From Pantoea sp. CCBC3-3-1 (GTDB lineage: Bacteria > Pseudomonadota > Gammaproteobacteria > Enterobacterales > Enterobacteriaceae), in NCBI RefSeq assembly GCF_007981265.1, contig NZ_CP034363.1, positions 4,278,001-4,342,000 on the forward strand: a DNA stretch of 64,000 nt. The letters are read 5' to 3'. The notes below the pieces were generated by a model, which was given only the letters and a program-made list of their open reading frames with translations, did not search any database and had not been told where the DNA came from. The position numbers and the translations under genes were made by a program. This document shows, piece after piece, positions 1 to 64,000 of this stretch; position 1 is the stretch's first letter, and every line of letters begins with the position of its first letter.

Positions 1-79
1 GTTCTCATTCAGCTTTATGCGAGCCAGCTCCAGACTGTGCCATTACTTTTTTCCTGCACTCACGTAAAAAAGATATCGA

Positions 80-700
80 ATGAAAAAAACGCATTTTATT
101 GGCCTCACTTTACTCACTTTTAGCGTAGCAGCATCCGTACATGCCGAAGAAAAACGCTATATTTCTGATGAGCTTTCCACCTGGGTTCGCAGCGGGCCGA
201 GCGACAGCTACCGTCTGGTTGCTACCCTGAATGCGGGCGAACAGGTCGCTTTACTGCAAACCAATGACGAAACCCATTACGGCCAGATCCGCGATGCCAG
301 CGGTCGTACCGCCTGGATCCCCCTGACGCAGCTTAGCCAGCAACCGAGCCTGCGTACGCGCGTTCCGCAGCTGGAGCAGCAGGTGAAAGATCTGACCGAT
401 AAACTGGCGAACATTGACGGCAGCTGGAACCAGCGCACTGCCGAGATGCAGAAAAAAGTCGCCGGCAGTGATGATGCAATTAACAGCCTGAAAGCTCAGA
501 ATCAAAAGCTGAAAAATGAGCTGGTGGTGGCGCAGAAGAAGGTGAATGCCGCCAATGTTCAGCTGGATGACAAACAGCGCACCATTATTATGCAATGGTT
601 TATGTACGGCGGCGGTGTAGCGGGTGTGGGCCTGCTGCTTGGGCTGCTGCTGCCGCATATGATCCCGAGCCGCAAGAAAAAAGATCGCTGGATGAACTGA
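80..700 (+). CDS. ygiM: SH3-domain inner-membrane protein YgiM (TIGR04211 family)
   Basis: 206 aa. An N-terminal signal sequence (about residues 1-22, cleavage likely after HAEE) is followed by a bacterial SH3 domain (about 25-90), a long coiled coil (about 95-165) and one C-terminal transmembrane helix (about 170-192) ending in a short basic tail (SRKKKDRW). This SH3-coiled coil-TM layout is that of E. coli YgiM, and the gene sits just before cca as in E. coli. The exact role is not established; the fold suggests an envelope protein that binds peptidoglycan or a partner. A hairpin terminator follows directly. Confidence 0.93.
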   Translation: MKKTHFIGLTLLTFSVAASVHAEEKRYISDELSTWVRSGPSDSYRLVATLNAGEQVALLQTNDETHYGQIRDASGRTAWIPLTQLSQQPSLRTRVPQLEQQVKDLTDKLANIDGSWNQRTAEMQKKVAGSDDAINSLKAQNQKLKNELVVAQKKVNAANVQLDDKQRTIIMQWFMYGGGVAGVGLLLGLLLPHMIPSRKKKDRWMN

Positions 701-722
701 TTTTCCCGTCTGGTTGTATTCA

Positions 723-745
723 GGGCATCTTCCGATGCCCTTTTT
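723..745 (+). terminator. Rho-independent terminator after ygiM
   Basis: A perfect 7-bp stem (GGGCATC / GATGCCC) with a TTCC loop is followed by five T. It lies 22 nt after the ygiM stop. Confidence 0.85.
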
Positions 746-839
746 CGCATGTCTGCACAAAGGCCGCCCTCTTCGCAACGCTATGACAGCTTCTACACTT
801 TACGTATGATGCCTGAAACGTTTAATCCAGGAGTGTGTA

Positions 840-2066
840 GTGAAGACTTACCTTGTCGGTGGCGCGGTACGCGATGCCCTGCTGAATTTACCGGTCAAAG
901 ACAAAGATTGGGTCGTGGTTGGCGCTTCCCCCGAAGAGATGCTGACGCTGGGCTATGAACAGGTTGGCCGCGATTTCCCCGTTTTTCTTCATCCCAAGAC
1001 CCATCAGGAATATGCGCTGGCTCGTACCGAACGCAAAAGCGGCAGCGGCTACACCGGCTTTGTCTGCTACTCCGCGCCGGACGTCACCCTTGAGCAGGAC
1101 TTGCAGCGCCGCGATCTGACCATCAATGCCATAGCGCAGGATGATGATGGCAATTATTACGATCCCTATGGCGGTCGCGATGATATCCAGCAACGCCAAC
1201 TGCGCCATGTCTCCGAGGCTTTTAAGGAAGATCCCCTGCGGGTGCTGCGTGTCGCCCGTTTCGCGGCGCGATTCGCCCATCTCAATTTTGTTGTTGCTAC
1301 TGATACTCAGGCACTGATGCGCTGGATGGTCGAAAGCGGCGAGCTGAATGCGCTGACGCCTGAACGCGTCTGGAAAGAGACCGAAAAGGCGCTGGAGACC
1401 CGCAATCCCCAGGTCTATTTTCAGGTCTTACGGGATTGTGGTGCATTAGCCGTGCTTTTCCCGGAGCTGGACAACCTGTACGGCATCCCCGCCCCGGCGA
1501 AATGGCATCCCGAAATCGACACGGGCATCCATACGCTGATGACGCTCGCGATTGCCGCCCAGCTCACTGAAGATATTGCCGTGCGCTTCGCTACCCTTTT
1601 CCACGATGTTGGCAAGGCGCTGACGCCGCCGGAAAAATGGCCGAGCCATCATGGTCATGGCCCTGCTGGCGTCCCGCTGGTTGAGCATCTTTGTCAGCGA
1701 TTGCGGGTGCCGAATGCATTGCGTGATTTGGCACTGCTGGTGACGGAATTTCATGATCTGGTGCATACCGTTGACCGCCAGAGTCCGGAAACGCTGGTGG
1801 CGCTGTTTGACCGCATTGATGCCTGGCGTAAACCCCAGCGCGTTGAGCAACTGGCCCTGACCAGCGAAGCAGACGCGCGTGGGCGTACCGGTTTCGAAAA
1901 CAATGCGTATCCGCAAGGCGATTATCTGCGTAAAGCGTTTGAAATCGTTCTGAACGTCTCGACCAAAGAGGTTGTTGCCGCAGGTTTTAAAGGCGCTGAA
2001 GTCAGAGAAGAATTATCGAGAAGGCGTATCAAGGCGTTAGGTGACTGGCAGGTAGCAAAGGCTTAA
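840..2066 (+). CDS. cca: Multifunctional CCA tRNA nucleotidyltransferase / 2'3'-cyclic phosphodiesterase / phosphatase
   Basis: 408 aa (E. coli 412). It adds or repairs the 3' CCA end of tRNAs and has a C-terminal HD phosphohydrolase domain. Visible: the nucleotidyltransferase signature LVGGAVRD at residues 5-12, the RRDLTINA motif near residue 110, and an HD-type motif ([10 protein letters not shown]) near residue 250. The start is GTG, placed by the conserved N-terminus [11 protein letters not shown]. It is separated from ygiM by a terminator and so is probably transcribed from its own promoter. It converges on uppP, with a shared hairpin between them. Confidence 0.97.
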
Positions 2067-2068
2067 GC

Positions 2069-2098
2069 AACGAGCCGGACTCATCCATCCGGCTCGTT
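2069..2098. terminator. Bidirectional terminator between cca and uppP
   Basis: A perfect 11-bp inverted repeat (AACGAGCCGGA / TCCGGCTCGTT) with an 8-nt loop lies between two convergent genes. Confidence 0.75.
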
Positions 2099-2107
2099 CT
2101 GCATTAA

Positions 2108-2926
2108 CTAGACAAAGATCATGTAAACCGCAGCCGCCACAATGAAGCGGTAGATGGCAAACGGCACAAAGGAGATGCGCTGAATCAGCTTCAGGAACAC
2201 CTTGATGGCAATCAGCGCCACGATAAAGGCGGTAATAAAGCCGGTGGCGAACATCGGGAAGTCAGCCATCGACAGGAAGGCGATGCTTTTATACAGATCC
2301 AGCACCGTTGCTCCCATCATCATTGGCACCGCCAGGACGAAGGAGAACTCCGCTGCCGCATAGCGACTGACGCCCATCAGCATCCCGCCAGAGATGGTCG
2401 CTCCTGAACGGGAGAAGCCCGGCCACAGCGCCAGGCACTGGAAGCAGCCGATGATAAAGGCCTGACGATAGGTCATATCATCAATGCCAACCGCTTTCGG
2501 CTGTTTTGGCTTCAGGAACTCCGCAGCCAGCAGCAGCACACCGCCGACGACCAGGGCATACATCACGTTGACTGGATTAAATAACGTTTTGATTTTGTCG
2601 TGAAACACCAGACCAACCACGACCGCCGGGATCATTCCCAACAGAATATGGATCAGGGTTAAATGGCCTTTGCCGGTGCCTTCGTGCGGTACTTTACCGA
2701 AATGGATACCGATCAGGCCAAACAGGCGTCGCCAGAACATCACGACGACAGCCAGAATGGAGCCCAGTTGGATAACCACTTCAAAAGTATCGGCTTTATC
2801 GCCTTCAAACCCTAACAGATGACCGACAATGATCATGTGTCCGGTGGAAGAGACGGGAAGAAATTCCGTCAGCCCTTCAACAATACCCAGTATGGCTGCC
2901 ACCCACAGCTGATGAATATCTGCCAT
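2108..2926 (-). CDS. uppP: Undecaprenyl-diphosphatase (UppP/BacA)
   Basis: 272 aa, about the family length. This inner-membrane enzyme removes a phosphate from undecaprenyl diphosphate, recycling the lipid carrier for peptidoglycan and other surface polymers; overexpression gives bacitracin resistance. Both family signatures are present: [14 protein letters not shown] near residues 17-30 and a [12 protein letters not shown] motif near residue 170, in a protein with about eight hydrophobic helices. Its place between cca and folB matches E. coli. Confidence 0.97.
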
Positions 2927-2955
2927 CTACTCTACCCCTATCCGTATAAAAACCA

Positions 2956-2986
2956 TTAAAAAGGCGGTAGCTCGTGCGCTACCGCC
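2956..2986 (-). terminator. Terminator after folB (minus strand)
   Basis: A 9-bp stem (GGCGGTAGC / GCTACCGCC) with a 6-nt loop, followed on the minus strand by TTTTTAA. It separates folB from uppP. Confidence 0.75.
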
Positions 2987-3069
2987 GAAATTGTGCCCAC
3001 ATTGGGTTAGGCCAATCTTAGAGACCCATAATGTGGTTTGGTTTCACTGTGATGGCAATCACAATGCTC

Positions 3070-3429
3070 TTATTTCGGAATAGTCCCTCGTTGAATGATG
3101 ACGCCTACCTGATGCGCCTGTGCAACCGCGCCCGGCTTGCTGAGTTTGATGCGAACCCAGGGAGAGTTAAATCGCTGCATTAGCAGAGTGGCAACCTCTT
3201 CCGCGACGCGCTCAACCAGTGCAAATTTGCCGCCGGCCACGTGATTAATGATGGCTTCACTGACGTCGGCATAGCTCAGGCAGTCAGCGACGTCATCACT
3301 GGCGGCGGCTCGGCGATTGTCCCAGGCCATTTCGACATCGAACACCAGCTTTTGTGAAATAGTCTGTTCCCAGTCGTAAACACCAATCGTGGTGATGACG
3401 GAGAGTTGTTCAATAAATACGATATCCAT
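3070..3429 (-). CDS. folB: Dihydroneopterin aldolase
   Basis: 119 aa. FolB cleaves 7,8-dihydroneopterin to 6-hydroxymethyl-7,8-dihydropterin and glycolaldehyde in folate synthesis. The N-terminus MDIVFIEQLSVITTIGVYDWE holds the conserved GVYDWE motif (substrate-binding Glu), and LVERVAEEVA with a following KLSKPGAV matches the family. Length and position opposite plsY agree with E. coli. It is divergent from plsY. Confidence 0.96.
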   Translation of the reverse strand: MDIVFIEQLSVITTIGVYDWEQTISQKLVFDVEMAWDNRRAAASDDVADCLSYADVSEAIINHVAGGKFALVERVAEEVATLLMQRFNSPWVRIKLSKPGAVAQAHQVGVIIQRGTIPK

Positions 3430-3536
3430 GATGGCAGTCTCTGTTTTTGTGGTTGCCGGATACCACTTCCGGCGGTTTATGCGTATTATCCACGGATGAA
3501 GAGATCAAAACGACCCCTGGAAGGCGGAACGGTGTT

Positions 3537-4151
3537 ATGAGTGTATTCGCGCTTGGTATGATTTTTTTCGCGTATCTGTGCGGCTCCATTTCCAGCGCGA
3601 TTCTGGTTTGCCGAATGTTCGGATTACCCGACCCGCGTCAGAATGGATCCGGCAACCCTGGTGCGACAAATGTGTTGCGCATCGGCGGCAAAATACCCGC
3701 ACTGACCGTACTGATTTTCGACGTCCTTAAGGGCATGCTGCCGGTCTGGCTGGCTTATCATTACGGACTCTCTCCTTTCTATCTTGGCCTGATCGCCATT
3801 GCCGCCTGTCTGGGCCACATCTATCCGGTGTTTTTCCATTTTAAAGGCGGCAAAGGGGTAGCGACAGCATTTGGCGCGATTGCGCCGATTGGTTGGGATT
3901 TGACCGGACTGATGACCGGCACCTGGCTGTTGACCGTGTTGCTGAGCGGCTATTCTTCGCTTGGCGCCATCATTAGCGCCCTGATTGCGCCGTTTTATGT
4001 CTGGTGGTTTAAGCCCCAGCTGACTTTTCCGGTGGCGATGCTGTCGTGTCTGGTGCTGTTACGCCATCACGATAATATTCAGCGGCTGTGGCGCGGTCAG
4101 GAGACAAAAATCTGGAAGAAGAAAAAGCGGAACAAGCCCGAAGAAGAGTAG
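3537..4151 (+). CDS. plsY: Acyl-phosphate:glycerol-3-phosphate acyltransferase PlsY
   Basis: 204 aa from this ATG. An upstream in-frame start exists at 3447, but [17 protein letters not shown] is the family N-terminus, so the later start is chosen. PlsY acylates glycerol-3-phosphate using acyl-phosphate, the first step of phospholipid synthesis. It is a multi-helix membrane protein with loop motifs [12 protein letters not shown] (residues 37-48) and [12 protein letters not shown], plus a lysine/arginine-rich C-terminal tail. It is divergent from folB and convergent with tsaD. Confidence 0.95.
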
Positions 4152-4195
4152 TGCTTCAGCGTGGCGGCAGGCTTCTGCCTGATGAATCATTTAAA

Positions 4196-4221
4196 ACGCG
4201 CCATCACATCATGGCGCGTTC
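4196..4221. terminator. Bidirectional terminator between plsY and tsaD
   Basis: A perfect 10-bp inverted repeat (AACGCGCCAT / ATGGCGCGTT) with a 6-nt loop, 3 nt from the tsaD stop. Confidence 0.75.
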
Positions 4222-4224
4222 TGT

Positions 4225-5247
4225 TTAGTCGTGATGCAGCGGAGAAAGCTCTGCCAGCGGCCAGCGAGGACGTACGGTAACGCTCAGCTCGCCGTGGGTT
4301 CCGTCCTTCAAACGCACCATTCCCGCATAAGCGATCATCGCGCCGTTATCGGTACAAAACTCAGGACGCGCATAAAACGCCTCACCACCGCGAGCCTGCA
4401 TCACTTCTGCCATTTTGGCACGAAGCGTCCGGTTAGCACTAACGCCTCCCGCAATAACCAGCCGCTTAAAGCCGGTTTGCTCGAGCGCTCGTTTACATTT
4501 GATCGCCAGCGTATCGACAACGGCATCTTCAAATGCCCGAGCGATATCAGCGCGGGTCTGATCGTCATCGCTGTTTTCACGGATGGTATTGGCCGCGAAG
4601 GTTTTCAGCCCGGAGAAACTGAAATCCAGGCCAGGGCGATCGGTCATTGGACGAGGGAAAACAAAGCGTTTTGCCACCCCCTGCTGCGCCATTTTTGACA
4701 GCAGCGGACCGCCAGGATAGTCAAGGCCGAGCAGCTTCGCCGTTTTATCGAACGCCTCGCCAGCCGCATCATCAACGGATTCGCCCAGCAGCGTGTATTC
4801 GCCAATGCCGGTGACGCCAATCAGCTGAGTATGGCCGCCCGAAACCAGCAGCGCGACAAACGGAAACTCAGGCGGATTCTCTTCCAGCATCGGTGCCAGC
4901 AGATGTCCTTCCATATGGTGGACAGGGATGGCCGGGACGTCCCAGGCAAAAGCCAGCGAGCGACCGATCGTTGCGCCGACCAGCAACGCACCGACCAGAC
5001 CGGGCCCGGCAGTATAAGCCACCGCGTCAATGTCTTGTGCCTTCAGGCCCGCTTCTTTCAAAGCGGCCTGGATTAACGGCACGGTTTTACGCACGTGATC
5101 GCGCGAAGCCAGTTCCGGTACCACACCGCCGTAATCGGCATGCAGTTTGACCTGGCTGTAAAGTTGGTTAGCGAGCAAGCCGGTGGCATCGTCGTAAATC
5201 GCGATACCGGTTTCATCGCAGGAAGTTTCTATTCCGAGTACACGCAT
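4225..5247 (-). CDS. tsaD: tRNA N6-adenosine threonylcarbamoyltransferase TsaD
   Basis: 340 aa (family about 337). It is the catalytic subunit that transfers threonylcarbamoyl to A37 of ANN-decoding tRNAs, working with TsaB, TsaC and TsaE. It begins [14 protein letters not shown], the invariant start of the family, and holds the metal-binding HxxxH in PVHHMEGHL near residue 110 and the ASKHA-type GGHTQL and [11 protein letters not shown] motifs. It is divergent from the rpsU-dnaG-rpoD operon, as in E. coli. Confidence 0.97.
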
Positions 5248-5357
5248 GGCATTTTTACCTCATTCTTGCGGCGCGCAGTGTAGCATGAAGGCCAGACTTA
5301 CGGCGGCAATTTTCCGTGCGGAACCGATGACTATTTGATGTACAAAGGGAAAATACT

Positions 5358-5387
5358 TTCGCAGCAGTTGGTTGATTAGTGTATAAT
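5358..5387 (+). promoter_or_regulatory. Probable sigma-70 promoter of the rpsU-dnaG-rpoD operon
   Basis: A perfect TATAAT (5382-5387) lies in the tsaD-rpsU divergent region. The best -35 match 18 nt upstream is weak (TTCGCA). It would give a leader of about 155 nt before rpsU. The -10 box is clear; the full promoter is inferred. Confidence 0.5.
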
Positions 5388-5511
5388 CATCCGCCTGAAA
5401 AAACCGGCAGCGGCACAGGCGCATCTGTTGGTGACATTATGCTATGGTGCTTTACAACGCAGCCTGTGTTGGAGTAAAATTCCGCACCATTTTGAAACAA
5501 GCTGGCACTGA

Positions 5512-5766
<255 letters not shown>

Positions 5767-5770
5767 TCTT

Positions 5771-5786
5771 TGAGGGCTTGCCCTCA
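5771..5786 (+). terminator. Internal attenuating hairpin between rpsU and dnaG
   Basis: TGAGGG-CTTG-CCCTCA stem-loop 5 nt after the rpsU stop, with no T-run. In E. coli a terminator at this place lets far more rpsU than dnaG mRNA be made; the position here is the same. Confidence 0.65.
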
Positions 5787-5877
5787 CGCTTGACAGACAA
5801 GTAGTAGTATACAAGGCCGTGCTTTCCGAAAGGAATGCGCGGCTTGTTCTCGTTTATGAGCTGATAAACCGGGGCTT

Positions 5878-7623
5878 ATGGCTGGACGAATTCCACGCGT
5901 TTTTATCAATGACTTGCTGGCACGCACGGACATCGTGGATCTGATCGATGCGCGCGTAAAGCTTAAAAAGCAGGGCAAGAATTATCACGCGTGCTGTCCT
6001 TTCCATAATGAGAAAACCCCCTCTTTCACCGTGAACGGCGAAAAGCAGTTTTACCATTGCTTCGGCTGCGGAGCACACGGTAACGCCATTGATTTCCTGA
6101 TGAATTACGACCGTCTGGAATTTGTGGAAAGCATTGAAGAGCTGGCAACGCTGTACGGCCTTGAAGTGCCCTATGAAAGCGGTACGGGCCCCAGCCAGCT
6201 TGAACGGCACCAGCGGCAGAGTTTGTATCAGCTGATGACCGGACTGAGCGAGTATTACCAGCAGTCGCTTTCCCAAAATCAGGCAGCAGGCGCACGTGAG
6301 TATCTGGCGCAGCGTGGGCTCAGTGATGAAGTCATTAAACACTTTTCCATCGGCTTTGCTCCGGCAGGCTGGGACAATGCGTTAAAACGCTTTGGCCGCA
6401 GTCAGGATGACCGCCAGTCGCTAAGCGATGCCGGAATGCTGGTCACTAACGACCAGGGCCGCAGTTACGATCGCTTCCGTGAACGGATAATGTTTCCCAT
6501 TCATGACAAGCGCGGGCGAGTAATAGGATTTGGTGGGCGCGTGCTGGGCGATGCGCTGCCAAAATATTTAAACTCCCCGGAAACCGATATTTTCCATAAG
6601 GGCCGTCAGTTATACGGTCTTTATGAAGCTCAAAAGCATCATCCTGAACCCGCGAAACTGTTGGTGGTGGAAGGCTACATGGACGTAGTAGCGCTGGCAC
6701 AATTCGGTATTGATTATGCCGTGGCGTCGCTGGGCACTTCTACTACGCCTGAGCACATTCAACTTCTCTTCCGCACAACCGACAATGTGATCTGTTGCTA
6801 TGACGGCGACAGAGCGGGCCGGGAAGCAGCATGGCGTGCGCTGGAAACCGCATTACCTTACATGAATGACGGTCGTCAGCTACGCTTTATGTTTCTGCCC
6901 GATGGCGAAGACCCGGATACGCTGGTGCGTAAAGAAGGAAAAGAGGCGTTTGAAGCGCGGATGGAACAGGCTATGCCGCTTTCCGCCTTCTTATTTGACA
7001 CGCTGATGCCACAGGTTGATTTGCGTTCTCCGGATGGGCGCGCGCAGCTGAGTACGCTGGCACTGCCGTTGATTAGCCAGGTCCCAGGCGAAACGCTGAG
7101 GATCTATCTGCGTCAGGAGCTTGGCAACAAGCTGGGAATTTTGGACGACAGCCAGCTGGAAAAACTGTTGCCAAAACAGGGTGAGAACGCGAAACCGCCT
7201 AAGCAGCCCCAGCTAAAACGCACAACCATGCGTATACTCATTGGGCTGCTGATTCAGAATCCCGATCTGGCAACAATGGTACCGTCACTGGAAGGATTAG
7301 GAAATTCTGAGCTGCCTGGCTTTACGCTGTTTGTTGAGTTAGTCGGCACCTGCGTTGCGCATCCTGGCCTGACTACGGGACAGCTACTAGAGTTATATCG
7401 CGGAACAAAATTTAGTCAGAGCCTTGAAACACTGGCTACATGGAACCACATGATCGTAGAAGATGAAGTGGAAACCATGTTTAAGGACTCGCTGGCCAGT
7501 ATGTACGACGCCGCCCTGGAACGCAGGCTGGAAGAATTAATAGCCCGCGACCGTACTCATGTACTCAACGCAGACGAGCGGCGTGAGTTCTGGACGCTGA
7601 GTCAGGCTTTAAAGAAACAGTAA
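5878..7623 (+). CDS. dnaG: DNA primase
   Basis: 581 aa (E. coli 581). DnaG makes RNA primers at the replication fork. Zinc-binding domain with C40, H43, C61 and C64 (HACCPFHNEKTPSF ... CFGCGAHG), TOPRIM core with VVEGYMDVVALAQFG and the CYDGDRAGREAA acidic motif, and a C-terminal DnaB-binding domain from about residue 430. The start lacks a strong Shine-Dalgarno, fitting its known low expression. Confidence 0.98.
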   Translation: MAGRIPRVFINDLLARTDIVDLIDARVKLKKQGKNYHACCPFHNEKTPSFTVNGEKQFYHCFGCGAHGNAIDFLMNYDRLEFVESIEELATLYGLEVPYESGTGPSQLERHQRQSLYQLMTGLSEYYQQSLSQNQAAGAREYLAQRGLSDEVIKHFSIGFAPAGWDNALKRFGRSQDDRQSLSDAGMLVTNDQGRSYDRFRERIMFPIHDKRGRVIGFGGRVLGDALPKYLNSPETDIFHKGRQLYGLYEAQKHHPEPAKLLVVEGYMDVVALAQFGIDYAVASLGTSTTPEHIQLLFRTTDNVICCYDGDRAGREAAWRALETALPYMNDGRQLRFMFLPDGEDPDTLVRKEGKEAFEARMEQAMPLSAFLFDTLMPQVDLRSPDGRAQLSTLALPLISQVPGETLRIYLRQELGNKLGILDDSQLEKLLPKQGENAKPPKQPQLKRTTMRILIGLLIQNPDLATMVPSLEGLGNSELPGFTLFVELVGTCVAHPGLTTGQLLELYRGTKFSQSLETLATWNHMIVEDEVETMFKDSLASMYDAALERRLEELIARDRTHVLNADERREFWTLSQALKKQ

Positions 7624-7946
7624 TAAACCAATTTAAACGCGACGACGATTTGGTTTAACAGCTTTAAGAAGCGATTGTCGCAGTCAGTTTGAACGGTGCC
7701 AGCGCACAGCACCCGCAGCGTACTTTACTACGTGAGGACGGCGAGCACGGTCAGCGTTCAAAATGGCAAGATCGAGCGCTTCGAACACAATTCAAGCGGC
7801 TTAAGTGCCGAACTTCCGCCAGGTTGAACCTGGCAGCCGCCACGATGGGCAGCGGCAATAATCCAACGCCCTCACTGTTATTGTTGGCTGCTTAAGCTTA
7901 GCCGACCAACACCAATCTAATTTAACAGAAGTGTGGATACCGTCTT
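7624..7946 (+). other. dnaG-rpoD spacer / rpoD leader
   Basis: A 323-nt gap without a convincing gene. It holds several short inverted repeats (for example CGGCTTAAGTGCCG near 7798 and CCAGGTTGAACCTGG near 7821), so the rpoD leader RNA is probably structured. A 68-codon reading frame beginning at 7689 has no recognisable family and looks like chance. E. coli has internal rpoD promoters within dnaG; I could not fix their position here. Confidence 0.5.
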
Positions 7947-9791
7947 ATGGAGCAAAACCCGCAGTCACAGCTGAAGCTGCTTGTCACCCGTGGTAAGGAG
8001 CAAGGCTATCTGACCTATGCCGAGGTCAATGACCATCTGCCGGAAGATATCGTCGACTCCGATCAGATCGAAGACATCATCCAGATGATCAACGACATGG
8101 GCATACAGGTTGTGGAAGAAGCACCTGATGCCGACGATCTGATGCTGAATGAAAACAGCAGCGATACGGATGAAGATGCTGCCGAAGCGGCTGCTCAGGT
8201 GCTATCCAGCGTTGAATCGGAAATCGGACGCACAACTGACCCGGTGCGCATGTACATGCGTGAAATGGGTACCGTTGAACTGCTGACGCGCGAAGGCGAA
8301 ATCGACATCGCGAAACGCATCGAAGACGGTATCAACCAGGTACAGTGTTCCGTTGCTGAATATCCTGAAGCCATCACCTATTTGCTGGAGCAGTACGATC
8401 GCGTTGAAGCGGGCGAGGCTCGCCTGTCTGATATGATCACCGGTTTTGTCGATCCAAACGCAGAAGAAGAAATGGCACCTACGGCAACACACGTAGGGTC
8501 TGAACTTTCTGAAGAAGAGCGTGACGACGACGAAGACGAAGATGAAGAGTCCGACGACGACAGCGCTGACGATGACAACAGCATCGATCCTGAACTGGCA
8601 CGCGAGAAGTTCGGCGACCTGCGTACGCAGTACGAGAAAGCGCGTACGGTCATTAAGGCCAAAGGCCGCAGCCACGCAGATGCGATTGCTGAAATCCAGA
8701 ATCTGTCAGACGTCTTCAAACAGTTCCGCCTGGTGCCGAAGCAGTTCGACTACCTGGTGAACAACATGCGTACCATGATGGATCGCGTTCGTACTCAGGA
8801 ACGTATCATCATGAAGCTGTGTGTTGAAATCTGTAAGATGCCGAAAAAGAACTTCATTACGCTGTTCACCGGTAATGAAACCAGCGAAACCTGGTTCCAG
8901 GCAGCGCTGGCAATGAACAAGCCGTGGTCAGAAAAGCTGAAAGACGTAACCGAAGACGTTCAGCGCGGCCTGACCAAGCTTTCGCAGATTGAAGAAGAAA
9001 CCGGCCTGACCATTGAGCAGGTAAAAGACATTAACCGTCGCATGTCTATCGGCGAAGCGAAAGCGCGTCGTGCGAAGAAAGAGATGGTTGAGGCTAACCT
9101 GCGTCTGGTTATCTCTATCGCCAAGAAGTACACCAACCGTGGCCTGCAGTTCCTTGATCTGATCCAGGAAGGTAACATCGGTCTGATGAAAGCGGTGGAT
9201 AAGTTTGAATACCGTCGTGGTTATAAGTTCTCTACTTATGCTACCTGGTGGATCCGTCAGGCTATTACCCGCTCCATCGCTGACCAGGCGCGCACCATTC
9301 GTATTCCGGTGCATATGATTGAGACGATTAACAAGCTCAACCGTATTTCTCGTCAGATGCTACAGGAAATGGGGCGTGAGCCAACGCCGGAAGAGCTGGC
9401 CGAGCGTATGCTGATGCCGGAAGATAAAATCCGTAAAGTGCTGAAAATTGCCAAAGAGCCGATCTCCATGGAGACGCCGATTGGTGATGATGAAGATTCA
9501 CATCTGGGCGATTTTATCGAAGATACCACGCTGGAGCTGCCGCTGGATTCTGCCACCTCCGAGAGCCTGCGTTCAGCAACTCATGACGTGCTGGCTGGCC
9601 TGACCGCTCGTGAAGCGAAGGTACTGCGTATGCGTTTTGGTATTGATATGAATACCGACCACACGCTGGAAGAAGTCGGTAAGCAGTTTGACGTTACCCG
9701 TGAGCGTATCCGTCAGATTGAAGCGAAGGCGCTGCGTAAACTGCGTCATCCAAGCCGCTCTGAAGTTCTGCGCAGCTTCCTGGACGATTAA
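7947..9791 (+). CDS. rpoD: RNA polymerase sigma-70 factor RpoD
   Basis: 614 aa (E. coli 613). Primary sigma factor. Region 1.1 at residues 1-80; region 1.2 with [11 protein letters not shown] near residue 96; an acidic non-conserved insert near residues 190-215 (runs of D and E); region 2 with the core-binding and -10-recognition helices ([35 protein letters not shown]); region 3 ([13 protein letters not shown]); region 4.2 helix-turn-helix ([21 protein letters not shown]). Last gene of the operon, followed by a strong terminator. Confidence 0.99.
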
Positions 9792-9815
9792 TCCGTCTAG
9801 CCCTGTGCAACAAAA

Positions 9816-9842
9816 AGCCCCTGCTTGCAGGGGCTTTTTTTA
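9816..9842 (+). terminator. Terminator of rpoD
   Basis: A perfect 9-bp stem (AGCCCCTGC / GCAGGGGCT) with a 2-nt loop, followed by a run of T. It lies 24 nt after the rpoD stop. Confidence 0.92.
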
Positions 9843-9914
9843 TGTCAGAAGGGTGCTCAAAGAATCACATCCGGACAATGTGCTGACGGGCAGCCTGCCC
9901 GTCAGCATGTTGCC

Positions 9915-10067
9915 TTACCTTACAGATTCGCAGGCTAAGCTGGCTACAATCTCCGTACCTCCCTGTTTAACATGCAATTCGCAAAGCGAACCACGCGTAA
10001 TCCAGATAACGCTTATTAGCGTTAGACAGACCACTATTAAACTGAGAACGAACAATTTTTGTGCCAT
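9915..10067 (-). CDS. Hok/Gef-family type I toxin (small membrane protein)
   Basis: 50 aa. The peptide starts MAQKLFVLSLIVVCLTLISV, one hydrophobic helix, then RGSLCELHVKQGGTEIVASL and a tail ACESVR. This matches the Hok/Gef pattern: short N-terminus, a helix with Cys near residue 14, the (R)xSLCEL motif near 27-31, a (K)QG-TE segment, and an A-E-S-type end. The ATG has a perfect AAGGAGG Shine-Dalgarno 6 nt upstream. Hok proteins depolarise the inner membrane when translated. Another frame (9967-10188, starting at GTG) overlaps its start on the same strand, in the position of a mok regulatory frame; its reality is uncertain. The A-x-E-S end departs slightly from the usual AYE(S/V). Confidence 0.85.
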   Translation of the reverse strand: MAQKLFVLSLIVVCLTLISVIWITRGSLCELHVKQGGTEIVASLACESVR

Positions 10068-10114
10068 CACTGGCCTCCTTTCCATTGCTTTTCAGCAGGT
10101 AAAAGGCTACCTTT

Positions 10115-10170
10115 CCATTGTTGGGATGGAAGAGCAGCCTCACTTTGATTAACGTCAAGTGGGGCTTTTC
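10115..10170 (+). ncRNA. Sok-like antisense RNA opposing the Hok mRNA leader
   Basis: Just upstream of the hok-like gene and on the opposite strand is a hairpin (AGCCTCACTTTGA, loop TTAACG, TCAAGTGGGGCT, 10136-10165, with small mismatches) followed by TTTT. A stem with a TTAACG-type loop ending in GGGGCTTTT is what I recall of Sok terminators. A plausible promoter sits upstream (TTGCTT at 10085-10090, 17-nt spacer, TACCTT at 10108-10113). The 5' end is estimated from it. Confidence 0.55.
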
Positions 10171-10306
10171 TCTTCTTGTCCCGGTCACTCAGGACAAAAA
10201 GTTCCTGAGCACCCGGCGGCAGTGTAACGCACGAATTGAGCGATCGTCTGACAGATTTTCTAAAGTCCGCGTTGGCCCTGATTTTTTTGCAACTTCAATG
10301 AAACGC

Positions 10307-10834
10307 CTAACGTTTACGCAGGGTTAGCGCAGTCTCCAGCTCGCGGTAAGCGGCAACCAGTTCCTCCTGCGATGCCCGGTTCAATCCGCTGGGATTCGGC
10401 AAAACCCAAACCTCCGTCTCACCAATATTTTGCGGCTGCCTGCCCCACTCCACTTTACTGACGCCAAAGGCCTGCTTATAGGCTTGCTTGCCCAGCACGG
10501 CTAAAGCCGCTGGCTGATACCGCTCTATTTTTTCCACCAGCAGCCGGCCGCCATCGAGCAGCTCACCGCGCGACAGTTCGGTCGCCTCTTTTGTGGGCCT
10601 TTCCACCAGCATCGTAATGCCACAACCCGTATCCAGCAGCTGCTGTTCTTCTTCCGGCTTCAGCTGGCGGAAGGTAAAGCCCGCCTGCCAGATAGTTTTC
10701 CAGAAGCGGTTGCCCGGATGGGCAAAATGGAAGCCGGTATGCGCTGACGACTTTCCTGGATTGATGCCGCAAAACACCACCCGCAGCGCGGGTGTAAGAA
10801 TGTCCGTGATCGTATGGTCCGTTATTTCACTCAT
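10307..10834 (-). CDS. mug: G/U mismatch-specific uracil-DNA glycosylase Mug
   Basis: 175 aa (E. coli 168). Mug removes uracil and ethenocytosine from mismatches. Both active-site motifs are visible: [12 protein letters not shown] near residues 23-34 (catalytic Asn) and NPSGLNR near residue 150. Its position just beyond rpoD on the opposite strand is that of E. coli. Confidence 0.95.
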
Positions 10835-10851
10835 TTACTTTTTTCTCAACT

Positions 10852-11802
10852 TTACGCCATTTCAAAATAGCTCAGCACTTCGCAACCGCGCCCCACCGTC
10901 GGCGTGGCAATAACGGTCAGCGTGGCGATATCAATCACGCTAAGCGTGCCATCCTCTTCATTGGCAATCAGCAGCGTACGGTTATCAGGACTGAAGCAGC
11001 CATCCATCGGCTTATTACCCACGGCAACCTGCCCAAGCGGATTCAACTCGCCGTCAAAAAGGCTGATGACCGGCTCGTCGTCACCAATCACCACCAGCAG
11101 TGAGCCATCCTCACTGAAACGGACAATTTGCGACGGTTGCTGATGGCCAGCAAGCGACAACGATTTAACCCGCTGATGGCTGGCCGCATCGATAACGTGG
11201 AGCAACGGCTGGCTGCCATCGGTGGCGACAAGCCAGGGATGTTTAGGTGAAGCCGCGATACCGCTTATGGCAGCAGGCATAACGATATTATCCACTACCT
11301 TGCCGTCGCCCTGGGTCAAGTCCACAACGGTTACAGATGCATCTTCTTCGTTATCTGTGAATAGTTTATCCCCTGACGGCAACAGCGTCAGACGGTGCGT
11401 ATTATGCGACGGCACGGCAATTTTGCGGAGGATCCGATCGGTATCAGGATCGATCACCAGGATCGTCGCGCTGTTTTCACAGCACTGATAAACGTAACCA
11501 TCGCGGCCCAGCCTGCCGGTATGAGGGGACTCCAGCGGACTGATATCAATAAAACCGAGGGTTTGACGCTTAAGCAGATCGATTACCGCAATTTTGTGGC
11601 CCGGATGAGGATTATCACCATGGATGCCATCACCGAAAATCGGCACATAGGCTTTATGCTGTTTGGGCAGAATCAACAATTCGTGTGGGCGAGGGGGAAA
11701 AGCATTCAGCTCGCGCTCAACGGCAAAAGTTTCGGGATTCAGAAACAGGACGTTACTGCCCTGCTTATCGACGGCAATCAGGCCATATTGGGTTTCCGAC
11801 AT
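10852..11802 (-). CDS. YncE-like beta-propeller protein
   Basis: 316 aa. About six to seven repeated blades of the 40-residue kind (for example VIDIATLTVIATPTVGRG near the C-terminus, IAVIDLLKRQTLGFIDIS, VTVVDLTQGDGKVVDN) mark a seven-bladed cytochrome cd1/YncE/40-residue YVTN propeller. There is no signal peptide (MSETQYGLIAVDKQGSNVLF), so it is probably cytoplasmic, unlike E. coli YncE. Shine-Dalgarno AAAGGAGAG is well placed. It lies 78 nt downstream of, and in line with, the LysR gene. Function not assigned. Confidence 0.8.
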   Translation of the reverse strand: MSETQYGLIAVDKQGSNVLFLNPETFAVERELNAFPPRPHELLILPKQHKAYVPIFGDGIHGDNPHPGHKIAVIDLLKRQTLGFIDISPLESPHTGRLGRDGYVYQCCENSATILVIDPDTDRILRKIAVPSHNTHRLTLLPSGDKLFTDNEEDASVTVVDLTQGDGKVVDNIVMPAAISGIAASPKHPWLVATDGSQPLLHVIDAASHQRVKSLSLAGHQQPSQIVRFSEDGSLLVVIGDDEPVISLFDGELNPLGQVAVGNKPMDGCFSPDNRTLLIANEEDGTLSVIDIATLTVIATPTVGRGCEVLSYFEMA

Positions 11803-11880
11803 CGTAGCTCTCTCCTTTAAATACCTGTTTCATATAAAGGTAGTTCATGAGGTCGGCGCTGGAACAGGAAAGCGTGTGCT

Positions 11881-12795
11881 TCAGCGTTCCCGAAACGCAT
11901 CGCGCAGCCACTGAATAAAACCGCTGACCGCACGGGGTACCTGTGCAGACCATGGCCTCACGATATACAGCGTCTGTGCAAACGCGCCTGTTGCCTGCCA
12001 TTGCGGTAAAAGCTCGACCAGCCGTCCGTCGCGCAGTGCTGCATGAGCACTAAAATCAGGCAAGAGCGCAATCCCCAATCCGTCCAGCGCAGCATCCCTG
12101 ATCGATTCACTGTTATTGGTGGCAAAAGGGCCGCTTACGTTGACCTCTACCCTTTCCCGCGGGTTCAAAGCGGATACAAAGGCCCAGCGCGGCGCTTCCG
12201 TTCCGCGTGGATAGTAGAGGCACCGATGCTCGCTCAAAGCCTGTGGCGTTTGAGGTTCACCCTGCTCAGAGAGATAGGCAGGAGAAGCGACCACTAACGC
12301 ACGCGTCGTACACAGTGGCAAAGCGACGTGCGTTTCCGGCAGCGTTTCGCTATGCCGAATGGCCAGATCGAATCCTTCGCTGGCCAGCGCGATCAGCCGA
12401 TCGGAAACCTCCAGCTGAACGCGCACCTGCGGATGCTCGCGCAGAAAAGCGGTGATATGCGGCACCAAATGTTGGCGGGCAAAAGCGACCGGCGCCGTCA
12501 CCCGAACCAGCCCGCGCAAAGGCCCGGCGGAATCACGCACGCTAAAAAAGCTCTGCTCGATTTGTGCAAACGGCGTGCGGAGTTCTGCTACCAGCTTTTC
12601 CCCTGCGCCGGTCAATCTGACGCTGCGCGTGGTGCGCGTGACCAGCGGCACGCCCGCCTGTTGCTCCAGTTCTTTAATCTTTTGGCTCATGGCGGCTTTG
12701 CTGACTTCCAGCCGCTCGGCCGCTCGGGTAAAGCTCCCCTGCTCTGCCAGGACGGTTAGCCAGTGCAGATGCATCCACAGCGCGTCAGTTTTCAT
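11881..12795 (-). CDS. LysR-family transcriptional regulator
   Basis: 304 aa. Winged helix-turn-helix at residues 10-65 (HLHWLTVLAEQGSFTRAAERL, SKAAMSQKIKELE), followed by a LysR substrate-binding domain. The sequence resembles the single-substrate CrgA/DsdC-like subgroup with RLTGAGEKLV and the LPLCTTRALVVASPAYL stretch. It is divergent from the tautomerase gene at 12944, which is the likely target because LysR regulators usually control their divergent neighbour. Confidence 0.9.
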   Translation of the reverse strand: MKTDALWMHLHWLTVLAEQGSFTRAAERLEVSKAAMSQKIKELEQQAGVPLVTRTTRSVRLTGAGEKLVAELRTPFAQIEQSFFSVRDSAGPLRGLVRVTAPVAFARQHLVPHITAFLREHPQVRVQLEVSDRLIALASEGFDLAIRHSETLPETHVALPLCTTRALVVASPAYLSEQGEPQTPQALSEHRCLYYPRGTEAPRWAFVSALNPRERVEVNVSGPFATNNSESIRDAALDGLGIALLPDFSAHAALRDGRLVELLPQWQATGAFAQTLYIVRPWSAQVPRAVSGFIQWLRDAFRER

Positions 12796-12943
12796 AATCT
12801 TTCCATCGATTGTTCAAAATAGTAAATAATCAATTCAAGTATACCGCTTTTTCCCGCACAACATTCGCCGTAAAGTAAAGCAGGAAAAATGAAAAGCAGA
12901 ACGACCTTCTGCCCATAACCTATTATTTTAAGGGGAATAAATT
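12796..12943. promoter_or_regulatory. Divergent LysR-tautomerase control region
   Basis: A 148-nt AT-rich region between divergent genes. The ATTGTTCAAAATAGTAAATA and following CAATTC (12808-12837) hold T-N11-A type matches expected for a LysR box, but none is a clean palindrome. Confidence 0.4.
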
Positions 12944-13333
12944 ATGCCACTACTGCAATTTGATGTGATTCAGGGCCGCTCCGAATCTGAACTAAAAACG
13001 CTACTGGATGCCGCGCATCGCGCTGTTCTTAGCGCATTTAAAGTGCCGCAACGCGACCGTTACCAGATTGTTCACGAAAACAAGAGTTATCAGATGGTGT
13101 TCGAAGACACGGGTCTGGGATTAACCCGTACGGATAATCTGGTCATGGTGCGTGTTTTTACCAGCCCGCGCAGCGACGAGCAGAAGCAATTTTTTATGGC
13201 AGAACTCTGCCGCGAGTTAAAAGAGAGCTGCGGCATTGAAGGCAGCGACGTGATGATCACTTTTATTACCAACAGCAAAGGCGACTGGAGTTTCGGCCAC
13301 GGTGTAGCGCAGTACGTTACCGGTGAGTTATAA
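12944..13333 (+). CDS. Tautomerase-superfamily protein (long form)
   Basis: 129 aa. It begins MPLLQFDV, with the amino-terminal Pro-2 that is the catalytic base after Met removal in this superfamily. The length is that of the about 130-aa fused or trimeric forms rather than the 62-aa 4-oxalocrotonate tautomerase. Shine-Dalgarno AAGGGG 8 nt upstream. The divergent LysR gene is the probable regulator. Substrate unknown. Confidence 0.85.
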   Translation: MPLLQFDVIQGRSESELKTLLDAAHRAVLSAFKVPQRDRYQIVHENKSYQMVFEDTGLGLTRTDNLVMVRVFTSPRSDEQKQFFMAELCRELKESCGIEGSDVMITFITNSKGDWSFGHGVAQYVTGEL

Positions 13334-13370
13334 CTCAGCCCCCACGCCGCTCTCCTCTCCTGCCGGACAG

Positions 13371-13403
13371 CCGGAAGCGCTATGCATAATGCCGCGCTTC
13401 CGG
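13371..13403. terminator. Hairpin after the tautomerase gene
   Basis: A perfect 10-bp inverted repeat (CCGGAAGCGC / GCGCTTCCGG) with a 13-nt loop, 38 nt after the stop. There is no T-run, so termination is inferred. Confidence 0.5.
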
Positions 13404-13518
13404 CTTCGCGCGTAATGAATTTACCTTTTCCTTGATCTTCCTGCGTGGGTAAGCACAATAGCGCCGCTTTTGCACCGCGCTTTTCGTGATGACGAAGAAG
13501 CCCCACAAGGAAATGATA

Positions 13519-15432
13519 ATGAGCATCACACGACGCGATTTTCTCAATGGCGTAGCGATAACGATTGCCGCAGGACTTACCCCGAGCCACATCCTGCGCG
13601 CTTCACCCCTGGCGGCTCAGCAGACGCTGACTTACCCTCCTGCCTTAACAGGCCTGCGTGGAAACCATCCGGGTTCCTTTGAAAATGCCCATCGCCTGGC
13701 ACGTGCGGGCGAAAACATTCCCGATACACGACTGCCGGTTAGCGAAACCTACGATCTGGTAGTGGTAGGCGCTGGCATCAGCGGCCTGGCGGCGGCCTGT
13801 TTCTGGCAGCAGCTGAAAGGGACAGACCAGAAAATCTTGCTGATCGATAACCATGATGATTTTGGCGGACATGCAAAGCGTAACGAGCTTTCATCCGCCA
13901 AAGGCATGATTCTGGGCTATGGCGGCAGTGAGTCTTTACAATCTCCGCGCTCCAATTTCAGCCCGGTGGTGATGCAGCTGATTTCACAGTTAGGCGTCAA
14001 TATTGATACGCTGGAAAAAGGCTTTGATAAGACATTTTACCCCGATCTCAATTTCAGCCGTGGCGTCTATTTTGACCGCGAAAACTTTGGCGTGGATAAA
14101 ATCGTCAGTGGCGATCCTGGCAGGATGGTTGCTGATGATATTCCTCGCGATCGCTTAAACGGTCGCTCATATGAAGCGTTTATCGGCGATTTTCCTCTGC
14201 CACAGGCCGATCGGGATGCGCTGATTTTATTGCATACCCAGCCGAAAGATTATCTGCCCGGTTTAAGTACCGAAGAGAAAATGGCCTGGCTGGACAGCCA
14301 CAGCTATAGCGAATTCCTGCGGGAAAAAGTCGGCCTCAGCCCGCTGGCGATCCGCTATTTCCAGCAAACCACCAGCGATTTTCAGGCGGTCGGCATTGAT
14401 GCCACCTCATGCAGTGACGCCCGTATTTGCGATTTGCCAGGGCTCAACGGCATGAATCTGCCGCCTATGGATGCCGAATCACAGGCTGACCTTGACGATC
14501 CCTACGTCTTCCATTTCCCGGACGGCAACGCCACGCTGGCGCGTCTGATGGTGCGGAAACTCATTCCGGCAGTCAGTCCGGCCGAACAGAGCATGCAGGC
14601 GATCGTGACGGCCAAATTTGATTACAGCCAGCTGGACAAGCCTTCGTGGCCGGTGAAGCTGCGTCTGAACAGCACCGGCATGCATGTTGCCAACGTCGCT
14701 GACGGCGTTGAAGTCACCTACGCCACCGGCGACAAACTAACAAAAGTTCATGCCGGTCAGGTGGTGATGGCTGGCTATAACATGATGATCCCTTACCTTG
14801 TGCCGGAAATTCCTCCGGAACAGCAGGAAGCCTTAAAACAGAACGTTAAGGCGCCGCTGGTATACAGCAAAGTCCTGATCAAAAACTGGAAAGCCTTTAA
14901 AGCGCTGGGCGTGCAGGAAGTTTACTGTCCGACCGCGCCTTACTGCCGCGTTAAGCTCGATTATCCGGTAGATTTGGGCAGCTATCGCCATCCACGCGAT
15001 CCTGAACAACCCATTGGGTTACATATGGTTCATGTCCCTTGCGTACCGGGCAGCGGGCTTAGCTCGCGTGAACAGGCTCGCAAAGGTCGTGCGCAGCTAT
15101 TAGGCACCTCTTTTGCCGTGCATGAACAGATGATCCGCGAGCAGCTTCAGGGCATGTTAGGCGCTGCCGGATTTGACCATCAGCGCGACATCGAAGCGAT
15201 TACCGTCAACCGCTGGTCACATGGCTACTCTTATTTTATCAACGGGCTGTTCGATGATGAAGACGAGGCGCAGGCGACCATTAACCTCGCCCGCCGCCCT
15301 GTCGGCAACATCACTATTGCCAATTCGGATTCCGACTGGAGCCCGTATGCCAACTCGGCAATCGATCAGGCCTGGCGAGCGGTTAATGAGCTGACTTCGC
15401 AAGCAGCGACCGCCGCTAAGGAGAAAGCATGA
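13519..15432 (+). CDS. Tat-exported FAD-dependent flavoprotein, spermidine-dehydrogenase-like
   Basis: 637 aa from ATG 13519, chosen because AAGGA lies 7 nt upstream and the N-terminus becomes a Tat signal: MSITRRDFLNGVAITIAAGL. A Rossmann dinucleotide fold follows near residue 70 (YDLVVVGAGISGLAAACFW) and an NDSDW-type C-terminal FAD-binding stretch (TIANSDSDWSPYANSAIDQA). Size, Tat signal and overall sequence suggest the spermidine dehydrogenase-like group. It overlaps the following cytochrome c gene by 4 nt, so the pair is probably an electron-transfer unit: periplasmic amine or alcohol oxidation with electrons to the triheme cytochrome. The substrate cannot be read from sequence. Confidence 0.8.
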   Translation: MSITRRDFLNGVAITIAAGLTPSHILRASPLAAQQTLTYPPALTGLRGNHPGSFENAHRLARAGENIPDTRLPVSETYDLVVVGAGISGLAAACFWQQLKGTDQKILLIDNHDDFGGHAKRNELSSAKGMILGYGGSESLQSPRSNFSPVVMQLISQLGVNIDTLEKGFDKTFYPDLNFSRGVYFDRENFGVDKIVSGDPGRMVADDIPRDRLNGRSYEAFIGDFPLPQADRDALILLHTQPKDYLPGLSTEEKMAWLDSHSYSEFLREKVGLSPLAIRYFQQTTSDFQAVGIDATSCSDARICDLPGLNGMNLPPMDAESQADLDDPYVFHFPDGNATLARLMVRKLIPAVSPAEQSMQAIVTAKFDYSQLDKPSWPVKLRLNSTGMHVANVADGVEVTYATGDKLTKVHAGQVVMAGYNMMIPYLVPEIPPEQQEALKQNVKAPLVYSKVLIKNWKAFKALGVQEVYCPTAPYCRVKLDYPVDLGSYRHPRDPEQPIGLHMVHVPCVPGSGLSSREQARKGRAQLLGTSFAVHEQMIREQLQGMLGAAGFDHQRDIEAITVNRWSHGYSYFINGLFDDEDEAQATINLARRPVGNITIANSDSDWSPYANSAIDQAWRAVNELTSQAATAAKEKA

Positions 15433-16625
15433 GGCTGCGTAATCTCCTTATTGGCGGACTGGTGATGGCCGGAAGCGCCCAGGCCGTGCCAATGTCTGAG
15501 GGCGAATATCTGGCAACAGCGGGGGATTGTAGCGCCTGCCATACGGCGCCGAAAGGCAAGCCGCTGGCCGGGGGCGTCCGTTTTACCACGCCGCTCGGCG
15601 ATATCTGGTCGACGAATATCACGCCCGATAAGCAGCAGGGAATTGGCGACTACAGCTTCGAGGATTTCGACCGTGCGATGCGCAAAGGCGTGGCGAAAGA
15701 CGGTCATCACCTTTATCCGGCGATGCCCTACACCGCCTATGCCAAAATGGATCCCGTGCAGATGCGGGCGCTGTATGATTATTTAATGCAGGAAGTGCAG
15801 CCGCAGCCGCTGGCCAACCGCGCCAGCGATATTCCCTGGCCATTGTCGATGCGCTGGCCGCTGACCGTCTGGAACGCGTTATTTCATGACAGCGCGGTCT
15901 TCCGCCCAGACCCACAGCAACGTGCCGAATGGAACCGTGGCGCATGGCTGGTTCAGGGGCCGGGACACTGTGGCAGTTGCCACACGCCACGAGGCTGGGC
16001 GATGCAGGAAAAAGGAGAAAGCGCAGCGGATGCGGCTTATCTCAGCGGCGGAGAACTGGCCGGCTGGTACGCGCCGTCATTACGTGGGCTGGAGCCAAAA
16101 ACCGTTGTCGACCTGTTGAAAACGGGCCGCAGTCAGCACAGTGCAGTCGCCGGGCCGATGGCTGAAGTCGTCACCCACAGTACGCAATATCTTACGCAGG
16201 AAGATTTGCAGGCAATTGGCGCTTATCTGCATGCTCTGCCCGCTCTCCCTTCTGCGGTTTCCCGCACGGCGACAACGGCAGCAGGGAACGGAAAGCAAAG
16301 CTACCGGCAATATTGCGCGACCTGTCACGGCAGCAACGGTGAAGGCGTCGATCGTTTTGTTCCGGCGCTGGCAGGTAACACCGCAGTGGCGGGAGAAAGT
16401 TCACTTAATGCGATCCGGGTGGTGCTGGAAGGCGCTCATACACCGCTAACGCAGCAGGGTTTGTCGCAAACGATGCCCGCTTATGCGTGGACAATGGACG
16501 ATAAGCAAGTGGCTGATGTGATGAGCTACATTCGCAGCAGCTGGGGCAACCAGGCCGCCGCCGTCACGCCAGCAAAGGTTAAAGCCATTCGCCAGATGAC
16601 AGAGAAGCAACAAGAAGGGAAATAA
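15429..16625 (+). CDS. Triheme cytochrome c, membrane-bound dehydrogenase subunit
   Basis: 398 aa with a signal peptide (MRLRNLLIGGLVMAGSAQAV) and three CXXCH heme sites: C34-SA-C37-H38, C181-GS-C184-H185 and C296-AT-C299-H300. This is the layout of the cytochrome subunits of gluconate 2-dehydrogenase and of acetic-acid-bacterium alcohol dehydrogenase, which pass electrons from a periplasmic dehydrogenase to ubiquinone. The ATG overlaps the end of the flavoprotein gene, indicating translational coupling. No third small subunit is present, unlike the three-subunit gluconate and 2-ketogluconate dehydrogenases. Confidence 0.9.
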   Translation: MRLRNLLIGGLVMAGSAQAVPMSEGEYLATAGDCSACHTAPKGKPLAGGVRFTTPLGDIWSTNITPDKQQGIGDYSFEDFDRAMRKGVAKDGHHLYPAMPYTAYAKMDPVQMRALYDYLMQEVQPQPLANRASDIPWPLSMRWPLTVWNALFHDSAVFRPDPQQRAEWNRGAWLVQGPGHCGSCHTPRGWAMQEKGESAADAAYLSGGELAGWYAPSLRGLEPKTVVDLLKTGRSQHSAVAGPMAEVVTHSTQYLTQEDLQAIGAYLHALPALPSAVSRTATTAAGNGKQSYRQYCATCHGSNGEGVDRFVPALAGNTAVAGESSLNAIRVVLEGAHTPLTQQGLSQTMPAYAWTMDDKQVADVMSYIRSSWGNQAAAVTPAKVKAIRQMTEKQQEGK

Positions 16626-16647
16626 ACTTTTTCTTTATTGATAAGAA

Positions 16648-16677
16648 AACGCTCCCCGGCCTGCGCCAGGGAGCGTT
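16648..16677. terminator. Bidirectional terminator between the cytochrome and porin genes
   Basis: A perfect 9-bp inverted repeat (AACGCTCCC / GGGAGCGTT) with a 12-nt loop, between convergent genes. Confidence 0.8.
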
Positions 16678-16682
16678 ATTTA

Positions 16683-17834
16683 TCAGAAGTCCCAGCGCAG
16701 ACGCACCAGGTTCATATCACCCAGGTTATCGGAGCTTGAAGTGAAGACGTGTTCGTAATCGACGCGGAAGCCATAATCCAGCTGGAAGGTAATCCCCACG
16801 CCGTTATCGATACGCTGGTAATCACGATCGTTCACGTACTCCAGGCGGTCGCCCATTACGTAAGGCATAAAGGTTTTCAGCCCGTACTGAGCAACCGGAA
16901 TGGTGTAACCGGCCAAATATTCAATACCCCAGGCATCCCCGGCAAAGTATTTATTCACGTCAACTTTTTTGCTGGTCAGGAAGTTCTGGTAATAACCGCC
17001 GCCGAAGCTGAAGGTCCAGTTGTCTGGTTTCCAGCTGAGTGACGTACCATAAATGTTCTGATCCCAGCTCTTGCTGTCGTTGTTGCCAGGGTTACGCATA
17101 TCTGCACGGGTATAGTTCCACGCCGTGCCCCAGGTCAGATCTTTCGACAGATGATAATCTACGCCCAGTGAGCCGCCGCCCTGACGCTTGTAGCGCAGGC
17201 CATTGCCTGGTAAGAACTCGCTGTCAGAAAAAAGATAAGAAGCCAGCACGTCGGCGTTGCCAAAGGTATTCTTATACTTCAGCATTTTACGTGAACGATA
17301 AGAGCCGTCGTAATCGCCCTTGATACCGTTGCCTGGCGCCTGGGCCAGCATGTCGTAGTCCCAGATATCGGTTTTAGCACCGACCACATCGTAATAGACG
17401 CTGTTCTGCTGACCAAAGGTCAGTTTACCCCAGGTCTTGCTCTGGAAACCGGTATACAGCATACGGCGGCTGGTATTGTGCGCTTTTGCCGCACGATGGT
17501 TGTCCCAGTTAAATGCTTCAGGGATATCTACGCCTACTTCGTAATAACCTACCCAGCTAACGTCATCAAACAGATAATAATCGGCCAGGAAGCGGAAACG
17601 CGTACCGCCGTCAAAGCCGTTGCGACGATAAGCATTGCTGCCATCTTTGCCGGTCAGGTTATTGAACTGAGGACGGATACTGCCGCCAACGGTGAAATTA
17701 AGACGGCTCAGCGGATCGCCAGCCTGAGGATTTGCCTTAAGGACGGTGACTTCAGCGTGTGCTGCAAAAGAGGCACTGCCTGCCACTAACGCCAGACCAA
17801 CGGCCTGACTTAAAATGCGCATCTTTGTTAACAT
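16683..17834 (-). CDS. Outer-membrane porin (beta-barrel)
   Basis: 383 aa from ATG 17834 (MLTKMRILSQAVGLALVAG), chosen over an upstream in-frame start because of the CAGGGA Shine-Dalgarno and the complete signal peptide (cleavage after AAHA). The mature part has alternating amphipathic strands (RFRFLADYYLFDDVSWVGYYE, KLTFGQQNSVYYD) and ends in a terminal Phe (LVRLRWDF), the BAM recognition signal. It is a trimeric-porin-like protein but not OmpC/OmpF itself. It might serve substrate entry for the neighbouring periplasmic dehydrogenase, which is inference from proximity only. Confidence 0.88.
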   Translation of the reverse strand: MLTKMRILSQAVGLALVAGSASFAAHAEVTVLKANPQAGDPLSRLNFTVGGSIRPQFNNLTGKDGSNAYRRNGFDGGTRFRFLADYYLFDDVSWVGYYEVGVDIPEAFNWDNHRAAKAHNTSRRMLYTGFQSKTWGKLTFGQQNSVYYDVVGAKTDIWDYDMLAQAPGNGIKGDYDGSYRSRKMLKYKNTFGNADVLASYLFSDSEFLPGNGLRYKRQGGGSLGVDYHLSKDLTWGTAWNYTRADMRNPGNNDSKSWDQNIYGTSLSWKPDNWTFSFGGGYYQNFLTSKKVDVNKYFAGDAWGIEYLAGYTIPVAQYGLKTFMPYVMGDRLEYVNDRDYQRIDNGVGITFQLDYGFRVDYEHVFTSSSDNLGDMNLVRLRWDF

Positions 17835-18306
17835 TGTAGATCCCTGTAAAGATTTGTCAGAAAAATATTTGCAGAGATAGTAACGTGAGAAATGCGAAAT
17901 GCCGCCTGATTTCACCGCGCTTTTATAAGAATTATCCTAATATTTATTTAACAAAATGTGTATTTTGTAATATTTAGACATAAATAGCGGTGTTTTTCGC
18001 TTAATTTGTGTTAAGCCGGCTGGCATAAATCAATCGCCTGTTTTTTCACCTTCTGCCGCAGTTAACGTTATTTCGTTTACATTTGACTTAACATCAATAT
18101 AACAACAAGCTTTTTTACCCTTATACGCCTCCCCGCTCCCTCGTGGTAAAAAAAGCAAAATTAAACGAAAGATAAACGACACGACATCAGCTCTGTTACT
18201 GTGACCCTTTTTCTGTCCTGTCAAACCGTTGCCAGCGATAATTCGCTGCATCAGGTTGATTACAGGTCTCAGCCGGGATTGCGTTCTGCGAGGATAAATA
18301 ACACCA
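17835..18306. other. Porin-opgB divergent intergenic region
   Basis: A 472-nt AT-rich region holding the two divergent promoters. The part at 17930-18000 is very AT-rich (TTATCCTAATATTTATTT), typical of UP elements or H-NS sites. I see no gene and no RNA with clear signals. Confidence 0.4.
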
Positions 18307-20604
18307 ATGGGTTCGGAATTACTGTCACTGCTTTTATTTATTGCTTCCGTTGCGCTTTACACCTGGAAAGCCGGGAAAAACAAACTCTGGTTCACCGCGA
18401 TTTTGCTGCTGCTCGGGGTCTACCTCGTTTTGAATGCTTCCCTGCTGGCAAGTAATTATTTTACCGGCGAAGGCATAAATGATGCGGTCATTTATACAAT
18501 TACCAGCAGCCTTAGCGGCGCGGGCGTCAGCAAATATCTGCTGCCGGCGGCGGGGCTTGGCGTGGGATTAATCGCTCTTTTCGGCCTTCTTGCCTGGCTT
18601 TTGCGCCTGCGCAAACGTCACAGCGGCAATAAGTTATACAGCCTGCTGGCCGTTCTGCTGGCGCTCGCCTCAATTAAAACCACGCCTGCTTATCAGCAGG
18701 TTGCCAGCCTGATCAAATCCCAGGTCGCCAGAGGCGATTCCGATTTTTACAGCCATTACAAAGTGCCAGGAACGCAGCTTCACGGTAATAAACCCAACCT
18801 GATTTATATCTATGCCGAAAGCCTGGAACGCACATATTTTAATGAACAAGCCTTTCCAAAGCTGGCACCGGAGCTGAGTGAAATAAAAAACAACGCCCTG
18901 GATTTCAGTAACACAGCGCAGCTTCCGGGCACTGAATATACGATTGCGGGCATGGTCGCTTCCCAGTGTGGCATTCCGCTGTTTGCGCCTTTTGACGGTA
19001 ACGCCTCCAGCTCGCTGTCGACGTTCTATCCGCAAAACATCTGCCTGGGCGACATCCTGAAAGCGGCGGGCTACCAGAACTATTTTTATCAGGGTGCCAA
19101 CCTGAGCTTTGCCGGGAAAGATCTGTTCCTCTCTTCGCACGGCTTTGATCATTTATATGGCTTTAACGAACTGAAAAGCATCGTTAAAGATCCCAGCTAT
19201 CGCAATGACTGGGGCTGGTACGACGATACCGTGCTGGATGTCGTCTTTAATAAATACGTTGAGCTGTCGCAGAAACAGCAGCCTTTTTCGCTGTTTGCGC
19301 TAACGGTAGATACACATCACCCGGACGGGTTTATTTCCCGCAGCTGCCAGCGCAAAAGCTATCTCTGGCAAGGCAAGAACAATAAATCTTTTGCTGCCGT
19401 CGCCTGTAGCCAGGAGCATATCGCCCGGCTGATTACGCGTATTCAGGCCACGCCCTGGTTCAAAAATACCCTTATCGTGGTCAGCTCTGACCATTTGGCG
19501 ATGAACAACACCGCTTATCAGGCGCTTAATCAGCACGACCGTAGCGATCTGTTCTTTATGATCCGTGGCGATGAGGCCACCAGCAAAGCGATCCCGGTGA
19601 AGCGCAGTACGCTGGATAATGGCGCAACGGTGCTGGATGCGATGGGGGGTGATAACTTTATCGGCCTGGGCCGCAGCAGCCTTTCCTCGTCTTCTCTTTC
19701 AGCCACGTATCTGAATATTAAAGAAAAGATAGAAGAGTGGAAGCCAGACGTCATTAAGCTGTGGAATTTCCCGAAGGCGATTTCCGATTATAAAATTGAT
19801 ACGGCTAAAAACACCTTCAGCTTTGCTGGCGTAGATTTCAAACTGCCGCTGCTGCTGTCGGTAAAGCCAGGTAAAATCGAGCCGAAGTTTGATGTTTATA
19901 TGGCCCCCCCGCTCAAACAGCAGCTGTCGAATTTTGCTCCGGACGAAAAGTTCGTCTGGATCGATCGCTGCTTCAAAATGGGCGATGTCTGGGATGAAAA
20001 ACTGGAGCTGAATACCCAGCTTTGCGTGGCTGACGGCACGCTTAACTCTGCGCCAGTCATTACCCCGGTTAAATCGGGTAGCTTCTCCGGCCGGGTAACG
20101 TTTAAGCAGGTTGGCGAGGGCAGCGACGATCGCTATCAGCGTACCCTTACCCGGTTACGCACCGCTGACGACGACCTGAAATATACCTCGGACACCCTCC
20201 TTTTTGCCCTGCCCGGCTTGCCAAAGCAGGTGCAGAAAATTACCGGCTTATCTTTTATCGAGCCGTGGGGTGGCCGCTGGTCTGATGCCAATCTTCTGCC
20301 GGTAGTCACCGTACATTATCTGCAAGCGCTGCCTGCGGCGTTCGATCTGATCCTGACCGCTCGTGCTTTTGGCCCCAACAGCCAGCGGCCGGTAAGCATC
20401 AGGATTGGTGATATAACGCAGACGGTCACGCTGGGGACGAGCAACAGCACGGTTAAGCTGCACTTCACCAATCCGCAACAGGCCCGCACCATTGAGATTG
20501 TGCCACCCGCGCCGGAAGAGACGGCGGAAGGCGCTGTCGATGGCTTTGCCGCACGAAAACTGGGCATCGGCCTGGTCAGCCTGCAAATAGTACCAACGCC
20601 CTGA
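18307..20604 (+). CDS. opgB: Phosphoglycerol transferase I (OpgB/MdoB)
   Basis: 765 aa (E. coli 763). It moves phosphoglycerol from phosphatidylglycerol to periplasmic glucans. Three or four N-terminal transmembrane helices (to about residue 100) precede a periplasmic alkaline-phosphatase-type sulfatase domain with ESLERTYF (metal ligand region), the catalytic-Thr motif TEYTIAGMVASQCGIPLF and VSSDHLAMNN. Long collinear stretches (GNASSSLSTFYPQNICLGDILKAAG) match what I recall of E. coli MdoB. Followed by a hairpin. Confidence 0.95.
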   Translation: MGSELLSLLLFIASVALYTWKAGKNKLWFTAILLLLGVYLVLNASLLASNYFTGEGINDAVIYTITSSLSGAGVSKYLLPAAGLGVGLIALFGLLAWLLRLRKRHSGNKLYSLLAVLLALASIKTTPAYQQVASLIKSQVARGDSDFYSHYKVPGTQLHGNKPNLIYIYAESLERTYFNEQAFPKLAPELSEIKNNALDFSNTAQLPGTEYTIAGMVASQCGIPLFAPFDGNASSSLSTFYPQNICLGDILKAAGYQNYFYQGANLSFAGKDLFLSSHGFDHLYGFNELKSIVKDPSYRNDWGWYDDTVLDVVFNKYVELSQKQQPFSLFALTVDTHHPDGFISRSCQRKSYLWQGKNNKSFAAVACSQEHIARLITRIQATPWFKNTLIVVSSDHLAMNNTAYQALNQHDRSDLFFMIRGDEATSKAIPVKRSTLDNGATVLDAMGGDNFIGLGRSSLSSSSLSATYLNIKEKIEEWKPDVIKLWNFPKAISDYKIDTAKNTFSFAGVDFKLPLLLSVKPGKIEPKFDVYMAPPLKQQLSNFAPDEKFVWIDRCFKMGDVWDEKLELNTQLCVADGTLNSAPVITPVKSGSFSGRVTFKQVGEGSDDRYQRTLTRLRTADDDLKYTSDTLLFALPGLPKQVQKITGLSFIEPWGGRWSDANLLPVVTVHYLQALPAAFDLILTARAFGPNSQRPVSIRIGDITQTVTLGTSNSTVKLHFTNPQQARTIEIVPPAPEETAEGAVDGFAARKLGIGLVSLQIVPTP

Positions 20605-20611
20605 AATAAAC

Positions 20612-20639
20612 CCGGCCGGGATCTTTTTTACCCGGCCGG
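20612..20639 (+). terminator. Hairpin after opgB
   Basis: A perfect 9-bp stem (CCGGCCGGG / CCCGGCCGG). The loop itself contains the T-run, so it is an unusual terminator; transcription into ampH may be only partly blocked. Confidence 0.6.
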
Positions 20640-20677
20640 AAACAGATTATGATGTTAATCCTTACACGCCGATTCAG

Positions 20678-21868
20678 ATGGATATACGTACGTTGAAACC
20701 CGCTTACCGTTTGCTGGCTCTGTTTGCCGCTGTTCTGCCGCTCTGCGGTCAAGCGGCACAGGTTGCTCCCGATCCGCTGCTCGCGTCCCAAATTGTCGAT
20801 CGCTATGCGCAAAACATCTACTACAACACCAAAGCCACCGGCATGGCGATGGTGGCGATTGACGCCAACCAGCGCGTCTTTGCCAGCATGGGTTCGGTGC
20901 GTCCGGGCAGCAGCGTCAGGCCGCAAAAAGATTCGTTAATCCGTATCGCCTCGCTGACCAAGCTGATGACCAGCGAGATGCTGGTCAAGCTGTCCGAACA
21001 GGGCGTGGTGCGGCTTGACGATCCGCTGAGCAAATACTCTCCCGCCGGCAGCCGCGTTCCCAACTATGCCGGGCAAACCATCCGCCTGATTAATCTGGCG
21101 ACGCACACCAGCGGCTTACCGCGCGAACAGCCTGGCGGCAAAGCTAACCGTCCGGTATTTGTCTGGCCCACTGCCAGCCAGCGCTGGAGCTGGTTGCAGA
21201 AAGCGCAGCTGAAAGCGCCACCGGGAACGCAGGCGGCCTATTCCAACCTGGCATTCGATCTGCTTGGCGATGCGCTGTCACGGGCCGCAGGCGTGCCTTA
21301 TCCCGCGCTGCTGCAACGTGAAATAACCCGTCCGTTAGGAATGAAAGACACCACCTTTACGCCTTCGCCGGAGCAGTGCTCGCGCCTGATGGTGGCGCAA
21401 AAAGGGGCAAGCCCCTGTACTAACACACTGGCGGCGATTGGCAGCGGTGGCGTCTATTCCACGCCGGATGATATGGGTCGCTGGATGCAGCAGTTCCTCT
21501 CCTCGGACATTCACGCTCGCTCTGCGCAGGCCGACCGTATTCAGACCATGATTTACCAGCGCAGCCAGCTGACGAAAGTCGATGGCATGGACGTACCGGG
21601 CAAAGCGACGGCGCTGGGGATGGGCTGGGTCTATATGGCACCGGAAGGCGGCCGTCCTGGGATTATTCAGAAGACAGGCGGCGGCGGCGGCTTTATCACC
21701 TACATAGCAATGGTGCCGCGCTACAGCGTCGGGGTATTTATTGTGGTTACCCGCTCGCCGCAAACGCACTTCACCGCCATGAGCGACGGCGTAAATAATT
21801 TGCTGACCGAGCTGATTGGCAACACCCCAGCCAGCGCGCAGTTAGCCGCCAGTATTATGAGTGAATAA
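20678..21868 (+). CDS. ampH: D-alanyl-D-alanine carboxypeptidase/endopeptidase AmpH
   Basis: 396 aa (E. coli 385). AmpH is a class C penicillin-binding protein that trims and helps recycle peptidoglycan. Signal peptide at residues 1-27 ([17 protein letters not shown]). Active-site motifs: S92-LT-K95 (nucleophile and base), YSN in [12 protein letters not shown] near residue 190, and KTGG near residue 335 ([11 protein letters not shown]). Shine-Dalgarno at this ATG is weak; an earlier in-frame ATG at 20651 is possible. The stop codon overlaps the next ORF (TAATG). Confidence 0.92.
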
Positions 21869-22224
21869 TGAAATTGAGCTCACCGCCAGAATCCGGAACG
21901 CCGCGGAAACCCCGGCAACCAAGAGAACCAAGAGAACCAAGAGAACCGAGGCCCGCAAGGGTGCCACGAGAAAATCTTGAACCGAGAGAGCCTCGCGAAC
22001 CGCGAACACCTCGTGAACCGCGAACTCCTCGTGAGCCAAGAACTCCTCGCTTAACCAGAAAGCCACTTGCGGTAAAAAATGTTTCTCAGCCAGGCCTGCC
22101 TGAAGCATTCAGGCAGGTTACTGCACAACCAGATGCGCAGATATACAACGACGCTAATGAAGCCGTTTCTCACCGCTATTACCCAGAGTTCGCATCAACC
22201 CACTTCACCTGTCATGCTTATTGA
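21868..22224 (+). CDS. Pro-Arg-Glu repeat ORF overlapping the ampH stop
   Basis: 118 aa. Residues about 12-68 are almost only P, R, E and T, in tandem [14 protein letters not shown] units, strongly basic, followed by a non-repetitive tail ([19 protein letters not shown]...). I do not recognise a family. The ATG shares its A with the ampH stop (TAATG), which suggests translational coupling. Against coding: a perfect hairpin at 22095-22117 interrupts the frame, the repeat DNA is low-complexity, and the opposite strand is also open ([12 protein letters not shown]). It may be a true small protein or a repeat that expanded downstream of ampH. Confidence 0.35.
21899..22064. repeat. 9-bp-periodic tandem repeat array
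   Basis: Degenerate tandem copies of a unit like CCAAGAGAA / CCGCGAACA / CCTCGTGAA, giving 9- and 18-bp periodicity over about 165 bp. The early units (CCAAGAGAA three times) are nearly identical, the later ones diverge. Confidence 0.8.
22095..22117. terminator. Perfect hairpin downstream of ampH
   Basis: CCTGCCTGAA-GCA-TTCAGGCAGG, a 10-bp perfect stem. There is no following T-run on the plus strand. It could be the end of the ampH transcript or an mRNA-stabilising structure. Confidence 0.5.
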
Positions 22225-22232
22225 TGCCGCTT

Positions 22233-22265
22233 ATTGCCCGCTCACTCTTCCGCTGAGTGGGCAAT
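22233..22265. terminator. Second hairpin between ampH and fucO
   Basis: A 12-bp stem (ATTGCCCGCTCA / TGAGTGGGCAAT, one G-T pair) with a 9-nt loop, just after the repeat ORF stop. A likely terminator although a T-run is lacking. Confidence 0.55.
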
Positions 22266-22349
22266 TGCTAACATTATCCTGCACCTGGCTTATCCGGCAG
22301 GCCTGAGATATTTTCCCGATCGAATCTTTCCGTCTGACTCGTCTATAAA

Positions 22350-22361
22350 TGATCTTAATCA
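22350..22361. promoter_or_regulatory. FNR-like palindrome upstream of fucO
   Basis: TGAT-CTTA-ATCA, the core of the FNR half-site palindrome (TTGAT-N4-ATCAA), about 90 nt before the fucO start. A separate palindrome TGTGAAAATTCACA lies at 22424-22437; its 4-nt spacer does not fit CRP. Confidence 0.45.
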
Positions 22362-22449
22362 ATACGACCCGCACCATTCCTCCTCATATTTTCCAGCAGT
22401 GACAATCGCTAATGGACTTTTTTTGTGAAAATTCACACTAACGGAGAAT

Positions 22450-23604
22450 ATGATGTTGCACAGAATGATACTGAACGAAACGTCCTGGTTTGGCGCGGGA
22501 TCTGTCTCGCAAATCGTGAATGAAGTCGCCCAGCGAGGTTTGCAAAAAGCGTTGCTGGTCACGGACAAAACGCTGATCAAAGCGGGCGTGATTGAAAAAG
22601 TAACCTCGCTGCTGGAACAGCATAATCTGCCCTATGTGATTTATGACGAAGTGGTGCCTAATCCCACCATCACTGTCGTAAAAAACGGCATTGCCGCGTT
22701 TAAAGCCGCTTCGGCGGATTATCTGATTGCCATCGGCGGCGGATCGCCGCAGGACACGGCAAAAGCCATCGGCATTATTATTAATAACCCCGAATTTGCC
22801 GACGTACGCAGTCTGGAAGGCGTGGCGAATACGCGTCAGCCCAGCGTGCCGATTATTGCCATTCCTACCACGGCCGGTACGGCAGCCGAAGTTACCATTA
22901 ACTATGTCATCACCGATGAGGAAAACCGCCGCAAATTCGTCTGCGTCGATCCGCACGACATTCCGATTGTGGCGATTATTGATGCCGAGATGATGGCCAG
23001 CATGCCGCCGTCGCTTAAAGCCGCCACCGGGATCGATGCGTTAACGCACGCAATTGAAGGTTTGACGACGAAAGCCGCATGGGAACTGACCGATGCGCTC
23101 CACCTGAAAGCTATCCAAATCATCAGCCGCTCGCTACGTGCTTCGGTGGCGGGTGAGGCTCGCGGCGTGGAAGATATGGCGCTCGGCCAGTACATTGCCG
23201 GCATGGGCTTCTCTAACGTCGGTCTTGGCCTCGTACACGGGATGGCCCATCCGCTGGGCGCGTTTTATAACGTGCCGCATGGTGTTGCCAACGCCATCAT
23301 TCTGCCGCACGTGATGGCCTGGAACGCCGAATTTACCGGCGAGAAATACCGTGATATCGCCCGCGCGATGGGCGTGAAGCACATTTGTGGCATGAGCCTG
23401 CCTGACGTGCGTGAAGCGGCAGTACAGGCCGTGAAGCAGCTTTCCGCCGACGTCGGCATTCCCGAGCGCCTGCGTGATGTGGGGATGAAAGAGGAAGATA
23501 TTGCCGCACTCGCTCAGGCCGCGTTTGATGATGTCTGCACCGGCGGCAACCCAAGAGAAGCCACGCTGGCCGACATTGCCGAACTCTATCGCCAACTGTA
23601 CTAA
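22450..23604 (+). CDS. fucO: Lactaldehyde reductase (iron-containing alcohol dehydrogenase III)
   Basis: 384 aa (E. coli FucO 382). It reduces L-lactaldehyde to 1,2-propanediol with NADH, and is strongly conserved throughout (GGGSPQDTAKAIGIIINNPEFADVRSLEGV; GMGFSNVGLGLVHGMAHPLGAFYN). Metal ligands fall in GIDALTHAIEG and HGMAHPLGAF...PHG. No fuc catabolic genes accompany it, so it is a stand-alone copy, perhaps used for rhamnose or fucose fermentation or other aldehydes. The preceding ATGATG gives two starts; the second (22453) has better Shine-Dalgarno spacing (GGAG). Confidence 0.92.
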   Translation: MMLHRMILNETSWFGAGSVSQIVNEVAQRGLQKALLVTDKTLIKAGVIEKVTSLLEQHNLPYVIYDEVVPNPTITVVKNGIAAFKAASADYLIAIGGGSPQDTAKAIGIIINNPEFADVRSLEGVANTRQPSVPIIAIPTTAGTAAEVTINYVITDEENRRKFVCVDPHDIPIVAIIDAEMMASMPPSLKAATGIDALTHAIEGLTTKAAWELTDALHLKAIQIISRSLRASVAGEARGVEDMALGQYIAGMGFSNVGLGLVHGMAHPLGAFYNVPHGVANAIILPHVMAWNAEFTGEKYRDIARAMGVKHICGMSLPDVREAAVQAVKQLSADVGIPERLRDVGMKEEDIAALAQAAFDDVCTGGNPREATLADIAELYRQLY

Positions 23605-23611
23605 GCGTCCG

Positions 23612-23643
23612 GCATGCAGGTTTGCTCCGCCTGCATGCTCTTT
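23612..23643 (+). terminator. Terminator after fucO
   Basis: A 9-bp perfect stem (GCATGCAGG / CCTGCATGC) with a 9-nt loop, followed by TCTTTTA. Confidence 0.8.
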
Positions 23644-23741
23644 TATTCGCAGGCGGCTGTCGATCCTCATGCCCGTACGGTGTTGACCATCGCAATAGTC
23701 ACGATAGCTGCCACTCCTTTCGTTATTCTGCCTGATGGAAA

Positions 23742-25046
23742 TTATTGATAATCCGGCAGTCCCAGATTGCCGCGCAGCGTGGTGTACTCATACTCCTTAC
23801 GGAACAAGCCACGGCGCTGTAACTCCGGCACCACCAGTTCAATAAACAGATCCAGCTGTTCCGGCATGATGGCGGGCATGATGTTAAAACCATCCGCACC
23901 TTCCTGCTCAAGCCATTGCTGGAAGTCATCAGCAATCTCTTCTGCCGTGCCGACAATCACCCGATGCCCACGGGAGCCTGCGGCCACCGCAGCCAGCTCG
24001 CGCAGCGTCAGATTGTCCCGTTTCGCCATATCGACCAGCAGCCTGACGCGGCTCTGATTGCCTTCGCCCTCTGGCACATCCGGCACCGGGCCGTCCAGAG
24101 GAAGCTGGCTGAGATCCCTGCCGAAGCGGGCGGAAAGCTGGCGCAAACCGTTTTCGATATCCACCAGCGTATTCAATTTTTTCCAGGTGGCCTGAGCGTC
24201 TTCACGCGTGCGGCCAACAATTGGCATCACGCCCGGCAGGATCAGCAGATGCTGAGGATCGCGTCCGGCGGCGGTTGCCTGCTGTTTCTGCGAACGATAA
24301 AAAGCCTGCCCCTCTTCAAGGCTGGCCGAGGCGGTAAAAACCACTTCCGCCGTGGCGGCGGCCAGCGCCTGACCGTCGTTTGACGATCCCGCTTCGATAA
24401 TCACCGGTCGTCCCTGCGGCGATCGCGAAATATTCAGCGGTCCCTGCACCTGGTAGTAGTCGCCCTTGTGGTTAACCGGCTGGATCTTCTCATCAACAAA
24501 ATAGCGGCCTGTGGCGGCATCCGGCGCGACAGCCCCTTCCTGCCAGCCTTCCCACAGCCTGAACGTCACTGCCAAAAATTCCCGGGCGCGGGCGTAAAGA
24601 TCGGCATGGCCCGGCATATCTTCACGGCTGAAATTACGCGCCACGTCAGTGGAATATGATGTCACCACGTTCCAGGCCGCACGCCCACGGCTGATGTGAT
24701 CGAGAGAAGAGAAGCTGCGTGCCAGCGTGAACGGATCGCTGAAGGTAGTAGATGCCGTCGCGGCCAGACCGATGTTTCGGGTAGAAACCGCCAGCGCGGA
24801 CAGCAGGGTCAGCGGTTCCAGCCGGGCCATCGTCGAGGGCAAGCGGTGAACGTTGGTGGCCAGCGCATCGCCGACAAAGAACATATCGAACAGGCCCGCT
24901 TCGGCCTTTTTGGCAATCTGAATCAGCCAGTCAATGTCGGTCGGTGAACCGAGCCGTTCGGTAAGACGCCAGCCGCTGACATGGTGTCCCAGTGGCTGAA
25001 CAAACAGCCCCAGCCGCAGCTGGCGTACAGAAGTTGATGAAGGCAT
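23742..25046 (-). CDS. FMN-dependent monooxygenase, NtaA/SnaA/DmoA (YxeK-like) family
   Basis: 434 aa, luciferase-like TIM-barrel flavin monooxygenase. Family marks: an N-terminal RQLRLGLFVQPLGHHVSGW, the FDMFFVGDAL and ISRGRAAWNVVTSYS motifs, and RPVIIEAGSSNDGQALA. It needs reduced FMN from a separate reductase. Relatives act on nitrilotriacetate, on dimethylsulfide, and, in B. subtilis (YxeK), on N-acetyl-S-(2-succino)cysteine, cutting the C-S bond. The neighbours support the last kind of substrate. It lies 45 nt downstream of the HcxA-like gene on the same strand. Confidence 0.88.
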   Translation of the reverse strand: MPSSTSVRQLRLGLFVQPLGHHVSGWRLTERLGSPTDIDWLIQIAKKAEAGLFDMFFVGDALATNVHRLPSTMARLEPLTLLSALAVSTRNIGLAATASTTFSDPFTLARSFSSLDHISRGRAAWNVVTSYSTDVARNFSREDMPGHADLYARAREFLAVTFRLWEGWQEGAVAPDAATGRYFVDEKIQPVNHKGDYYQVQGPLNISRSPQGRPVIIEAGSSNDGQALAAATAEVVFTASASLEEGQAFYRSQKQQATAAGRDPQHLLILPGVMPIVGRTREDAQATWKKLNTLVDIENGLRQLSARFGRDLSQLPLDGPVPDVPEGEGNQSRVRLLVDMAKRDNLTLRELAAVAAGSRGHRVIVGTAEEIADDFQQWLEQEGADGFNIMPAIMPEQLDLFIELVVPELQRRGLFRKEYEYTTLRGNLGLPDYQ

Positions 25047-25090
25047 AAAGTGTCCTGGATTATTTGCGGCGCGATATTACGCCAAAAGAG

Positions 25091-26194
25091 TTAGCCGATT
25101 TCCGTCGCCAGCAGCGCTTTTTCCAGCGCCTGGGGGGAAATCTCAAAGGGCAGCCGCGCCGCGCAGGCGGGCGGAAATTTGATCTCGTGCGCCAGGGTGC
25201 GAATCGCCTCGCCCCTCTCCCCCGTCAAGGGCGAGAGCGTTAGCGGCGCATCGTACTGGCGCAGCAGGGCAAGCAGCTCTGCATCCGGCTTGCCGTCAGG
25301 ATGCTGCATAATCGACTGTACCAGCAGGCTAAAACCCACCTTTTCGCCGTGCAGCCAGTCATGCAGCTCGGGCAGATGCGTCAGCCGATTATGGATAGCA
25401 TGAGCGAAACCCGGCGTTGGCAGACTGTCCCGCAGGCTGTTAGCCATGCCGGCCAGAGCAATGCAGGCATCGATTGTTTTAATCAGCGCCGGGGAAACCC
25501 GCTGCTGCTGATTATCCACCAGCGCCTGTGCGCCATGCGCCAGGAAGACGTCTACTGCGCGACGGGCGACCAGCGCTTTCATATCCAGCGCGAGACTGTC
25601 GGGATTGTGCTGCTGGTAAGGCTGAAACTCATACCATTTGGCAAGGGCATCGACGATGCCCGCTTTCAGATAGCGCACGTCGCTGCGCGCAATAACCTCG
25701 CTGTCGACCAGCACCAGTTCCGGCATCACGCCCAGCGGCTGGCTGCGTAAATGGCCGCCCTTCTCGTCATAAATAATGGTGACGGGCGACCAGGCCGCGC
25801 AGGTGGCGGCCAGCGTCGGCATCGTGACGATGGCTATGCCAGCCTGCGTGTCGCCAGCGGCGTTTGCGTTATCGATCAGCGCATTCCCCACGGCTTTCGC
25901 CACGTCCAGAACCTGGCCACCGCCCACGCCGAGGATCAGGCTGGCACCTTCCTGCTGCGCTTCCGCTGTCAGGCGTTCTGTCGCCTCATCGGTGCAGCCA
26001 GTCGTTAGCAGGGCAAGCCGGTAACGAATACCCGCCGCCTGCAAACTTTTTTCCAGTTCAGGATTCACCGCCTGCCAGGCCTGCGTGCTGGAAATAATAT
26101 AAATATGCTGCGACAGCGGCGAAAGATAATCACCAGCCTGCGCTCTGACTCCGGCCAGCTGATAATAATTGCGTGGAGATTTAATTGAAAACAC
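25091..26194 (-). CDS. Iron-containing dehydrogenase of the GldA/HcxA (YbdH) type
   Basis: 367 aa from the GTG at 26194, chosen because AAAGGA lies 6 nt upstream; a TTG further upstream is in frame but lacks this. Cofactor motif LGVGGGQVLDVAKAVGN near residue 95, metal region AGIVDALAKWYE and HAIHNRLT...LHGEKVGFSLLVQ. The motif set is closest to E. coli HcxA (hydroxycarboxylate dehydrogenase, 2-oxo acid reductase) in my memory, not to glycerol dehydrogenase. A reductase for the oxaloacetate made by the neighbouring monooxygenase is one possibility, but this is only inference. Confidence 0.82.
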   Translation of the reverse strand: MFSIKSPRNYYQLAGVRAQAGDYLSPLSQHIYIISSTQAWQAVNPELEKSLQAAGIRYRLALLTTGCTDEATERLTAEAQQEGASLILGVGGGQVLDVAKAVGNALIDNANAAGDTQAGIAIVTMPTLAATCAAWSPVTIIYDEKGGHLRSQPLGVMPELVLVDSEVIARSDVRYLKAGIVDALAKWYEFQPYQQHNPDSLALDMKALVARRAVDVFLAHGAQALVDNQQQRVSPALIKTIDACIALAGMANSLRDSLPTPGFAHAIHNRLTHLPELHDWLHGEKVGFSLLVQSIMQHPDGKPDAELLALLRQYDAPLTLSPLTGERGEAIRTLAHEIKFPPACAARLPFEISPQALEKALLATEIG

Positions 26195-26478
26195 GCCACA
26201 TCCTTTGTTAATTAAGCGGAATATTCCGGACCGTAGCGGCAATAACTTTTCATCGACCAGCGGCTCAGACGGAAGCTTTTTTTCATCATGCTACAAAGAA
26301 AAGTGCAGAAGCAATCACGCTTTGCCGTTCCTTTCTGACAAATAAGCAAGTCGTTATGCCAATAAAAACTAAAGCAATAAATCACTTGCCGTTCGCGTTT
26401 TCTCCACGGCATGATTATTTTTCAGGAGAGATAAAACGGCGAATTAAATCGCTCTACCGTTATTCAGGGAACAGCCGC

Positions 26479-27016
26479 ATGAACCTGCATTTTCGCCAGC
26501 TAACGCTGGACGACCGCCATTCTTATTTATCCCTGATGCTGCACGCCTATGCGCCCATTCGTGAAATGGGTATTCATTTTGATGCGGCAACGGCCGATTT
26601 AGCGCAGGTCAGCCAGCATCTGCAACAGCATGGCGTTTATGGTCTGTTTGTCGGCGATCGCCTCGCCAGTTCTCTGACGCTTCGTTACCCGTGGGGCCCG
26701 CTTCCCGGCCCGTTTGGCCTGCCGCATATTGGCTGGTTTGGCAGCGATCCCGATTTGTCAGGGGCAACAGCTCGGCCGTAAAATGCTCGCCTGGGTTGAG
26801 CAGCATATTCTGCGAGACCAGCTCAAAGCGCCCGCTGTATCGCTGGGTACCGCGGTCAGTCATCCCTGGCTGAAGGAAATGTATCTGCAACGCGGTTTTC
26901 AGCCTATGCACGAGACCGATCTCGGTAAAGGACATATCACGCTGTATATGAAAAAAATTCTCGACGCGGCGCTGCATACGCAGTGGCTTGCCCGCCAGAA
27001 ACAGGAAATTCGATGA
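26479..27016 (+). pseudogene. GNAT N-acetyltransferase, frameshifted (SnaB/YxeL-like position)
   Basis: The first frame runs MNLHFRQLTLDDRHSYLSLM to about residue 91 (WFGSDPDL) and then meets TAA at about 26779. The second frame carries on with QGQQLGRKMLAWVEQHIL, the acetyl-CoA-binding (Q/R-x-x-G-x-G/A) part of the fold, and ends at 27016, overlapping the next ATG. Deleting one nucleotide of GATTTGTCAGG (near 26757-26762) would join them into a normal-length acetyltransferase of about 178 aa. Either a real frameshift or a sequencing error. The gene has a Shine-Dalgarno AGGGA and overlaps the M20 gene by ATGA, as expected of a real operon member. Confidence 0.85.
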
Positions 27017-28167
27017 AGATAGCCGCAGAACAACGGCCACTGGCCGATTTTATTCAGACTTTTCGCCAGGAGTTACATCGCTATCCCGAATTGTCCAATC
27101 AGGAGTTTGAAACCACCGCCCGCCTGCGTGCCGTGCTGGATGAACATCAAATCCGCATTCTTAACCTACCGCTGGCAACCGGACTGGTGGCCGAAGTTGG
27201 CAAGCCAGAGGGCCCGCTGGTGGTGCTGCGCTCCGATATTGACGCGCTGCCCATTTCTGAGAAGTCCGGCGTCGCGTTCAGTTCTGAAAACCCCGGCGTG
27301 ATGCATGCCTGCGGCCATGATTTTCACGCTTCTGCGGCGCTGGGCGCGGCGATCCTGCTAAAGCGCAATGAGACGTCGTTGCCGGGGCGGATACGCATTC
27401 TGTTTCAGGCCGCGGAAGAGATTGGCCTGGGCGCACCCGCTTTGCTGGCAACCGGCGCGCTGAACAACGCCAGCGTGATTTTCGGCATCCATAACGACCC
27501 CACGCTCCCGGTTGGCGTGGTCGGCAGTAAAGCCGGGCCGCTCACCGCTGGCGTAGACCGCTTTACCATTACCGTTACCGGCAACGGCAGTCATGCTGCG
27601 CGTCCGCATGATGGCAACGATCCGATCGTGATCGCCGGGCAACTGATCGGCGCACTGCAAACGGTGATCGCCCGTAACCTGCCTTCCGCTGAAAATGCCG
27701 TGCTGTCGATCACCCAGATCCACAGCGGCACGACCTGGAACGTGATCCCTGACAGCGCCTGGCTGGAAGGGACGGTGCGTACCTTCAGTCAGTCGGCGCG
27801 CGAGCTGATTGAACGTCGCTTCCGCGAGCTGCTTAACGGATTTGGCACCGCGTTTGCCGCAGAGATTGCGCTGGACTGGCAGGCCGGGCCGCCGTCGGTT
27901 ATCAATGATGAAGCCTGGGTAGATTTCGCCCTTGAGCAGGCGCCTGCCGCAGGATTTGAAGCGAGGCGGGTGGCAGCCAGCCCCATCGGCGAGGATTTTG
28001 CTTTTTACCAGCAGCAGCTCCCCGGCGCGTTTCTGATGATTGGCTCAGGCGGCCCGTTCGCCCTGCATCATCCTGAGTTCCGTGTTGATGACCGTGCGCT
28101 GTTTCCTACGGCGGATTATCTGGCCAACCTCGCCGTGAAGGCGCTGGAGCAGCTCGCGCAGCGCTGA
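27013..28167 (+). CDS. M20 metal-dependent amidohydrolase (YxeP/HipO-like deacylase)
   Basis: 384 aa from ATG 27013, which overlaps the GNAT stop (ATGA) and gives the normal N-terminus (LRQELHRYPELS type: FRQELHRYPELSNQEFETTA). Metal and catalytic sites: RSDIDALPI, MHACGHDFHASAALGAA, FQAAEEIG and the C-terminal HHPEF His. Members remove acyl groups from N-acyl amino acids or hippurate. Next to a GNAT gene this is the classic acetylate-process-deacetylate arrangement. Confidence 0.9.
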   Translation: MKIAAEQRPLADFIQTFRQELHRYPELSNQEFETTARLRAVLDEHQIRILNLPLATGLVAEVGKPEGPLVVLRSDIDALPISEKSGVAFSSENPGVMHACGHDFHASAALGAAILLKRNETSLPGRIRILFQAAEEIGLGAPALLATGALNNASVIFGIHNDPTLPVGVVGSKAGPLTAGVDRFTITVTGNGSHAARPHDGNDPIVIAGQLIGALQTVIARNLPSAENAVLSITQIHSGTTWNVIPDSAWLEGTVRTFSQSARELIERRFRELLNGFGTAFAAEIALDWQAGPPSVINDEAWVDFALEQAPAAGFEARRVAASPIGEDFAFYQQQLPGAFLMIGSGGPFALHHPEFRVDDRALFPTADYLANLAVKALEQLAQR

Positions 28168-28183
28168 GAAATCAGGAGAGGCA

Positions 28184-29515
28184 ATGAATATTACCCATGA
28201 GCTGGCAACACGGATTGTGGAAAGTCAGCCAACGGCGACAGCCCGGGAACGCGCTCGCGCCGGTCTGCTGGATTTTATTGCGGTTACGCTGCCGGTACTG
28301 CGCGGTGAAACGGCAGACAGCGGCCTGGCGGCCCTTCAGTCGGTCTGTTTCGCCCGCGACAGCCAGACGCGCGCGCTGCTGTTGGGCTATGCCGGACACG
28401 CGCTCGACTTTGATGATTTCCATCCCGATTTTCGTGGCCATCCCGGCACGGTGATCCTGCCTGCCCTGCTGGCTTTTGCCGGAGAACATCCCTGCACGCC
28501 GGACGCGTTTCTGGATGCCTGTGTGACTGGCGTTGAGACGGCAGGAAGGCTCGGCCTGGCGGCGGGCCAGCGCCACTATCAGCAGGGATTCCATAATACC
28601 GCGACGCTCGGAACGTTGGCCGCGGCGGCGGCCATGGCGCGCCTGAGCGGAGCGAGCGTTATTCAGACAGAAATTCTGCTTGGCATTGCCGCGACCCAGG
28701 CCAGCGGATTGCGCGCCCAGTTTGGTTCAGCGGTAAAGCCGCTGCATGCCGGGCTGGCCGCGCAGGCGGCGGTGTTTGCGACAAAGCTGGCGCTCGCAGG
28801 CTTTGACGGTCAGCGCCAGGGCGTAATAGACGGATTTTTAGCGGCATGCTGTGCCGGTAGCGACCCGGATCGTCTGGTGGCCCAATGGGGAGCACCGTGG
28901 CGGATTGAGGTGCCGGGGCTGGAATTCAAGCCTTACGCTACCTGTAGCGGCACCCACAGCGCGGCCGATGCTGCACGCCAGCTGCGTGAGCGCTGGCTGG
29001 CGTCTCACGCTTCATCGCACCCGCTGGCGGAAGCCGTTGTCCGTATCGAAGTGGCTTTCCCGCCCGGGGGGGATATTGCTGCGGCCATCCGTCAGCCGGC
29101 GAACGGTATCGAAGCGCGCTTCAGTCTGGAATACGTGATTGCTTCCTGCCTGCTGTACGACGGCGTAGCGCTGGAAGACGTCGCAGAAGGCCCGGTGAAT
29201 CCAGAGATTGCCGCCCTGGCCGCACGGGTTGAACGTTGTCCCGATCCCTCGGCGCCACCGGATGAACACGATCCTTCCGCCCGCTTCCACGAGGTCAGGC
29301 TCTTTTTCGCTGACGGACAGTCATCAGGCAGCCGCGTGACGCGCCAGCAAAGCCTTAGCAAGCCGGTCGATTTGGTTAAGAAGCTGCAAAGCTGTCTGGC
29401 CGGCGCTTCCGTTGCTGAGCGCCAGCATATCGTTGCGCTGTGCGAATTGCGGACTCAGGATGCGTTGTCCGGGCTGATAAAGCTGTTGGACGAAAGGCTA
29501 CGTCCGCTGCACTGA
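28184..29515 (+). CDS. MmgE/PrpD-family protein (YxeQ-like)
   Basis: 443 aa. Family marks: GHALDFDDFHPDFRGHPGT near residues 68-86 and FKPYATCSGTHSAADAA near residue 250. MmgE/PrpD proteins are dehydratases (2-methylcitrate dehydratase, cis-aconitate decarboxylase relatives). B. subtilis YxeQ, of the yxe operon, is in the same family. It lies 16 nt after the M20 gene, with a Shine-Dalgarno AGGAGAGG. Its 3' end overlaps the 3' end of the opposite-strand molybdoenzyme gene by 61 nt. Confidence 0.85.
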   Translation: MNITHELATRIVESQPTATARERARAGLLDFIAVTLPVLRGETADSGLAALQSVCFARDSQTRALLLGYAGHALDFDDFHPDFRGHPGTVILPALLAFAGEHPCTPDAFLDACVTGVETAGRLGLAAGQRHYQQGFHNTATLGTLAAAAAMARLSGASVIQTEILLGIAATQASGLRAQFGSAVKPLHAGLAAQAAVFATKLALAGFDGQRQGVIDGFLAACCAGSDPDRLVAQWGAPWRIEVPGLEFKPYATCSGTHSAADAARQLRERWLASHASSHPLAEAVVRIEVAFPPGGDIAAAIRQPANGIEARFSLEYVIASCLLYDGVALEDVAEGPVNPEIAALAARVERCPDPSAPPDEHDPSARFHEVRLFFADGQSSGSRVTRQQSLSKPVDLVKKLQSCLAGASVAERQHIVALCELRTQDALSGLIKLLDERLRPLH

Positions 29516-31824
29516 GCCTGTACTTCCTTTAATCCAGAAATTCGCGGCGGCGTAAATGCCCGCACCGCTGGCGCTACCCTGTCGTATCGCCGCACCTGGA
29601 CAACGGTAATCTGCCCGGTGCAACCCTGGCTCAGGGAAGAGGTTCCCGCATCCCGCGTCAGTACATTGGGATTGCCGTGCCGGCACTGCGGTTTGTCAGC
29701 CAGCGGATCGACCGGATCGTACCAGGCACCGGTAGGCAGCTGTACCACGCCGGTTCTCACCTGCCGACTCAGCTGTACACAGGCCAGCACCGAGCCTCGC
29801 TGATTAAAAATTTCGACAACATCACCCTCACCAATGCCCTTTTGCTGCGCGTCATCTGGATGCATGCGGCACACTTCGCGGCCTTCACGCTTCTGGCTCA
29901 CGCTGTAGCGGCCAAAATCGAGCTGGCTGTGAAGACGGGAAGCGGGCTGATTGGCAAGCAGCCAGAACGGGTGCGCGTCATCCGGTTTTTGTACCGGCTC
30001 CAGCCAGACGGGATGGCCAGGGCAGTCGGCGTAGTGAAAACCGGCAAGCCGTGCGGAGTAGATTTCGATCTTTCCGCTCGGCGTCGGTAAAGGGGAATGC
30101 TGCGGATCGGCACGGAAATTTCGCAGCAGCCTGCCGCCGTCTTCGGTTTGCGGCAGTTCCAGTACACCTTGCTGCCAAAAAGTATCAAAGTCCGGCACGT
30201 TAACTGCAATATCCTGCAATTTCGCCCGCATTTGTTGATAAAGATGCGCCAGCCACTGCCTTGCCGAGCGGCCTTCGGTAAAAGCCTGCTCTTTCCCCAG
30301 TCGCCGGGCGAGTTCGCTGAAAATGGTGTAATCGTCTTTCGCTTCGCCATAGGGCTGCGCCACCGGCTGCATAGCTATCAGGTGGCGATCCGTTGGTGCG
30401 CCGCCAACGTCTTCCCGCTCCAGCGTCATCGTGGCCGGAAAAACAATATCCGCATGACGGGCCGTCGCGGTCCACGCCACCTCATGCACAATCAGCGTAT
30501 CAAGCTTGCTGAATGCCCGCCGCAGACGCGCCAGATCCTGATGATGATGAAAAGGATTACCGCCCGCCCACCACGCCAGTTTGATATGGGGATAGGTCAG
30601 ATGGCGGCCGTTATAGTGAAATTTTTCGCCCGGATGCAGCAGCATATCGGCGATGCTGGCGACCGGGATCAGCCGGTCAATGCCGTTTTTGCCCTGCGGC
30701 AACGCGGGAAAGCTGACGCGGTTATGATGCTTGCCGTAATGCCCCAGCGCACCAAGCGCATAGGAAAAACCGCCGCCGGGCAGGCCTGGCTGCCCCAGCG
30801 CTGCCGCCAGCACCAGACCGAGCCAGACCGGCTGTTCACCATGCTCCGCGCGCTGAAGCGAGTGTGCCACGCTGATAATCGTCCGTTTGCCGTGCAGCTG
30901 TTCCGCCAGCGCTTCAATCTTTTCCGCCGTGATGCCGCAGATCGCTGCGGCCCAGGCCGCATCACGCACCTGTCCATCTTCTTCGCCGTTGAGGTAAGCC
31001 ACCAGCGTTTCCCAGCCTGTGCAGTAGCGGGCCAGGAAGGATTCATCACTCCAGCCGCGCTGGTAAAGCGTACTCAGCAGCGCCAGGATCAGCGCCGCAT
31101 CGGTGCCGGGACATATCGCCAGCCATTCCCCCTGCGCCTCTTCCGGTAAATCGCTTTGCAATGGACTGACTGAGATAAACCTTGTGCCGCGTGCCGCAGC
31201 CTGCTGCATAAACCCTCGCTCGGTGTGCTCGCTCAATCCGCCACTTGCGACCTGGGAATTTTTCAATGCGAGGCCGCCAAAAGAGAGCACGACTTCCGTA
31301 TGTTGAGCTATCTCCTTCCAACTGACGCCACGACGGGCGATCTCGTTCATGTCGCCAACGATGTGCGGCAGAATGACTGAAGCCGCGCCGGAACTGTAGC
31401 TGTTCACCGAGCGAACATAGCCGCCGATGGTGGTATTGAGAAAGCGATGCACCTGGCTTTGCGCATGGTGGAAACGTCCGGCGCTCGACCAGCCATAGGA
31501 TCCGCCAAATACCGCTTCCGGGCCGCCTTCGTCAGCGACCCGCTTCAGTTCCTTCGCGGCCAGCGCGTAAGCGTCTTCCCAACTGACAGCGATATACTCA
31601 TCCGCGCCACGACGCGCGTCGGGACCGGGGCCGTTTTCCAGCCAGCCACGACGCACGCAGGGCATTGCCACCCGCACAGGATGACTCAGGACATTTTCAA
31701 AATTCTGCAACAGCGGGCTGGGATCGGGATCGCCGCTGAAGGGAACGATGGTCAGACGATCGTTTTCACGGCGCGCGCTAAACGCACCCCAGTGTGAGCT
31801 GTGCATCGCGCGGGTCACGGACAT
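29455..31824 (-). CDS. Molybdopterin-dependent oxidoreductase, BisC/DMSO-reductase family
   Basis: 789 aa, close to biotin sulfoxide reductase BisC of E. coli. The likely Mo-ligand Ser is in the SYSSGAAS segment near residues 143-147, and bis-MGD-binding regions are visible (GEWLAICPGTDAAL, FSYALGALGHYGKHHN, CTGQITVVQVRR). There is no Tat or Sec signal (MSVTRAMHSSHWGAFSARRE), so it is cytoplasmic like BisC. BisC-type enzymes reduce S- or N-oxides. It fits a cluster handling thioether substrates and their sulfoxides, but the true substrate is unknown. Its end overlaps the MmgE/PrpD gene tail to tail. Confidence 0.88.
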   Translation of the reverse strand: MSVTRAMHSSHWGAFSARRENDRLTIVPFSGDPDPSPLLQNFENVLSHPVRVAMPCVRRGWLENGPGPDARRGADEYIAVSWEDAYALAAKELKRVADEGGPEAVFGGSYGWSSAGRFHHAQSQVHRFLNTTIGGYVRSVNSYSSGAASVILPHIVGDMNEIARRGVSWKEIAQHTEVVLSFGGLALKNSQVASGGLSEHTERGFMQQAAARGTRFISVSPLQSDLPEEAQGEWLAICPGTDAALILALLSTLYQRGWSDESFLARYCTGWETLVAYLNGEEDGQVRDAAWAAAICGITAEKIEALAEQLHGKRTIISVAHSLQRAEHGEQPVWLGLVLAAALGQPGLPGGGFSYALGALGHYGKHHNRVSFPALPQGKNGIDRLIPVASIADMLLHPGEKFHYNGRHLTYPHIKLAWWAGGNPFHHHQDLARLRRAFSKLDTLIVHEVAWTATARHADIVFPATMTLEREDVGGAPTDRHLIAMQPVAQPYGEAKDDYTIFSELARRLGKEQAFTEGRSARQWLAHLYQQMRAKLQDIAVNVPDFDTFWQQGVLELPQTEDGGRLLRNFRADPQHSPLPTPSGKIEIYSARLAGFHYADCPGHPVWLEPVQKPDDAHPFWLLANQPASRLHSQLDFGRYSVSQKREGREVCRMHPDDAQQKGIGEGDVVEIFNQRGSVLACVQLSRQVRTGVVQLPTGAWYDPVDPLADKPQCRHGNPNVLTRDAGTSSLSQGCTGQITVVQVRRYDRVAPAVRAFTPPRISGLKEVQAQCSGRSLSSNSFISPDNAS

Positions 31825-31852
31825 GGAAAATTTCCTGATGAGTAGAGGACAA

Positions 31853-32614
31853 TTAAAGCACCGTGGCTAAAAAGTTTTTTACGCGAGGATTTTGCGCACT
31901 ATCCAGCACCTGCGCCGTAGGGCCACTGGCAATGATTCGGCCCTCCTCCATAAACACGATATTGTCGGCGACTTCGCGGGCAAAGCCGATTTCGTGCGTG
32001 ACGATCACCATGGTGATGCCGGAGTGCGCCAGCTTCTGGATCACCTGAAGCACTTCGCCAACCAGTTCAGGATCCAGCGCCGACGTCGGCTCATCGAACA
32101 GCATCACTTCCGGATCCATTGCCAGCGCACGGGCAATGGCGACGCGCTGCTGCTGGCCACCAGAGAGTTCCGAGGGCCAGTCGTTTTCGCGGCCGCTCAG
32201 CCCAACCTGCTTCAGCAGCGCACGCCCTTTCGCTTCCGCCTGCTGCCGGGAAAGTTTTTTCACCCGCATCGGCGCATCAATAATGTTCTGCAAAATCGTC
32301 CGGTGTGGAAACAGATTGAACTGCTGAAACACCATGCCAATCTGACTACGCTGTACGGCAATCTGCCTGCTGTTTAACTCATGCAGCAGCTGGCCTTTTT
32401 GCTGATAGCCAACCAGATCGTTACCGATACGGATGGTGCCGCCATCCAGCTTTTCCAGATGATTGATGCAGCGCAGCAGCGTCGATTTTCCCGAACCGGA
32501 CGGGCCAAGAATGGTAGTGACCGAGCCTGCCGGAATATCAAGATCGATCCCGTCAAGGATAGTCACGCCGGAAAAGCGTTTGGTTACTTTACGCAATGCG
32601 ATCGCTTCAGCCAT
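31853..32614 (-). CDS. Amino-acid ABC transporter ATP-binding protein
   Basis: 253 aa. Walker [10 protein letters not shown], signature [15 protein letters not shown], Walker [15 protein letters not shown], and the H-loop ([14 protein letters not shown]). It belongs to the polar amino acid group (GlnQ/YxeO/TcyC-like). The start overlaps the permease stop by 8 nt. It forms one unit with the two genes upstream, the order being binding protein - permease - ATPase. Confidence 0.95.
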
Positions 32615-33518
32615 TGCTCACTCTCCCTTCTTCCACTGCAAAAGGCGTACGCTTAAACCATTCACGCTTCTCGCGGCGGGTGACGCCTCGCGCAAAATAA
32701 CGCTCGACATAGTACTGTCCGACGGAAAGCACTGAGGTCAGCAGCAGATACCACAGCGTGGCGACCAGCAGCAGTGGGATCACCTGATAGGTACGCTGAT
32801 AGATAATCTGCGCGGAAAACAGCACATCCTGTAAGGAGATCACCGACACCACCGCGGTGGTTTTTAACTGGCCGATGATTTCGTTACCCGCGGGCGGCAA
32901 AATAGCGCGCATCGCCTGCGGCAGAACGGTATAGCGGAAAATTTCGGTTGGGCGGTAGCCCAGCGCTTTTGCTGCTTCAAGCTGACCATTTCCCACGCTC
33001 TGGATCCCGGCACGCACAATTTCCGCTGCATACGCGGCCTGATGCATCACCAGCGCAATGACTGCGGCGCTAAACGGGCTGATTAGCGCGTTTGCGGAAG
33101 CGCTCCACAGCTCACCCACGCCCGGTAACGATAGCGAAATGTTGGGATAGAGCGCGGCGATGTTGTACCAGAGAAACAGCTGCACCAGCATCGGTACACC
33201 ACGGAAAAACCACGTATAAGCCCAGCTGACGCTGCTCAGCACCGGGTTAGAAGAGAGGCGCATCAGCGCCAGCACCGTGCCGCCGGTAAAGCCCAGCACG
33301 ACCGAAATCAGCGTCAGTTGCAGCGTCATCAGCACGCCGTCGATAATCGACTGCTCGGTAAAGCTGTTAGCAATCACCTGCCATTCAAAGCGCGGGTTTT
33401 GCACCATCGAATTGACCGCCGCTGCCAGCAACAGCACCACAACCAGGGCGCTGATCCAGCGGCCGTAGTAGCGCTTACTCACAATGCGCAGTGAATCGGG
33501 ATCCTGTTCTGCTTTCAT
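32607..33518 (-). CDS. Amino-acid ABC transporter permease
   Basis: 303 aa. HisM/GlnP-type permease with about five transmembrane helices and the EAA loop [27 protein letters not shown] near residue 185. It is longer than usual at the N-terminus (about 40 residues before the first helix). Overlaps the binding-protein gene by 4 nt (ATGA). Confidence 0.94.
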
Positions 33519-34408
33519 TTGAAGATATCCTGATTGCGTCGCGCTTCGGTCACCGCACCGTAACCGATTGACCAGTGGTCGAGGATTTTCTGATAGCTGC
33601 CATCTTTAATCAGCGAATTCAGCGCGGCCTGTACGGCGGGTTCCAGCGGTGAATCTTTCGCGAAGGCGACCGAGACCGGGGCATCATCCACGTGAATTTG
33701 TCCGCGCATTACCAGCGCAGGAACCTGACTGACCTGATAAGTCAGCCCTTCATAAGGGCCAAAGAACATCGGCACGCGGCCACTGACCACGGCCTGTACG
33801 CCCGCTGGCCGATCCGGAAAGACCGCGACGTTGATTGCAGGTTTACCTGCCGCCACGCATGCCTTGCTCGCCTCGTCCAGACGCGTAAGCTGAGTGGTTC
33901 CGGCCCCGCCGCCAATCTGCTGGCCGCAAACGTCCTGCAAAGAAGTGAAAGGCTTAATGTTGGCCTCTTTGCGGGCGATCACCCCAAGGCGGGACGCGTT
34001 AAAATAGCCAATAAAATCGACCTGCGAGAGGCGCGCTTTGGTGGCGTTGATATTAGAGAGCGCCACGTCGTAGCGACCCGACTTCAGGCCTGGAATAATG
34101 TTGTCGAAGCCGCCGGTATCCTGCCAGTGCACCGGAATCCCCAGCCGTTCGCCAACGGCGTTCATCACGTCAATTTCACGTCCTGCCAGTGTCCGGTTAT
34201 CTTCTTTATAAAAGGTAGTTGGCGGCGTGTTCGGGTTGGTGCCGGCGATGAGATAACCGCGCTTCACGATATCCGCCGGGAGCTGGCTTTTTAGCTGGCT
34301 GTCAGCCGTCACATGCAGCGTGCTGGAGGTGGGTACATTCTGTTCAGCGGCCTGGACGACACAGCTTCCTGCCATCAGCAGCGGAAACAGCCATTTAGAT
34401 ATTTTCAT
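33515..34408 (-). CDS. Amino-acid ABC transporter periplasmic binding protein
   Basis: 297 aa from ATG 34408 (MKISKWLFPLLMAGSCVVQA), chosen for the Shine-Dalgarno AGGAGAAAGGG; an open frame runs further upstream but without such a site. Signal peptide, then a type 3 solute-binding domain (DIVKRGYLIAGTNPNTPPTTF; YFNASRLGVIARKEAN; QKILDHWSIGYGA). The Cys in the signal region (GSC) is a possible lipobox, weak. Likely imports an amino acid or sulfur amino-acid adduct. Confidence 0.93.
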   Translation of the reverse strand: MKISKWLFPLLMAGSCVVQAAEQNVPTSSTLHVTADSQLKSQLPADIVKRGYLIAGTNPNTPPTTFYKEDNRTLAGREIDVMNAVGERLGIPVHWQDTGGFDNIIPGLKSGRYDVALSNINATKARLSQVDFIGYFNASRLGVIARKEANIKPFTSLQDVCGQQIGGGAGTTQLTRLDEASKACVAAGKPAINVAVFPDRPAGVQAVVSGRVPMFFGPYEGLTYQVSQVPALVMRGQIHVDDAPVSVAFAKDSPLEPAVQAALNSLIKDGSYQKILDHWSIGYGAVTEARRNQDIFK

Positions 34409-34692
34409 TGGTACCCTTTCTCCTGAAAAAAAATAAAAGCCGCGCAACAAGGTGGCGGAAAGCATTGCAGGTTGGTTAACGCTTCGGCCATTCTGTCTGA
34501 AGCCGCAGAAGCAGGGCAAATGCGAAAAAAAGATAAGCTTTACCAAATAAAATGTAAGTTGAAAAAAAAGAGCGTGTGGTGACACAAAAGCCCGGACGGT
34601 GCTACTATCCCGCCAGCGGCACCTAATCGGAAATAGCGCGTCGCGGGCGAAGTTAATTAAAACGGACTGCTGCTTAACAAGGATGATACATA

Positions 34693-36000
34693 ATGAAATA
34701 CGCCACCCTTCCCTTTAATCAAAATAAAAACGGCTGGCTGAATAAAGAAGCTAAACCCCATCCGGCATTAAGCGCGAATATTACCGCAGACTGGGTAGTC
34801 ATCGGCTGCGGCTTTGCCGGGCTGGCTTTTGCCCGCCGGGTGGCAAGCCTGCATCCTGACTGGCATATTGTGGTGGTTGATGCGGAATGCGCGGGCGAAA
34901 GCGCTTCCGCAAGGAATTCCGGTTTTATTATTGGCCTGCCGCATAATATCGGCAGCTCGACGGCGGAATTAAAAAAAGCGCAGGCTTATCGCTCGCTGTT
35001 ACAGGAAGGCATTCAGCAGCTGGCATCGATCGTAGAGCAGCATAAGATCGCCTGTGACTGGGAAAACGTCGGCAAGTACCACTGCCAGGTTGATGCCATC
35101 AATGAACGCCTGTTGCGGGAATACACCGATAACCTGGACGCGATGGGTGAAACCTATCAGATGCTTGATGCCAACGAACTGGCACAAACGCTGGGCACCC
35201 GGTTTTATCAAAAAGGCATTTATACGCCCGGCGCGATTCTGGTGAATCCGGCCAGCCTGACCCTTGGTCTGGCCGCGAGTCTGCCAGATAACGTCACGCT
35301 GTATGACAACACGCCGGTTATGAAGATTGAGCACGGCCAGCCGATGCGGGTGATTACGCCCCACGGCATTATCACCGCACCTAAAGTGATGCTGGCAACC
35401 AATGCCCTTTCCCGCGAGCTTTCTCCTGTCACCAGCCGTCAGGCTGCAATGGCGACCTTTGCCAGCCTTACCGCACCGCTCAGCGCAGAACAGCGTCAGC
35501 GCCTGCCCGCAATGCAAAGCTGGGGACTGACGCCGGTCAACGCGATTGCAGGTGCCAGCGTGCGCTACACGCACGATCATCGTTTAATGATCCGCCAGCA
35601 TGTTACGCCCGCGCTGAACGGCAGCGTGACCGCTACCCAAACCTGGCAGGCGACCTTGCAGCATCGCAATATGCTTCATCGCCTCTGGCCGCAGCTTACC
35701 GATGTGGCGTTTACGCATACCTGGTCCGGCACCATTAGCGTAACGCGAAACGGCGCGCCGGTATGGGGAGCGATCGGGCCTGCGCTTTATACCGCCAGCG
35801 GCTGCAACGGCGCGGGCATTTCCAAGCAAACCATTGCCGGATCGCTGCTGGCGGATTATGCGTTGGGTCAGGATAACCCGCTGATTGCGCCCATGCTGGG
35901 ACTGGGCGAAGCCAGCTATCTGCCGCCGTCGCCCGTGCTGGATGCAGCCATTGGCTTGTCGCTGCTTAAAGAGCGCTGGCTCGGCAGGCGCGAAGCCTGA
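34693..36000 (+). CDS. FAD-dependent oxidoreductase (DAO/PuuB family)
   Basis: 435 aa. DAO-type Rossmann fold: DWVVIGCGFAGLAFARRV near residues 34-51 and SGFIIGLPHNIGSS just after; C-terminal FAD-binding NGAGISKQTIAGSLLADYALG. The sequence resembles gamma-glutamylputrescine oxidoreductase and related amine oxidases. Shine-Dalgarno AAGGA. It is divergent from the ABC operon. Possibly oxidises an N-substituted amino acid from the same pathway. Confidence 0.85.
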   Translation: MKYATLPFNQNKNGWLNKEAKPHPALSANITADWVVIGCGFAGLAFARRVASLHPDWHIVVVDAECAGESASARNSGFIIGLPHNIGSSTAELKKAQAYRSLLQEGIQQLASIVEQHKIACDWENVGKYHCQVDAINERLLREYTDNLDAMGETYQMLDANELAQTLGTRFYQKGIYTPGAILVNPASLTLGLAASLPDNVTLYDNTPVMKIEHGQPMRVITPHGIITAPKVMLATNALSRELSPVTSRQAAMATFASLTAPLSAEQRQRLPAMQSWGLTPVNAIAGASVRYTHDHRLMIRQHVTPALNGSVTATQTWQATLQHRNMLHRLWPQLTDVAFTHTWSGTISVTRNGAPVWGAIGPALYTASGCNGAGISKQTIAGSLLADYALGQDNPLIAPMLGLGEASYLPPSPVLDAAIGLSLLKERWLGRREA

Positions 36001-36016
36001 TGGTGCATTTTTGCTG

Positions 36017-36370
36017 CTAAAATGCCTGTCCAGTGCGCCAGGCAATGATCTTGCAGGCCAGGCACAACATGATCTTACGCAGCGGCGACGGCACGCCTTG
36101 CGTACACATTGGGCGGTGCAGCTCCAGCGGGAAGATCACTGCCAGCACCCAGATGAATATCAATATACTGGTGGTGAAATTCCGGCTGCTGGGCATTGAT
36201 ATCGCGCGTTTCGCCTTCCATCACGTTAAAGAAAATCGCCTCGCCCTGAATTTCATATTTCCCTGCCGCCAGCGTTTGCGGATTATGTTGCTGAATGGTC
36301 TGCAAAGTACGGCGGATCACCGCCGGATAAAGCGGGTTTGTGCTGCAAGGGTAAGGGTATCAATGATCAT
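36017..36370 (-). pseudogene. YhcH/YjgK/YiaL-family protein, internally deleted and frameshifted
   Basis: Begins MIIDTLTLAAQ and then needs a 1-nt shift to continue as NPLYPAVIRRTLQTIQQHNP and on to EFHHQYIDIHL. The middle of the protein is then missing, and the last part (VIFPLELHRPMCTQGVPSPL ... WRTGQAF) resumes in another frame. This matches the first and last parts of a TabA/YhcH-like protein of about 150 aa. The family acts in sugar-acid or sialate metabolism (cupin-like). Confidence 0.75.
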
Positions 36371-36599
36371 AACGCTGCTCCGTTTCTGGCTGAAGGGGGG
36401 TCACTGCCGGTGCTGATGTCGATACTTCCCGGCCTGAAGCTGCCGCAGGGACAGAGGCTGCACGCGTTGAAGGCGCACGTGTCCCCACTGCCCTTGAGGC
36501 TGGTGCCTGTAGCAGGCTGAAGCAGTTAGCCAGCGCCGTGCCGACCGGGGATTTTCCTGTGCCGGAAATGCCCATTAAAATGATGCAAAGTCCCGCCAT
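36360..36599 (-). pseudogene. Gluconokinase (IdnK/GntK-type) remnant
   Basis: Starts at ATG 36599 after a good GGAGGA site, with MAGLCIILMGISGTGKSPVG, the P-loop N-terminus of gluconokinase. After ALA the frame becomes low-complexity (SRAVGTRAPSTRAASVPAAA) and shows no kinase sequence; it ends after about 79 codons where the family needs about 175. The core of the gene has been lost. It sits 14 nt downstream of idnO, so it was part of an idn operon. Confidence 0.8.
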
Positions 36600-36613
36600 A
36601 TCTTCCTCCGTTA

Positions 36614-37378
36614 TCAAACTGCCGCCAGCATACCGCCATCCACAAACAGCAGATGACCGTTAACAAAATCGGATGCTTTTGCCGAAAGGAATACGGCCGC
36701 ACCAACCAGCTCTTCCGGATTGCCCCAGCGTGCGGCAGGCGTGCGTTTACACAGCCAGTCGGTGAACTGTTCATTATCCACCAGCGCCTGCGTCATCGGC
36801 GTCTGGAAATAGCCCGGTGCGATGGCGTTGACCTGAATATTGTGACGGGCCAGCTCAACGCACATGCCTCGCGTCAACATTTTGACCGCGCCTTTGGCGG
36901 CGGCATAAGGGGTAATGGTGTCGCGCCCCAGCTCGCTCTGCATGGAACAGATGTTAACGATTTTCCCGGCCTGTCGCCCCATCATCCTTTTTGCCACGCA
37001 CTGGGAAACCACAAACACGCCGGTCTGATTGGTGGCAATAATGTCGTTCCATTCCTGCAATGGAAACTCGGTAAAAGGATGACGGCGCTGAATACCTGCG
37101 TTATTGAATAACACGTCAATCGGGCCAATGGTGCGCTCAATATGATCGATCGCCTGCTCCACGGCGGGCGCATCGGCAACGTTAAAGACCGACACATGCG
37201 CGGTATAACCTTCATCGCGTAATTTCATCGCGGCGTTTTCCGCACGTTCATGTGACGTGCCGTTTATGATGATTTCCGCTCCCTGTTCCGCCAGGCCACG
37301 CGCCATGATAAAGCCAATACCCTGCGCCGAGCCGGTCAGTAAAATGCGTTTGTTCTTTAAGCTGAAGAGTTGATTCAT
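36614..37378 (-). CDS. idnO: 5-keto-D-gluconate 5-reductase / gluconate 5-dehydrogenase
   Basis: 254 aa (IdnO 254). Short-chain dehydrogenase: ILLTGSAQGIGFIMARGLA (cofactor binding), NNAG at about 92, catalytic Ser in ICSMQSELGRD, YAAAKGAVK (YxxxK). It reduces 5-ketogluconate to gluconate. Because the kinase that would feed gluconate on is broken, the product would depend on another gluconokinase in the genome. Confidence 0.9.
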   Translation of the reverse strand: MNQLFSLKNKRILLTGSAQGIGFIMARGLAEQGAEIIINGTSHERAENAAMKLRDEGYTAHVSVFNVADAPAVEQAIDHIERTIGPIDVLFNNAGIQRRHPFTEFPLQEWNDIIATNQTGVFVVSQCVAKRMMGRQAGKIVNICSMQSELGRDTITPYAAAKGAVKMLTRGMCVELARHNIQVNAIAPGYFQTPMTQALVDNEQFTDWLCKRTPAARWGNPEELVGAAVFLSAKASDFVNGHLLFVDGGMLAAV

Positions 37379-37437
37379 AGGTTTCCTGCTCCATAACCTT
37401 CAGGCATTCAATGGCGTGCCCGGAGAGATGCGACGGG

Positions 37438-37453
37438 TGTGAGCTTTATCACA
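37438..37453. promoter_or_regulatory. CRP site (perfect) between idnO and idnR
   Basis: TGTGA-GCTTTA-TCACA, a full match to the CRP consensus. It lies 60 nt from the idnO start. A second, near-perfect site follows. Confidence 0.75.
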
Positions 37454-37474
37454 CGGCTTTTGCCGCTATAAAAC

Positions 37475-37490
37475 TGTGATGGAGATCACT
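37475..37490. promoter_or_regulatory. Second CRP-like site between idnO and idnR
   Basis: TGTGA-TGGAGA-TCACT, one mismatch from consensus. Spacing to the first site is 37 nt between centres, not an exact helix multiple. Together they suggest cAMP-CRP control of the divergent idnO/idnR promoters, as expected for gluconate/idonate genes. Confidence 0.65.
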
Positions 37491-37653
37491 TTAAAAAGTG
37501 TTACAGAAGCAGGTTACAAGCGCTGTGATCCGCCACGAATTTTCCCATGAATCAAGGCGCTGCAAATAAAGTTAAGCGCAGCTTTTGTTAATTTCCTTTA
37601 TGTCACGCAGCAGGCATAATGACAGGCTATAACCGGCAGGCTGATGACCCTCT

Positions 37654-38646
37654 ATGAAAATGCAACGCATCACGTTACACGATATCGCCACGCTGGCGGG
37701 CGTAACGAAAATGACCGTCAGCCGCTATTTACGCACGCCGGAAAAAGTAAAGCCCGACACCGCCGAGCGCATTGCCAGCGTCATCGCCGAAGTGGGCTAT
37801 CAGCCCGATCCCGATAATCACGCTATCGCCAGCAACGCCCTGCCCCGTATCGGCGTGTTAATCCCTTCTTTTCATAACCAGATTTTTTCCGAGCTGCTGG
37901 CCGGTGTGGAATCGGTCGCCGGCGCTCAGGGCTACCAGACGCTGGTGGTTAATTACGACTACGACAGCCAGCGCGAAGAAGAGCAGATCGCCACGGTGTT
38001 AGCGTTTAATGTTAAGGCGATTTTGTTAACTGAATCGGTTCATACGGTGCGGGCAGAAAAATACCTCAAGGCTTCCGGCATTCCGGTTGCAGAAGTGATG
38101 GGTCTGACGACCACTCAGGGTCGCGTTAACGTTGGCTTTAACAACCATCAGGCCGGTTTTGATATGGCCAGTATGCTGATCGGCAGCGGTAAAAAACGCA
38201 TTATCTACTTTGGATCGATGTCCGATATTCGTGATGAACAGCGCTACGCGGGTTATTGCCAGGCGATGGCGGGCGCGGGTTTGCAGGCAGGACGCATCTC
38301 ACCGAACAAAGTGTCTTCCGTGTCGACCGGCGCGGGCATGATGACGCTGGCACGCCAAATGTATCCCGATATGGACGGCATTCTCTGCACCAATGACGAC
38401 CTGGCCGTCGGCGTTTTACAGGAGTGTCTGGCGGCGGGTATCGCGGTGCCTCAAGAAATGGCGATTGCCGGTTTTCACGGGCTGGAAATCGGACAGGTTA
38501 CCACGCCAAAACTGGCCAGCGTGATCACGCCGCGCTTTGAGATGGGCAAAACCGCCACCGAAATTTTAATTAAAAAAATCAATAATATGCCGGCTATCGA
38601 GCGTGTAGATTTGCACTATCGTTTATCGATGGGTGCCACTATTTAA
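37654..38646 (+). CDS. idnR: LacI-family regulator, IdnR/GntR-type
   Basis: 330 aa. LacI helix-turn-helix at residues 5-30 (ITLHDIATLAGVTKMTVSRYL) and a periplasmic-binding-like ligand domain. It shares long stretches with E. coli IdnR/GntR as I recall them (IPSFHNQIFSELLAGVESV; CTNDDLAVG; IAGFHGLEIG; ASVITPRFE). It is divergent from idnO, so it is probably its regulator; the ligand would be 5-ketogluconate or idonate. Confidence 0.88.
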   Translation: MKMQRITLHDIATLAGVTKMTVSRYLRTPEKVKPDTAERIASVIAEVGYQPDPDNHAIASNALPRIGVLIPSFHNQIFSELLAGVESVAGAQGYQTLVVNYDYDSQREEEQIATVLAFNVKAILLTESVHTVRAEKYLKASGIPVAEVMGLTTTQGRVNVGFNNHQAGFDMASMLIGSGKKRIIYFGSMSDIRDEQRYAGYCQAMAGAGLQAGRISPNKVSSVSTGAGMMTLARQMYPDMDGILCTNDDLAVGVLQECLAAGIAVPQEMAIAGFHGLEIGQVTTPKLASVITPRFEMGKTATEILIKKINNMPAIERVDLHYRLSMGATI

Positions 38647-38736
38647 GCCTCTTCCCCCCTAAAAATCCCTGCCGATCGTGCCGGTTTTGTCCTGGCGATC
38701 ACGTAGTCGGTAACACGATTTCTTAACACGATTCAG

Positions 38737-38752
38737 TGTGATCTTCGTCACA
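38737..38752. promoter_or_regulatory. CRP site upstream of the hydroxyacid dehydrogenase gene
   Basis: TGTGA-TCTTCG-TCACA, a perfect consensus match, 67 nt upstream of the start at 38819. A run of short direct repeats (ACGTATC at about 38782 and 38792) follows, possibly an operator. Confidence 0.75.
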
Positions 38753-38818
38753 AAAAATCCTTCAGGAACGCCTTTAATAATACGTATCCGACGTATCGCA
38801 TTCCGAAGGGAGATATTT

Positions 38819-39757
38819 ATGACGACCCAAGCCATCCTGTTAATCGCTGCCGTACCTGACGCCCTGCTCGATCGCCTTGCTTCGGCCTGGACGGTACACC
38901 GTCTTTTTGAGCAGGATGACCCGCAGACGTTTCTGGCCGACAAAGGCGACACCATCAAGGCGGTGGTCACGCGTGGTGACGTCGGCGTGCGCAAAGAGGT
39001 GCTGGAACAGCTGCCCAACGCGGGCCTGGTTGCCGTGTTCGGTGTGGGTACCGATGCCACAGACCTGAACTATACCCGCTCGAAAAATATTGCCGTCACC
39101 ATCACTTCTGGCGTGCTGACCAACGATGTGGCCGATATGGCCATGGGACTGCTGCTGGCCGCCTCACGCCGCTTATGTCAGGGCGACAGCTTCGTCCGTC
39201 AGGGCAAATGGCTGAATACCGCCCCGACGCTGGGCAATCAGGTTAGCGGCAAACGCATCGGCATTTTAGGCATGGGCAATATTGGCCAGGCGATTGCCCG
39301 CCGCGCCGCTGGTTTTGATATGCAAATCAGCTATACCAGCCGCAGCCGTCATGACGCGCTGCCTTACGCCTGGCACGACGACGTGCAGTCTCTGGCACGC
39401 GATAGCGACTTCCTGGTGATTGCCGCCGCCGGTGGCGAATCCACCAAAGGTTTGGTTAACGCTGATGTTTTACATGCCCTGCCAAAACACGCCTGGCTGA
39501 TTAATATTGCGCGCGGCACGCTGGTTGATCAAAGCGCGTTAATTCAGGCCTTACGTAAAGGCGATATAGCCGGTGCCGCACTGGACGTTTATGAGCAGGA
39601 ACCGCAGGTGCCGGAAGAGTTAATAGCCATGAGCAATGTGGTTTTACAACCTCATGTTGGCAGCGCTACGCACGAAACCCGCCAAAAAATGAGTGATGTC
39701 GTTTTTGCCAACGTCGAAGCCTTTTTCAAAGCAGATGATCTCCCTAACGCAATTTAA
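38819..39757 (+). CDS. NAD(P)-dependent 2-hydroxyacid dehydrogenase (GhrB/HprA-like)
   Basis: 312 aa from ATG 38819, which follows GAAGGGAGA; the frame is open upstream but starts are poor. Rossmann motif GMGNIGQAIARR near residue 153, catalytic Arg (INIARGTLVDQ) near 232, Glu (DVYEQEP) near 261 and His (PHVGSATHETR) near 280. It reduces 2-ketoacids such as 2-ketogluconate, hydroxypyruvate or glyoxylate. A CRP site precedes it and an MFS permease follows 96 nt later. Confidence 0.9.
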   Translation: MTTQAILLIAAVPDALLDRLASAWTVHRLFEQDDPQTFLADKGDTIKAVVTRGDVGVRKEVLEQLPNAGLVAVFGVGTDATDLNYTRSKNIAVTITSGVLTNDVADMAMGLLLAASRRLCQGDSFVRQGKWLNTAPTLGNQVSGKRIGILGMGNIGQAIARRAAGFDMQISYTSRSRHDALPYAWHDDVQSLARDSDFLVIAAAGGESTKGLVNADVLHALPKHAWLINIARGTLVDQSALIQALRKGDIAGAALDVYEQEPQVPEELIAMSNVVLQPHVGSATHETRQKMSDVVFANVEAFFKADDLPNAI

Positions 39758-39852
39758 TTCCTTTTATCAGTTCAGGATGACGGGATAACTTCTTTTCATC
39801 CTGCCAGACAGGCGTGGGGCACGTTCACGCCTTACTCTAACGAGGGTCAGAG

Positions 39853-41187
39853 ATGAAGAATAAGATACCCGGAACACGCTGGCTGCGTGTAATAGCCCCG
39901 ATCCTGATTACCTGCATTATTTCATTTATGGACCGGGTCAATATCAGTTTTGCCCTGCCCGGCGGGATGGAAAAAGATTTAGCGATCACCAGCCAGATGG
40001 CGGGTGTCGCCAGCGGGATTTTCTTTATCGGCTATCTGTTTTTACAGGTGCCTGGCGGTCGGATTGCCGTTAACGGCAGCGGTAAGCGCTTTATCGCCTG
40101 GTCGCTGGCGGCCTGGATGGTGGTTTCCATCGCCACCGGCTTTGTCACCAACCACTGGCAGCTGTTGGCCCTGCGGTTTGTGTTGGGTGTTTCCGAAGGC
40201 GGAATGCTGCCGGTAGTGCTGACGATGGTCAGTAACTGGTTCCCCGAAAAAGAGCTGGGCCGCGCCAATGCTTTTGTAATGATGTTTGCGCCGCTTGGCG
40301 GCATGTTCACCGCGCCGATCTCCGGCACGATAATCAATATGTTTGACTGGCGCTGGCTGTTTATCATCGAAGGCGTGCTTTCTGCGTTCGTGCTGCTGGT
40401 GTGGTGGATAGCGATCAGCGATCGGCCTGAAGAAGCGCGCTGGTTACCGGCACGCGAGCGCGACTATCTGCTGACCGAGCTAAAACGCGATCGGGAAGAG
40501 CGCGCGAAAAAAACGCCGCCGGGCAAGGCAAGCCTGAAAGAGGTGTTTCGCAGTAAGGGATTGATGAAGCTGGTGCTGTTGAACTTCTTTTATCAGACCG
40601 GTGATTACGGCTATACGCTGTGGCTGCCCAGCATCCTGAAAAATCTGACCGGCGCGAATATGGCGGGCGTTGGTGTGCTGGCTATCCTGCCGTTTGTCGC
40701 CACCATTGCCGGTATCTATTTGATTTCCTGGCTGAGCGACCGCACCGGTAAACGTCGCTTTTGGGTAATGGTCTCGCTGTTCTGCTTTGCCGCCTCGCTG
40801 CTGGCTTCGGTCGGACTGAATCAGCATATTGTCGCCTCTTATATCGCGCTGGTGTTCAGCGGCTTCTTCCTCAAGGCGGCAACCAGTCCCTTCTGGACTA
40901 TCCCTGGCCGCATCGCTTCGGCGGAGCTGGCGGGCAGCGCACGTGGCGTGATTAACGGACTGGGCAACCTCGGCGGTTTCTGCGGTCCGTATCTGGTCGG
41001 GATCATGACGTATGTCTACGGTCAGGGCGCCGCCGTTTGCGCGCTGGCCGCTTCGCTGATCATCGCGGGCGTTCTTGCTGCGACGTTGCCAAAAGGCTGT
41101 GATTTATCAGACGATGAAAAATCCGCCGCGAAGAAACAGGCAGAGGAGGAGAAAATGCAGGGCGAGGTGTCGCATCAGGGGCATTAA
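39853..41187 (+). CDS. MFS transporter, anion:cation symporter family
   Basis: 444 aa, 12 predicted transmembrane helices, with the MFS-type GYLFLQVPGGR segment between helices 2 and 3 and the conserved FMDRVNISFALP near residue 25 typical of sugar-acid/tartrate-like ACS permeases. It probably imports a sugar acid or hydroxy acid for the dehydrogenase just upstream. Soluble C-terminal tail is charged (SDDEKSAAKKQAEEEKMQGE). Confidence 0.88.
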   Translation: MKNKIPGTRWLRVIAPILITCIISFMDRVNISFALPGGMEKDLAITSQMAGVASGIFFIGYLFLQVPGGRIAVNGSGKRFIAWSLAAWMVVSIATGFVTNHWQLLALRFVLGVSEGGMLPVVLTMVSNWFPEKELGRANAFVMMFAPLGGMFTAPISGTIINMFDWRWLFIIEGVLSAFVLLVWWIAISDRPEEARWLPARERDYLLTELKRDREERAKKTPPGKASLKEVFRSKGLMKLVLLNFFYQTGDYGYTLWLPSILKNLTGANMAGVGVLAILPFVATIAGIYLISWLSDRTGKRRFWVMVSLFCFAASLLASVGLNQHIVASYIALVFSGFFLKAATSPFWTIPGRIASAELAGSARGVINGLGNLGGFCGPYLVGIMTYVYGQGAAVCALAASLIIAGVLAATLPKGCDLSDDEKSAAKKQAEEEKMQGEVSHQGH

Positions 41188-41191
41188 GACG

Positions 41192-41213
41192 AAAAACGGG
41201 CCAGGGATGGCCC
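41192..41213 (-). terminator. Terminator after the dehydroquinate dehydratase gene
   Basis: 6-bp stem GGGCCA / TGGCCC with a 4-nt loop; on the minus strand it is followed by CGTTTTT. It lies 24 nt beyond the stop at 41238 and also 4 nt after the MFS stop. Confidence 0.7.
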
Positions 41214-41237
41214 GCCACCCGAACATCCTGCTAAACC

Positions 41238-42137
41238 TTATTTCCCGGTCATCGCCATATTGATGGTTTCCAGCGCCTGGCGCAGCGGTTTGACCTCGAT
41301 CTGACCTGGAGCCGATGCCTCGCCGATCATGCCAAAGGTGAGATCCGATCCCCACACCTGGCCGGTGATTCGCGTGACGGCTCCCAGCCCGCCCATGGAC
41401 ATGGTCAGCAGTGGTTTGCGTGAGTAGCGCTCGCGGATTTGCGCAGTGGCATCCTGCAATTTCAGTACGTCTCCTGCATTGTGCGGCATTACCGCGATTT
41501 TCAGGATATCTGCCCCCATTTCATCCTGTTTACGCAGCCGCGAAACTATTTCAGCGGTGTCGGGCGTGTTGTTAAAATCGTGGCTGGACATCACCACCTT
41601 GATACCCGCCTCATGTGCCGCAGCCACCACTTTTTGCACCACCGCGGGCTGGCGGAACATTTCAACATCCAGAATATCAATAAAATGCGATTTGATTAGC
41701 GCCAGGTAGAGATCGCCCCAGGCCTGGTCCGTTATCACTTTTGCTCCCCCCTCCGCCTTAGTGCGAAAAGTCAGGATCAGCGGCTTACCCTTCACTTCGG
41801 CCACAATTTTTTTGCCCAGCGCCGCAACTTGCGCGGGATCGTTGGCAAAATTCAGGTAATCAATTCGATATTCAATCAGGTCGGCATCCGGGTTTTCACC
41901 AATCATTTTTGCCTGTGCCAGCACCTGCTCCGCAGTGGCGCCGGTGGTGGGCACAATGATTTTAGGCGCCCCCTGGCCGATAAGGGTGTTATTGATCTTC
42001 AACGGGACGGCATGCCGCTGGGTAAAAGCCGCTGCCGCCTGGCTGGTGGACGCCGCATGGGCCTGAGATAAAGCCACAACGCCGCTTTGTGTACCCAGTA
42101 ATAATGAGACTGCTATAACCATTTTTCGTAAATTCAC
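41238..42137 (-). CDS. Exported type I 3-dehydroquinate dehydratase
   Basis: 299 aa from GTG 42137, placed by the GGAGTAG site just upstream. A signal peptide (MVIAVSLLLGTQSGVVALSQ, cut after AHA) leads the enzyme to the periplasm. The mature part is a type I DHQase: DLIEYRIDYL (shikimate-side), catalytic His in VMSSHDFNNTP and Schiff-base Lys in ILKIAVMPHNAGD, plus MSMGGLGAVTRI. The biosynthetic AroD is cytoplasmic; an exported one is a catabolic type like Acinetobacter QuiB, which turns 3-dehydroquinate into 3-dehydroshikimate. Confidence 0.93.
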   Translation of the reverse strand: MNLRKMVIAVSLLLGTQSGVVALSQAHAASTSQAAAAFTQRHAVPLKINNTLIGQGAPKIIVPTTGATAEQVLAQAKMIGENPDADLIEYRIDYLNFANDPAQVAALGKKIVAEVKGKPLILTFRTKAEGGAKVITDQAWGDLYLALIKSHFIDILDVEMFRQPAVVQKVVAAAHEAGIKVVMSSHDFNNTPDTAEIVSRLRKQDEMGADILKIAVMPHNAGDVLKLQDATAQIRERYSRKPLLTMSMGGLGAVTRITGQVWGSDLTFGMIGEASAPGQIEVKPLRQALETINMAMTGK

Positions 42138-42272
42138 GTTTACTACTCCATTAAGCACGGATCGTTATTATCTTCAGCGGATTAAAGACCGCCGAATTAC
42201 GGGATAGAAACAAAAGCCATTAACGCTGAGTTACCGAACATTATTTTTACAGATAAATAAGCACTGTCTCTA

Positions 42273-43811
42273 TTACTTTGCTGTTACGGGCTTGCTGAGG
42301 GGCGATGTAGCGCCATCTTCCGTCGTCGCCGTGCTGGTAACGTTAGCGACCACGATGTCATCCGTCAGTGGTAATATATATTTAAACGTGCCCTGCCCAT
42401 CTGCGTGAACCGGCACCATGTCATAGCCAAGAAAGTTTTCAGCTTCGTCTCTGTTTGCTTTACTGTTAGCGAAGAACTCAATGCGATACAGAGTATTGGC
42501 TTCGCCTTTGACACTGCCACTCACGATAAGATCGTTGCCCTGGTGAGCAGCCTGTGAAATAACCGGCGGCAGCTGGTTTTCATTGGGTGTTTTCTCACAA
42601 CCTGCACTGTTACCATCAAGCGCACAAATACGTTCAAGCGTGGATGCATTATTACTGATGCCTCCACCGCGGCTTCCTGGGAAATCGGCATGTTCCAGGC
42701 CTGGCACATTAAACACTATCGCACCGGCATAATCAGGCAGGCAGCTGCCGCCAGCAAAGCAGCGCTTAATATCCTTACCATTATCGATCATAATATTTTC
42801 CGAAATGCGATCGCGATTTGGTCCGGTAATACGGTTAATACCAAAGCGGCCATCTTTGCCCGCCACGCCCTGTGGCCGAACCGCGACGGCAACGCGATTA
42901 TTGACCATACGGTTTCCCGCTACGATATTATCTGTGCCGCTAAGCGTAACGGCAGAGGATAAATTCTTAAACATATTGGCAGCGATATAGTTGCGGTTTC
43001 CCCAGTTTATCTGCACGCCGTCTGAATAGTTTTGAAACGTATTGTGGATCACCTGATTATCATTGCCCCACAGCATTTCCAGCCCCTGAGACGGTTCCTG
43101 ATTACTGGCATCGGTCGTGATTAAGTTATCGGCAATCAGATTGAACGAAGCGCCGCGTGTTGCCTCCATGCCGTCGCCGTTATTAAGAAAGGTATTGCGC
43201 AGAATTTTGTTGCGCTGGGTGGTAGTGGCCGTTGAGTTTCCTTTGCCATCGTCGCCGGTCATCATCAGTCCGGCACCACCGTGGTTTGCCACAAAGCGGT
43301 TGTCTTCAATTACGTTGTTGCTGGCGCGGTTTAGCAAAATACCGATACAAAAATTACGCACTTCCAGCCCCTGAATGGTGACGTCATGCGTATCGCGCAG
43401 AACCAACCCCGGCAGCGTGTTGGTGCGGACATTTGCGCCATACTGCCCTTTTTCTGCACCCGGACAGCTGCGGGGATCGACAGGTTTGATATAGCCAGAG
43501 CCATCAATGGCAATATATGTCCCTTCCCGTAACCAGTTCATATTAATAATATCCACTGGCCCTTTAATTTCTGGTAAAGGCTTGCCTGGCTTAATCACTA
43601 ACGGGGCATTATCTTTAAAATCTATCTCTATCTTATATCGACCTGGATTTTGATTATTTTTCTCCAACGCCCATCGCAACGTGCCATTCTGACCATTATC
43701 AGCAGCAGCGTTAACTTTCAGTATGTCTTTTTCTGGCAAGACGTTCTCTTCAGCCGTAACGGCAAAAGATAAAAGCAGAGACAGCATAACGGCAATTTTA
43801 TTTTTAAACAT
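42273..43811 (-). CDS. Exported right-handed parallel beta-helix protein, possible QuiC-type dehydroshikimate dehydratase
   Basis: 512 aa with a signal peptide (MFKNKIAVMLSLLLSFAVTAE). The middle, about residues 130-340, is a set of beta-helix coils rich in N/D-x-I (NNVIEDNRFV, RNKILRNTFLNNGDG, DNQVIHNTFQNYSDG, NRNYIAANMF, TDNIVAGNRMVNN). A C-terminal small all-beta domain follows (about 425-512). The fold is shared by pectate lyases and by some exported Acinetobacter QuiC-like dehydroshikimate dehydratases, as I recall. Its neighbours make the second reading plausible: it would give protocatechuate. An alginate/pectin lyase role is not excluded. Confidence 0.75.
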   Translation of the reverse strand: MFKNKIAVMLSLLLSFAVTAEENVLPEKDILKVNAAADNGQNGTLRWALEKNNQNPGRYKIEIDFKDNAPLVIKPGKPLPEIKGPVDIINMNWLREGTYIAIDGSGYIKPVDPRSCPGAEKGQYGANVRTNTLPGLVLRDTHDVTIQGLEVRNFCIGILLNRASNNVIEDNRFVANHGGAGLMMTGDDGKGNSTATTTQRNKILRNTFLNNGDGMEATRGASFNLIADNLITTDASNQEPSQGLEMLWGNDNQVIHNTFQNYSDGVQINWGNRNYIAANMFKNLSSAVTLSGTDNIVAGNRMVNNRVAVAVRPQGVAGKDGRFGINRITGPNRDRISENIMIDNGKDIKRCFAGGSCLPDYAGAIVFNVPGLEHADFPGSRGGGISNNASTLERICALDGNSAGCEKTPNENQLPPVISQAAHQGNDLIVSGSVKGEANTLYRIEFFANSKANRDEAENFLGYDMVPVHADGQGTFKYILPLTDDIVVANVTSTATTEDGATSPLSKPVTAK

Positions 43812-44060
43812 GTTTCACCTGACATTGAGAGCCATAATAATAAGCGCGATTGCGCTCATCCGTATTATCGTAAGCGATCGTTTATAAACAAAAGAGGTAC
43901 TCATTATTTCTTAAAAAAAGATACGCCTGTCTACAATAAAACTTATGATCAAAATCAAATTAGCCAGCAAACATACAACAATAAAAATAGTTATATACCA
44001 GACACGCCGAGGCCCACCCATAATATTTATGAATGAGCCGACTTGTATTTTATTTTTAAC
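43812..44060. other. Intergenic region between beta-helix and DUF554 genes
   Basis: 249 nt, very AT-rich and without a coding signal I trust; probably holds the promoter of the beta-helix/DHQase genes. A short open frame (43945-44238, plus strand) overlaps the DUF554 gene and is not credible. Confidence 0.4.
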
Positions 44061-44780
44061 TCAAAAACAGTGCACCCAGGCTGCGGATATTGGCATTGCC
44101 AGAACCAGCGCGGGTATCATATTTGCTACAGGAAACATTTTAATACCGCAGATCCGAAACCCGGTAGCAAACATCAATACACCACCGACGGCAGAAAAAT
44201 CAGCCTGCATTGCAGAAGTGGTCAAGGGCATTATGTAGACTGCACCATGCGCCAGCGCTAACTGAATAATCAGCTGAGGCAGGGCAATAATGGCTACTGC
44301 AAAACCCAATGACGTAGCAAATATAGCCGCGGTAAAAATATCCAGGAAGGATTTGGCAATCAGCACGCTGGTGTCGCCGGTCATGCCTTCATGCATTGAA
44401 CCAAAAATACCCGTCCCGCTGGCGCAAAACAGTACGATGATAGAGACGTATTGATGTAAAAATTGCTCCTGCGCACTTTCATCACTGCTCCCCGGTTTCA
44501 CTAACAGCTCCACCAGCCCTTTCGCTTTGCCGCCGACTTTACCGATGCCTTTTTCCAGATAAATCAGTTCTCCTAATAACGAACCTAAAATCACTGAAAG
44601 CACCATTACCGGCATATGAACGACTTTGACCACCAGTACGATGCCCATACACATTGAGGCGGCACCAAAAATCGACGGCATGCTGAGCCGAATACGTTCC
44701 GGCAGGCGGGTACTGAGTACCGCGCCGATGATGCCGCCCAGGAAAACGGCAGAGCCGTTAATATAGGGTCCTACTATCAC
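44061..44780 (-). CDS. DUF554 family membrane protein (YdfK-like)
   Basis: 239 aa from GTG 44780 (Shine-Dalgarno AGGAG 9 nt upstream). About seven hydrophobic segments; begins MIVGPYINGSAVFLGGIIGAV and contains the two-fold repeated GS(L)LGE...IFGSMHEG. DUF554 members are of unknown function and appear as small transporters. In this cluster it sits 70 nt from the decarboxylase gene, so it may export catechol/pyrogallol or import an aromatic acid. That is inference. Confidence 0.85.
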   Translation of the reverse strand: MIVGPYINGSAVFLGGIIGAVLSTRLPERIRLSMPSIFGAASMCMGIVLVVKVVHMPVMVLSVILGSLLGELIYLEKGIGKVGGKAKGLVELLVKPGSSDESAQEQFLHQYVSIIVLFCASGTGIFGSMHEGMTGDTSVLIAKSFLDIFTAAIFATSLGFAVAIIALPQLIIQLALAHGAVYIMPLTTSAMQADFSAVGGVLMFATGFRICGIKMFPVANMIPALVLAMPISAAWVHCF

Positions 44781-44850
44781 TGATGGGTACTCCTGATGGA
44801 TTTCATTGACTCTCCCCAGCGCGGTAAATCAGCCCTGACCCAAGCGCGTC

Positions 44851-46335
44851 TTATTTTTTAAAGCCGGGAATAAAACGGTTTACGTCCACTTCAAGGAATG
44901 CGCTGCGCTTGAAGTTATGCTTCAGATCGTAAGGCACGGTACAGTCGAAAATGGTTTTGCAGGCGATACCGTGCGCACGGATGGACGAACTGAATGCCGG
45001 ATCGGAAGAGGGATCAAGCGGATGACAGCGCACGCCTGGAATAAACACGGTGCTGGCATCGCCCTGATAACGCGTGGTCATCGCCCACATCACGTCGTTC
45101 ATATCGAAGAGATCGACATCCTCATCCACCAGCATCACGTGCTTCAGCTCTGAGAAAGCTGAGAATGCCAGCAACGCGGCCTGACGCTGTCTTCCTTCAT
45201 CTGCCGGAGAACGTTTCTTCACTTGCAGCACGGCGAGGTATTTCCCGGTGCCGGGTGATGGGCAGTGAACATTCTGCACAAAGCCCGGCAGCGCGCGCTC
45301 GACCATCTGCAAAATACTGGCTTCCGTTGGGATGCCCGCCATGTTGGTATGTTCATCGCTTGGGCCGATGCAGGTTTGCAGGATCGGATGTTTGCGGTGG
45401 GTAATTGCCTTCACCTTGATAACCGGCACGGCGGCCTGGGCATCGCCGGTATAGCCCGGAAACTCCGGCATCGCTTTGCCGGTGTTGGTGTTCTGATCTT
45501 CCTGAACGCGCACGTTTGGCAACAGTTCGCCTTCAATCACCACTTCGGCATTGGCGATGGCACGCGCATGAACAGAGACGCAGTCCGTCAACTCAACGGG
45601 CTGATTACGCAGGCTACCGGCAATCGACAGCTCATCGAAGCCCAGCGGCGTAGTTGGCGGCTCAAAGCAGGCACCGATTTCAATGGCCGGATCCACGCCA
45701 ATGCTGATGGAGATCGGCAGCGGCTCGCCCTTCTCTTCCGCTTTCTGACGGAACACGTCCAGATGACGACCCGGCACAAAGTACATGGAGATTTCATCTT
45801 TGCTCTGCACGCAAAGGCGATGAATAGTCACATCATGCTCGCCGGTTTCTGGATCGGCGGCGTAACACATGCCCAGCGTAAAATAGGGACCGGCATCTTC
45901 CGGCGTATTGGTTGGGGCAGGCAGGATTTTCAGAATATCGAAGTCGGGATCGCTGGCCAGATGCACCACTTCCTGGCAGACGGCTTTTTCTTGCGGAATA
46001 ACAATCGGTGCGATTGGATTGCTGGCCGCGTCTTTCAACATAAAGGCCAGTTTTTCAGGGGTGCTGCCAAACAGATGAGCAACGCGTTGACGGGAAGAGA
46101 GCAGCCCGATGAGCACGCGCATGTCGTTATAGCCTTTGATTTTGTTAAAAATCATGGCAGGGCCGATACGGGTCGGGCGCATCACCGTACCGTTTGCGCC
46201 AACATAACGGTAAACGCCAGACAGCTCAGCAATCGGATCTACCGGTTCATCGGTGTAAATGAGCTCGTCATCGTACTGACTCAGCACCTCAATTGCGCTG
46301 CGTAAGTCTGTTACTTTCTTCTGATTCTCAGACAT
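44851..46335 (-). CDS. UbiD-family protocatechuate/gallate decarboxylase (AroY/LpdC-like)
   Basis: 494 aa from ATG 46335 (MSENQKKVTDLRSAIEVLSQ), chosen over an upstream in-frame start because of the AGAGG site and the family N-terminus. UbiD enzymes decarboxylate aromatic acids using prenylated FMN, which is supplied by UbiX (not in the window). The sequence follows AroY/LpdC closely as I recall it: VTIHRLCVQ, EGELLPNVRVQED, HTNMAGIPTEASI, LAVLQVKKRSPADEGRQRQA, HVMLVDEDVDLFDMNDVMWAM. AroY gives catechol from protocatechuate, LpdC pyrogallol from gallate. UbiD-type gallate decarboxylation has been reported in Pantoea, as I recall. Confidence 0.93.
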   Translation of the reverse strand: MSENQKKVTDLRSAIEVLSQYDDELIYTDEPVDPIAELSGVYRYVGANGTVMRPTRIGPAMIFNKIKGYNDMRVLIGLLSSRQRVAHLFGSTPEKLAFMLKDAASNPIAPIVIPQEKAVCQEVVHLASDPDFDILKILPAPTNTPEDAGPYFTLGMCYAADPETGEHDVTIHRLCVQSKDEISMYFVPGRHLDVFRQKAEEKGEPLPISISIGVDPAIEIGACFEPPTTPLGFDELSIAGSLRNQPVELTDCVSVHARAIANAEVVIEGELLPNVRVQEDQNTNTGKAMPEFPGYTGDAQAAVPVIKVKAITHRKHPILQTCIGPSDEHTNMAGIPTEASILQMVERALPGFVQNVHCPSPGTGKYLAVLQVKKRSPADEGRQRQAALLAFSAFSELKHVMLVDEDVDLFDMNDVMWAMTTRYQGDASTVFIPGVRCHPLDPSSDPAFSSSIRAHGIACKTIFDCTVPYDLKHNFKRSAFLEVDVNRFIPGFKK

Positions 46336-46526
46336 TTTAAAACCTCTTAAGCTGTGATTCTGACTGAAGCTAACTAAAGGGTGCGGTTTAATCAGACCCT
46401 TCGACTGCGGGGAAAAGGTCATGATTCGCTGTGCTATCAGTTTTAGAATTCCAGCCAACTTTGTCCAATAAGCATTACCCTGTTTTAAATAAGCGTTTAT
46501 TATCACCAAAAAAAGGGAGACTCAGC
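46336..46526. promoter_or_regulatory. Divergent control region of ubiD-like gene and LysR gene
   Basis: 191 nt between divergent genes and therefore the expected LysR operator site. The sequence is not a clean palindrome; a candidate T-N11-A pair is present but not convincing. Confidence 0.4.
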
Positions 46527-47426
46527 GTGGAATACCGGCATTTACAAGCTTTCCTGGTCCTTTCGGAAGAGCTGCATTTTGGCAATGCGGCTTGCCGCCT
46601 GAATATTGCCCAGCCCGCGCTGAGCCAGCATATTAAGGCGCTGGAGCAGGAGCTCGGCCTGCCGCTGTTTGTCCGTGATAAGCGCAAAGTCGCCCTGACC
46701 TGGGAAGGCGAGCAGCTGATTGGCCGGGCTAAAATTGCGATTAGCCAGTTTTCGCGGTTTCGCGAACATGCCAATATTTTGAAGCAGGGATTGCAGGGCC
46801 ACCTGACGCTGGGTTATGTCGGCAGTTCCATTCTCGACCCCAGTCTGGCAATGTTAATCAATGGTTATCGACAGGCCTGGCCCACCACCGAGATAACAAT
46901 TGAAGAACACAATGTCGACAATCAGCTCACACGGTTAATGGATGACCGGCTCGATATCGCGCTGGTTCGCTCGCCGGTGCCGCGTTACGACGAACTGGAT
47001 TATCTGAATATTGTCACCCGCCCCCTGACCGCCGTCTTACCGGCTAATCATCCGCTGTGCGGGCAGCAACGTATCTGCCTCAGCCAGCTCTCTGATGAAA
47101 CCTTTTTGATTCAGGAAGATCCACCGGGTATCGGGCTGGGCTGGTCGGTACTTTCTGCCTGTCAGCGTGCGGGATTCACGCCGGGAAAGATTCAGGTGAC
47201 GCGCGACGTTTCGGTCGCAATGGGACTGGTGGCGATGGGCATGGGCGTCACCGTGGTGCCGGAAACGCAGCGTTCGGTTCTGCTGCCCGACGTGGGCTAT
47301 TGTCAGCTGATTGATGAACAAGCCACCACCACGCTGATGCTTGCCTGGCAGCGGCGTCGTTATCACCGCACGTTAAAGAACTTTGTTAATTATGCGCGGG
47401 AACTGACTGAGAAAGGGGGATGCTGA
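46527..47426 (+). CDS. LysR-family regulator, CatM/BenM-like
   Basis: 299 aa from GTG 46527, with AAAGGGAGA 6-14 nt upstream. Helix-turn-helix at residues 1-60 (MEYRHLQAFLVLSEELHFGN ... SQHIKALEQELGLPLFVRD); effector domain similar to catechol/benzoate regulators (LTLGYVGSSILDP; GMGVTVVPETQ). It is divergent from the UbiD decarboxylase, so it probably senses protocatechuate, gallate or a related aromatic and controls that operon. Confidence 0.9.
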   Translation: MEYRHLQAFLVLSEELHFGNAACRLNIAQPALSQHIKALEQELGLPLFVRDKRKVALTWEGEQLIGRAKIAISQFSRFREHANILKQGLQGHLTLGYVGSSILDPSLAMLINGYRQAWPTTEITIEEHNVDNQLTRLMDDRLDIALVRSPVPRYDELDYLNIVTRPLTAVLPANHPLCGQQRICLSQLSDETFLIQEDPPGIGLGWSVLSACQRAGFTPGKIQVTRDVSVAMGLVAMGMGVTVVPETQRSVLLPDVGYCQLIDEQATTTLMLAWQRRRYHRTLKNFVNYARELTEKGGC

Positions 47427-47783
47427 GCGAGGCCAGGCAATCTTATTCTCCTGCGTGATCCCCCCAAACGGAATGATATCCAGCTCGGTGTCCTGCCAGA
47501 TCAATCGATGAATGTTTTTTGCCTTTTCACTGGCTCCATGCTGTAGCAGACTTTGTTTCAAGGAATAAAATTCCTGCCATTCCTCAACAAATATAGCTAC
47601 ATCAATATCGCGCGTACGGCGGCCCATGCTTTTTCCGTATACATGATGAAGTAATATTTCGCGGGCTGTAGCCCCGGCGATAAAGAAAGGAAGATTCTGC
47701 TCAGAACAGACATTATGGATATCGGTTAACAGCGACTCAGTAACTGAAAAGAGCGGTATCGCTAAGCTTAAGGTATTTGTCAT
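47373..47783 (-). pseudogene. AbiEii/AbiGii-type nucleotidyltransferase toxin, C-terminally truncated
   Basis: 136 aa; the family is normally about 270-300 aa. The nucleotidyltransferase core is present (IAGATAREILLHHVYG, then RRTRDIDVAIFVEEW), but after ITQENKIAWP the frame runs into SASPFLSQFPRIINKVL, which is the antisense of the neighbouring LysR gene. The toxin therefore lost its second half through a deletion that joined it to the LysR gene. The start overlaps the antitoxin gene by 47 nt. Confidence 0.8.
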
Positions 47784-48684
47784 TGATAATCCTTGCTGCT
47801 TCCTTGTTGCGGTCGTCGTCGCTGGCCAGCAGATCCGCTACGCACAGCATCACCTTTGCTTTTTCATTTAGCTGAAAATCCCGTCCCCAGAAGCTGGATA
47901 TCAGCTGTAGCTGGCCGTCATGCATTGGCCTGTACCCAAGTTCCTTACAGCGCACTGACAAAGCATAGGGCGTAAATAACTGTCCCTTTTCCGGTACCAG
48001 ATAACCGTCACTTAATTCAGCGGCGGCCACCTCCCCACCCCAATACTCTCCTGCACCCAGTGGGATATCCTGCCACAAATCGCAACCCGCTACGCGAACA
48101 CCTGATAATTTTGGAAGCAAGGCCGAAGCGTAGTCTCGTAGCCACAATACCAGCAGCTCTTCGGCATTCATTAAGCGTCGGCCAGACTGCGTTTTACGGT
48201 AGTATTTTTGTGCGGCAAGATACTCAAAAGCTTTGCTCACCATCCCCAGCGAAACACCGGCTTTCACAGCCAGGCTTCTGTAGGTCTCATTTAAGGATTC
48301 AGGTTGGGATAGCAGAACAAAAAGCAGCTTCATGACGCCTTCAGCCAGTCGGGACTTAGGCGCGACTATTTTCTCTGCCGTTTTACCTTCAATAAGTACA
48401 TACAGCCCGGGAACATTTATCCCTGCATTGCCTGCGATATCGATAAAGTTCAGGTGATTACTGTGACAATACTCAGCAAGAGTGGGGGTCAGCTGATTAC
48501 AAACAAGCAGCAGAGGAGCAGCCGTTGTAACGTGCGCCGTATTGTTAACAATGCTTTTAAGTGACTCTTTACGGTGAATTTTTTTAACGTTTAATGAAAA
48601 GATAAATGGTAGCCCATTTGGGCTGACTAACGTCGCCAGCCCATCCTGATTAACTGAAGCCCGATCGGCATTCAATAGAATCAA
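47737..48684 (-). CDS. AbiEi-family type IV antitoxin
   Basis: 315 aa. Winged helix region about residue 135-190 (NETYRSLAVKAGVSLGMVSKAFEYL ... KTQSGRRLMNAEELLVLWL) between an N-terminal domain and a C-terminal DNA- or RNA-binding domain, as in the AbiEi antitoxins that repress the abiE operon. The start is TTG with a poor site, only 10 nt after the DUF1176 stop; the true N-terminus may be upstream or lost. Because its toxin partner is truncated, it may now be an orphan, perhaps protecting against incoming AbiE-like elements. Confidence 0.75.
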   Translation of the reverse strand: MILLNADRASVNQDGLATLVSPNGLPFIFSLNVKKIHRKESLKSIVNNTAHVTTAAPLLLVCNQLTPTLAEYCHSNHLNFIDIAGNAGINVPGLYVLIEGKTAEKIVAPKSRLAEGVMKLLFVLLSQPESLNETYRSLAVKAGVSLGMVSKAFEYLAAQKYYRKTQSGRRLMNAEELLVLWLRDYASALLPKLSGVRVAGCDLWQDIPLGAGEYWGGEVAAAELSDGYLVPEKGQLFTPYALSVRCKELGYRPMHDGQLQLISSFWGRDFQLNEKAKVMLCVADLLASDDDRNKEAARIINDKYLKLSDTALFSY

Positions 48685-48693
48685 AAAATCCGG

Positions 48694-49755
48694 TCAGGGC
48701 GCTGGCTTCACCTCGGTCACAAAATCCGGTAAATCCCAACTTCCACCCGCACGGATATAGCGACACATCCCGCTGTTCGCATGTCGGGTTTTCTGGAATG
48801 TCTGGCCGTCCCATACCCATCCGGCCATACTGACGCAGTCGGCAATGCCGCGACCTTTCTGGAACCAGGAAATCTCGCCGTCGCGGTAATCATCGCCGGA
48901 ATCCGTGACGATCGCAGGTTTACCGGTTAAGGCTTTATCGATAACCCAGTAGCCGTACCCTTCGTTGTAGGCAGCGCGCCAGCAAAGCGTGGAGATCAGA
49001 GCATGGGTGTTATCCAGCGGGATATAGGTCAGCTTGTCGCTCTCTTCGTCGCTAATACTGCCCTTTTCTTCCTCATCCGGGTTCAGGCGATCGCATTGCA
49101 GATCGTCGGTCAGCGTAGCCATCAGCCGGGGCTTTAGCGCGGTAATCTCCTGTTGGGTCAGCAGGCGGGAAGGTTCTTTACTGACTTTCGCCGCCTGAAT
49201 AACCGGCGCCGGTACGGCTTTGGTTACGCCGCTTTCCGGCTTATTTCCCTTTTTGGTCCATGCGCCTGGCGTACCAATACGGCCCTGCACATCATCCACT
49301 TTCAGCATGACGGCGTAAGCGCCATCGTTTGAGAGCATAAAGGGCGTGTGGCCGCCTTTGAACTCGACTTTGCCGCTGCCCTTAACGGCATTGATCAGCC
49401 CAAGGGTTTGCGGCTGCGATAACCGCCAGGTGTCGTTTTCAGCCGCGGTGAGATCGCCCGCTGAAACACCATTAATCCATACGGTCAGCTTAGTAACAGG
49501 TGCTTCATCTTCCGAGTCGGTCTCCGACAAAATGACCTCACCGGTGGGAACCGTGTTCGCACCAGCCTGTCGGGTAAGCAGCACCGAACCGCCCGCGCCT
49601 TCTTCATTGGCATAACCAGCGGTACGACAGGTCAGGGTGTTGTCGCAGGTCACTTCCCAGTCTTTATGCTCGAATGAGATGCCGCTTTGTTCGGCGAGGA
49701 CGGGTGCAGTAAGGGTACTGAATAAGAACAAGGCTGTTGTATAAGAGGCTTTCAC
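48694..49755 (-). CDS. DUF1176 family exported protein (copy 1)
   Basis: 353 aa from GTG 49755, placed by AGGAG 7 nt upstream. Signal peptide (TALFLFSTLTAPVLA). It shares motifs with the second copy at 51372-52421: HKDWEVTCDNTLTCRT, VLLTRQAG-NTVPTGEV, DLTAAENDTWRLSQPQTLGL, YGYWVIDKAL. Unknown function; conserved Cys pairs suggest a periplasmic disulfide protein. Confidence 0.85.
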   Translation of the reverse strand: MKASYTTALFLFSTLTAPVLAEQSGISFEHKDWEVTCDNTLTCRTAGYANEEGAGGSVLLTRQAGANTVPTGEVILSETDSEDEAPVTKLTVWINGVSAGDLTAAENDTWRLSQPQTLGLINAVKGSGKVEFKGGHTPFMLSNDGAYAVMLKVDDVQGRIGTPGAWTKKGNKPESGVTKAVPAPVIQAAKVSKEPSRLLTQQEITALKPRLMATLTDDLQCDRLNPDEEEKGSISDEESDKLTYIPLDNTHALISTLCWRAAYNEGYGYWVIDKALTGKPAIVTDSGDDYRDGEISWFQKGRGIADCVSMAGWVWDGQTFQKTRHANSGMCRYIRAGGSWDLPDFVTEVKPAP

Positions 49756-49866
49756 GCGATCTCTCCTGTGAGATAAGCCGAAGAGTTTGAACAATTAGGG
49801 ATTCAATAGGAAATCTTTTATTCAGGGTGCTACCTTTCACCTAATCAGTTGATTATATTACAGGCG

Positions 49867-50538
49867 CTATGGCCCATAACCGCCCAACGGTTCAATAAGT
49901 ACAATCCCCAACTGATCGGCTTCGTATTCGATAGCGTTTATTACGGCGGCAGATTCCAAAAGTGGCTGTGACTCAATTAACACGCTGAAATCTTCTGGTT
50001 TTACCCGATCGCCAAATAGCATTAAGGCTGTACTTCCATGCTGTTTTGAAGACCACTGCAAGCCATGCACTTCAGAGAAATTCAAATAAATGGCCAGAGA
50101 ATATTCACGGGTGAAAACATACTGATCGGCGGATGAATCAAGTAATTCAGAACGTGTAATGCCCATTCTGCGAAGCGTTTTAGGATTAAGATCAACCAGA
50201 GTAAGATTGGTGCAGGGTTTGATGACCGAATGAACCGCACCTTCCAGTTTTGCCAAATCGTAGGGAACTCCTGCTGAATCTGGCGGTAAATCATGAAAGA
50301 GCGTTTCCATTATGGCAACGCCAATGTTCTCACCACCATACAAAGTCGATACACCATTGCTTAAAGGACTAAACCGGGCGTTGCCTTTTCCTGGATTAAA
50401 CTGGAGAGCGTTAAAGTTTGCCGAATGTATCCGGCAAATTGGTTTGCCCGCTATCCATGTTGTGAAATTGACTTCTAATACATGTTTGGGTTTCCGCAAC
50501 TTGCGAACGGCAACATCCCTGTTATCCGACTCAGCCAT
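49867..50538 (-). CDS. RES-domain toxin (NAD+ phosphorylase family)
   Basis: 223 aa from ATG 50538, which overlaps the antitoxin stop by 8 nt (ATGGCTGA) with GGGGGA upstream. The RES domain is clear: ICRIHSANFNALQFNPGKGNARFSPLSN with conserved R, (N/S), then TLYGGENIGVAIMETLFHD and the E/S-rich end. RES toxins such as MbcT and Res deplete NAD+. The preceding Xre-like protein is the expected antitoxin. Confidence 0.88.
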   Translation of the reverse strand: MAESDNRDVAVRKLRKPKHVLEVNFTTWIAGKPICRIHSANFNALQFNPGKGNARFSPLSNGVSTLYGGENIGVAIMETLFHDLPPDSAGVPYDLAKLEGAVHSVIKPCTNLTLVDLNPKTLRRMGITRSELLDSSADQYVFTREYSLAIYLNFSEVHGLQWSSKQHGSTALMLFGDRVKPEDFSVLIESQPLLESAAVINAIEYEADQLGIVLIEPLGGYGP

Positions 50539-51241
50539 GGGTTCCCCCGTCCAGTTCGGCATGGGCCGCCTCGAGTACCTGCTGTGGCTGAGTTATCAAC
50601 ACATCTTTCGGTTTTCTGCCTGCCAGCCAACTATTTTCTGAACCGAACCAGATAGCTAATCCCCAGGGAGTTTTCCTCCCTTCAAACAATCTAATAACTT
50701 GTTTAACAACAGGAATTGGTCTGAATCCTTCATCCAGTGCATATGCCGGATAGTTGTCTTTGCCATTCAGCGGTATAGCAAAAAGAGCGCCAGCAGCCTT
50801 CCAGCGGTTCGGGCCTGCACTCGGATTCGTGTTGCGGAAGTTAGCTTTCTCAGACAACTCTCGAGCCGTCAGCCATTCTGAATCCGCAAGAATACGGGCA
50901 GTTAATTGCTGCAAACGCTGTGCATTTCGTTCCGCACGCGCCGATTTTTCCGGCTTTGCTTCAGTAAGAGCCTCGTCAGGCACTTTGCGGCGAGCGACAG
51001 CGGTTTCAGGCGCTGCGGTCTCAGGCATGCTCAACGATGCCAGAACAGCATTCATGGCCGCCCGCATCGCCACTTTGATGGTTTCATTAAAAACCGGGCT
51101 ATGTTCTTTAGCCTGCCCTAAATCAATGACCAGATAATCTTTATCTGCATTCGTTTCCAGCTTAGTGAGCTGAGCGCCGTTTAACGTTTGAACGTTAAAT
51201 GAATATTCATTACGCCGTACAGTATTGGCTTTCGCTGACAT
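50531..51241 (-). CDS. Putative Xre/MbcA-ParS-like antitoxin of the RES pair
   Basis: 236 aa from ATG 51241 (GGAG 8 nt upstream). The last 60 residues (RLFEGRKTPWGLAIWFGSEN, then WLAGRKPKDVL) resemble the ParS/MbcA/Xre toxin-binding domain (DUF2384 type). The N-terminal 130 residues are not recognised and include a positively charged segment (RKVPDEALTEAKPEKSARAE). It is longer than ordinary RES antitoxins (about 150 aa). The upstream AT-rich region (TATATTGGTTATATACATTA) could hold its operator. Confidence 0.7.
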   Translation of the reverse strand: MSAKANTVRRNEYSFNVQTLNGAQLTKLETNADKDYLVIDLGQAKEHSPVFNETIKVAMRAAMNAVLASLSMPETAAPETAVARRKVPDEALTEAKPEKSARAERNAQRLQQLTARILADSEWLTARELSEKANFRNTNPSAGPNRWKAAGALFAIPLNGKDNYPAYALDEGFRPIPVVKQVIRLFEGRKTPWGLAIWFGSENSWLAGRKPKDVLITQPQQVLEAAHAELDGGTHG

Positions 51242-51371
51242 CATTCGCTCCATCACGGAACAGGATATATTGGTTATATACATTATATTCTTGATGGAAA
51301 TTTTGTCACTGTGCTTTTGTCAAAAACGATAATGACGCCTGGTGAAGCCAGCAGATTAGTTATTTTTTCAG

Positions 51372-52421
51372 TCATTTAGCCGTTTTCACTTCCGTTACCA
51401 GCAGAGGCATCTCCCAGCCGCCATCCTCACTCCTTGACCGCCACAGCACCGAGCGGCTTTTCGGGAAAGCTTTACCCTCCCATACCCACTGTTCTTCCGT
51501 CGCTGAGTTGCCCATGCTGCTGACCATAAAGTAGCTTGAAATGACGCCATCCTGATACTTATAGCCAGCGTTAGTGACCGCTACGGGATCCCCTTTGAGC
51601 TGTTTATCAATTATCCAGTAGCCATGCCCTTCGTTATAAGCACCGCTCCAGCACAGCGTGGAAATTAAGGCGTGATGGTCATCAAGCGGAGTCAGCGTAA
51701 ATTCGTCTTTATCGATTTCTCCATTGATATTTTCCTGGCCGGGATACGTCATACGCTCGCAATCCATATCCTCGTTCAGCGTGGCGAGCAGGCGTGGCCT
51801 GAGCGCAGCGACTTCTGATTTGCTCAGGATGCGAGGCTGAGCCTGGCTGACTTTTGCTGCCTGAATCACGGGTTGGAAGATGGCCTTAGCGACGCTGCTT
51901 TCCGGTTTATCACCCGTTTTCGTCCAGGCTCCCGGTGTGCCGATACGGCCTTGTACATCATCCACTTTCAGCATGGTGGCATAAGCGCCATCGTTTGAGA
52001 GCGTAAATGAGGATTCGCCGCCTTTAAATTCGACGTTGCCGTTCCCTTTTACTGCACTAATAAGTGCCAGTGTTTGCGGCTGAGATAACCGCCAGACACC
52101 GTTTTCAGCTGCGGTGAGATCGCCTGCTGACTTGCCGTTAATCCATATCGTTAATTTATTTACGGTGGAATCGTCCCGCAGGTCGTTTTTTTCCAGCATC
52201 ACTTCACCGGTGGGAACAGTGTCCCTGCCAGCCTGTCGGGTAAGCAGAACCGAGCTGTCCATTTCCCGATCCCTTTCGAAACCCAGAGTACGGCAGGTCA
52301 GGGTGTTGTCGCAGGCGACTTCCCAGTTTTTATGATAGAAGTAGGTACCGCTTTCTCTGGCTATTGCCGGTGCGCTTAACGCAGCCAGTATCAGGAAAGC
52401 TGTTTTGATCGGTATATTCAC
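51372..52421 (-). CDS. DUF1176 family exported protein (copy 2)
   Basis: 349 aa from GTG 52421 (AGGAG 8 nt upstream). Signal peptide (KTAFLILAALSAPAIA). A paralog of the protein at 48694-49755, matching along its whole length (VLLTRQAGRDTVPTGEVMLE; SAGDLTAAENGVWRLSQPQT; TEVKTAK end). The two copies flank the RES toxin-antitoxin pair, so the cassette may have arisen by duplication with the TA genes inserted between. Confidence 0.85.
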   Translation of the reverse strand: MNIPIKTAFLILAALSAPAIARESGTYFYHKNWEVACDNTLTCRTLGFERDREMDSSVLLTRQAGRDTVPTGEVMLEKNDLRDDSTVNKLTIWINGKSAGDLTAAENGVWRLSQPQTLALISAVKGNGNVEFKGGESSFTLSNDGAYATMLKVDDVQGRIGTPGAWTKTGDKPESSVAKAIFQPVIQAAKVSQAQPRILSKSEVAALRPRLLATLNEDMDCERMTYPGQENINGEIDKDEFTLTPLDDHHALISTLCWSGAYNEGHGYWIIDKQLKGDPVAVTNAGYKYQDGVISSYFMVSSMGNSATEEQWVWEGKAFPKSRSVLWRSRSEDGGWEMPLLVTEVKTAK

Positions 52422-52497
52422 TTCGCGGCTCCTGCCAGTTAAAAATGTCATTTTTATATTTCAGCTGCGGGATTCGCTGCTTTGACTGTTTTTGTAA

Positions 52498-52519
52498 CCC
52501 GCACCAGCGAAGGTGCGGG
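52498..52519. terminator. Hairpin between DUF4153 and DUF1176 genes
   Basis: 8-bp perfect stem (CCCGCACC / GGTGCGGG) with a 6-nt loop, just after the DUF4153 stop. On the minus strand it is followed by GTTACAAAAAC, a weak tail. Likely an attenuator or weak terminator. Confidence 0.55.
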
Positions 52520-52531
52520 CTGTTATAATGA

Positions 52532-54265
52532 TTATTCGTCGTCGTTCCCGTAATATTGTACCGGGTATCGATGACCATCAATTTTAAGATCGCGCCAGGG
52601 TTTTAACGCCGTCCCGGGCACTTCCTCACGAATACTTTTTTCAATGTTCGGATCTTTATCCCGCAAGGACAGGCTTCCTGTTTGACGCCAGCCTTCTTCA
52701 CCGGTTTTGTAGATAACGATCTCCTGCTGATTACGGTTATAGAGCAGCACTTCCAGCGACCCATCGTTATTGAGATCCTGCATCCAGAGCAGACAGGTAT
52801 CCTTATCCACCATGCAGGTAGCAAGGGAATGATCGAGATAATTTGCCTGAGATTGCCACCAGCTTTCTGGCGGCGCTTCACTGCCTGTTCGTAATGGGAT
52901 ACTGCGTTGCAGTTCGCCGACATCCGCTTGCTGATACGTTTTACCCGTTTTTTCCGCCAGGAGCTGTACCAGCATTTGCTTTTGATCAGCAGGAGAATAG
53001 AGCCATTGCGGATGCTGGTTTACTGTCTGTAACGCCTGCATCCCCCGACGGCCCGCAGTGCTGAATGAGTAAATATCCATCTCGCTCGCTTTTGCTGTGC
53101 CTTGCTTAAAGCGCGCCAGCTGGTTTTTTATCTCAATACGATAAGGATCGGCCACCGGAGTATGAAGCAGGAAGCAGCCAAGTGCTGTTAAACCCAGCAT
53201 CAAAGCGGTATACGTCTTCATGCTGCCCGCGCCCTGAGACCAGGCACGGCGCTGGAACCACACAAGCAGCAGCGAACCGATAAAAGCGATCAGGGCTATT
53301 GCAACGCCATAGACCCGCTCTACCGTCCAGCCATATTCATTAATCCGTATCCATAATGCCCAGCCAGCCAGCGCGGCCAGCAGTGGAGTAAGAAATTGCG
53401 CTATCAGCACGATACGCCCCATACCACGCCGCCAGAACGATGCGCTGAGCGCCCTTTTATCAACGACGGCGCTAAATACCAGCATCATCAGCGTTATGGT
53501 AAGCAATATTGTTGCCGCTGAAAGCGCATGCGGGAGGCCCGCCAGGCCGGTTAACGGCAGGCAGGCCAGAAACAACAGTGATACGATAGCATGCAAGGGT
53601 AACAGCGCGCTGGCCGCCAGAGTTACCAGTTGACGGTACACGCTGACCGGACTCGCCATGCCTTTGCAATATCCAATGCTGGCAGCCATTACCATGCCGG
53701 TTGCCATTGGGGCAAAAAAGACATTATTAAAAAACAGCCAGTCAAAAAACGTAATGCCAATTGCGCTGAACAGTTTGCTCCAGATTAACAGCACCAGCCA
53801 GAACAGCAGGGTTATAATGCCGGTCATACCCAGAGTAAACGTATTGCGCCACAGCGCATCGGCTATATCTACGCTCATTTGTACTTTGCCTTCGCTCTCT
53901 TCTGACTTATTGCAGAAAGCCTGAACGGCAGGCATCAACATGCTGAGCATAAAAATGACGGCACAGATATTTCTAAAGTTGAACTCGCCTTGCGGAAGAG
54001 TCGGAAAGTTCCAGCGCAGCCACCCTGTCATTAGCGCGATAACAGGCAGTACTGCCAACGCGCACAGCCAGGGCTTTATTGCGCCCGGTCGCGTAAGAGT
54101 AAAAGCCAGCACGCTGGCCGCGCCGAGAGAAAGCGGCGGCAGATAAACTGCATAGCGCTCATGCAGGCTAAGGCCATCCGGCAAAGCCCAAAGCAGCCCC
54201 GCGAATAGCCCAATAATGATAATCATCCAGCGGGTACTTACTGGTAAAACGCCTTTTGGCAACAT
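52532..54265 (-). CDS. DUF4153 membrane protein
   Basis: 577 aa. About eleven hydrophobic segments in the first 375 residues, then a soluble C-terminal part of about 200 residues (AKASEMDIYSFSTAGRRGM...). Good start (AAGGAACCGCTATG). DUF4153 has no fixed function; the soluble end carries a calcium-binding-like DLNNDGSLEV segment. Preceded on the same strand by DUF943 and DUF3289 genes (spacing 35 nt), so co-transcribed. Confidence 0.8.
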   Translation of the reverse strand: MLPKGVLPVSTRWMIIIIGLFAGLLWALPDGLSLHERYAVYLPPLSLGAASVLAFTLTRPGAIKPWLCALAVLPVIALMTGWLRWNFPTLPQGEFNFRNICAVIFMLSMLMPAVQAFCNKSEESEGKVQMSVDIADALWRNTFTLGMTGIITLLFWLVLLIWSKLFSAIGITFFDWLFFNNVFFAPMATGMVMAASIGYCKGMASPVSVYRQLVTLAASALLPLHAIVSLLFLACLPLTGLAGLPHALSAATILLTITLMMLVFSAVVDKRALSASFWRRGMGRIVLIAQFLTPLLAALAGWALWIRINEYGWTVERVYGVAIALIAFIGSLLLVWFQRRAWSQGAGSMKTYTALMLGLTALGCFLLHTPVADPYRIEIKNQLARFKQGTAKASEMDIYSFSTAGRRGMQALQTVNQHPQWLYSPADQKQMLVQLLAEKTGKTYQQADVGELQRSIPLRTGSEAPPESWWQSQANYLDHSLATCMVDKDTCLLWMQDLNNDGSLEVLLYNRNQQEIVIYKTGEEGWRQTGSLSLRDKDPNIEKSIREEVPGTALKPWRDLKIDGHRYPVQYYGNDDE

Positions 54266-54300
54266 AGCGGTTCCTTGCTGTTTAGCTAAAAAAAAGATTA

Positions 54301-54786
54301 TTATTCACCCTCAAAGATATCACCATTTTTCTTTTGATAGTATTTATGCTCTGTCGTATAACTGACAATACCCGTTGTTGACTTGTTAATTATCAACAGG
54401 ATGTTTTTATCCAAACACCTCTCATTTTCTTTTTCGCTATCAAAACAATACATTTCATTATAAAAAAAATTAAGAAATGAACTCTCTGGCTCTCTAAATT
54501 TCTTGTAACCATTACCATAATCCCAAAACGTTACGGTATAAGTCCCATAACTTTTATCTTCTTTAGGGAAACCATACGATTCAAACAGCGTATTTTTATT
54601 ATCAAGCCACCAGTCAATCTTCCCTTTATCCGTCAACGGGAAATTTTTCACAATAACGTTACTGGTATCATTCTGAGTGAACACATCGATTATCTCAGGC
54701 TGACGGATGGCCAGCCGCAATCCCATAATAGCCATTATCATAGCAACGATAAAAAACAGAAAAATAGCAATCCATTTCCTAATCAT
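54301..54786 (-). CDS. DUF943 family protein (copy 1)
   Basis: 161 aa from ATG 54786, overlapping the DUF3289 stop by 8 nt (ATGATTAG). One N-terminal transmembrane helix (IRKWIAIFLFFIVAMIMAIM) and an extracytoplasmic domain with VIVKNFPLTDKGKIDWWLDN and FWDYGNGYKKF motifs shared with the two later DUF943 genes. Position directly after a DUF3289 gene in both cassettes suggests they function as a pair. Role unknown; an immunity or accessory role is possible. Confidence 0.85.
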   Translation of the reverse strand: MIRKWIAIFLFFIVAMIMAIMGLRLAIRQPEIIDVFTQNDTSNVIVKNFPLTDKGKIDWWLDNKNTLFESYGFPKEDKSYGTYTVTFWDYGNGYKKFREPESSFLNFFYNEMYCFDSEKENERCLDKNILLIINKSTTGIVSYTTEHKYYQKKNGDIFEGE

Positions 54787-55621
54787 TTTTACTCCATTTA
54801 ATTTCCACTCGCGCTTCCAGATTGGTAAAAAAAGGCTTAAAACCAAACCTGTCATATCTCTGAAGCAAAAACCATATACGGAAGAAATGAAACTGGTTAA
54901 ATTTCGCCTTCATAATATCATCATTATCCAGGCCAAAATGGTCCTGAATTTTATAGTTTATAACTGCCTGAAACGCATCTTTCTCAATTTTTAGTGAGGA
55001 GACAGTAATATGGGTTGCCCAGGTATCATGTATAGTAATTCCCATACCATTGAAATTATCCTGAAACCTGCAAAATTTAGGAAGAATACTGGTTTTTACC
55101 GCATCAATTAAAGTGTGCTTTCTTGCATTATCAAAACAGCATAAATTCCAGTCAATGTTAGAGGCTAGTGCCTGTTTAAGTCGCAGAAAAGAGCTGTACT
55201 TTTTAGATTTATCATCAAGTATTTGCTCCTTTAAAGCGCTGTCCAACAAAGGATCTCTGAATGCCTGGCCTTCACCTTCCTGCAGGTGAGTAATCATCTT
55301 TTCGATAAGATGCTTATAGGGACCGTAAGCGGCAAAAGGTCGCGACAGGCTTCTAAACTCATCAAACAAAACTCTGGCACATTCCTGCTGAGTGATTTTT
55401 TCCCCCTGCCCATGCATACCGTAAAACCGCGACTGTGGTTGATTGAAGGGGGTGATTTTAGTCAGTTTGTAAGGATCGGCTCTGGTGGATATATCAACCA
55501 GGTGAAATTTTCTTTTCAGTTCGTTCTCAGATAAGTCACCACAGCGCATATCGCTGGCGCTGCTATCATCCATTTTCTTTTGGCTTTTAAATACGGTAAA
55601 GGGGAATTGCAGAGCTGCCAT
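54779..55621 (-). CDS. DUF3289 family protein (copy 1)
   Basis: 280 aa from ATG 55621 (AAGGAAG 8 nt upstream). It matches the copy at 59653 along its whole length: TKITPFNQPQSRFYGMHGQG, (M)GITIHDTWATHITVSSLKI, KIQDHFGLDNDDIMKAKFNQ. DUF3289 occurs in enterobacteria near type VI secretion genes (as I recall, the YPO3983 type); activity unknown. No transmembrane part or signal peptide. Confidence 0.85.
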   Translation of the reverse strand: MAALQFPFTVFKSQKKMDDSSASDMRCGDLSENELKRKFHLVDISTRADPYKLTKITPFNQPQSRFYGMHGQGEKITQQECARVLFDEFRSLSRPFAAYGPYKHLIEKMITHLQEGEGQAFRDPLLDSALKEQILDDKSKKYSSFLRLKQALASNIDWNLCCFDNARKHTLIDAVKTSILPKFCRFQDNFNGMGITIHDTWATHITVSSLKIEKDAFQAVINYKIQDHFGLDNDDIMKAKFNQFHFFRIWFLLQRYDRFGFKPFFTNLEARVEIKWSKND

Positions 55622-55773
55622 AGTATCGCTTCCTTGCGTATAAAGATTCATTCAAATTGCACATATAACGTTCAATCATACGCTGCTAAAACAGCCTGTA
55701 AATACCCTTATTCTTCTGAAGGTAATTTAAGATTTTTGCCCGATTTAGTCATCGCTTGAGTCTTCATTCAGCC

Positions 55774-56145
55774 TTAAGCCTCTAACAAATGAACGTTACA
55801 GGCTTCGACCAGCGCCCGATGCAGCTGACCAACAGAGAGATCGCGAATGACTGGCCGGGGAATGCCTCGGATCCAGTCGAACAATCGGCAGATCCCCAGC
55901 AGGTCCAGACCTTCGCTGTTAAAAAGATACTCGTTTTCTTTAAGAGAAAATATTGTACTGAAACTCTGTTCTGTTGAGCAAAAATCGACTCTGAAGATTT
56001 TCTCTGCCGCTTCTATAAGCTCCACGCCATCATCGCCGGTAATACCGAGATCGGCTTCCAGCAAGGTCTGTTCATGGACAGAAGCAAGCGGCGCTTTCGA
56101 GAACTGATGTACAAAAATGATTACCTGAGAAAGTGAAGGATCCAT
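55774..56145 (-). CDS. DUF1493 family protein (acyl-carrier-protein-like)
   Basis: 123 aa. DUF1493 motif set: LEADLGITGDDGVELIEAAEKIFRVDF, then the LFDWIRG...I-DLSVGQLHRALVE end. Structurally such proteins look like acyl carrier proteins without the serine-carrying DSL motif. No partner synthase is present. The start has a weak Shine-Dalgarno (GGATCC-type region). Confidence 0.75.
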   Translation of the reverse strand: MDPSLSQVIIFVHQFSKAPLASVHEQTLLEADLGITGDDGVELIEAAEKIFRVDFCSTEQSFSTIFSLKENEYLFNSEGLDLLGICRLFDWIRGIPRPVIRDLSVGQLHRALVEACNVHLLEA

Positions 56146-56506
56146 TTATTTTCTGGGCAAGATATTACGACATTTACGAATAGTATATTTTCCACTTATG
56201 AATTTGAAGAAAAAATTGAATGTAAGCATTTTCATTAATATTAGGAAAAAATAAACCTTTTCTTTACACAGGATTTTTCATGCGTGATAACTCTCTCCGG
56301 CATTAATTTTTTCTGGAAATTATTACTCGTCTTTATACAACCATCAGCCAGACGGCTTCCCTCCATGTTTGTTTTAAAAAATAGCTTTCACCAGGCAACC
56401 CGCCGGTAACGTCGCTGCGAGCTTTTTCAGTTTACAAATAGCGGTTTTTGTTATGTGATCCTGTTACGTTGATTTTTACGAGCCGTCTCACAAAACAGGA
56501 TCCTGC
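56146..56506. promoter_or_regulatory. AT-rich intergenic region and HNH leader hairpin
   Basis: 361 nt. Most of it is AT-rich with no gene. The last part (56457-56502) is a perfect 9-bp inverted repeat (GATCCTGTT / AACAGGATC, loop 28 nt) whose second arm contains the AGGA Shine-Dalgarno of the HNH gene at 56497-56500. Base pairing would hide the ribosome site and could control translation of the HNH-methyltransferase pair. Confidence 0.55.
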
Positions 56507-57520
56507 ATGCGTTTTTATCAGGCCGATCCCCGCCTTGAAAACTACTGGCGCGGCGTTATTCTTTTTGGCAAAAACGTCGCCTCTTACAAGTTTGCCCTCG
56601 CCCACGCGCTGTATGACCTGAAGCAGCCGGATAACGACCTCATTACGCTGGAAACACTGGCTGCGCCTTTTGCACGCCATCTGTGTGCGCATCTGAAGCA
56701 GGCACCGAAACAGATCACCAGTAAGAGCAGCCAGTTCCTTGATGCATGCAGGCGGTTTAATGAAGATGAAATCTCTGAAGATGAGTTGATTACCCTCACT
56801 GCGAAGCGCGGTTTTGCAAACGTGATTGACGCCTTTCATAACGTGAACAGCGCCGAAATCGACAAGCGCTTTTTCCTGGATGAACGCAAAACGCATAAAG
56901 GGATTCGGCTGACGGATAATTTTTACACGCTAACCGAACAGGAACAGTTTCCCAATCTGATTCAGGAAACCGACGCCAGATGGCGACTGGTCGAAGAAGC
57001 GTGGGCCATGAACGTCTCCAGCCAGCTGATTGCAGTGGAATACGATGCAAACGACAAGATGTTATTCAGCCGTCAGAGTAACCGACGTATTACCATTACC
57101 AGCTGTCGAAGCAGCCTGAACGGCTATCAGAAAGGCCACTGCTTCTACTGCTTCCGCGCGGTTAGCGTAGTAGCGGGCGCGACGGATCTCGCCGACGTGG
57201 ATCACTTTCTGCCTCTCACGCTTAGTGCTCAAATCAGCAACCTTAACGGCGTATGGAACCTGGTGCTGGCCTGCCAGAGCTGTAATCGTGGCGCTCAGGG
57301 AAAGTTCACCCGTATTCCAACCACAACGCTGTTGCAACGCCTGCACGATCGCAACGAATATTTTATTAACAGTCATTTACCGCTGCGGGAGACGCTGATC
57401 CGTCAGACGGGCAACACGCCGGAACAGCGGCAACATTATCTACAGCAAAGCTGGAACACCGCAAAGTTTACGCTGTTACATGAATGGCAGCCCGACGCTC
57501 AGGGAGACAGTGTTTTCTGA
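56507..57520 (+). CDS. HNH endonuclease (CxxC-type) with unrecognised N-terminus
   Basis: 337 aa. C-terminal HNH/HNHc fold: CFYC near residue 210, DVDHFLPL (catalytic His), NLNGVWNLVLACQSCNRG with the second Cys pair and Asn. Residues 1-200 are not recognised. The stop overlaps the start of a methyltransferase (TGATG). Nuclease with a linked methyltransferase suggests restriction-modification or another defence role; a DNA-binding domain is not evident. Confidence 0.8.
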   Translation: MRFYQADPRLENYWRGVILFGKNVASYKFALAHALYDLKQPDNDLITLETLAAPFARHLCAHLKQAPKQITSKSSQFLDACRRFNEDEISEDELITLTAKRGFANVIDAFHNVNSAEIDKRFFLDERKTHKGIRLTDNFYTLTEQEQFPNLIQETDARWRLVEEAWAMNVSSQLIAVEYDANDKMLFSRQSNRRITITSCRSSLNGYQKGHCFYCFRAVSVVAGATDLADVDHFLPLTLSAQISNLNGVWNLVLACQSCNRGAQGKFTRIPTTTLLQRLHDRNEYFINSHLPLRETLIRQTGNTPEQRQHYLQQSWNTAKFTLLHEWQPDAQGDSVF

Positions 57521-58164
57521 TGAATGAAGACTACTACCAACGACATGCTCAGCGCTTTTACGCTGATACGGTAGACGTAGATATGTCTGCGCTTTATCAA
57601 CGTTTTTTGGCGCACCTGGAGCCCGGCGCACGCATTCTGGATGCCGGTTGCGGCTCAGGGCGGGATACCAAAGCTTTCAGCGCAATGGGCTATGAGGTGG
57701 ATGCTTTTGATGCTTCTGCGGAACTGGTTGAGCTGGCTCGTCAGCTATGCGGTAAACCGGTTGCACTGATGCGTTTTCAGGACGTTACCGAGCTTGAGAA
57801 ATACGACGGCATCTGGTGCTGTGCTTCCCTGCTGCATGTTCCTGAAGCTGAGTTGCCCGGCGTGATGGCATCGCTGGCGAACGCGTTGAAGCCTGGCGGC
57901 GTGTGGTATCTCTCTTTTAAATATGGCAACGGCGAGCGGGAAAAGGATGGGCGGACGTTTACCGATCTGGATGAGATCGGTTTAAAGGCATTGGTTGCCG
58001 GGCTGAGTAACGAAGGTGGCAGTAATACTGAACGGGGCGATAATAAAGCGGATGAAGGCATCAATGCGATTACGATCGCTGATATCTGGAAAACCGGGGA
58101 TTTAAGGCCTGGACGTGGTAGCGAGGTTTGGTTAAATGGGATATTGCTAAAAGGAAGCAAATGA
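57520..58164 (+). CDS. Class I SAM-dependent methyltransferase
   Basis: 214 aa from ATG 57520, which overlaps the HNH stop (TGATG). Motif I ILDAGCGSGRDTKAF near residue 45, acidic loop DAFDASAELVEL; motif IV DGIWCCASLLHV near residue 100. It lacks the (D/N)PP(Y/F) or PC motifs of DNA methyltransferases, so it looks like a small-molecule or tRNA type methylase. The link to the HNH protein may therefore be indirect. Confidence 0.85.
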   Translation: MNEDYYQRHAQRFYADTVDVDMSALYQRFLAHLEPGARILDAGCGSGRDTKAFSAMGYEVDAFDASAELVELARQLCGKPVALMRFQDVTELEKYDGIWCCASLLHVPEAELPGVMASLANALKPGGVWYLSFKYGNGEREKDGRTFTDLDEIGLKALVAGLSNEGGSNTERGDNKADEGINAITIADIWKTGDLRPGRGSEVWLNGILLKGSK

Positions 58165-58339
58165 GTTTGTGGAAGTAAATAGTTTAATTTAAATAGCATC
58201 CCTGCCTGTATTTCATGGCATGAAAGCACTTTCATTGATTGCATTTAATTTTGCGAGCCATCATTCATTTTCTAAATCTGCATTAATATAAAGATAGGAT
58301 ACGGCATGCAGCTGGATATAATAACAGGGTAATTTAATC

Positions 58340-58373
58340 GCGGCGTGAATGTGCGGGAACACATTCACACCGC
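58340..58373. ncRNA. Possible SymR-like antisense RNA region opposite the symE leader
   Basis: 14-bp near-perfect hairpin (GCGGCGTGAATGTG, loop CGGGAA, CACATTCACACCGC) 30-65 nt upstream of symE. In E. coli a 77-nt SymR RNA is transcribed against the symE leader. Here only the hairpin is seen; promoter and T-tail on the minus strand are weak. Confidence 0.3.
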
Positions 58374-58403
58374 TGACCACAACAACTATCGGAGCTAGTT
58401 ATT

Positions 58404-58739
58404 ATGGCTGAACAGGATTGTAGTGCAGAAACAGATCTGAAAGAAGTGCCGGGCCACGCAGCGCGCCGGATAAAAGTGAGCTATGCGAGCACCTTCCCAG
58501 ATTATGAGCGGATCCCTTCGCTGATTATGAAAGGAAAATGGCTTGAGGCCGCTGGGTTTAGTACCGGTACAGCCGTCGATGTGCGGGTGATGGACGGATG
58601 CCTGGTGATCACCAGCCGTGCTCCTGAGCCGGAAGAACCCGAGCTGATGAAGTCGCTACGGCAGGTTTGTAAGCTCTCTGCACGCAAACAGCGGCAGGTT
58701 CAGGAGTTTATTGGGGTTGTTGGCGGTAAGCGGATTTGA
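58404..58739 (+). CDS. symE: SymE family toxin (AbrB-fold)
   Basis: 111 aa (E. coli SymE 113). It shares SYAS-FPDY-RIP--I-KG-WLEAAGF-TGT-VDV-VM-GC at residues 27-70 and [20 protein letters not shown] at the end. SymE is an SOS-induced, AbrB-fold protein that condenses nucleoids or cleaves RNA. Shine-Dalgarno GGAGC 9 nt upstream. No LexA box was found, so SOS control is not shown. C-terminus [19 protein letters not shown] is conserved. Confidence 0.88.
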
Positions 58740-58840
58740 GGTGTGGCTGGCCCGCCCTTACCGTCACCATGGGCAGGCCGCCCCTTTTTGCATATTGATG
58801 AGTAATAAAAATTCAGCCACCTTGTGAGCCGTACGTGGGG

Positions 58841-59230
58841 TTACTCAAAGTAACTTGGCGCATTGCGGGCATTGCCTATAGTTAGTAAAGGATCCTTGTT
58901 GATGCAATGCGCCTCTACAGGCATGTCTTTAAAACAAAGTAAGTCAGCATCCTCTTCTCTTTCACCATCTCTATGATATCCATCACCGAACCCCTGAACG
59001 TAAATGGCATAGTAGCCTTCTTCATCTGGCCGCGGGATATCATATCTATTCTTTATCATTTCTTTATTACTCTCCCACCAGGCAATCTGCTTGTTTTTAA
59101 AAATCGGGAAGTTCTTAACTAATATTGTATTACCATCATGTACAGCAATGATCTCTACGGGTCTTGATGTATGCCATGCAGCGCAAACGCAGATAATAAT
59201 GATAAGCATTATAACAAAGTGCTTAATCAT
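58841..59230 (-). CDS. DUF943 family protein (copy 2b)
   Basis: 129 aa from ATG 59230 (overlapping the preceding DUF943 stop by 8 nt, ATGATTAA). Transmembrane N-terminus (MIKHFVIMLIIIICVCAAW), then the shared EIIAVHDGNTILVKNFPIF and GFGDGYHRDG motifs. Shorter than the sister protein, and the last part ends at SYFE. Third DUF943 of the window. Confidence 0.8.
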   Translation of the reverse strand: MIKHFVIMLIIIICVCAAWHTSRPVEIIAVHDGNTILVKNFPIFKNKQIAWWESNKEMIKNRYDIPRPDEEGYYAIYVQGFGDGYHRDGEREEDADLLCFKDMPVEAHCINKDPLLTIGNARNAPSYFE

Positions 59231-59666
59231 CACTTTCCCCAGGGGTTTTATATTCCTTACCATTAATTGAAAAAAACGGCTTTTTCTTATTAATCCTCTG
59301 GATAGTCATAACTTTTTCTTTTTCAATGCAGTTCTTTTTGGTTTCCATGTCAGTAAAACAGAGCCTGTCATATTTCCCCTCCTCTTTATAGCCATCACCA
59401 AAATCCCAAAAGATGATAGTGTAACTCCCATAGGAGGCGGGCTTAGGAATACCATATTGGGTCTTTAGCAAACTTTTATTTTTTAGCCACCAGTTAATTT
59501 TACCGTTGTCCGTAATTGGAAAATTTCTAACCAGAACAGAGCTGTAATTGCCATCCTGATGAACGGCAATGATTTCGACCGGGCGTAGCGATAACCAAAG
59601 GAGTGCTGCCAACAGGACACCGCCTGCTGTTAACGATGTGAGCAGGATTTTTTTATTTATTATCAT
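59223..59666 (-). CDS. DUF943 family protein (copy 2a)
   Basis: 147 aa. Transmembrane N-terminus (KKILLTSLTAGGVLLAALLW), then EIIAVHQDGNYSSVLVRNFP, GKINWWLKN and IIFWDFGDGYKEE. It overlaps the DUF3289 gene by 14 nt and is followed by another DUF943 gene, so this cassette has two copies where the first has one. Confidence 0.85.
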   Translation of the reverse strand: MIINKKILLTSLTAGGVLLAALLWLSLRPVEIIAVHQDGNYSSVLVRNFPITDNGKINWWLKNKSLLKTQYGIPKPASYGSYTIIFWDFGDGYKEEGKYDRLCFTDMETKKNCIEKEKVMTIQRINKKKPFFSINGKEYKTPGESDD

Positions 59667-60504
59667 TTTTGCGCTCTCCGATAATCTCTATTGTGGCTTC
59701 CATATTGGTCATAAAAGGTTTAAATGCGAATTGTTCATAACGCTGAAGAACAAACCAGATACGAAAAAAACGAAACTGATTAAACTTGAATTTCAAAATA
59801 TCATTACCATCAAGACCAAAGTGGTCCTGTATCTTGTAATGTACAATTGCAGAGTATGAATCCTTATCAAATTTAAGCGATTTTATAGTGATATGAGTTG
59901 CCCAGGTATCGTGAACCGTTATACCCATACCGTTATAATTATCCTGAAACCTGTCAAATTTTGGCAATTTACAAAAGGTGATAGCTTTTACCAGCTCATC
60001 CTTCTTGTTATCCGGATAAAATCCATTTTTCCAGTCGATGTGGTAGTCAAATACTTTCTTTAAAAGCAAGCGTGAACTATTTTCTTTAGAATTATCGTTA
60101 TTTATCTGTTCTTTTAATGCCTGATTAAGATACTGACTTCTGAACGCCGTACCCTTATTATCATGCATATGAGCGATCATTTTTTCTATTAGGATTTTAT
60201 AAGGACCACTGGCAGCGAACGGCTGAGACAGATGACGAAGTTCATCAAAGAGGATTCTGATACATTCCTTTTTAGTGATCTTTTCACCCTGCCCATGCAT
60301 ACCGTAAAACCTCGATTGCGGCTGGTTAAAAGGGGTGATTTTTGTCAGCGTATAAGGATTGGCTCTGGCAGAAACATCGACTAAGTGAAGTTTTCTTTTA
60401 AGGTCTGCTTCGGACAGGTCACCACAACGCATATCACTGGCATCGTAATCATCCATATGTCTTTGGCTTTTGAATACAGTAAAAGGGTATTTTAGAGCTG
60501 TCAT
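59653..60504 (-). CDS. DUF3289 family protein (copy 2)
   Basis: 283 aa, start ATG 60504 with AAGGAAG upstream, as in copy 1. About 60% alike by eye to the 54779-55621 protein, including LTKITPFNQPQSRFYGMHGQ and FRIWFVLQRYEQFAFKPFMT. The upstream regions are also similar (ATACGCTGCTAAAA at about 55680 and 60560), so the whole cassette with promoter was duplicated. Confidence 0.85.
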   Translation of the reverse strand: MTALKYPFTVFKSQRHMDDYDASDMRCGDLSEADLKRKLHLVDVSARANPYTLTKITPFNQPQSRFYGMHGQGEKITKKECIRILFDELRHLSQPFAASGPYKILIEKMIAHMHDNKGTAFRSQYLNQALKEQINNDNSKENSSRLLLKKVFDYHIDWKNGFYPDNKKDELVKAITFCKLPKFDRFQDNYNGMGITVHDTWATHITIKSLKFDKDSYSAIVHYKIQDHFGLDGNDILKFKFNQFRFFRIWFVLQRYEQFAFKPFMTNMEATIEIIGERKNDNK

Positions 60505-60913
60505 GTCTCGCTTCCTTGTGTGTAGAGATCCATTTCATTTGTACAGATAACGCTCAATCATACGCTGCTAAAATGCGCTGTAAATGCCCGATTTGCAGAG
60601 GATAGGAATTAGGAATATTGCCCGGGTGCCAGGTTGCTGGGGGCGTGCCTGAAGGACGGCGGCATCGTAGATAAGGCAGACATTTTCAGCGACCAGTTTA
60701 CTTTCACGCTCTGACGAGATCATTATCTGCTGCTATTTGCTGCGTCAGATATTAAACTTTCATTAACAGAGACTGAGTTCGCGATCCCCGGCAGCAACAC
60801 CAATTCGTTTAGCAAGCGGCAGCGCTTTAATTGCGAAATTCAGTTGTGTAATGTAGTGGTCAACTAAAATAGATCTATCGTTCTGAAACCATGACCACAT
60901 ACTTCAACCTTCG
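60505..60913. other. Region between the DUF3289 cassette and the IS2-like remnant
   Basis: 409 nt without a recognisable gene. The first 90 nt repeat the upstream region of cassette 1. A short stretch reads LLGACLKDGGIVDKADIF, a fragment I cannot assign. TGTAGTGGTCAACTAAAAT near 60851 resembles an insertion-sequence end, but no matching partner end was found. Confidence 0.4.
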
Positions 60914-61455
60914 TGGATTTGCCCCTATATAGCCAGACGCTTTTTCTCTTTTACGGTTGCGATAACTCCCTGCGCATATAGTTCCGTGGTGAGCGATATC
61001 TCAGCGCACTGTGCGGATGGTGTTCGTTGTAATGGCTGAACGCTAACGGCAGTTGCTGTCCGAAGCGCTTTACCACCGTACCCGGCATCACATCCTGCAC
61101 GGTTTCTTTGTCATAGCCACCTGTGCCCGCTACCCAGTCAATAATTTCACGGACACAGCATTCCTGGGCAAAGGTCACGCGTAACTTTCCCCCGTTGTTG
61201 CAGCGGAACTCAAAGCCATCTGAGCACCAGCAGCGGTTGTTCTCACTGACCGCCACGCGTCCTTACGCTGAAGAGCCGCTGGCTTACGTACCCGAAGCAG
61301 ATGATGTCCGCGCATGACCGGTATTCGTGTTTCGCGTTAACCACCAGCAGCGCATCCTGCTCTGACTGGGTTGAACCTGGTTCAAAGACTACCTCTTATT
61401 GTAAGAGAGTTGCAGTGTCTGGTAATCTAATGAGCTAGTCTAAAATGACACTAAT
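60914..61455 (-). mobile_element. IS2-like (IS3 family) remnant
   Basis: Left end TGGATTTGCCCCTATATAGC (60914 on) is nearly identical to the known IS2 end as I recall it, and the coding part on the minus strand resembles IS2 orfB: VSENNRCWCSDGFEFRCN, then VQDVMPGTVVKRFGQQLP fused to AFSHYNEHHPHSALRYRSPR. The middle of orfB, including two catalytic acidic residues, is missing. Right part is eroded (TCAACCTGGTT..., GAGCTAGTCTAAAA). About 540 of an expected 1330 bp remain, so it cannot transpose. Confidence 0.75.
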
Positions 61456-61594
61456 AATAAATAAGATCATGAATTATATAATTAAAATATATTCGTCAGA
61501 CCGATGAAAACTAAAAAGTATAAATTTTATTTTTTTATTTTCTGGTTTAAGATGGAACTATTAACTAACAACCTTGCATAGGATGTGCGAATTT

Positions 61595-61963
61595 ATGAGC
61601 TGGATTTTTCAACAGAGTACGGGGCGTCTGTCCCGCAATGGAAAACTGGTGGCAACAGGGTATGCTGGTAAAGATTCTGGGAAAAACAATCCCGCCATGC
61701 AGTTTACTCCAGATATCGGCCCCTTGCCGAGAGGACGATATACCATCACTGGACATCCCTTTCATCACCCGCACACAGGTAACTACTCAATGCGCCTTCA
61801 GCCTGCATCTACTAATGTCATGTTTGGTCGTGCCGGGTTTCTGATTCATGGTGACAGTGCTGCACATCCGGGAAGTGCCTCGAACGGATGCATTGTCATG
61901 CCGCTCAATATCCGTCAAGCCATCTGGGCCAGCGGTGATCGACAGGTTGAGGTCATTCAATGA
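61595..61963 (+). CDS. Tlde1-type L,D-transpeptidase toxin (DUF2778), probable type VI effector
   Basis: 122 aa from ATG 61595 (AGGA 11 nt upstream). L,D-transpeptidase-like fold: MSWIFQQSTGRLSRNGKLVA at the start, TPDIGPLPRGRYTITG, then FLIHGDSAAHPGSASNGCIV with catalytic His (85) and Cys (99). The order and spacing match Tlde1, a periplasmic type VI effector that cuts or edits peptidoglycan stems. Being without a signal peptide, it needs delivery. The next gene overlaps it by ATGA and encodes an exported protein, the expected immunity partner. No type VI structural gene lies in the window. Confidence 0.85.
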   Translation: MSWIFQQSTGRLSRNGKLVATGYAGKDSGKNNPAMQFTPDIGPLPRGRYTITGHPFHHPHTGNYSMRLQPASTNVMFGRAGFLIHGDSAAHPGSASNGCIVMPLNIRQAIWASGDRQVEVIQ

Positions 61964-62304
61964 AAAAGATTTTACTACCATTACTGTTGGTGGTATCAGC
62001 ATCTGCCACCGCCAAGATGCCAGACTGTTATTCCTGGCCCATGAGCATGGCTGAAGTATGGTTAAAAAATGAAAAGATAGTTGATGTCACTCTGCTTGAT
62101 GAACAGAAAACTGTCGTTAGGTTACTTGCCAGCGAACCAAAAAAAGGTGGCGTTTTTACTCAGATTTATCATTTCACCTTTAATGACAAAAGCGGTAAAT
62201 CTTACGATGTGATCACACAAAGTGATGCAACCCGTGAGGAATGTTCAGCCAGCGAGGTGAATGTTTATCAGGTTAGTAAAACAACTATAAATCATGATGA
62301 ATGA
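61960..62304 (+). CDS. Exported immunity-like protein of the Tlde1 pair (Tldi1-like)
   Basis: 114 aa with signal peptide MKKILLPLLLVVSASATA, mature part with two Cys. The ATG overlaps the effector stop. Position and export to the periplasm, where Tlde1 acts, fit an immunity role. I do not recognise the sequence as such; the assignment is by context. Confidence 0.75.
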   Translation: MKKILLPLLLVVSASATAKMPDCYSWPMSMAEVWLKNEKIVDVTLLDEQKTVVRLLASEPKKGGVFTQIYHFTFNDKSGKSYDVITQSDATREECSASEVNVYQVSKTTINHDE

Positions 62305-62372
62305 GCATCAGGTAATAAAGTTACTGACCCGCTCCCCGTATGTGATCCATTCATAATCAGGAATAACCGGCT

Positions 62373-63227
62373 TCAGTCTGGCTGCATATTCTGGCAACCG
62401 GCAGATTTTTTGGCGAATTCGGAGGGGGTCATCCAGCCCAGTGCAGAATGGGGACGACTCTGGTTATAGTGTATGCGCCAGGCCTCAATTTTGCACCGTG
62501 CATCCTCCTGGGACATGAACCAGTTCTCGTTCAGACATTCCTGCCGAAGCCTGCCGTTGAAGGACTCTACCGTCGCATTATCCGTCGGTGTGCCCGGCCG
62601 TGAGAAGTCAATGCGGATACCCCTTTCATATACCCACCTGTCCAGCATTTTACCTGCAAATTCAGAACCATTATCAGTTTTCAGCAACTGTGGTAAAGGA
62701 CGCCTGAGCGCTATGCTGTTCAGCATTTCTACCACTTCTGTTGAACGCAAATTCTGCCCCACGCAGATCCCCAGGCACTCGCGGGTGTACAGGTCGATAA
62801 CCGTCAGCAGGCGCAGTCTGCGCCCGTCAAACAGAGCATCAGAAACAAAATCCATGCCCCAGACGTGATTCGGATACAGGCCCTGAGGCTGCGGTTGCCT
62901 GCGCTGAGCGGATTTGTTGCGGCGTGGCCGTTTGAGGCGCAGCGACAAACCCTGTTCACAGTAGAGACGGTATATCCGTTTGTGATTATCGCGCCAGCCC
63001 TCACGCCGGAGCATCACGTGTACCCGGCGATATCCGTAGTGAACTCGCGTTTCGGTGATCTCACGGATTCGCAGGCGCAGCGCGCTGTCATCGGCAGCAA
63101 CTGAACGATACCTGAACGAGTTGAGGCTGAGCCGTAGCGCAAAACAGATCTGTCTTTCGCTGGCACCGTATCTGGCCTGTAAATCCCTGACCCATTCGCG
63201 CAGGCGTGCCAGCGTCAGTTCTTTTTT
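62373..63227 (-). CDS. IS3-family transposase OrfB (made by -1 frameshifting)
   Basis: Integrase-type DDE transposase part, about 285 codons, read after a -1 shift at A-AAA-AAG (63221-63227). Frame after the shift: KELTLARLREWVRDLQARYG ... RREGW. DDE elements: MDFVSDALFDGRR (first D), KTDNGSEFAG (second D), TVESFNGRLRQECLNENWF (E). No stop within, so the fusion OrfAB should be functional. There is no strong internal start of its own. Confidence 0.85.
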   Translation of the reverse strand, partial: KKELTLARLREWVRDLQARYGASERQICFALRLSLNSFRYRSVAADDSALRLRIREITETRVHYGYRRVHVMLRREGWRDNHKRIYRLYCEQGLSLRLKRPRRNKSAQRRQPQPQGLYPNHVWGMDFVSDALFDGRRLRLLTVIDLYTRECLGICVGQNLRSTEVVEMLNSIALRRPLPQLLKTDNGSEFAGKMLDRWVYERGIRIDFSRPGTPTDNATVESFNGRLRQECLNENWFMSQEDARCKIEAWRIHYNQSRPHSALGWMTPSEFAKKSAGCQNMQPD

Positions 63228-63481
63228 GCCAGCACGTCCTGCAACATGGCTTTGTCGAGGCTGAGGTCGGCAACCAGCCTCTTCAGCCGCAGGTTTTCCT
63301 CTTCCAATTGGCGTATATGTTTCAGTTCAGATGGGGAAATTCCGCCGTATTTCTTACGCCACGTGTAAAACGTGGCATCGGAGATACCCAGCTTGCGGCA
63401 AACGTCCGGCACAGACGTCCCCCGCTCCGCCTGCTTCAGGGCAAAGACAATCTGCTCTTCGGTGAATCGTGACTTTTTCAT
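63215..63481 (-). CDS. IS3-family OrfA
   Basis: 88 aa from ATG 63481 (GGAGG site 8 nt upstream). Helix-turn-helix MKKSRFTEEQIVFALKQAER and VCRKLGISDATFYTWRKKYGG, followed by a leucine-zipper-like EEENLRLKRLVADL. It ends ...LAKKN just after the A6G slippery run used for OrfAB. The proteins are typical of the IS407 branch. Confidence 0.88.
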   Translation of the reverse strand: MKKSRFTEEQIVFALKQAERGTSVPDVCRKLGISDATFYTWRKKYGGISPSELKHIRQLEEENLRLKRLVADLSLDKAMLQDVLAKKN

Positions 63482-63561
63482 TGGCACCACCTCCGTTCAG
63501 GGGAGTATTTATTATGCCGGAACTCTGTTTCTGAATGGAGCAGGATTTCGGGTCAGGGTCA

Positions 63562-63622
63562 CAGTATCCCAAAGGGTCTCTTCGAAGCCTTTGCCAACTT
63601 TCTTGGTTGGTGATTTAGCCAT
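63562..63622 (-). pseudogene. hsdM-like gene, 5' remnant cut by the IS element
   Basis: From ATG 63622 (AGAGAA upstream) the frame reads MAKSPTKKVGKGFEETLWDT and then enters the IS right end. FEETLWDxA is the start of type I restriction modification subunit HsdM. Only about 20 codons remain; the other side of the IS is the Tlde1 pair, so the rest of the gene is deleted. Confidence 0.6.
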
Positions 63623-63851
63623 GTAATACGTTCTCTTTTTTATGAAAACCAAATAGAACTCGGCTCTTTGGAGTCTAATCCCTGATAAATGGAAACTCCA
63701 CCATGGGTTAATTTCTAAGCGGAAATCTAACAATGTATGCACAGTTATTGTGGCTGGGATTATCTCATAAAATCAGCCTAACTTAATTCCTCCGGCGCCA
63801 AAATAGGTACAAGTTTGAGGCTTCCGCCATTGAGCGGGAAACTTACCATTG
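63623..63851. other. Intergenic region upstream of the hsdM remnant
   Basis: 229 nt, AT-rich. It holds the presumed hsdM promoter; I see no gene or clear hairpin. Confidence 0.35.
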
Positions 63852-64000
63852 CTACCGTTTTGCACTCAAAACCTGGTTAAACTCTTCAACCGAGACATCG
63901 CCTTTAGCACAGAGCATATCGCGCGCCAGCGCCCGCCGTTTCTGCAGTAACGCATCCAATGTTTCTTCAAAGGTAGGTATTGACGCATCTCTTACCGTTG
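63852..64000 (-). CDS. C-terminal end of a SNF2/DEAD-type helicase (partial)
   Basis: Only the last 48 codons are in the window: ...TVRDASIPTFEETLDALLQK, then ARDMLCAKGDVSVEEFNQVL and a stop. The FEETLD-LL-KR-LARD-L pattern is the end seen in large SNF2-like helicases of defence loci (for example DISARM/Dpd-type proteins). The gene begins beyond the right edge. Confidence 0.55.
   Translation of the reverse strand, partial: TVRDASIPTFEETLDALLQKRRALARDMLCAKGDVSVEEFNQVLSAKR

Follow-up and report, generated by a model that had tools for sequence, protein, structure and literature searches.

Lactobacilli carry out the same overall chemistry as that considered here, the conversion of quinate to catechol, and the gallate decarboxylase of Pantoea agglomerans T71 belongs to the same enzyme class as the UbiD protein described below. 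In Acinetobacter, the periplasmic proteins QuiA, QuiB and QuiC turn quinate into protocatechuate, according to the accessible part of the published account (PMC4213383). Decarboxylation of protocatechuate to catechol is the business of AroY-type members of the UbiD family, for which the available portion of another study names Arg188, His327, Lys363 and His436 as the active-site set and reports that the Enterobacter cloacae enzyme also decarboxylates gallate (about 83% versus more than 99% conversion in 1 h) (PMC5656893). We analyzed a locus of Pantoea sp. CCBC3-3-1 in which genes of both kinds occur together. It occupies positions 41238 to 47426 of a 64,000-nucleotide stretch (NZ_CP034363.1, 4,278,001-4,342,000), hereafter the window, and the five genes listed in an initial annotation of this DNA were all found at their places:

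41238..42137, minus strand: quiB-like gene for a 299-aa type I 3-dehydroquinate dehydratase, predicted to be exported (PF01487, TIGR01093, AroD alignment)
42273..43811, minus strand: quiC-like gene, apparent exported beta-helix 3-dehydroshikimate dehydratase (512 aa; match to PDB 8wm1)
44061..44780, minus strand: membrane protein of the DUF554 family (YqgA-type) and candidate transporter (239 aa; PF04474)
44781..44850, minus strand: putative scar of a deleted ubiX between ubiD and the DUF554 gene (70-bp gap with a 20-bp ubiX remnant)
44851..46335, minus strand: AroY-type UbiD decarboxylase, predicted to convert protocatechuate to catechol (494 aa; AroY structures, active-site residues)
46336..46526, no strand assigned: lysR-ubiD intergenic region with the divergent promoters (191 bp; TTATTGGAC conserved)
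46527..47426, plus strand: LysR-family regulator (299 aa; PF00126, PF03466)

We consider it likely that this cluster encodes a pathway from quinate or shikimate to catechol that is split across the inner membrane. The division between periplasm and cytoplasm, already proposed in the initial annotation, is suggested by signal-peptide-like N-termini. The QuiB-like protein, which starts at a GTG codon, begins with a hydrophobic segment of this type and an AHA-AS site as judged by eye. It matches PF01487 (E = 7.3e-65), exceeds the TIGR01093 cut-off (231.7 versus 139.3 bits) and is 41% identical to E. coli AroD; in the alignment, His143 and Lys170 of AroD, which we take to be the catalytic residues of type I dehydroquinase, are matched by the same residues. 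The domain models and the AroD alignment thus back its description as a type I dehydroquinase. A 778-residue protein that fuses QuiC and a dehydroquinase also exists (P0048).

The neighboring protein contains the beta-helix domains PF05048 and PF13229 and appears, by homology, to be a QuiC-like dehydroshikimate dehydratase making protocatechuate. Residues 33-509 of 512, almost the whole mature length, align with PDB 8wm1, named DHS dehydratase by its depositors (E = 3e-133), and the protein is 47-50% identical to the products of genes beside quiB in 16 Acinetobacter loci. Pectate lyase, alginate epimerase and NosD were rejected as identities, the next PDB match after 8wm1 being NosD with an E-value of 0.12; the alignment to pectate lyases or alginate epimerases only, named beforehand as the finding that would speak against QuiC, did not occur. 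The hydrophobic N-terminus ends in a cleavage-like AVTA-EE, assessed by eye and hydropathy and without a signal-peptide predictor.

For the UbiD protein, the ATG at 46335 was preferred as start over the first-listed TTG at 46509. It matches the AroY structures PDB 5o3n, 5ny5 and 5o3m with E-values of 1e-206 to 3e-204, stays below the cut-off of the curated VdcC model (464.2 versus 650 bits), and all four AroY active-site residues are identical in the alignment, in keeping with the AroY-like identity assigned earlier. The last histidine, published as His436, is counted as position 437 in chain 5ny5. No D subunit was seen when the window's open reading frames of at least 90 aa lying between ubiD and quiC were inspected by eye. 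Within the 70 bp separating ubiD from the DUF554 gene, 20 bp immediately before the latter are 95% identical to the 3' end of ubiX in Erwinia endophytica (locus L012); judged by this remnant, the ubiX of the locus is deleted and has left a scar. A search elsewhere in the genome, as the initial annotation had recommended, located a UbiX-like gene (G000:C1:3425850-3426365) whose product is 56% identical to the UbiX of the L012 operon and probably substitutes for the lost gene as source of prenyl-FMN.

The gene order ubiD-ubiX-DUF554-quiC recurs in 16 other genomes, that is, in all 16 relatives having UbiD beside quiC. These span the Enterobacterales, Burkholderiales and Xanthomonadales and include Erwinia, Pantoea, Rahnella, Rouxiella, Sodalis, Duganella and Stenotrophomonas among others; quiB lies nearby in 11, while the remaining five have none within the flank examined, and in one locus (L021) UbiD reads in two pieces. 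Of the 80 loci retained after scanning the genomes, 16 have UbiD, DUF554 and QuiC together on a single strand, so their co-location is more than chance. The gaps of 249 bp before quiC and 135 bp before quiB leave space enough for separate promoters. Three genes adjacent to the cluster (37654-41187) were excluded as members by tblastn against the 16 cluster loci: the IdnR-like regulator and the 2-hydroxyacid dehydrogenase had zero matches, and the MFS carrier had just 25-27% matches, in L018 and L025. Judged by title and start of abstract, no publication on this gene set was among the matches listed from the open-access literature, which is weak evidence as subscription journals mostly lie outside it.

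The regulator carries PF00126 and PF03466, and its start was shifted inward from 46431 to 46527 because its homologues begin there. It had been called CatM-like, a specific assignment that the curated models do not bear out: the CatM model NF040710 gives 85 bits against a cut-off of 580, and the best model is AlsR (213.1 versus 430). A divergent LysR with 62-82% identity is present in all nine loci L012-L020, and none at that level was found in the remaining seven. In the promoter region, TTATTGGAC is the same in all 10 aligned enterobacterial loci.

To place the decarboxylase in the context of protocatechuate catabolism, the cluster genomes were compared with 18 chosen control genomes that have quiC and lack such a ubiD. 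PcaH (protocatechuate 3,4-dioxygenase, TIGR02422) exceeded the cut-off in all 18 controls but in not one of the 17 genomes with the cluster, the Pantoea genome included, a contrast that is for the most part confounded by phylogeny, as the controls contain no Enterobacterales; within the Xanthomonadales alone the counts are 0/4 versus 6/6. AroY-class UbiD at a minimum of 60% identity was found in 17/17 versus 0/18, expected in part because the presence of UbiD next to quiC was the criterion for sorting the loci. From the PcaH counts, decarboxylation seems to take the place of protocatechuate ring cleavage, as had been proposed. The initial annotation had left the choice between protocatechuate/catechol and gallate/pyrogallol; the first pair is likelier, and the second has become less so because the product of QuiC is protocatechuate, not gallate, in the accessible part of the Acinetobacter study (PMC4213383). 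It seems unlikely to us that the main substrate is gallate or another plant hydroxybenzoate and that two plant-phenolic modules are only loosely adjacent. Such an arrangement would agree with the turnover of gallate by E. cloacae AroY, with a source that calls one close UbiD homologue (P0129) a gallate decarboxylase, and with the occurrence of ubiD-ubiX-DUF554 without quiC in seven of the nine second-copy loci fetched, but quiC adjoins the ubiD module across three bacterial orders, and the PcaH result agrees with protocatechuate being the acid that has to be disposed of.

With regard to the fate of catechol, the earlier statement that ring-cleavage genes are lacking and the product may be excreted fails for this organism. 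Its genome encodes catA-catC-catB-pcaD-pcaF-pcaJ-pcaI as seven consecutive genes on one strand, all with products over NCBIfam cut-offs (catB, pcaI and pcaJ via subfamily models), so catechol is probably degraded in Pantoea sp. CCBC3-3-1. The operon lies about 2.26 Mb from the locus and adjoins its own PcaR/PcaU/PobR-type regulator, and is thus tied to the locus by logic only. Ring_hydroxyl_A (PF00848) has no match in the genome, which makes benzoate or anthranilate dioxygenases unlikely sources of catechol. The same full catACB-pcaDFJI order is found in Erwinia sp. ErVv1 (locus L019, genome G399). Across the cluster genomes, CatA exceeds the cut-off in only 4/17, more rarely than in the controls (11/18), 13/17 match neither intradiol dioxygenase model and catechol 2,3-dioxygenase is over cut-off in 0/17. 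The CatA step thus stands outside the conserved system, and catechol may be the end product in those 13 genomes. One could go further and regard excreted catechol as the intended end product in general, periplasmic quinate oxidation delivering electrons to the respiratory chain in the manner of an oxidative fermentation and the catA of Pantoea being incidental. The dioxygenase counts speak for this, as does the synteny of decarboxylation but not of cleavage; yet we give it a rather small chance, given the two complete operons, full-length extradiol-like proteins below cut-off in three genomes (G393, G394, G395) and a search made up of intradiol and catechol 2,3-dioxygenase models on mostly draft genomes of unreported completeness. 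Excretion could perhaps serve detoxification or iron reduction.

The PQQ quinate dehydrogenase that the initial annotation had suggested looking for is likewise encoded elsewhere in the genome. This QuiA orthologue is 63-66% identical to Acinetobacter QuiA and falls into a clade with support 1.0, separate from Gcd. That the cluster serves external dehydroshikimate or protocatechuate, quinate being no substrate at all, is improbable in our estimation. The absence of quiA from the locus, the five loci without nearby quiB and the presence of TIGR03074 over cut-off in 14/17 cluster genomes, not all, are compatible with it, but an exported dehydroquinase is sensible only given periplasmic dehydroquinate, and the Pantoea QuiA groups with Acinetobacter QuiA encoded beside quiBC.

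The DUF554 protein (PF04474, E = 1.8e-60) follows ubiD-ubiX in all 16 related loci and also in seven of the nine quiC-less UbiD loci fetched, which makes it a candidate transporter. DUF554 is not specific to the cluster, E. coli YqgA being 65% identical, and an AlphaFold2 model from 15 sequences has a mean pLDDT of 55. Titles and abstract starts of the open-access matches listed gave no transport role for DUF554/YqgA. No aromatic-acid MFS carrier exceeds the TIGR00895 cut-off in the genome; two come near it (413.5 and 404.1 versus 418.55 bits). More speculatively, and with a good deal of doubt, DUF554 might exchange protocatechuate for catechol (or aromatic acid for phenol), ubiD-ubiX-DUF554 being a portable energy-conserving decarboxylation module. 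Quinate oxidation would then feed the respiratory chain, protocatechuate anion would enter, decarboxylation would use an inside proton and catechol would leave, excreted as the end product of a fermentation-like quinate metabolism in the 13 genomes without detected intradiol dioxygenase.

Building on the observed sequence identities, conserved synteny, QuiA and cat genes and lack of PcaH over cut-off, we infer the reactions, both locations, transport and regulation of the split pathway as follows. QuiA would act in the periplasm, its oxidation of quinate yielding 3-dehydroquinate and that of shikimate 3-dehydroshikimate; there, exported QuiB would turn dehydroquinate into dehydroshikimate and exported QuiC would form protocatechuate. 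This would enter the cytoplasm, probably via DUF554 or a genome-encoded MFS carrier, to be decarboxylated to catechol by UbiD with prenyl-FMN from the distant UbiX, ubiD being regulated by the divergent LysR. In Pantoea, CatA would cleave catechol, and CatBC, PcaD and PcaFIJ would lead to beta-ketoadipate products. The cluster points to natural makers of catechol that start from the quinate and shikimate of plants, would offer industry native parts for a catechol and muconate route, and gives DUF554 membrane proteins a testable role.

The same three reactions, from DHS via protocatechuate and catechol to muconate, make up the engineered aroZ, aroY, catA route in the accessible descriptions. 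That route, which reportedly originated with Draths and Frost, is cytoplasmic and built from several organisms, whereas the Pantoea cluster is natural and its beta-helix dehydratase apparently periplasmic. With the Acinetobacter quiBCXA/pca system the locus shares homologous QuiB, QuiC and QuiA, but there PcaGH cleaves protocatechuate (pcaH near quiBC in all 16 Acinetobacter loci kept) and quiA stands beside quiBC in 15 of the 16, while in Pantoea quiA lies elsewhere, no PcaH was found over cut-off and an AroY-type decarboxylase and DUF554 are present instead. Novosphingobium aromaticivorans nadBCD is a native protocatechuate decarboxylase in natural aromatic catabolism, and the available part of its description does not mention the coupling to quiB/quiC seen in Pantoea (PMC10807440). 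AroY/KpdBCD of Klebsiella and EcdBCD of Enterobacter, as far as the accessible texts describe them, correspond in the full-length UbiD match, the four active-site residues and the UbiX partner of the relatives (PMC5656893, PMC10807440, PMC13406360); in Pantoea, by contrast, ubiD is coupled to quiC and quiB, ubiX is deleted and DUF554 follows. Each enzyme type is known; the conserved locus brings together a periplasmic quinate pathway and a protocatechuate decarboxylase of the cytoplasm, apparently instead of protocatechuate dioxygenase in the genomes under comparison.

The locus consists of five genes, the first four on the minus strand and the LysR gene divergent, with the following window coordinates and favoured starts:

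41238-47426, first four genes minus, LysR divergent: type I dehydroquinase, beta-helix protein, DUF554 protein, UbiD and LysR
42137, minus: favoured start of the dehydroquinase
46335, minus: favoured start of UbiD
46527, divergent to UbiD: favoured start of LysR

The beta-helix protein has a single strong match in the PDB, the 3-dehydroshikimate dehydratase 8wm1 (E 3e-133, residues 33-509); NosD, the second-best match, was rejected as its identity at E 0.12. Automatic names of its homologues are mixed, several being 3-dehydroshikimate dehydratase, others NosD-domain or beta-helix protein and a few mannuronan 5-epimerase. According to precomputed Pfam domains, one homologue (P0048, 778 aa) is a natural fusion of a beta-helix QuiC and a type I dehydroquinase. 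The window dehydroquinase aligns with E. coli AroD such that His143 and Lys170, which we take to be catalytic, are both kept. UbiD has PDB matches at E 1e-206 to 3e-204 to AroY protocatechuate decarboxylases (5o3n, 5ny5, 5o3m) and falls below the cut-off of the VdcC model, which covers other hydroxyarylic acid decarboxylases. Alignment shows it to be identical to AroY at Arg188, His327, Lys363 and His436, the active-site residues given in PMC5656893. These matches and residues bear out the initial annotation of a dehydroquinase, a QuiC-type beta-helix protein and an AroY-type UbiD in one locus; the N-termini of the first two look like signal peptides by eye, which would fit export.

A QuiC-profile scan of a GTDB-based genome collection yielded 176 relatives, the best 80 of which were analysed. 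In 16 of these 80 loci a UbiD 75-92% identical to that of the window lies upstream of quiC on the same strand, with ubiX and DUF554 between them; the UbiD reading frame is in two pieces in one (L021). The 16 loci carry the labels Erwinia, Pantoea, Candidatus Pantoea formicae, Rahnella, Rouxiella, an Enterobacterales bin, Sodalis, Duganella, Stenotrophomonas and a Lysobacteraceae bin. The examined flank contains quiB in 11 of the 16 and lacks it in L017, L019, L021, L022 and L024. Within the window's family-level group quiC occurs in 5 of 392 sampled genomes (this one included) and 3 of 154 genera, so that the locus is rare and patchy. At megablast sensitivity, none of the 21 matching records in a plasmid collection covers 80% of the region. 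In Mangrovibacter sp. MFB070, three homologues (P0017, P0143, P0255) named 3-dehydroshikimate dehydratase, 3,4-dihydroxybenzoate decarboxylase and membrane protein in their source probably form another cluster on one contig. Pantoea sp. Ap-967 (L046), which may carry the wrong genus name, has a quiC with about 52% identity to that of the window and, like the Pseudomonas loci, no UbiD at the locus.

We compared 17 cluster genomes (this genome and the 16 with UbiD beside quiC) with 18 controls, hand-picked for spread from the 64 quiC loci without such a UbiD nearby. An AroY-class UbiD (at least 60% identical) is encoded in 17 of 17 cluster genomes versus 0 of 18 controls, where only a distant UbiD (32-34% identical; 6 genomes) or no UbiD match (12) was found. 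As the groups had been sorted by this very gene, only the contrast in protocatechuate 3,4-dioxygenase is independent: PcaH (TIGR02422) exceeds the cut-off in none of the 17 cluster genomes versus all 18 controls, a difference confounded by phylogeny, with Enterobacterales making up 12 of the former and none of the latter. Among Xanthomonadales alone, the counts are 0 of 4 versus 6 of 6. Considering flanks alone, 23 of the 64 loci lacking UbiD carry a pcaH more than 45% identical to a Pseudomonas one close to quiC, versus 0 of the 16 that have UbiD. The best reading is that decarboxylation has been swapped in for protocatechuate cleavage in a pathway from quinate/shikimate to catechol.

The initial annotation stated that ring-cleavage genes are lacking, which is true of the locus but not of the genome, where catA is followed by catC, catB, pcaD, pcaF, pcaJ and pcaI, each above an NCBIfam cut-off and adjoined by a PcaR/PcaU/PobR-type regulator:

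~C1:2055484-2062249 (own-genome contig): catA-catC-catB-pcaD-pcaF-pcaJ-pcaI and regulator

The same gene order occurs in Erwinia sp. ErVv1. CatA (TIGR02439) does not generally accompany the cluster, being above cut-off in 4 of the 17 genomes that have it, this one included, versus 11 of 18 controls; the four weak PcaH matches within cluster genomes coincide with CatA genes. In the remaining 13, mostly draft assemblies that may be incomplete, neither intradiol model found a match at E 0.001. Catechol 2,3-dioxygenase is above cut-off in none of the 17, but weaker full-length matches in three genomes (G393, G394, G395) make extradiol cleavage possible there. No Ring_hydroxyl_A match was found in the Pantoea genome, so that it apparently lacks the usual routes by which benzoate and anthranilate dioxygenases yield catechol.

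A PQQ quinate dehydrogenase and a ubiX had been suggested as genes to seek elsewhere in the genome, and likely counterparts of both were located. Among four full-length PQQ membrane dehydrogenases, the product of C1:3647105-3649480 shares 63-66% identity with the Acinetobacter QuiA whose gene adjoins quiBC, and the two fall together (support 1.0) in a tree of 37 sequences, which does not hold all copies found; another groups with E. coli Gcd. Of the 17 cluster genomes, 14 have a TIGR03074 match above cut-off. While ubiX sits between ubiD and DUF554 in all 16 relatives, the window retains a mere 70 bp there, 20 bp of which are 95% identical to the 3' end of ubiX of Erwinia endophytica L012. A UbiX-like gene elsewhere, 56% identical to the operon ubiX of L012, probably supplies prenyl-FMN.

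The window DUF554 protein, a candidate transporter, is 64-85% identical to its counterparts in 14 aligned of the 16 cluster loci and 65% identical to E. coli YqgA; its predicted structure model was too poor for use. Cluster genomes hold 11 second copies of AroY-class UbiD, 9 of which were examined for neighbours. Seven (L165, L166, L167, L168, L169, L170, L174) are followed by ubiX and DUF554, L171 has neither, and in L172 the contig stops after ubiX; quiC was found in none of the nine stretches. DUF554 thus goes with the decarboxylase module, not with quiC, a sign that AroY-type decarboxylases generally have it as a partner.

In the 191-bp lysR-ubiD intergenic region the string TTATTGGAC is kept in 10 of 10 aligned enterobacterial loci. 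LysR identity across loci L012-L020 is 62-82%, and among the 25 families listed, of 49 matched, there is none whose cut-off the window LysR exceeds.

Convergent with quiB, window 37654-41187 encodes an IdnR/GntR-like regulator, a D-2-hydroxyacid dehydrogenase and an MFS carrier (best model, galactonate group), perhaps for sugar-acid use and apparently unrelated to the cluster. On the other side, an AbiEi_2-type antitoxin gene adjoins a short ORF without Pfam match, nucleotidyltransferase-like by eye (47373-48684), and a RES-domain gene overlaps a 250-aa ORF without Pfam match (49867-51283), looking like a toxin-antitoxin pair. Two DUF1176 proteins (48694-49794 and 51372-52451) and two DUF3289 proteins (54779-55651 and 59653-60504) each lie a few kilobases apart.

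The five genes form a genuine, conserved and coherent locus. The cluster would convert quinate/shikimate to catechol, protocatechuate being decarboxylated rather than cleaved, and in this genome catechol would be carried on to beta-ketoadipate. Among the papers listed by searches of open-access literature, none was on this gene arrangement, on how widely it occurs or on its avoidance of pcaGH; every kind of enzyme in the cluster is already known.
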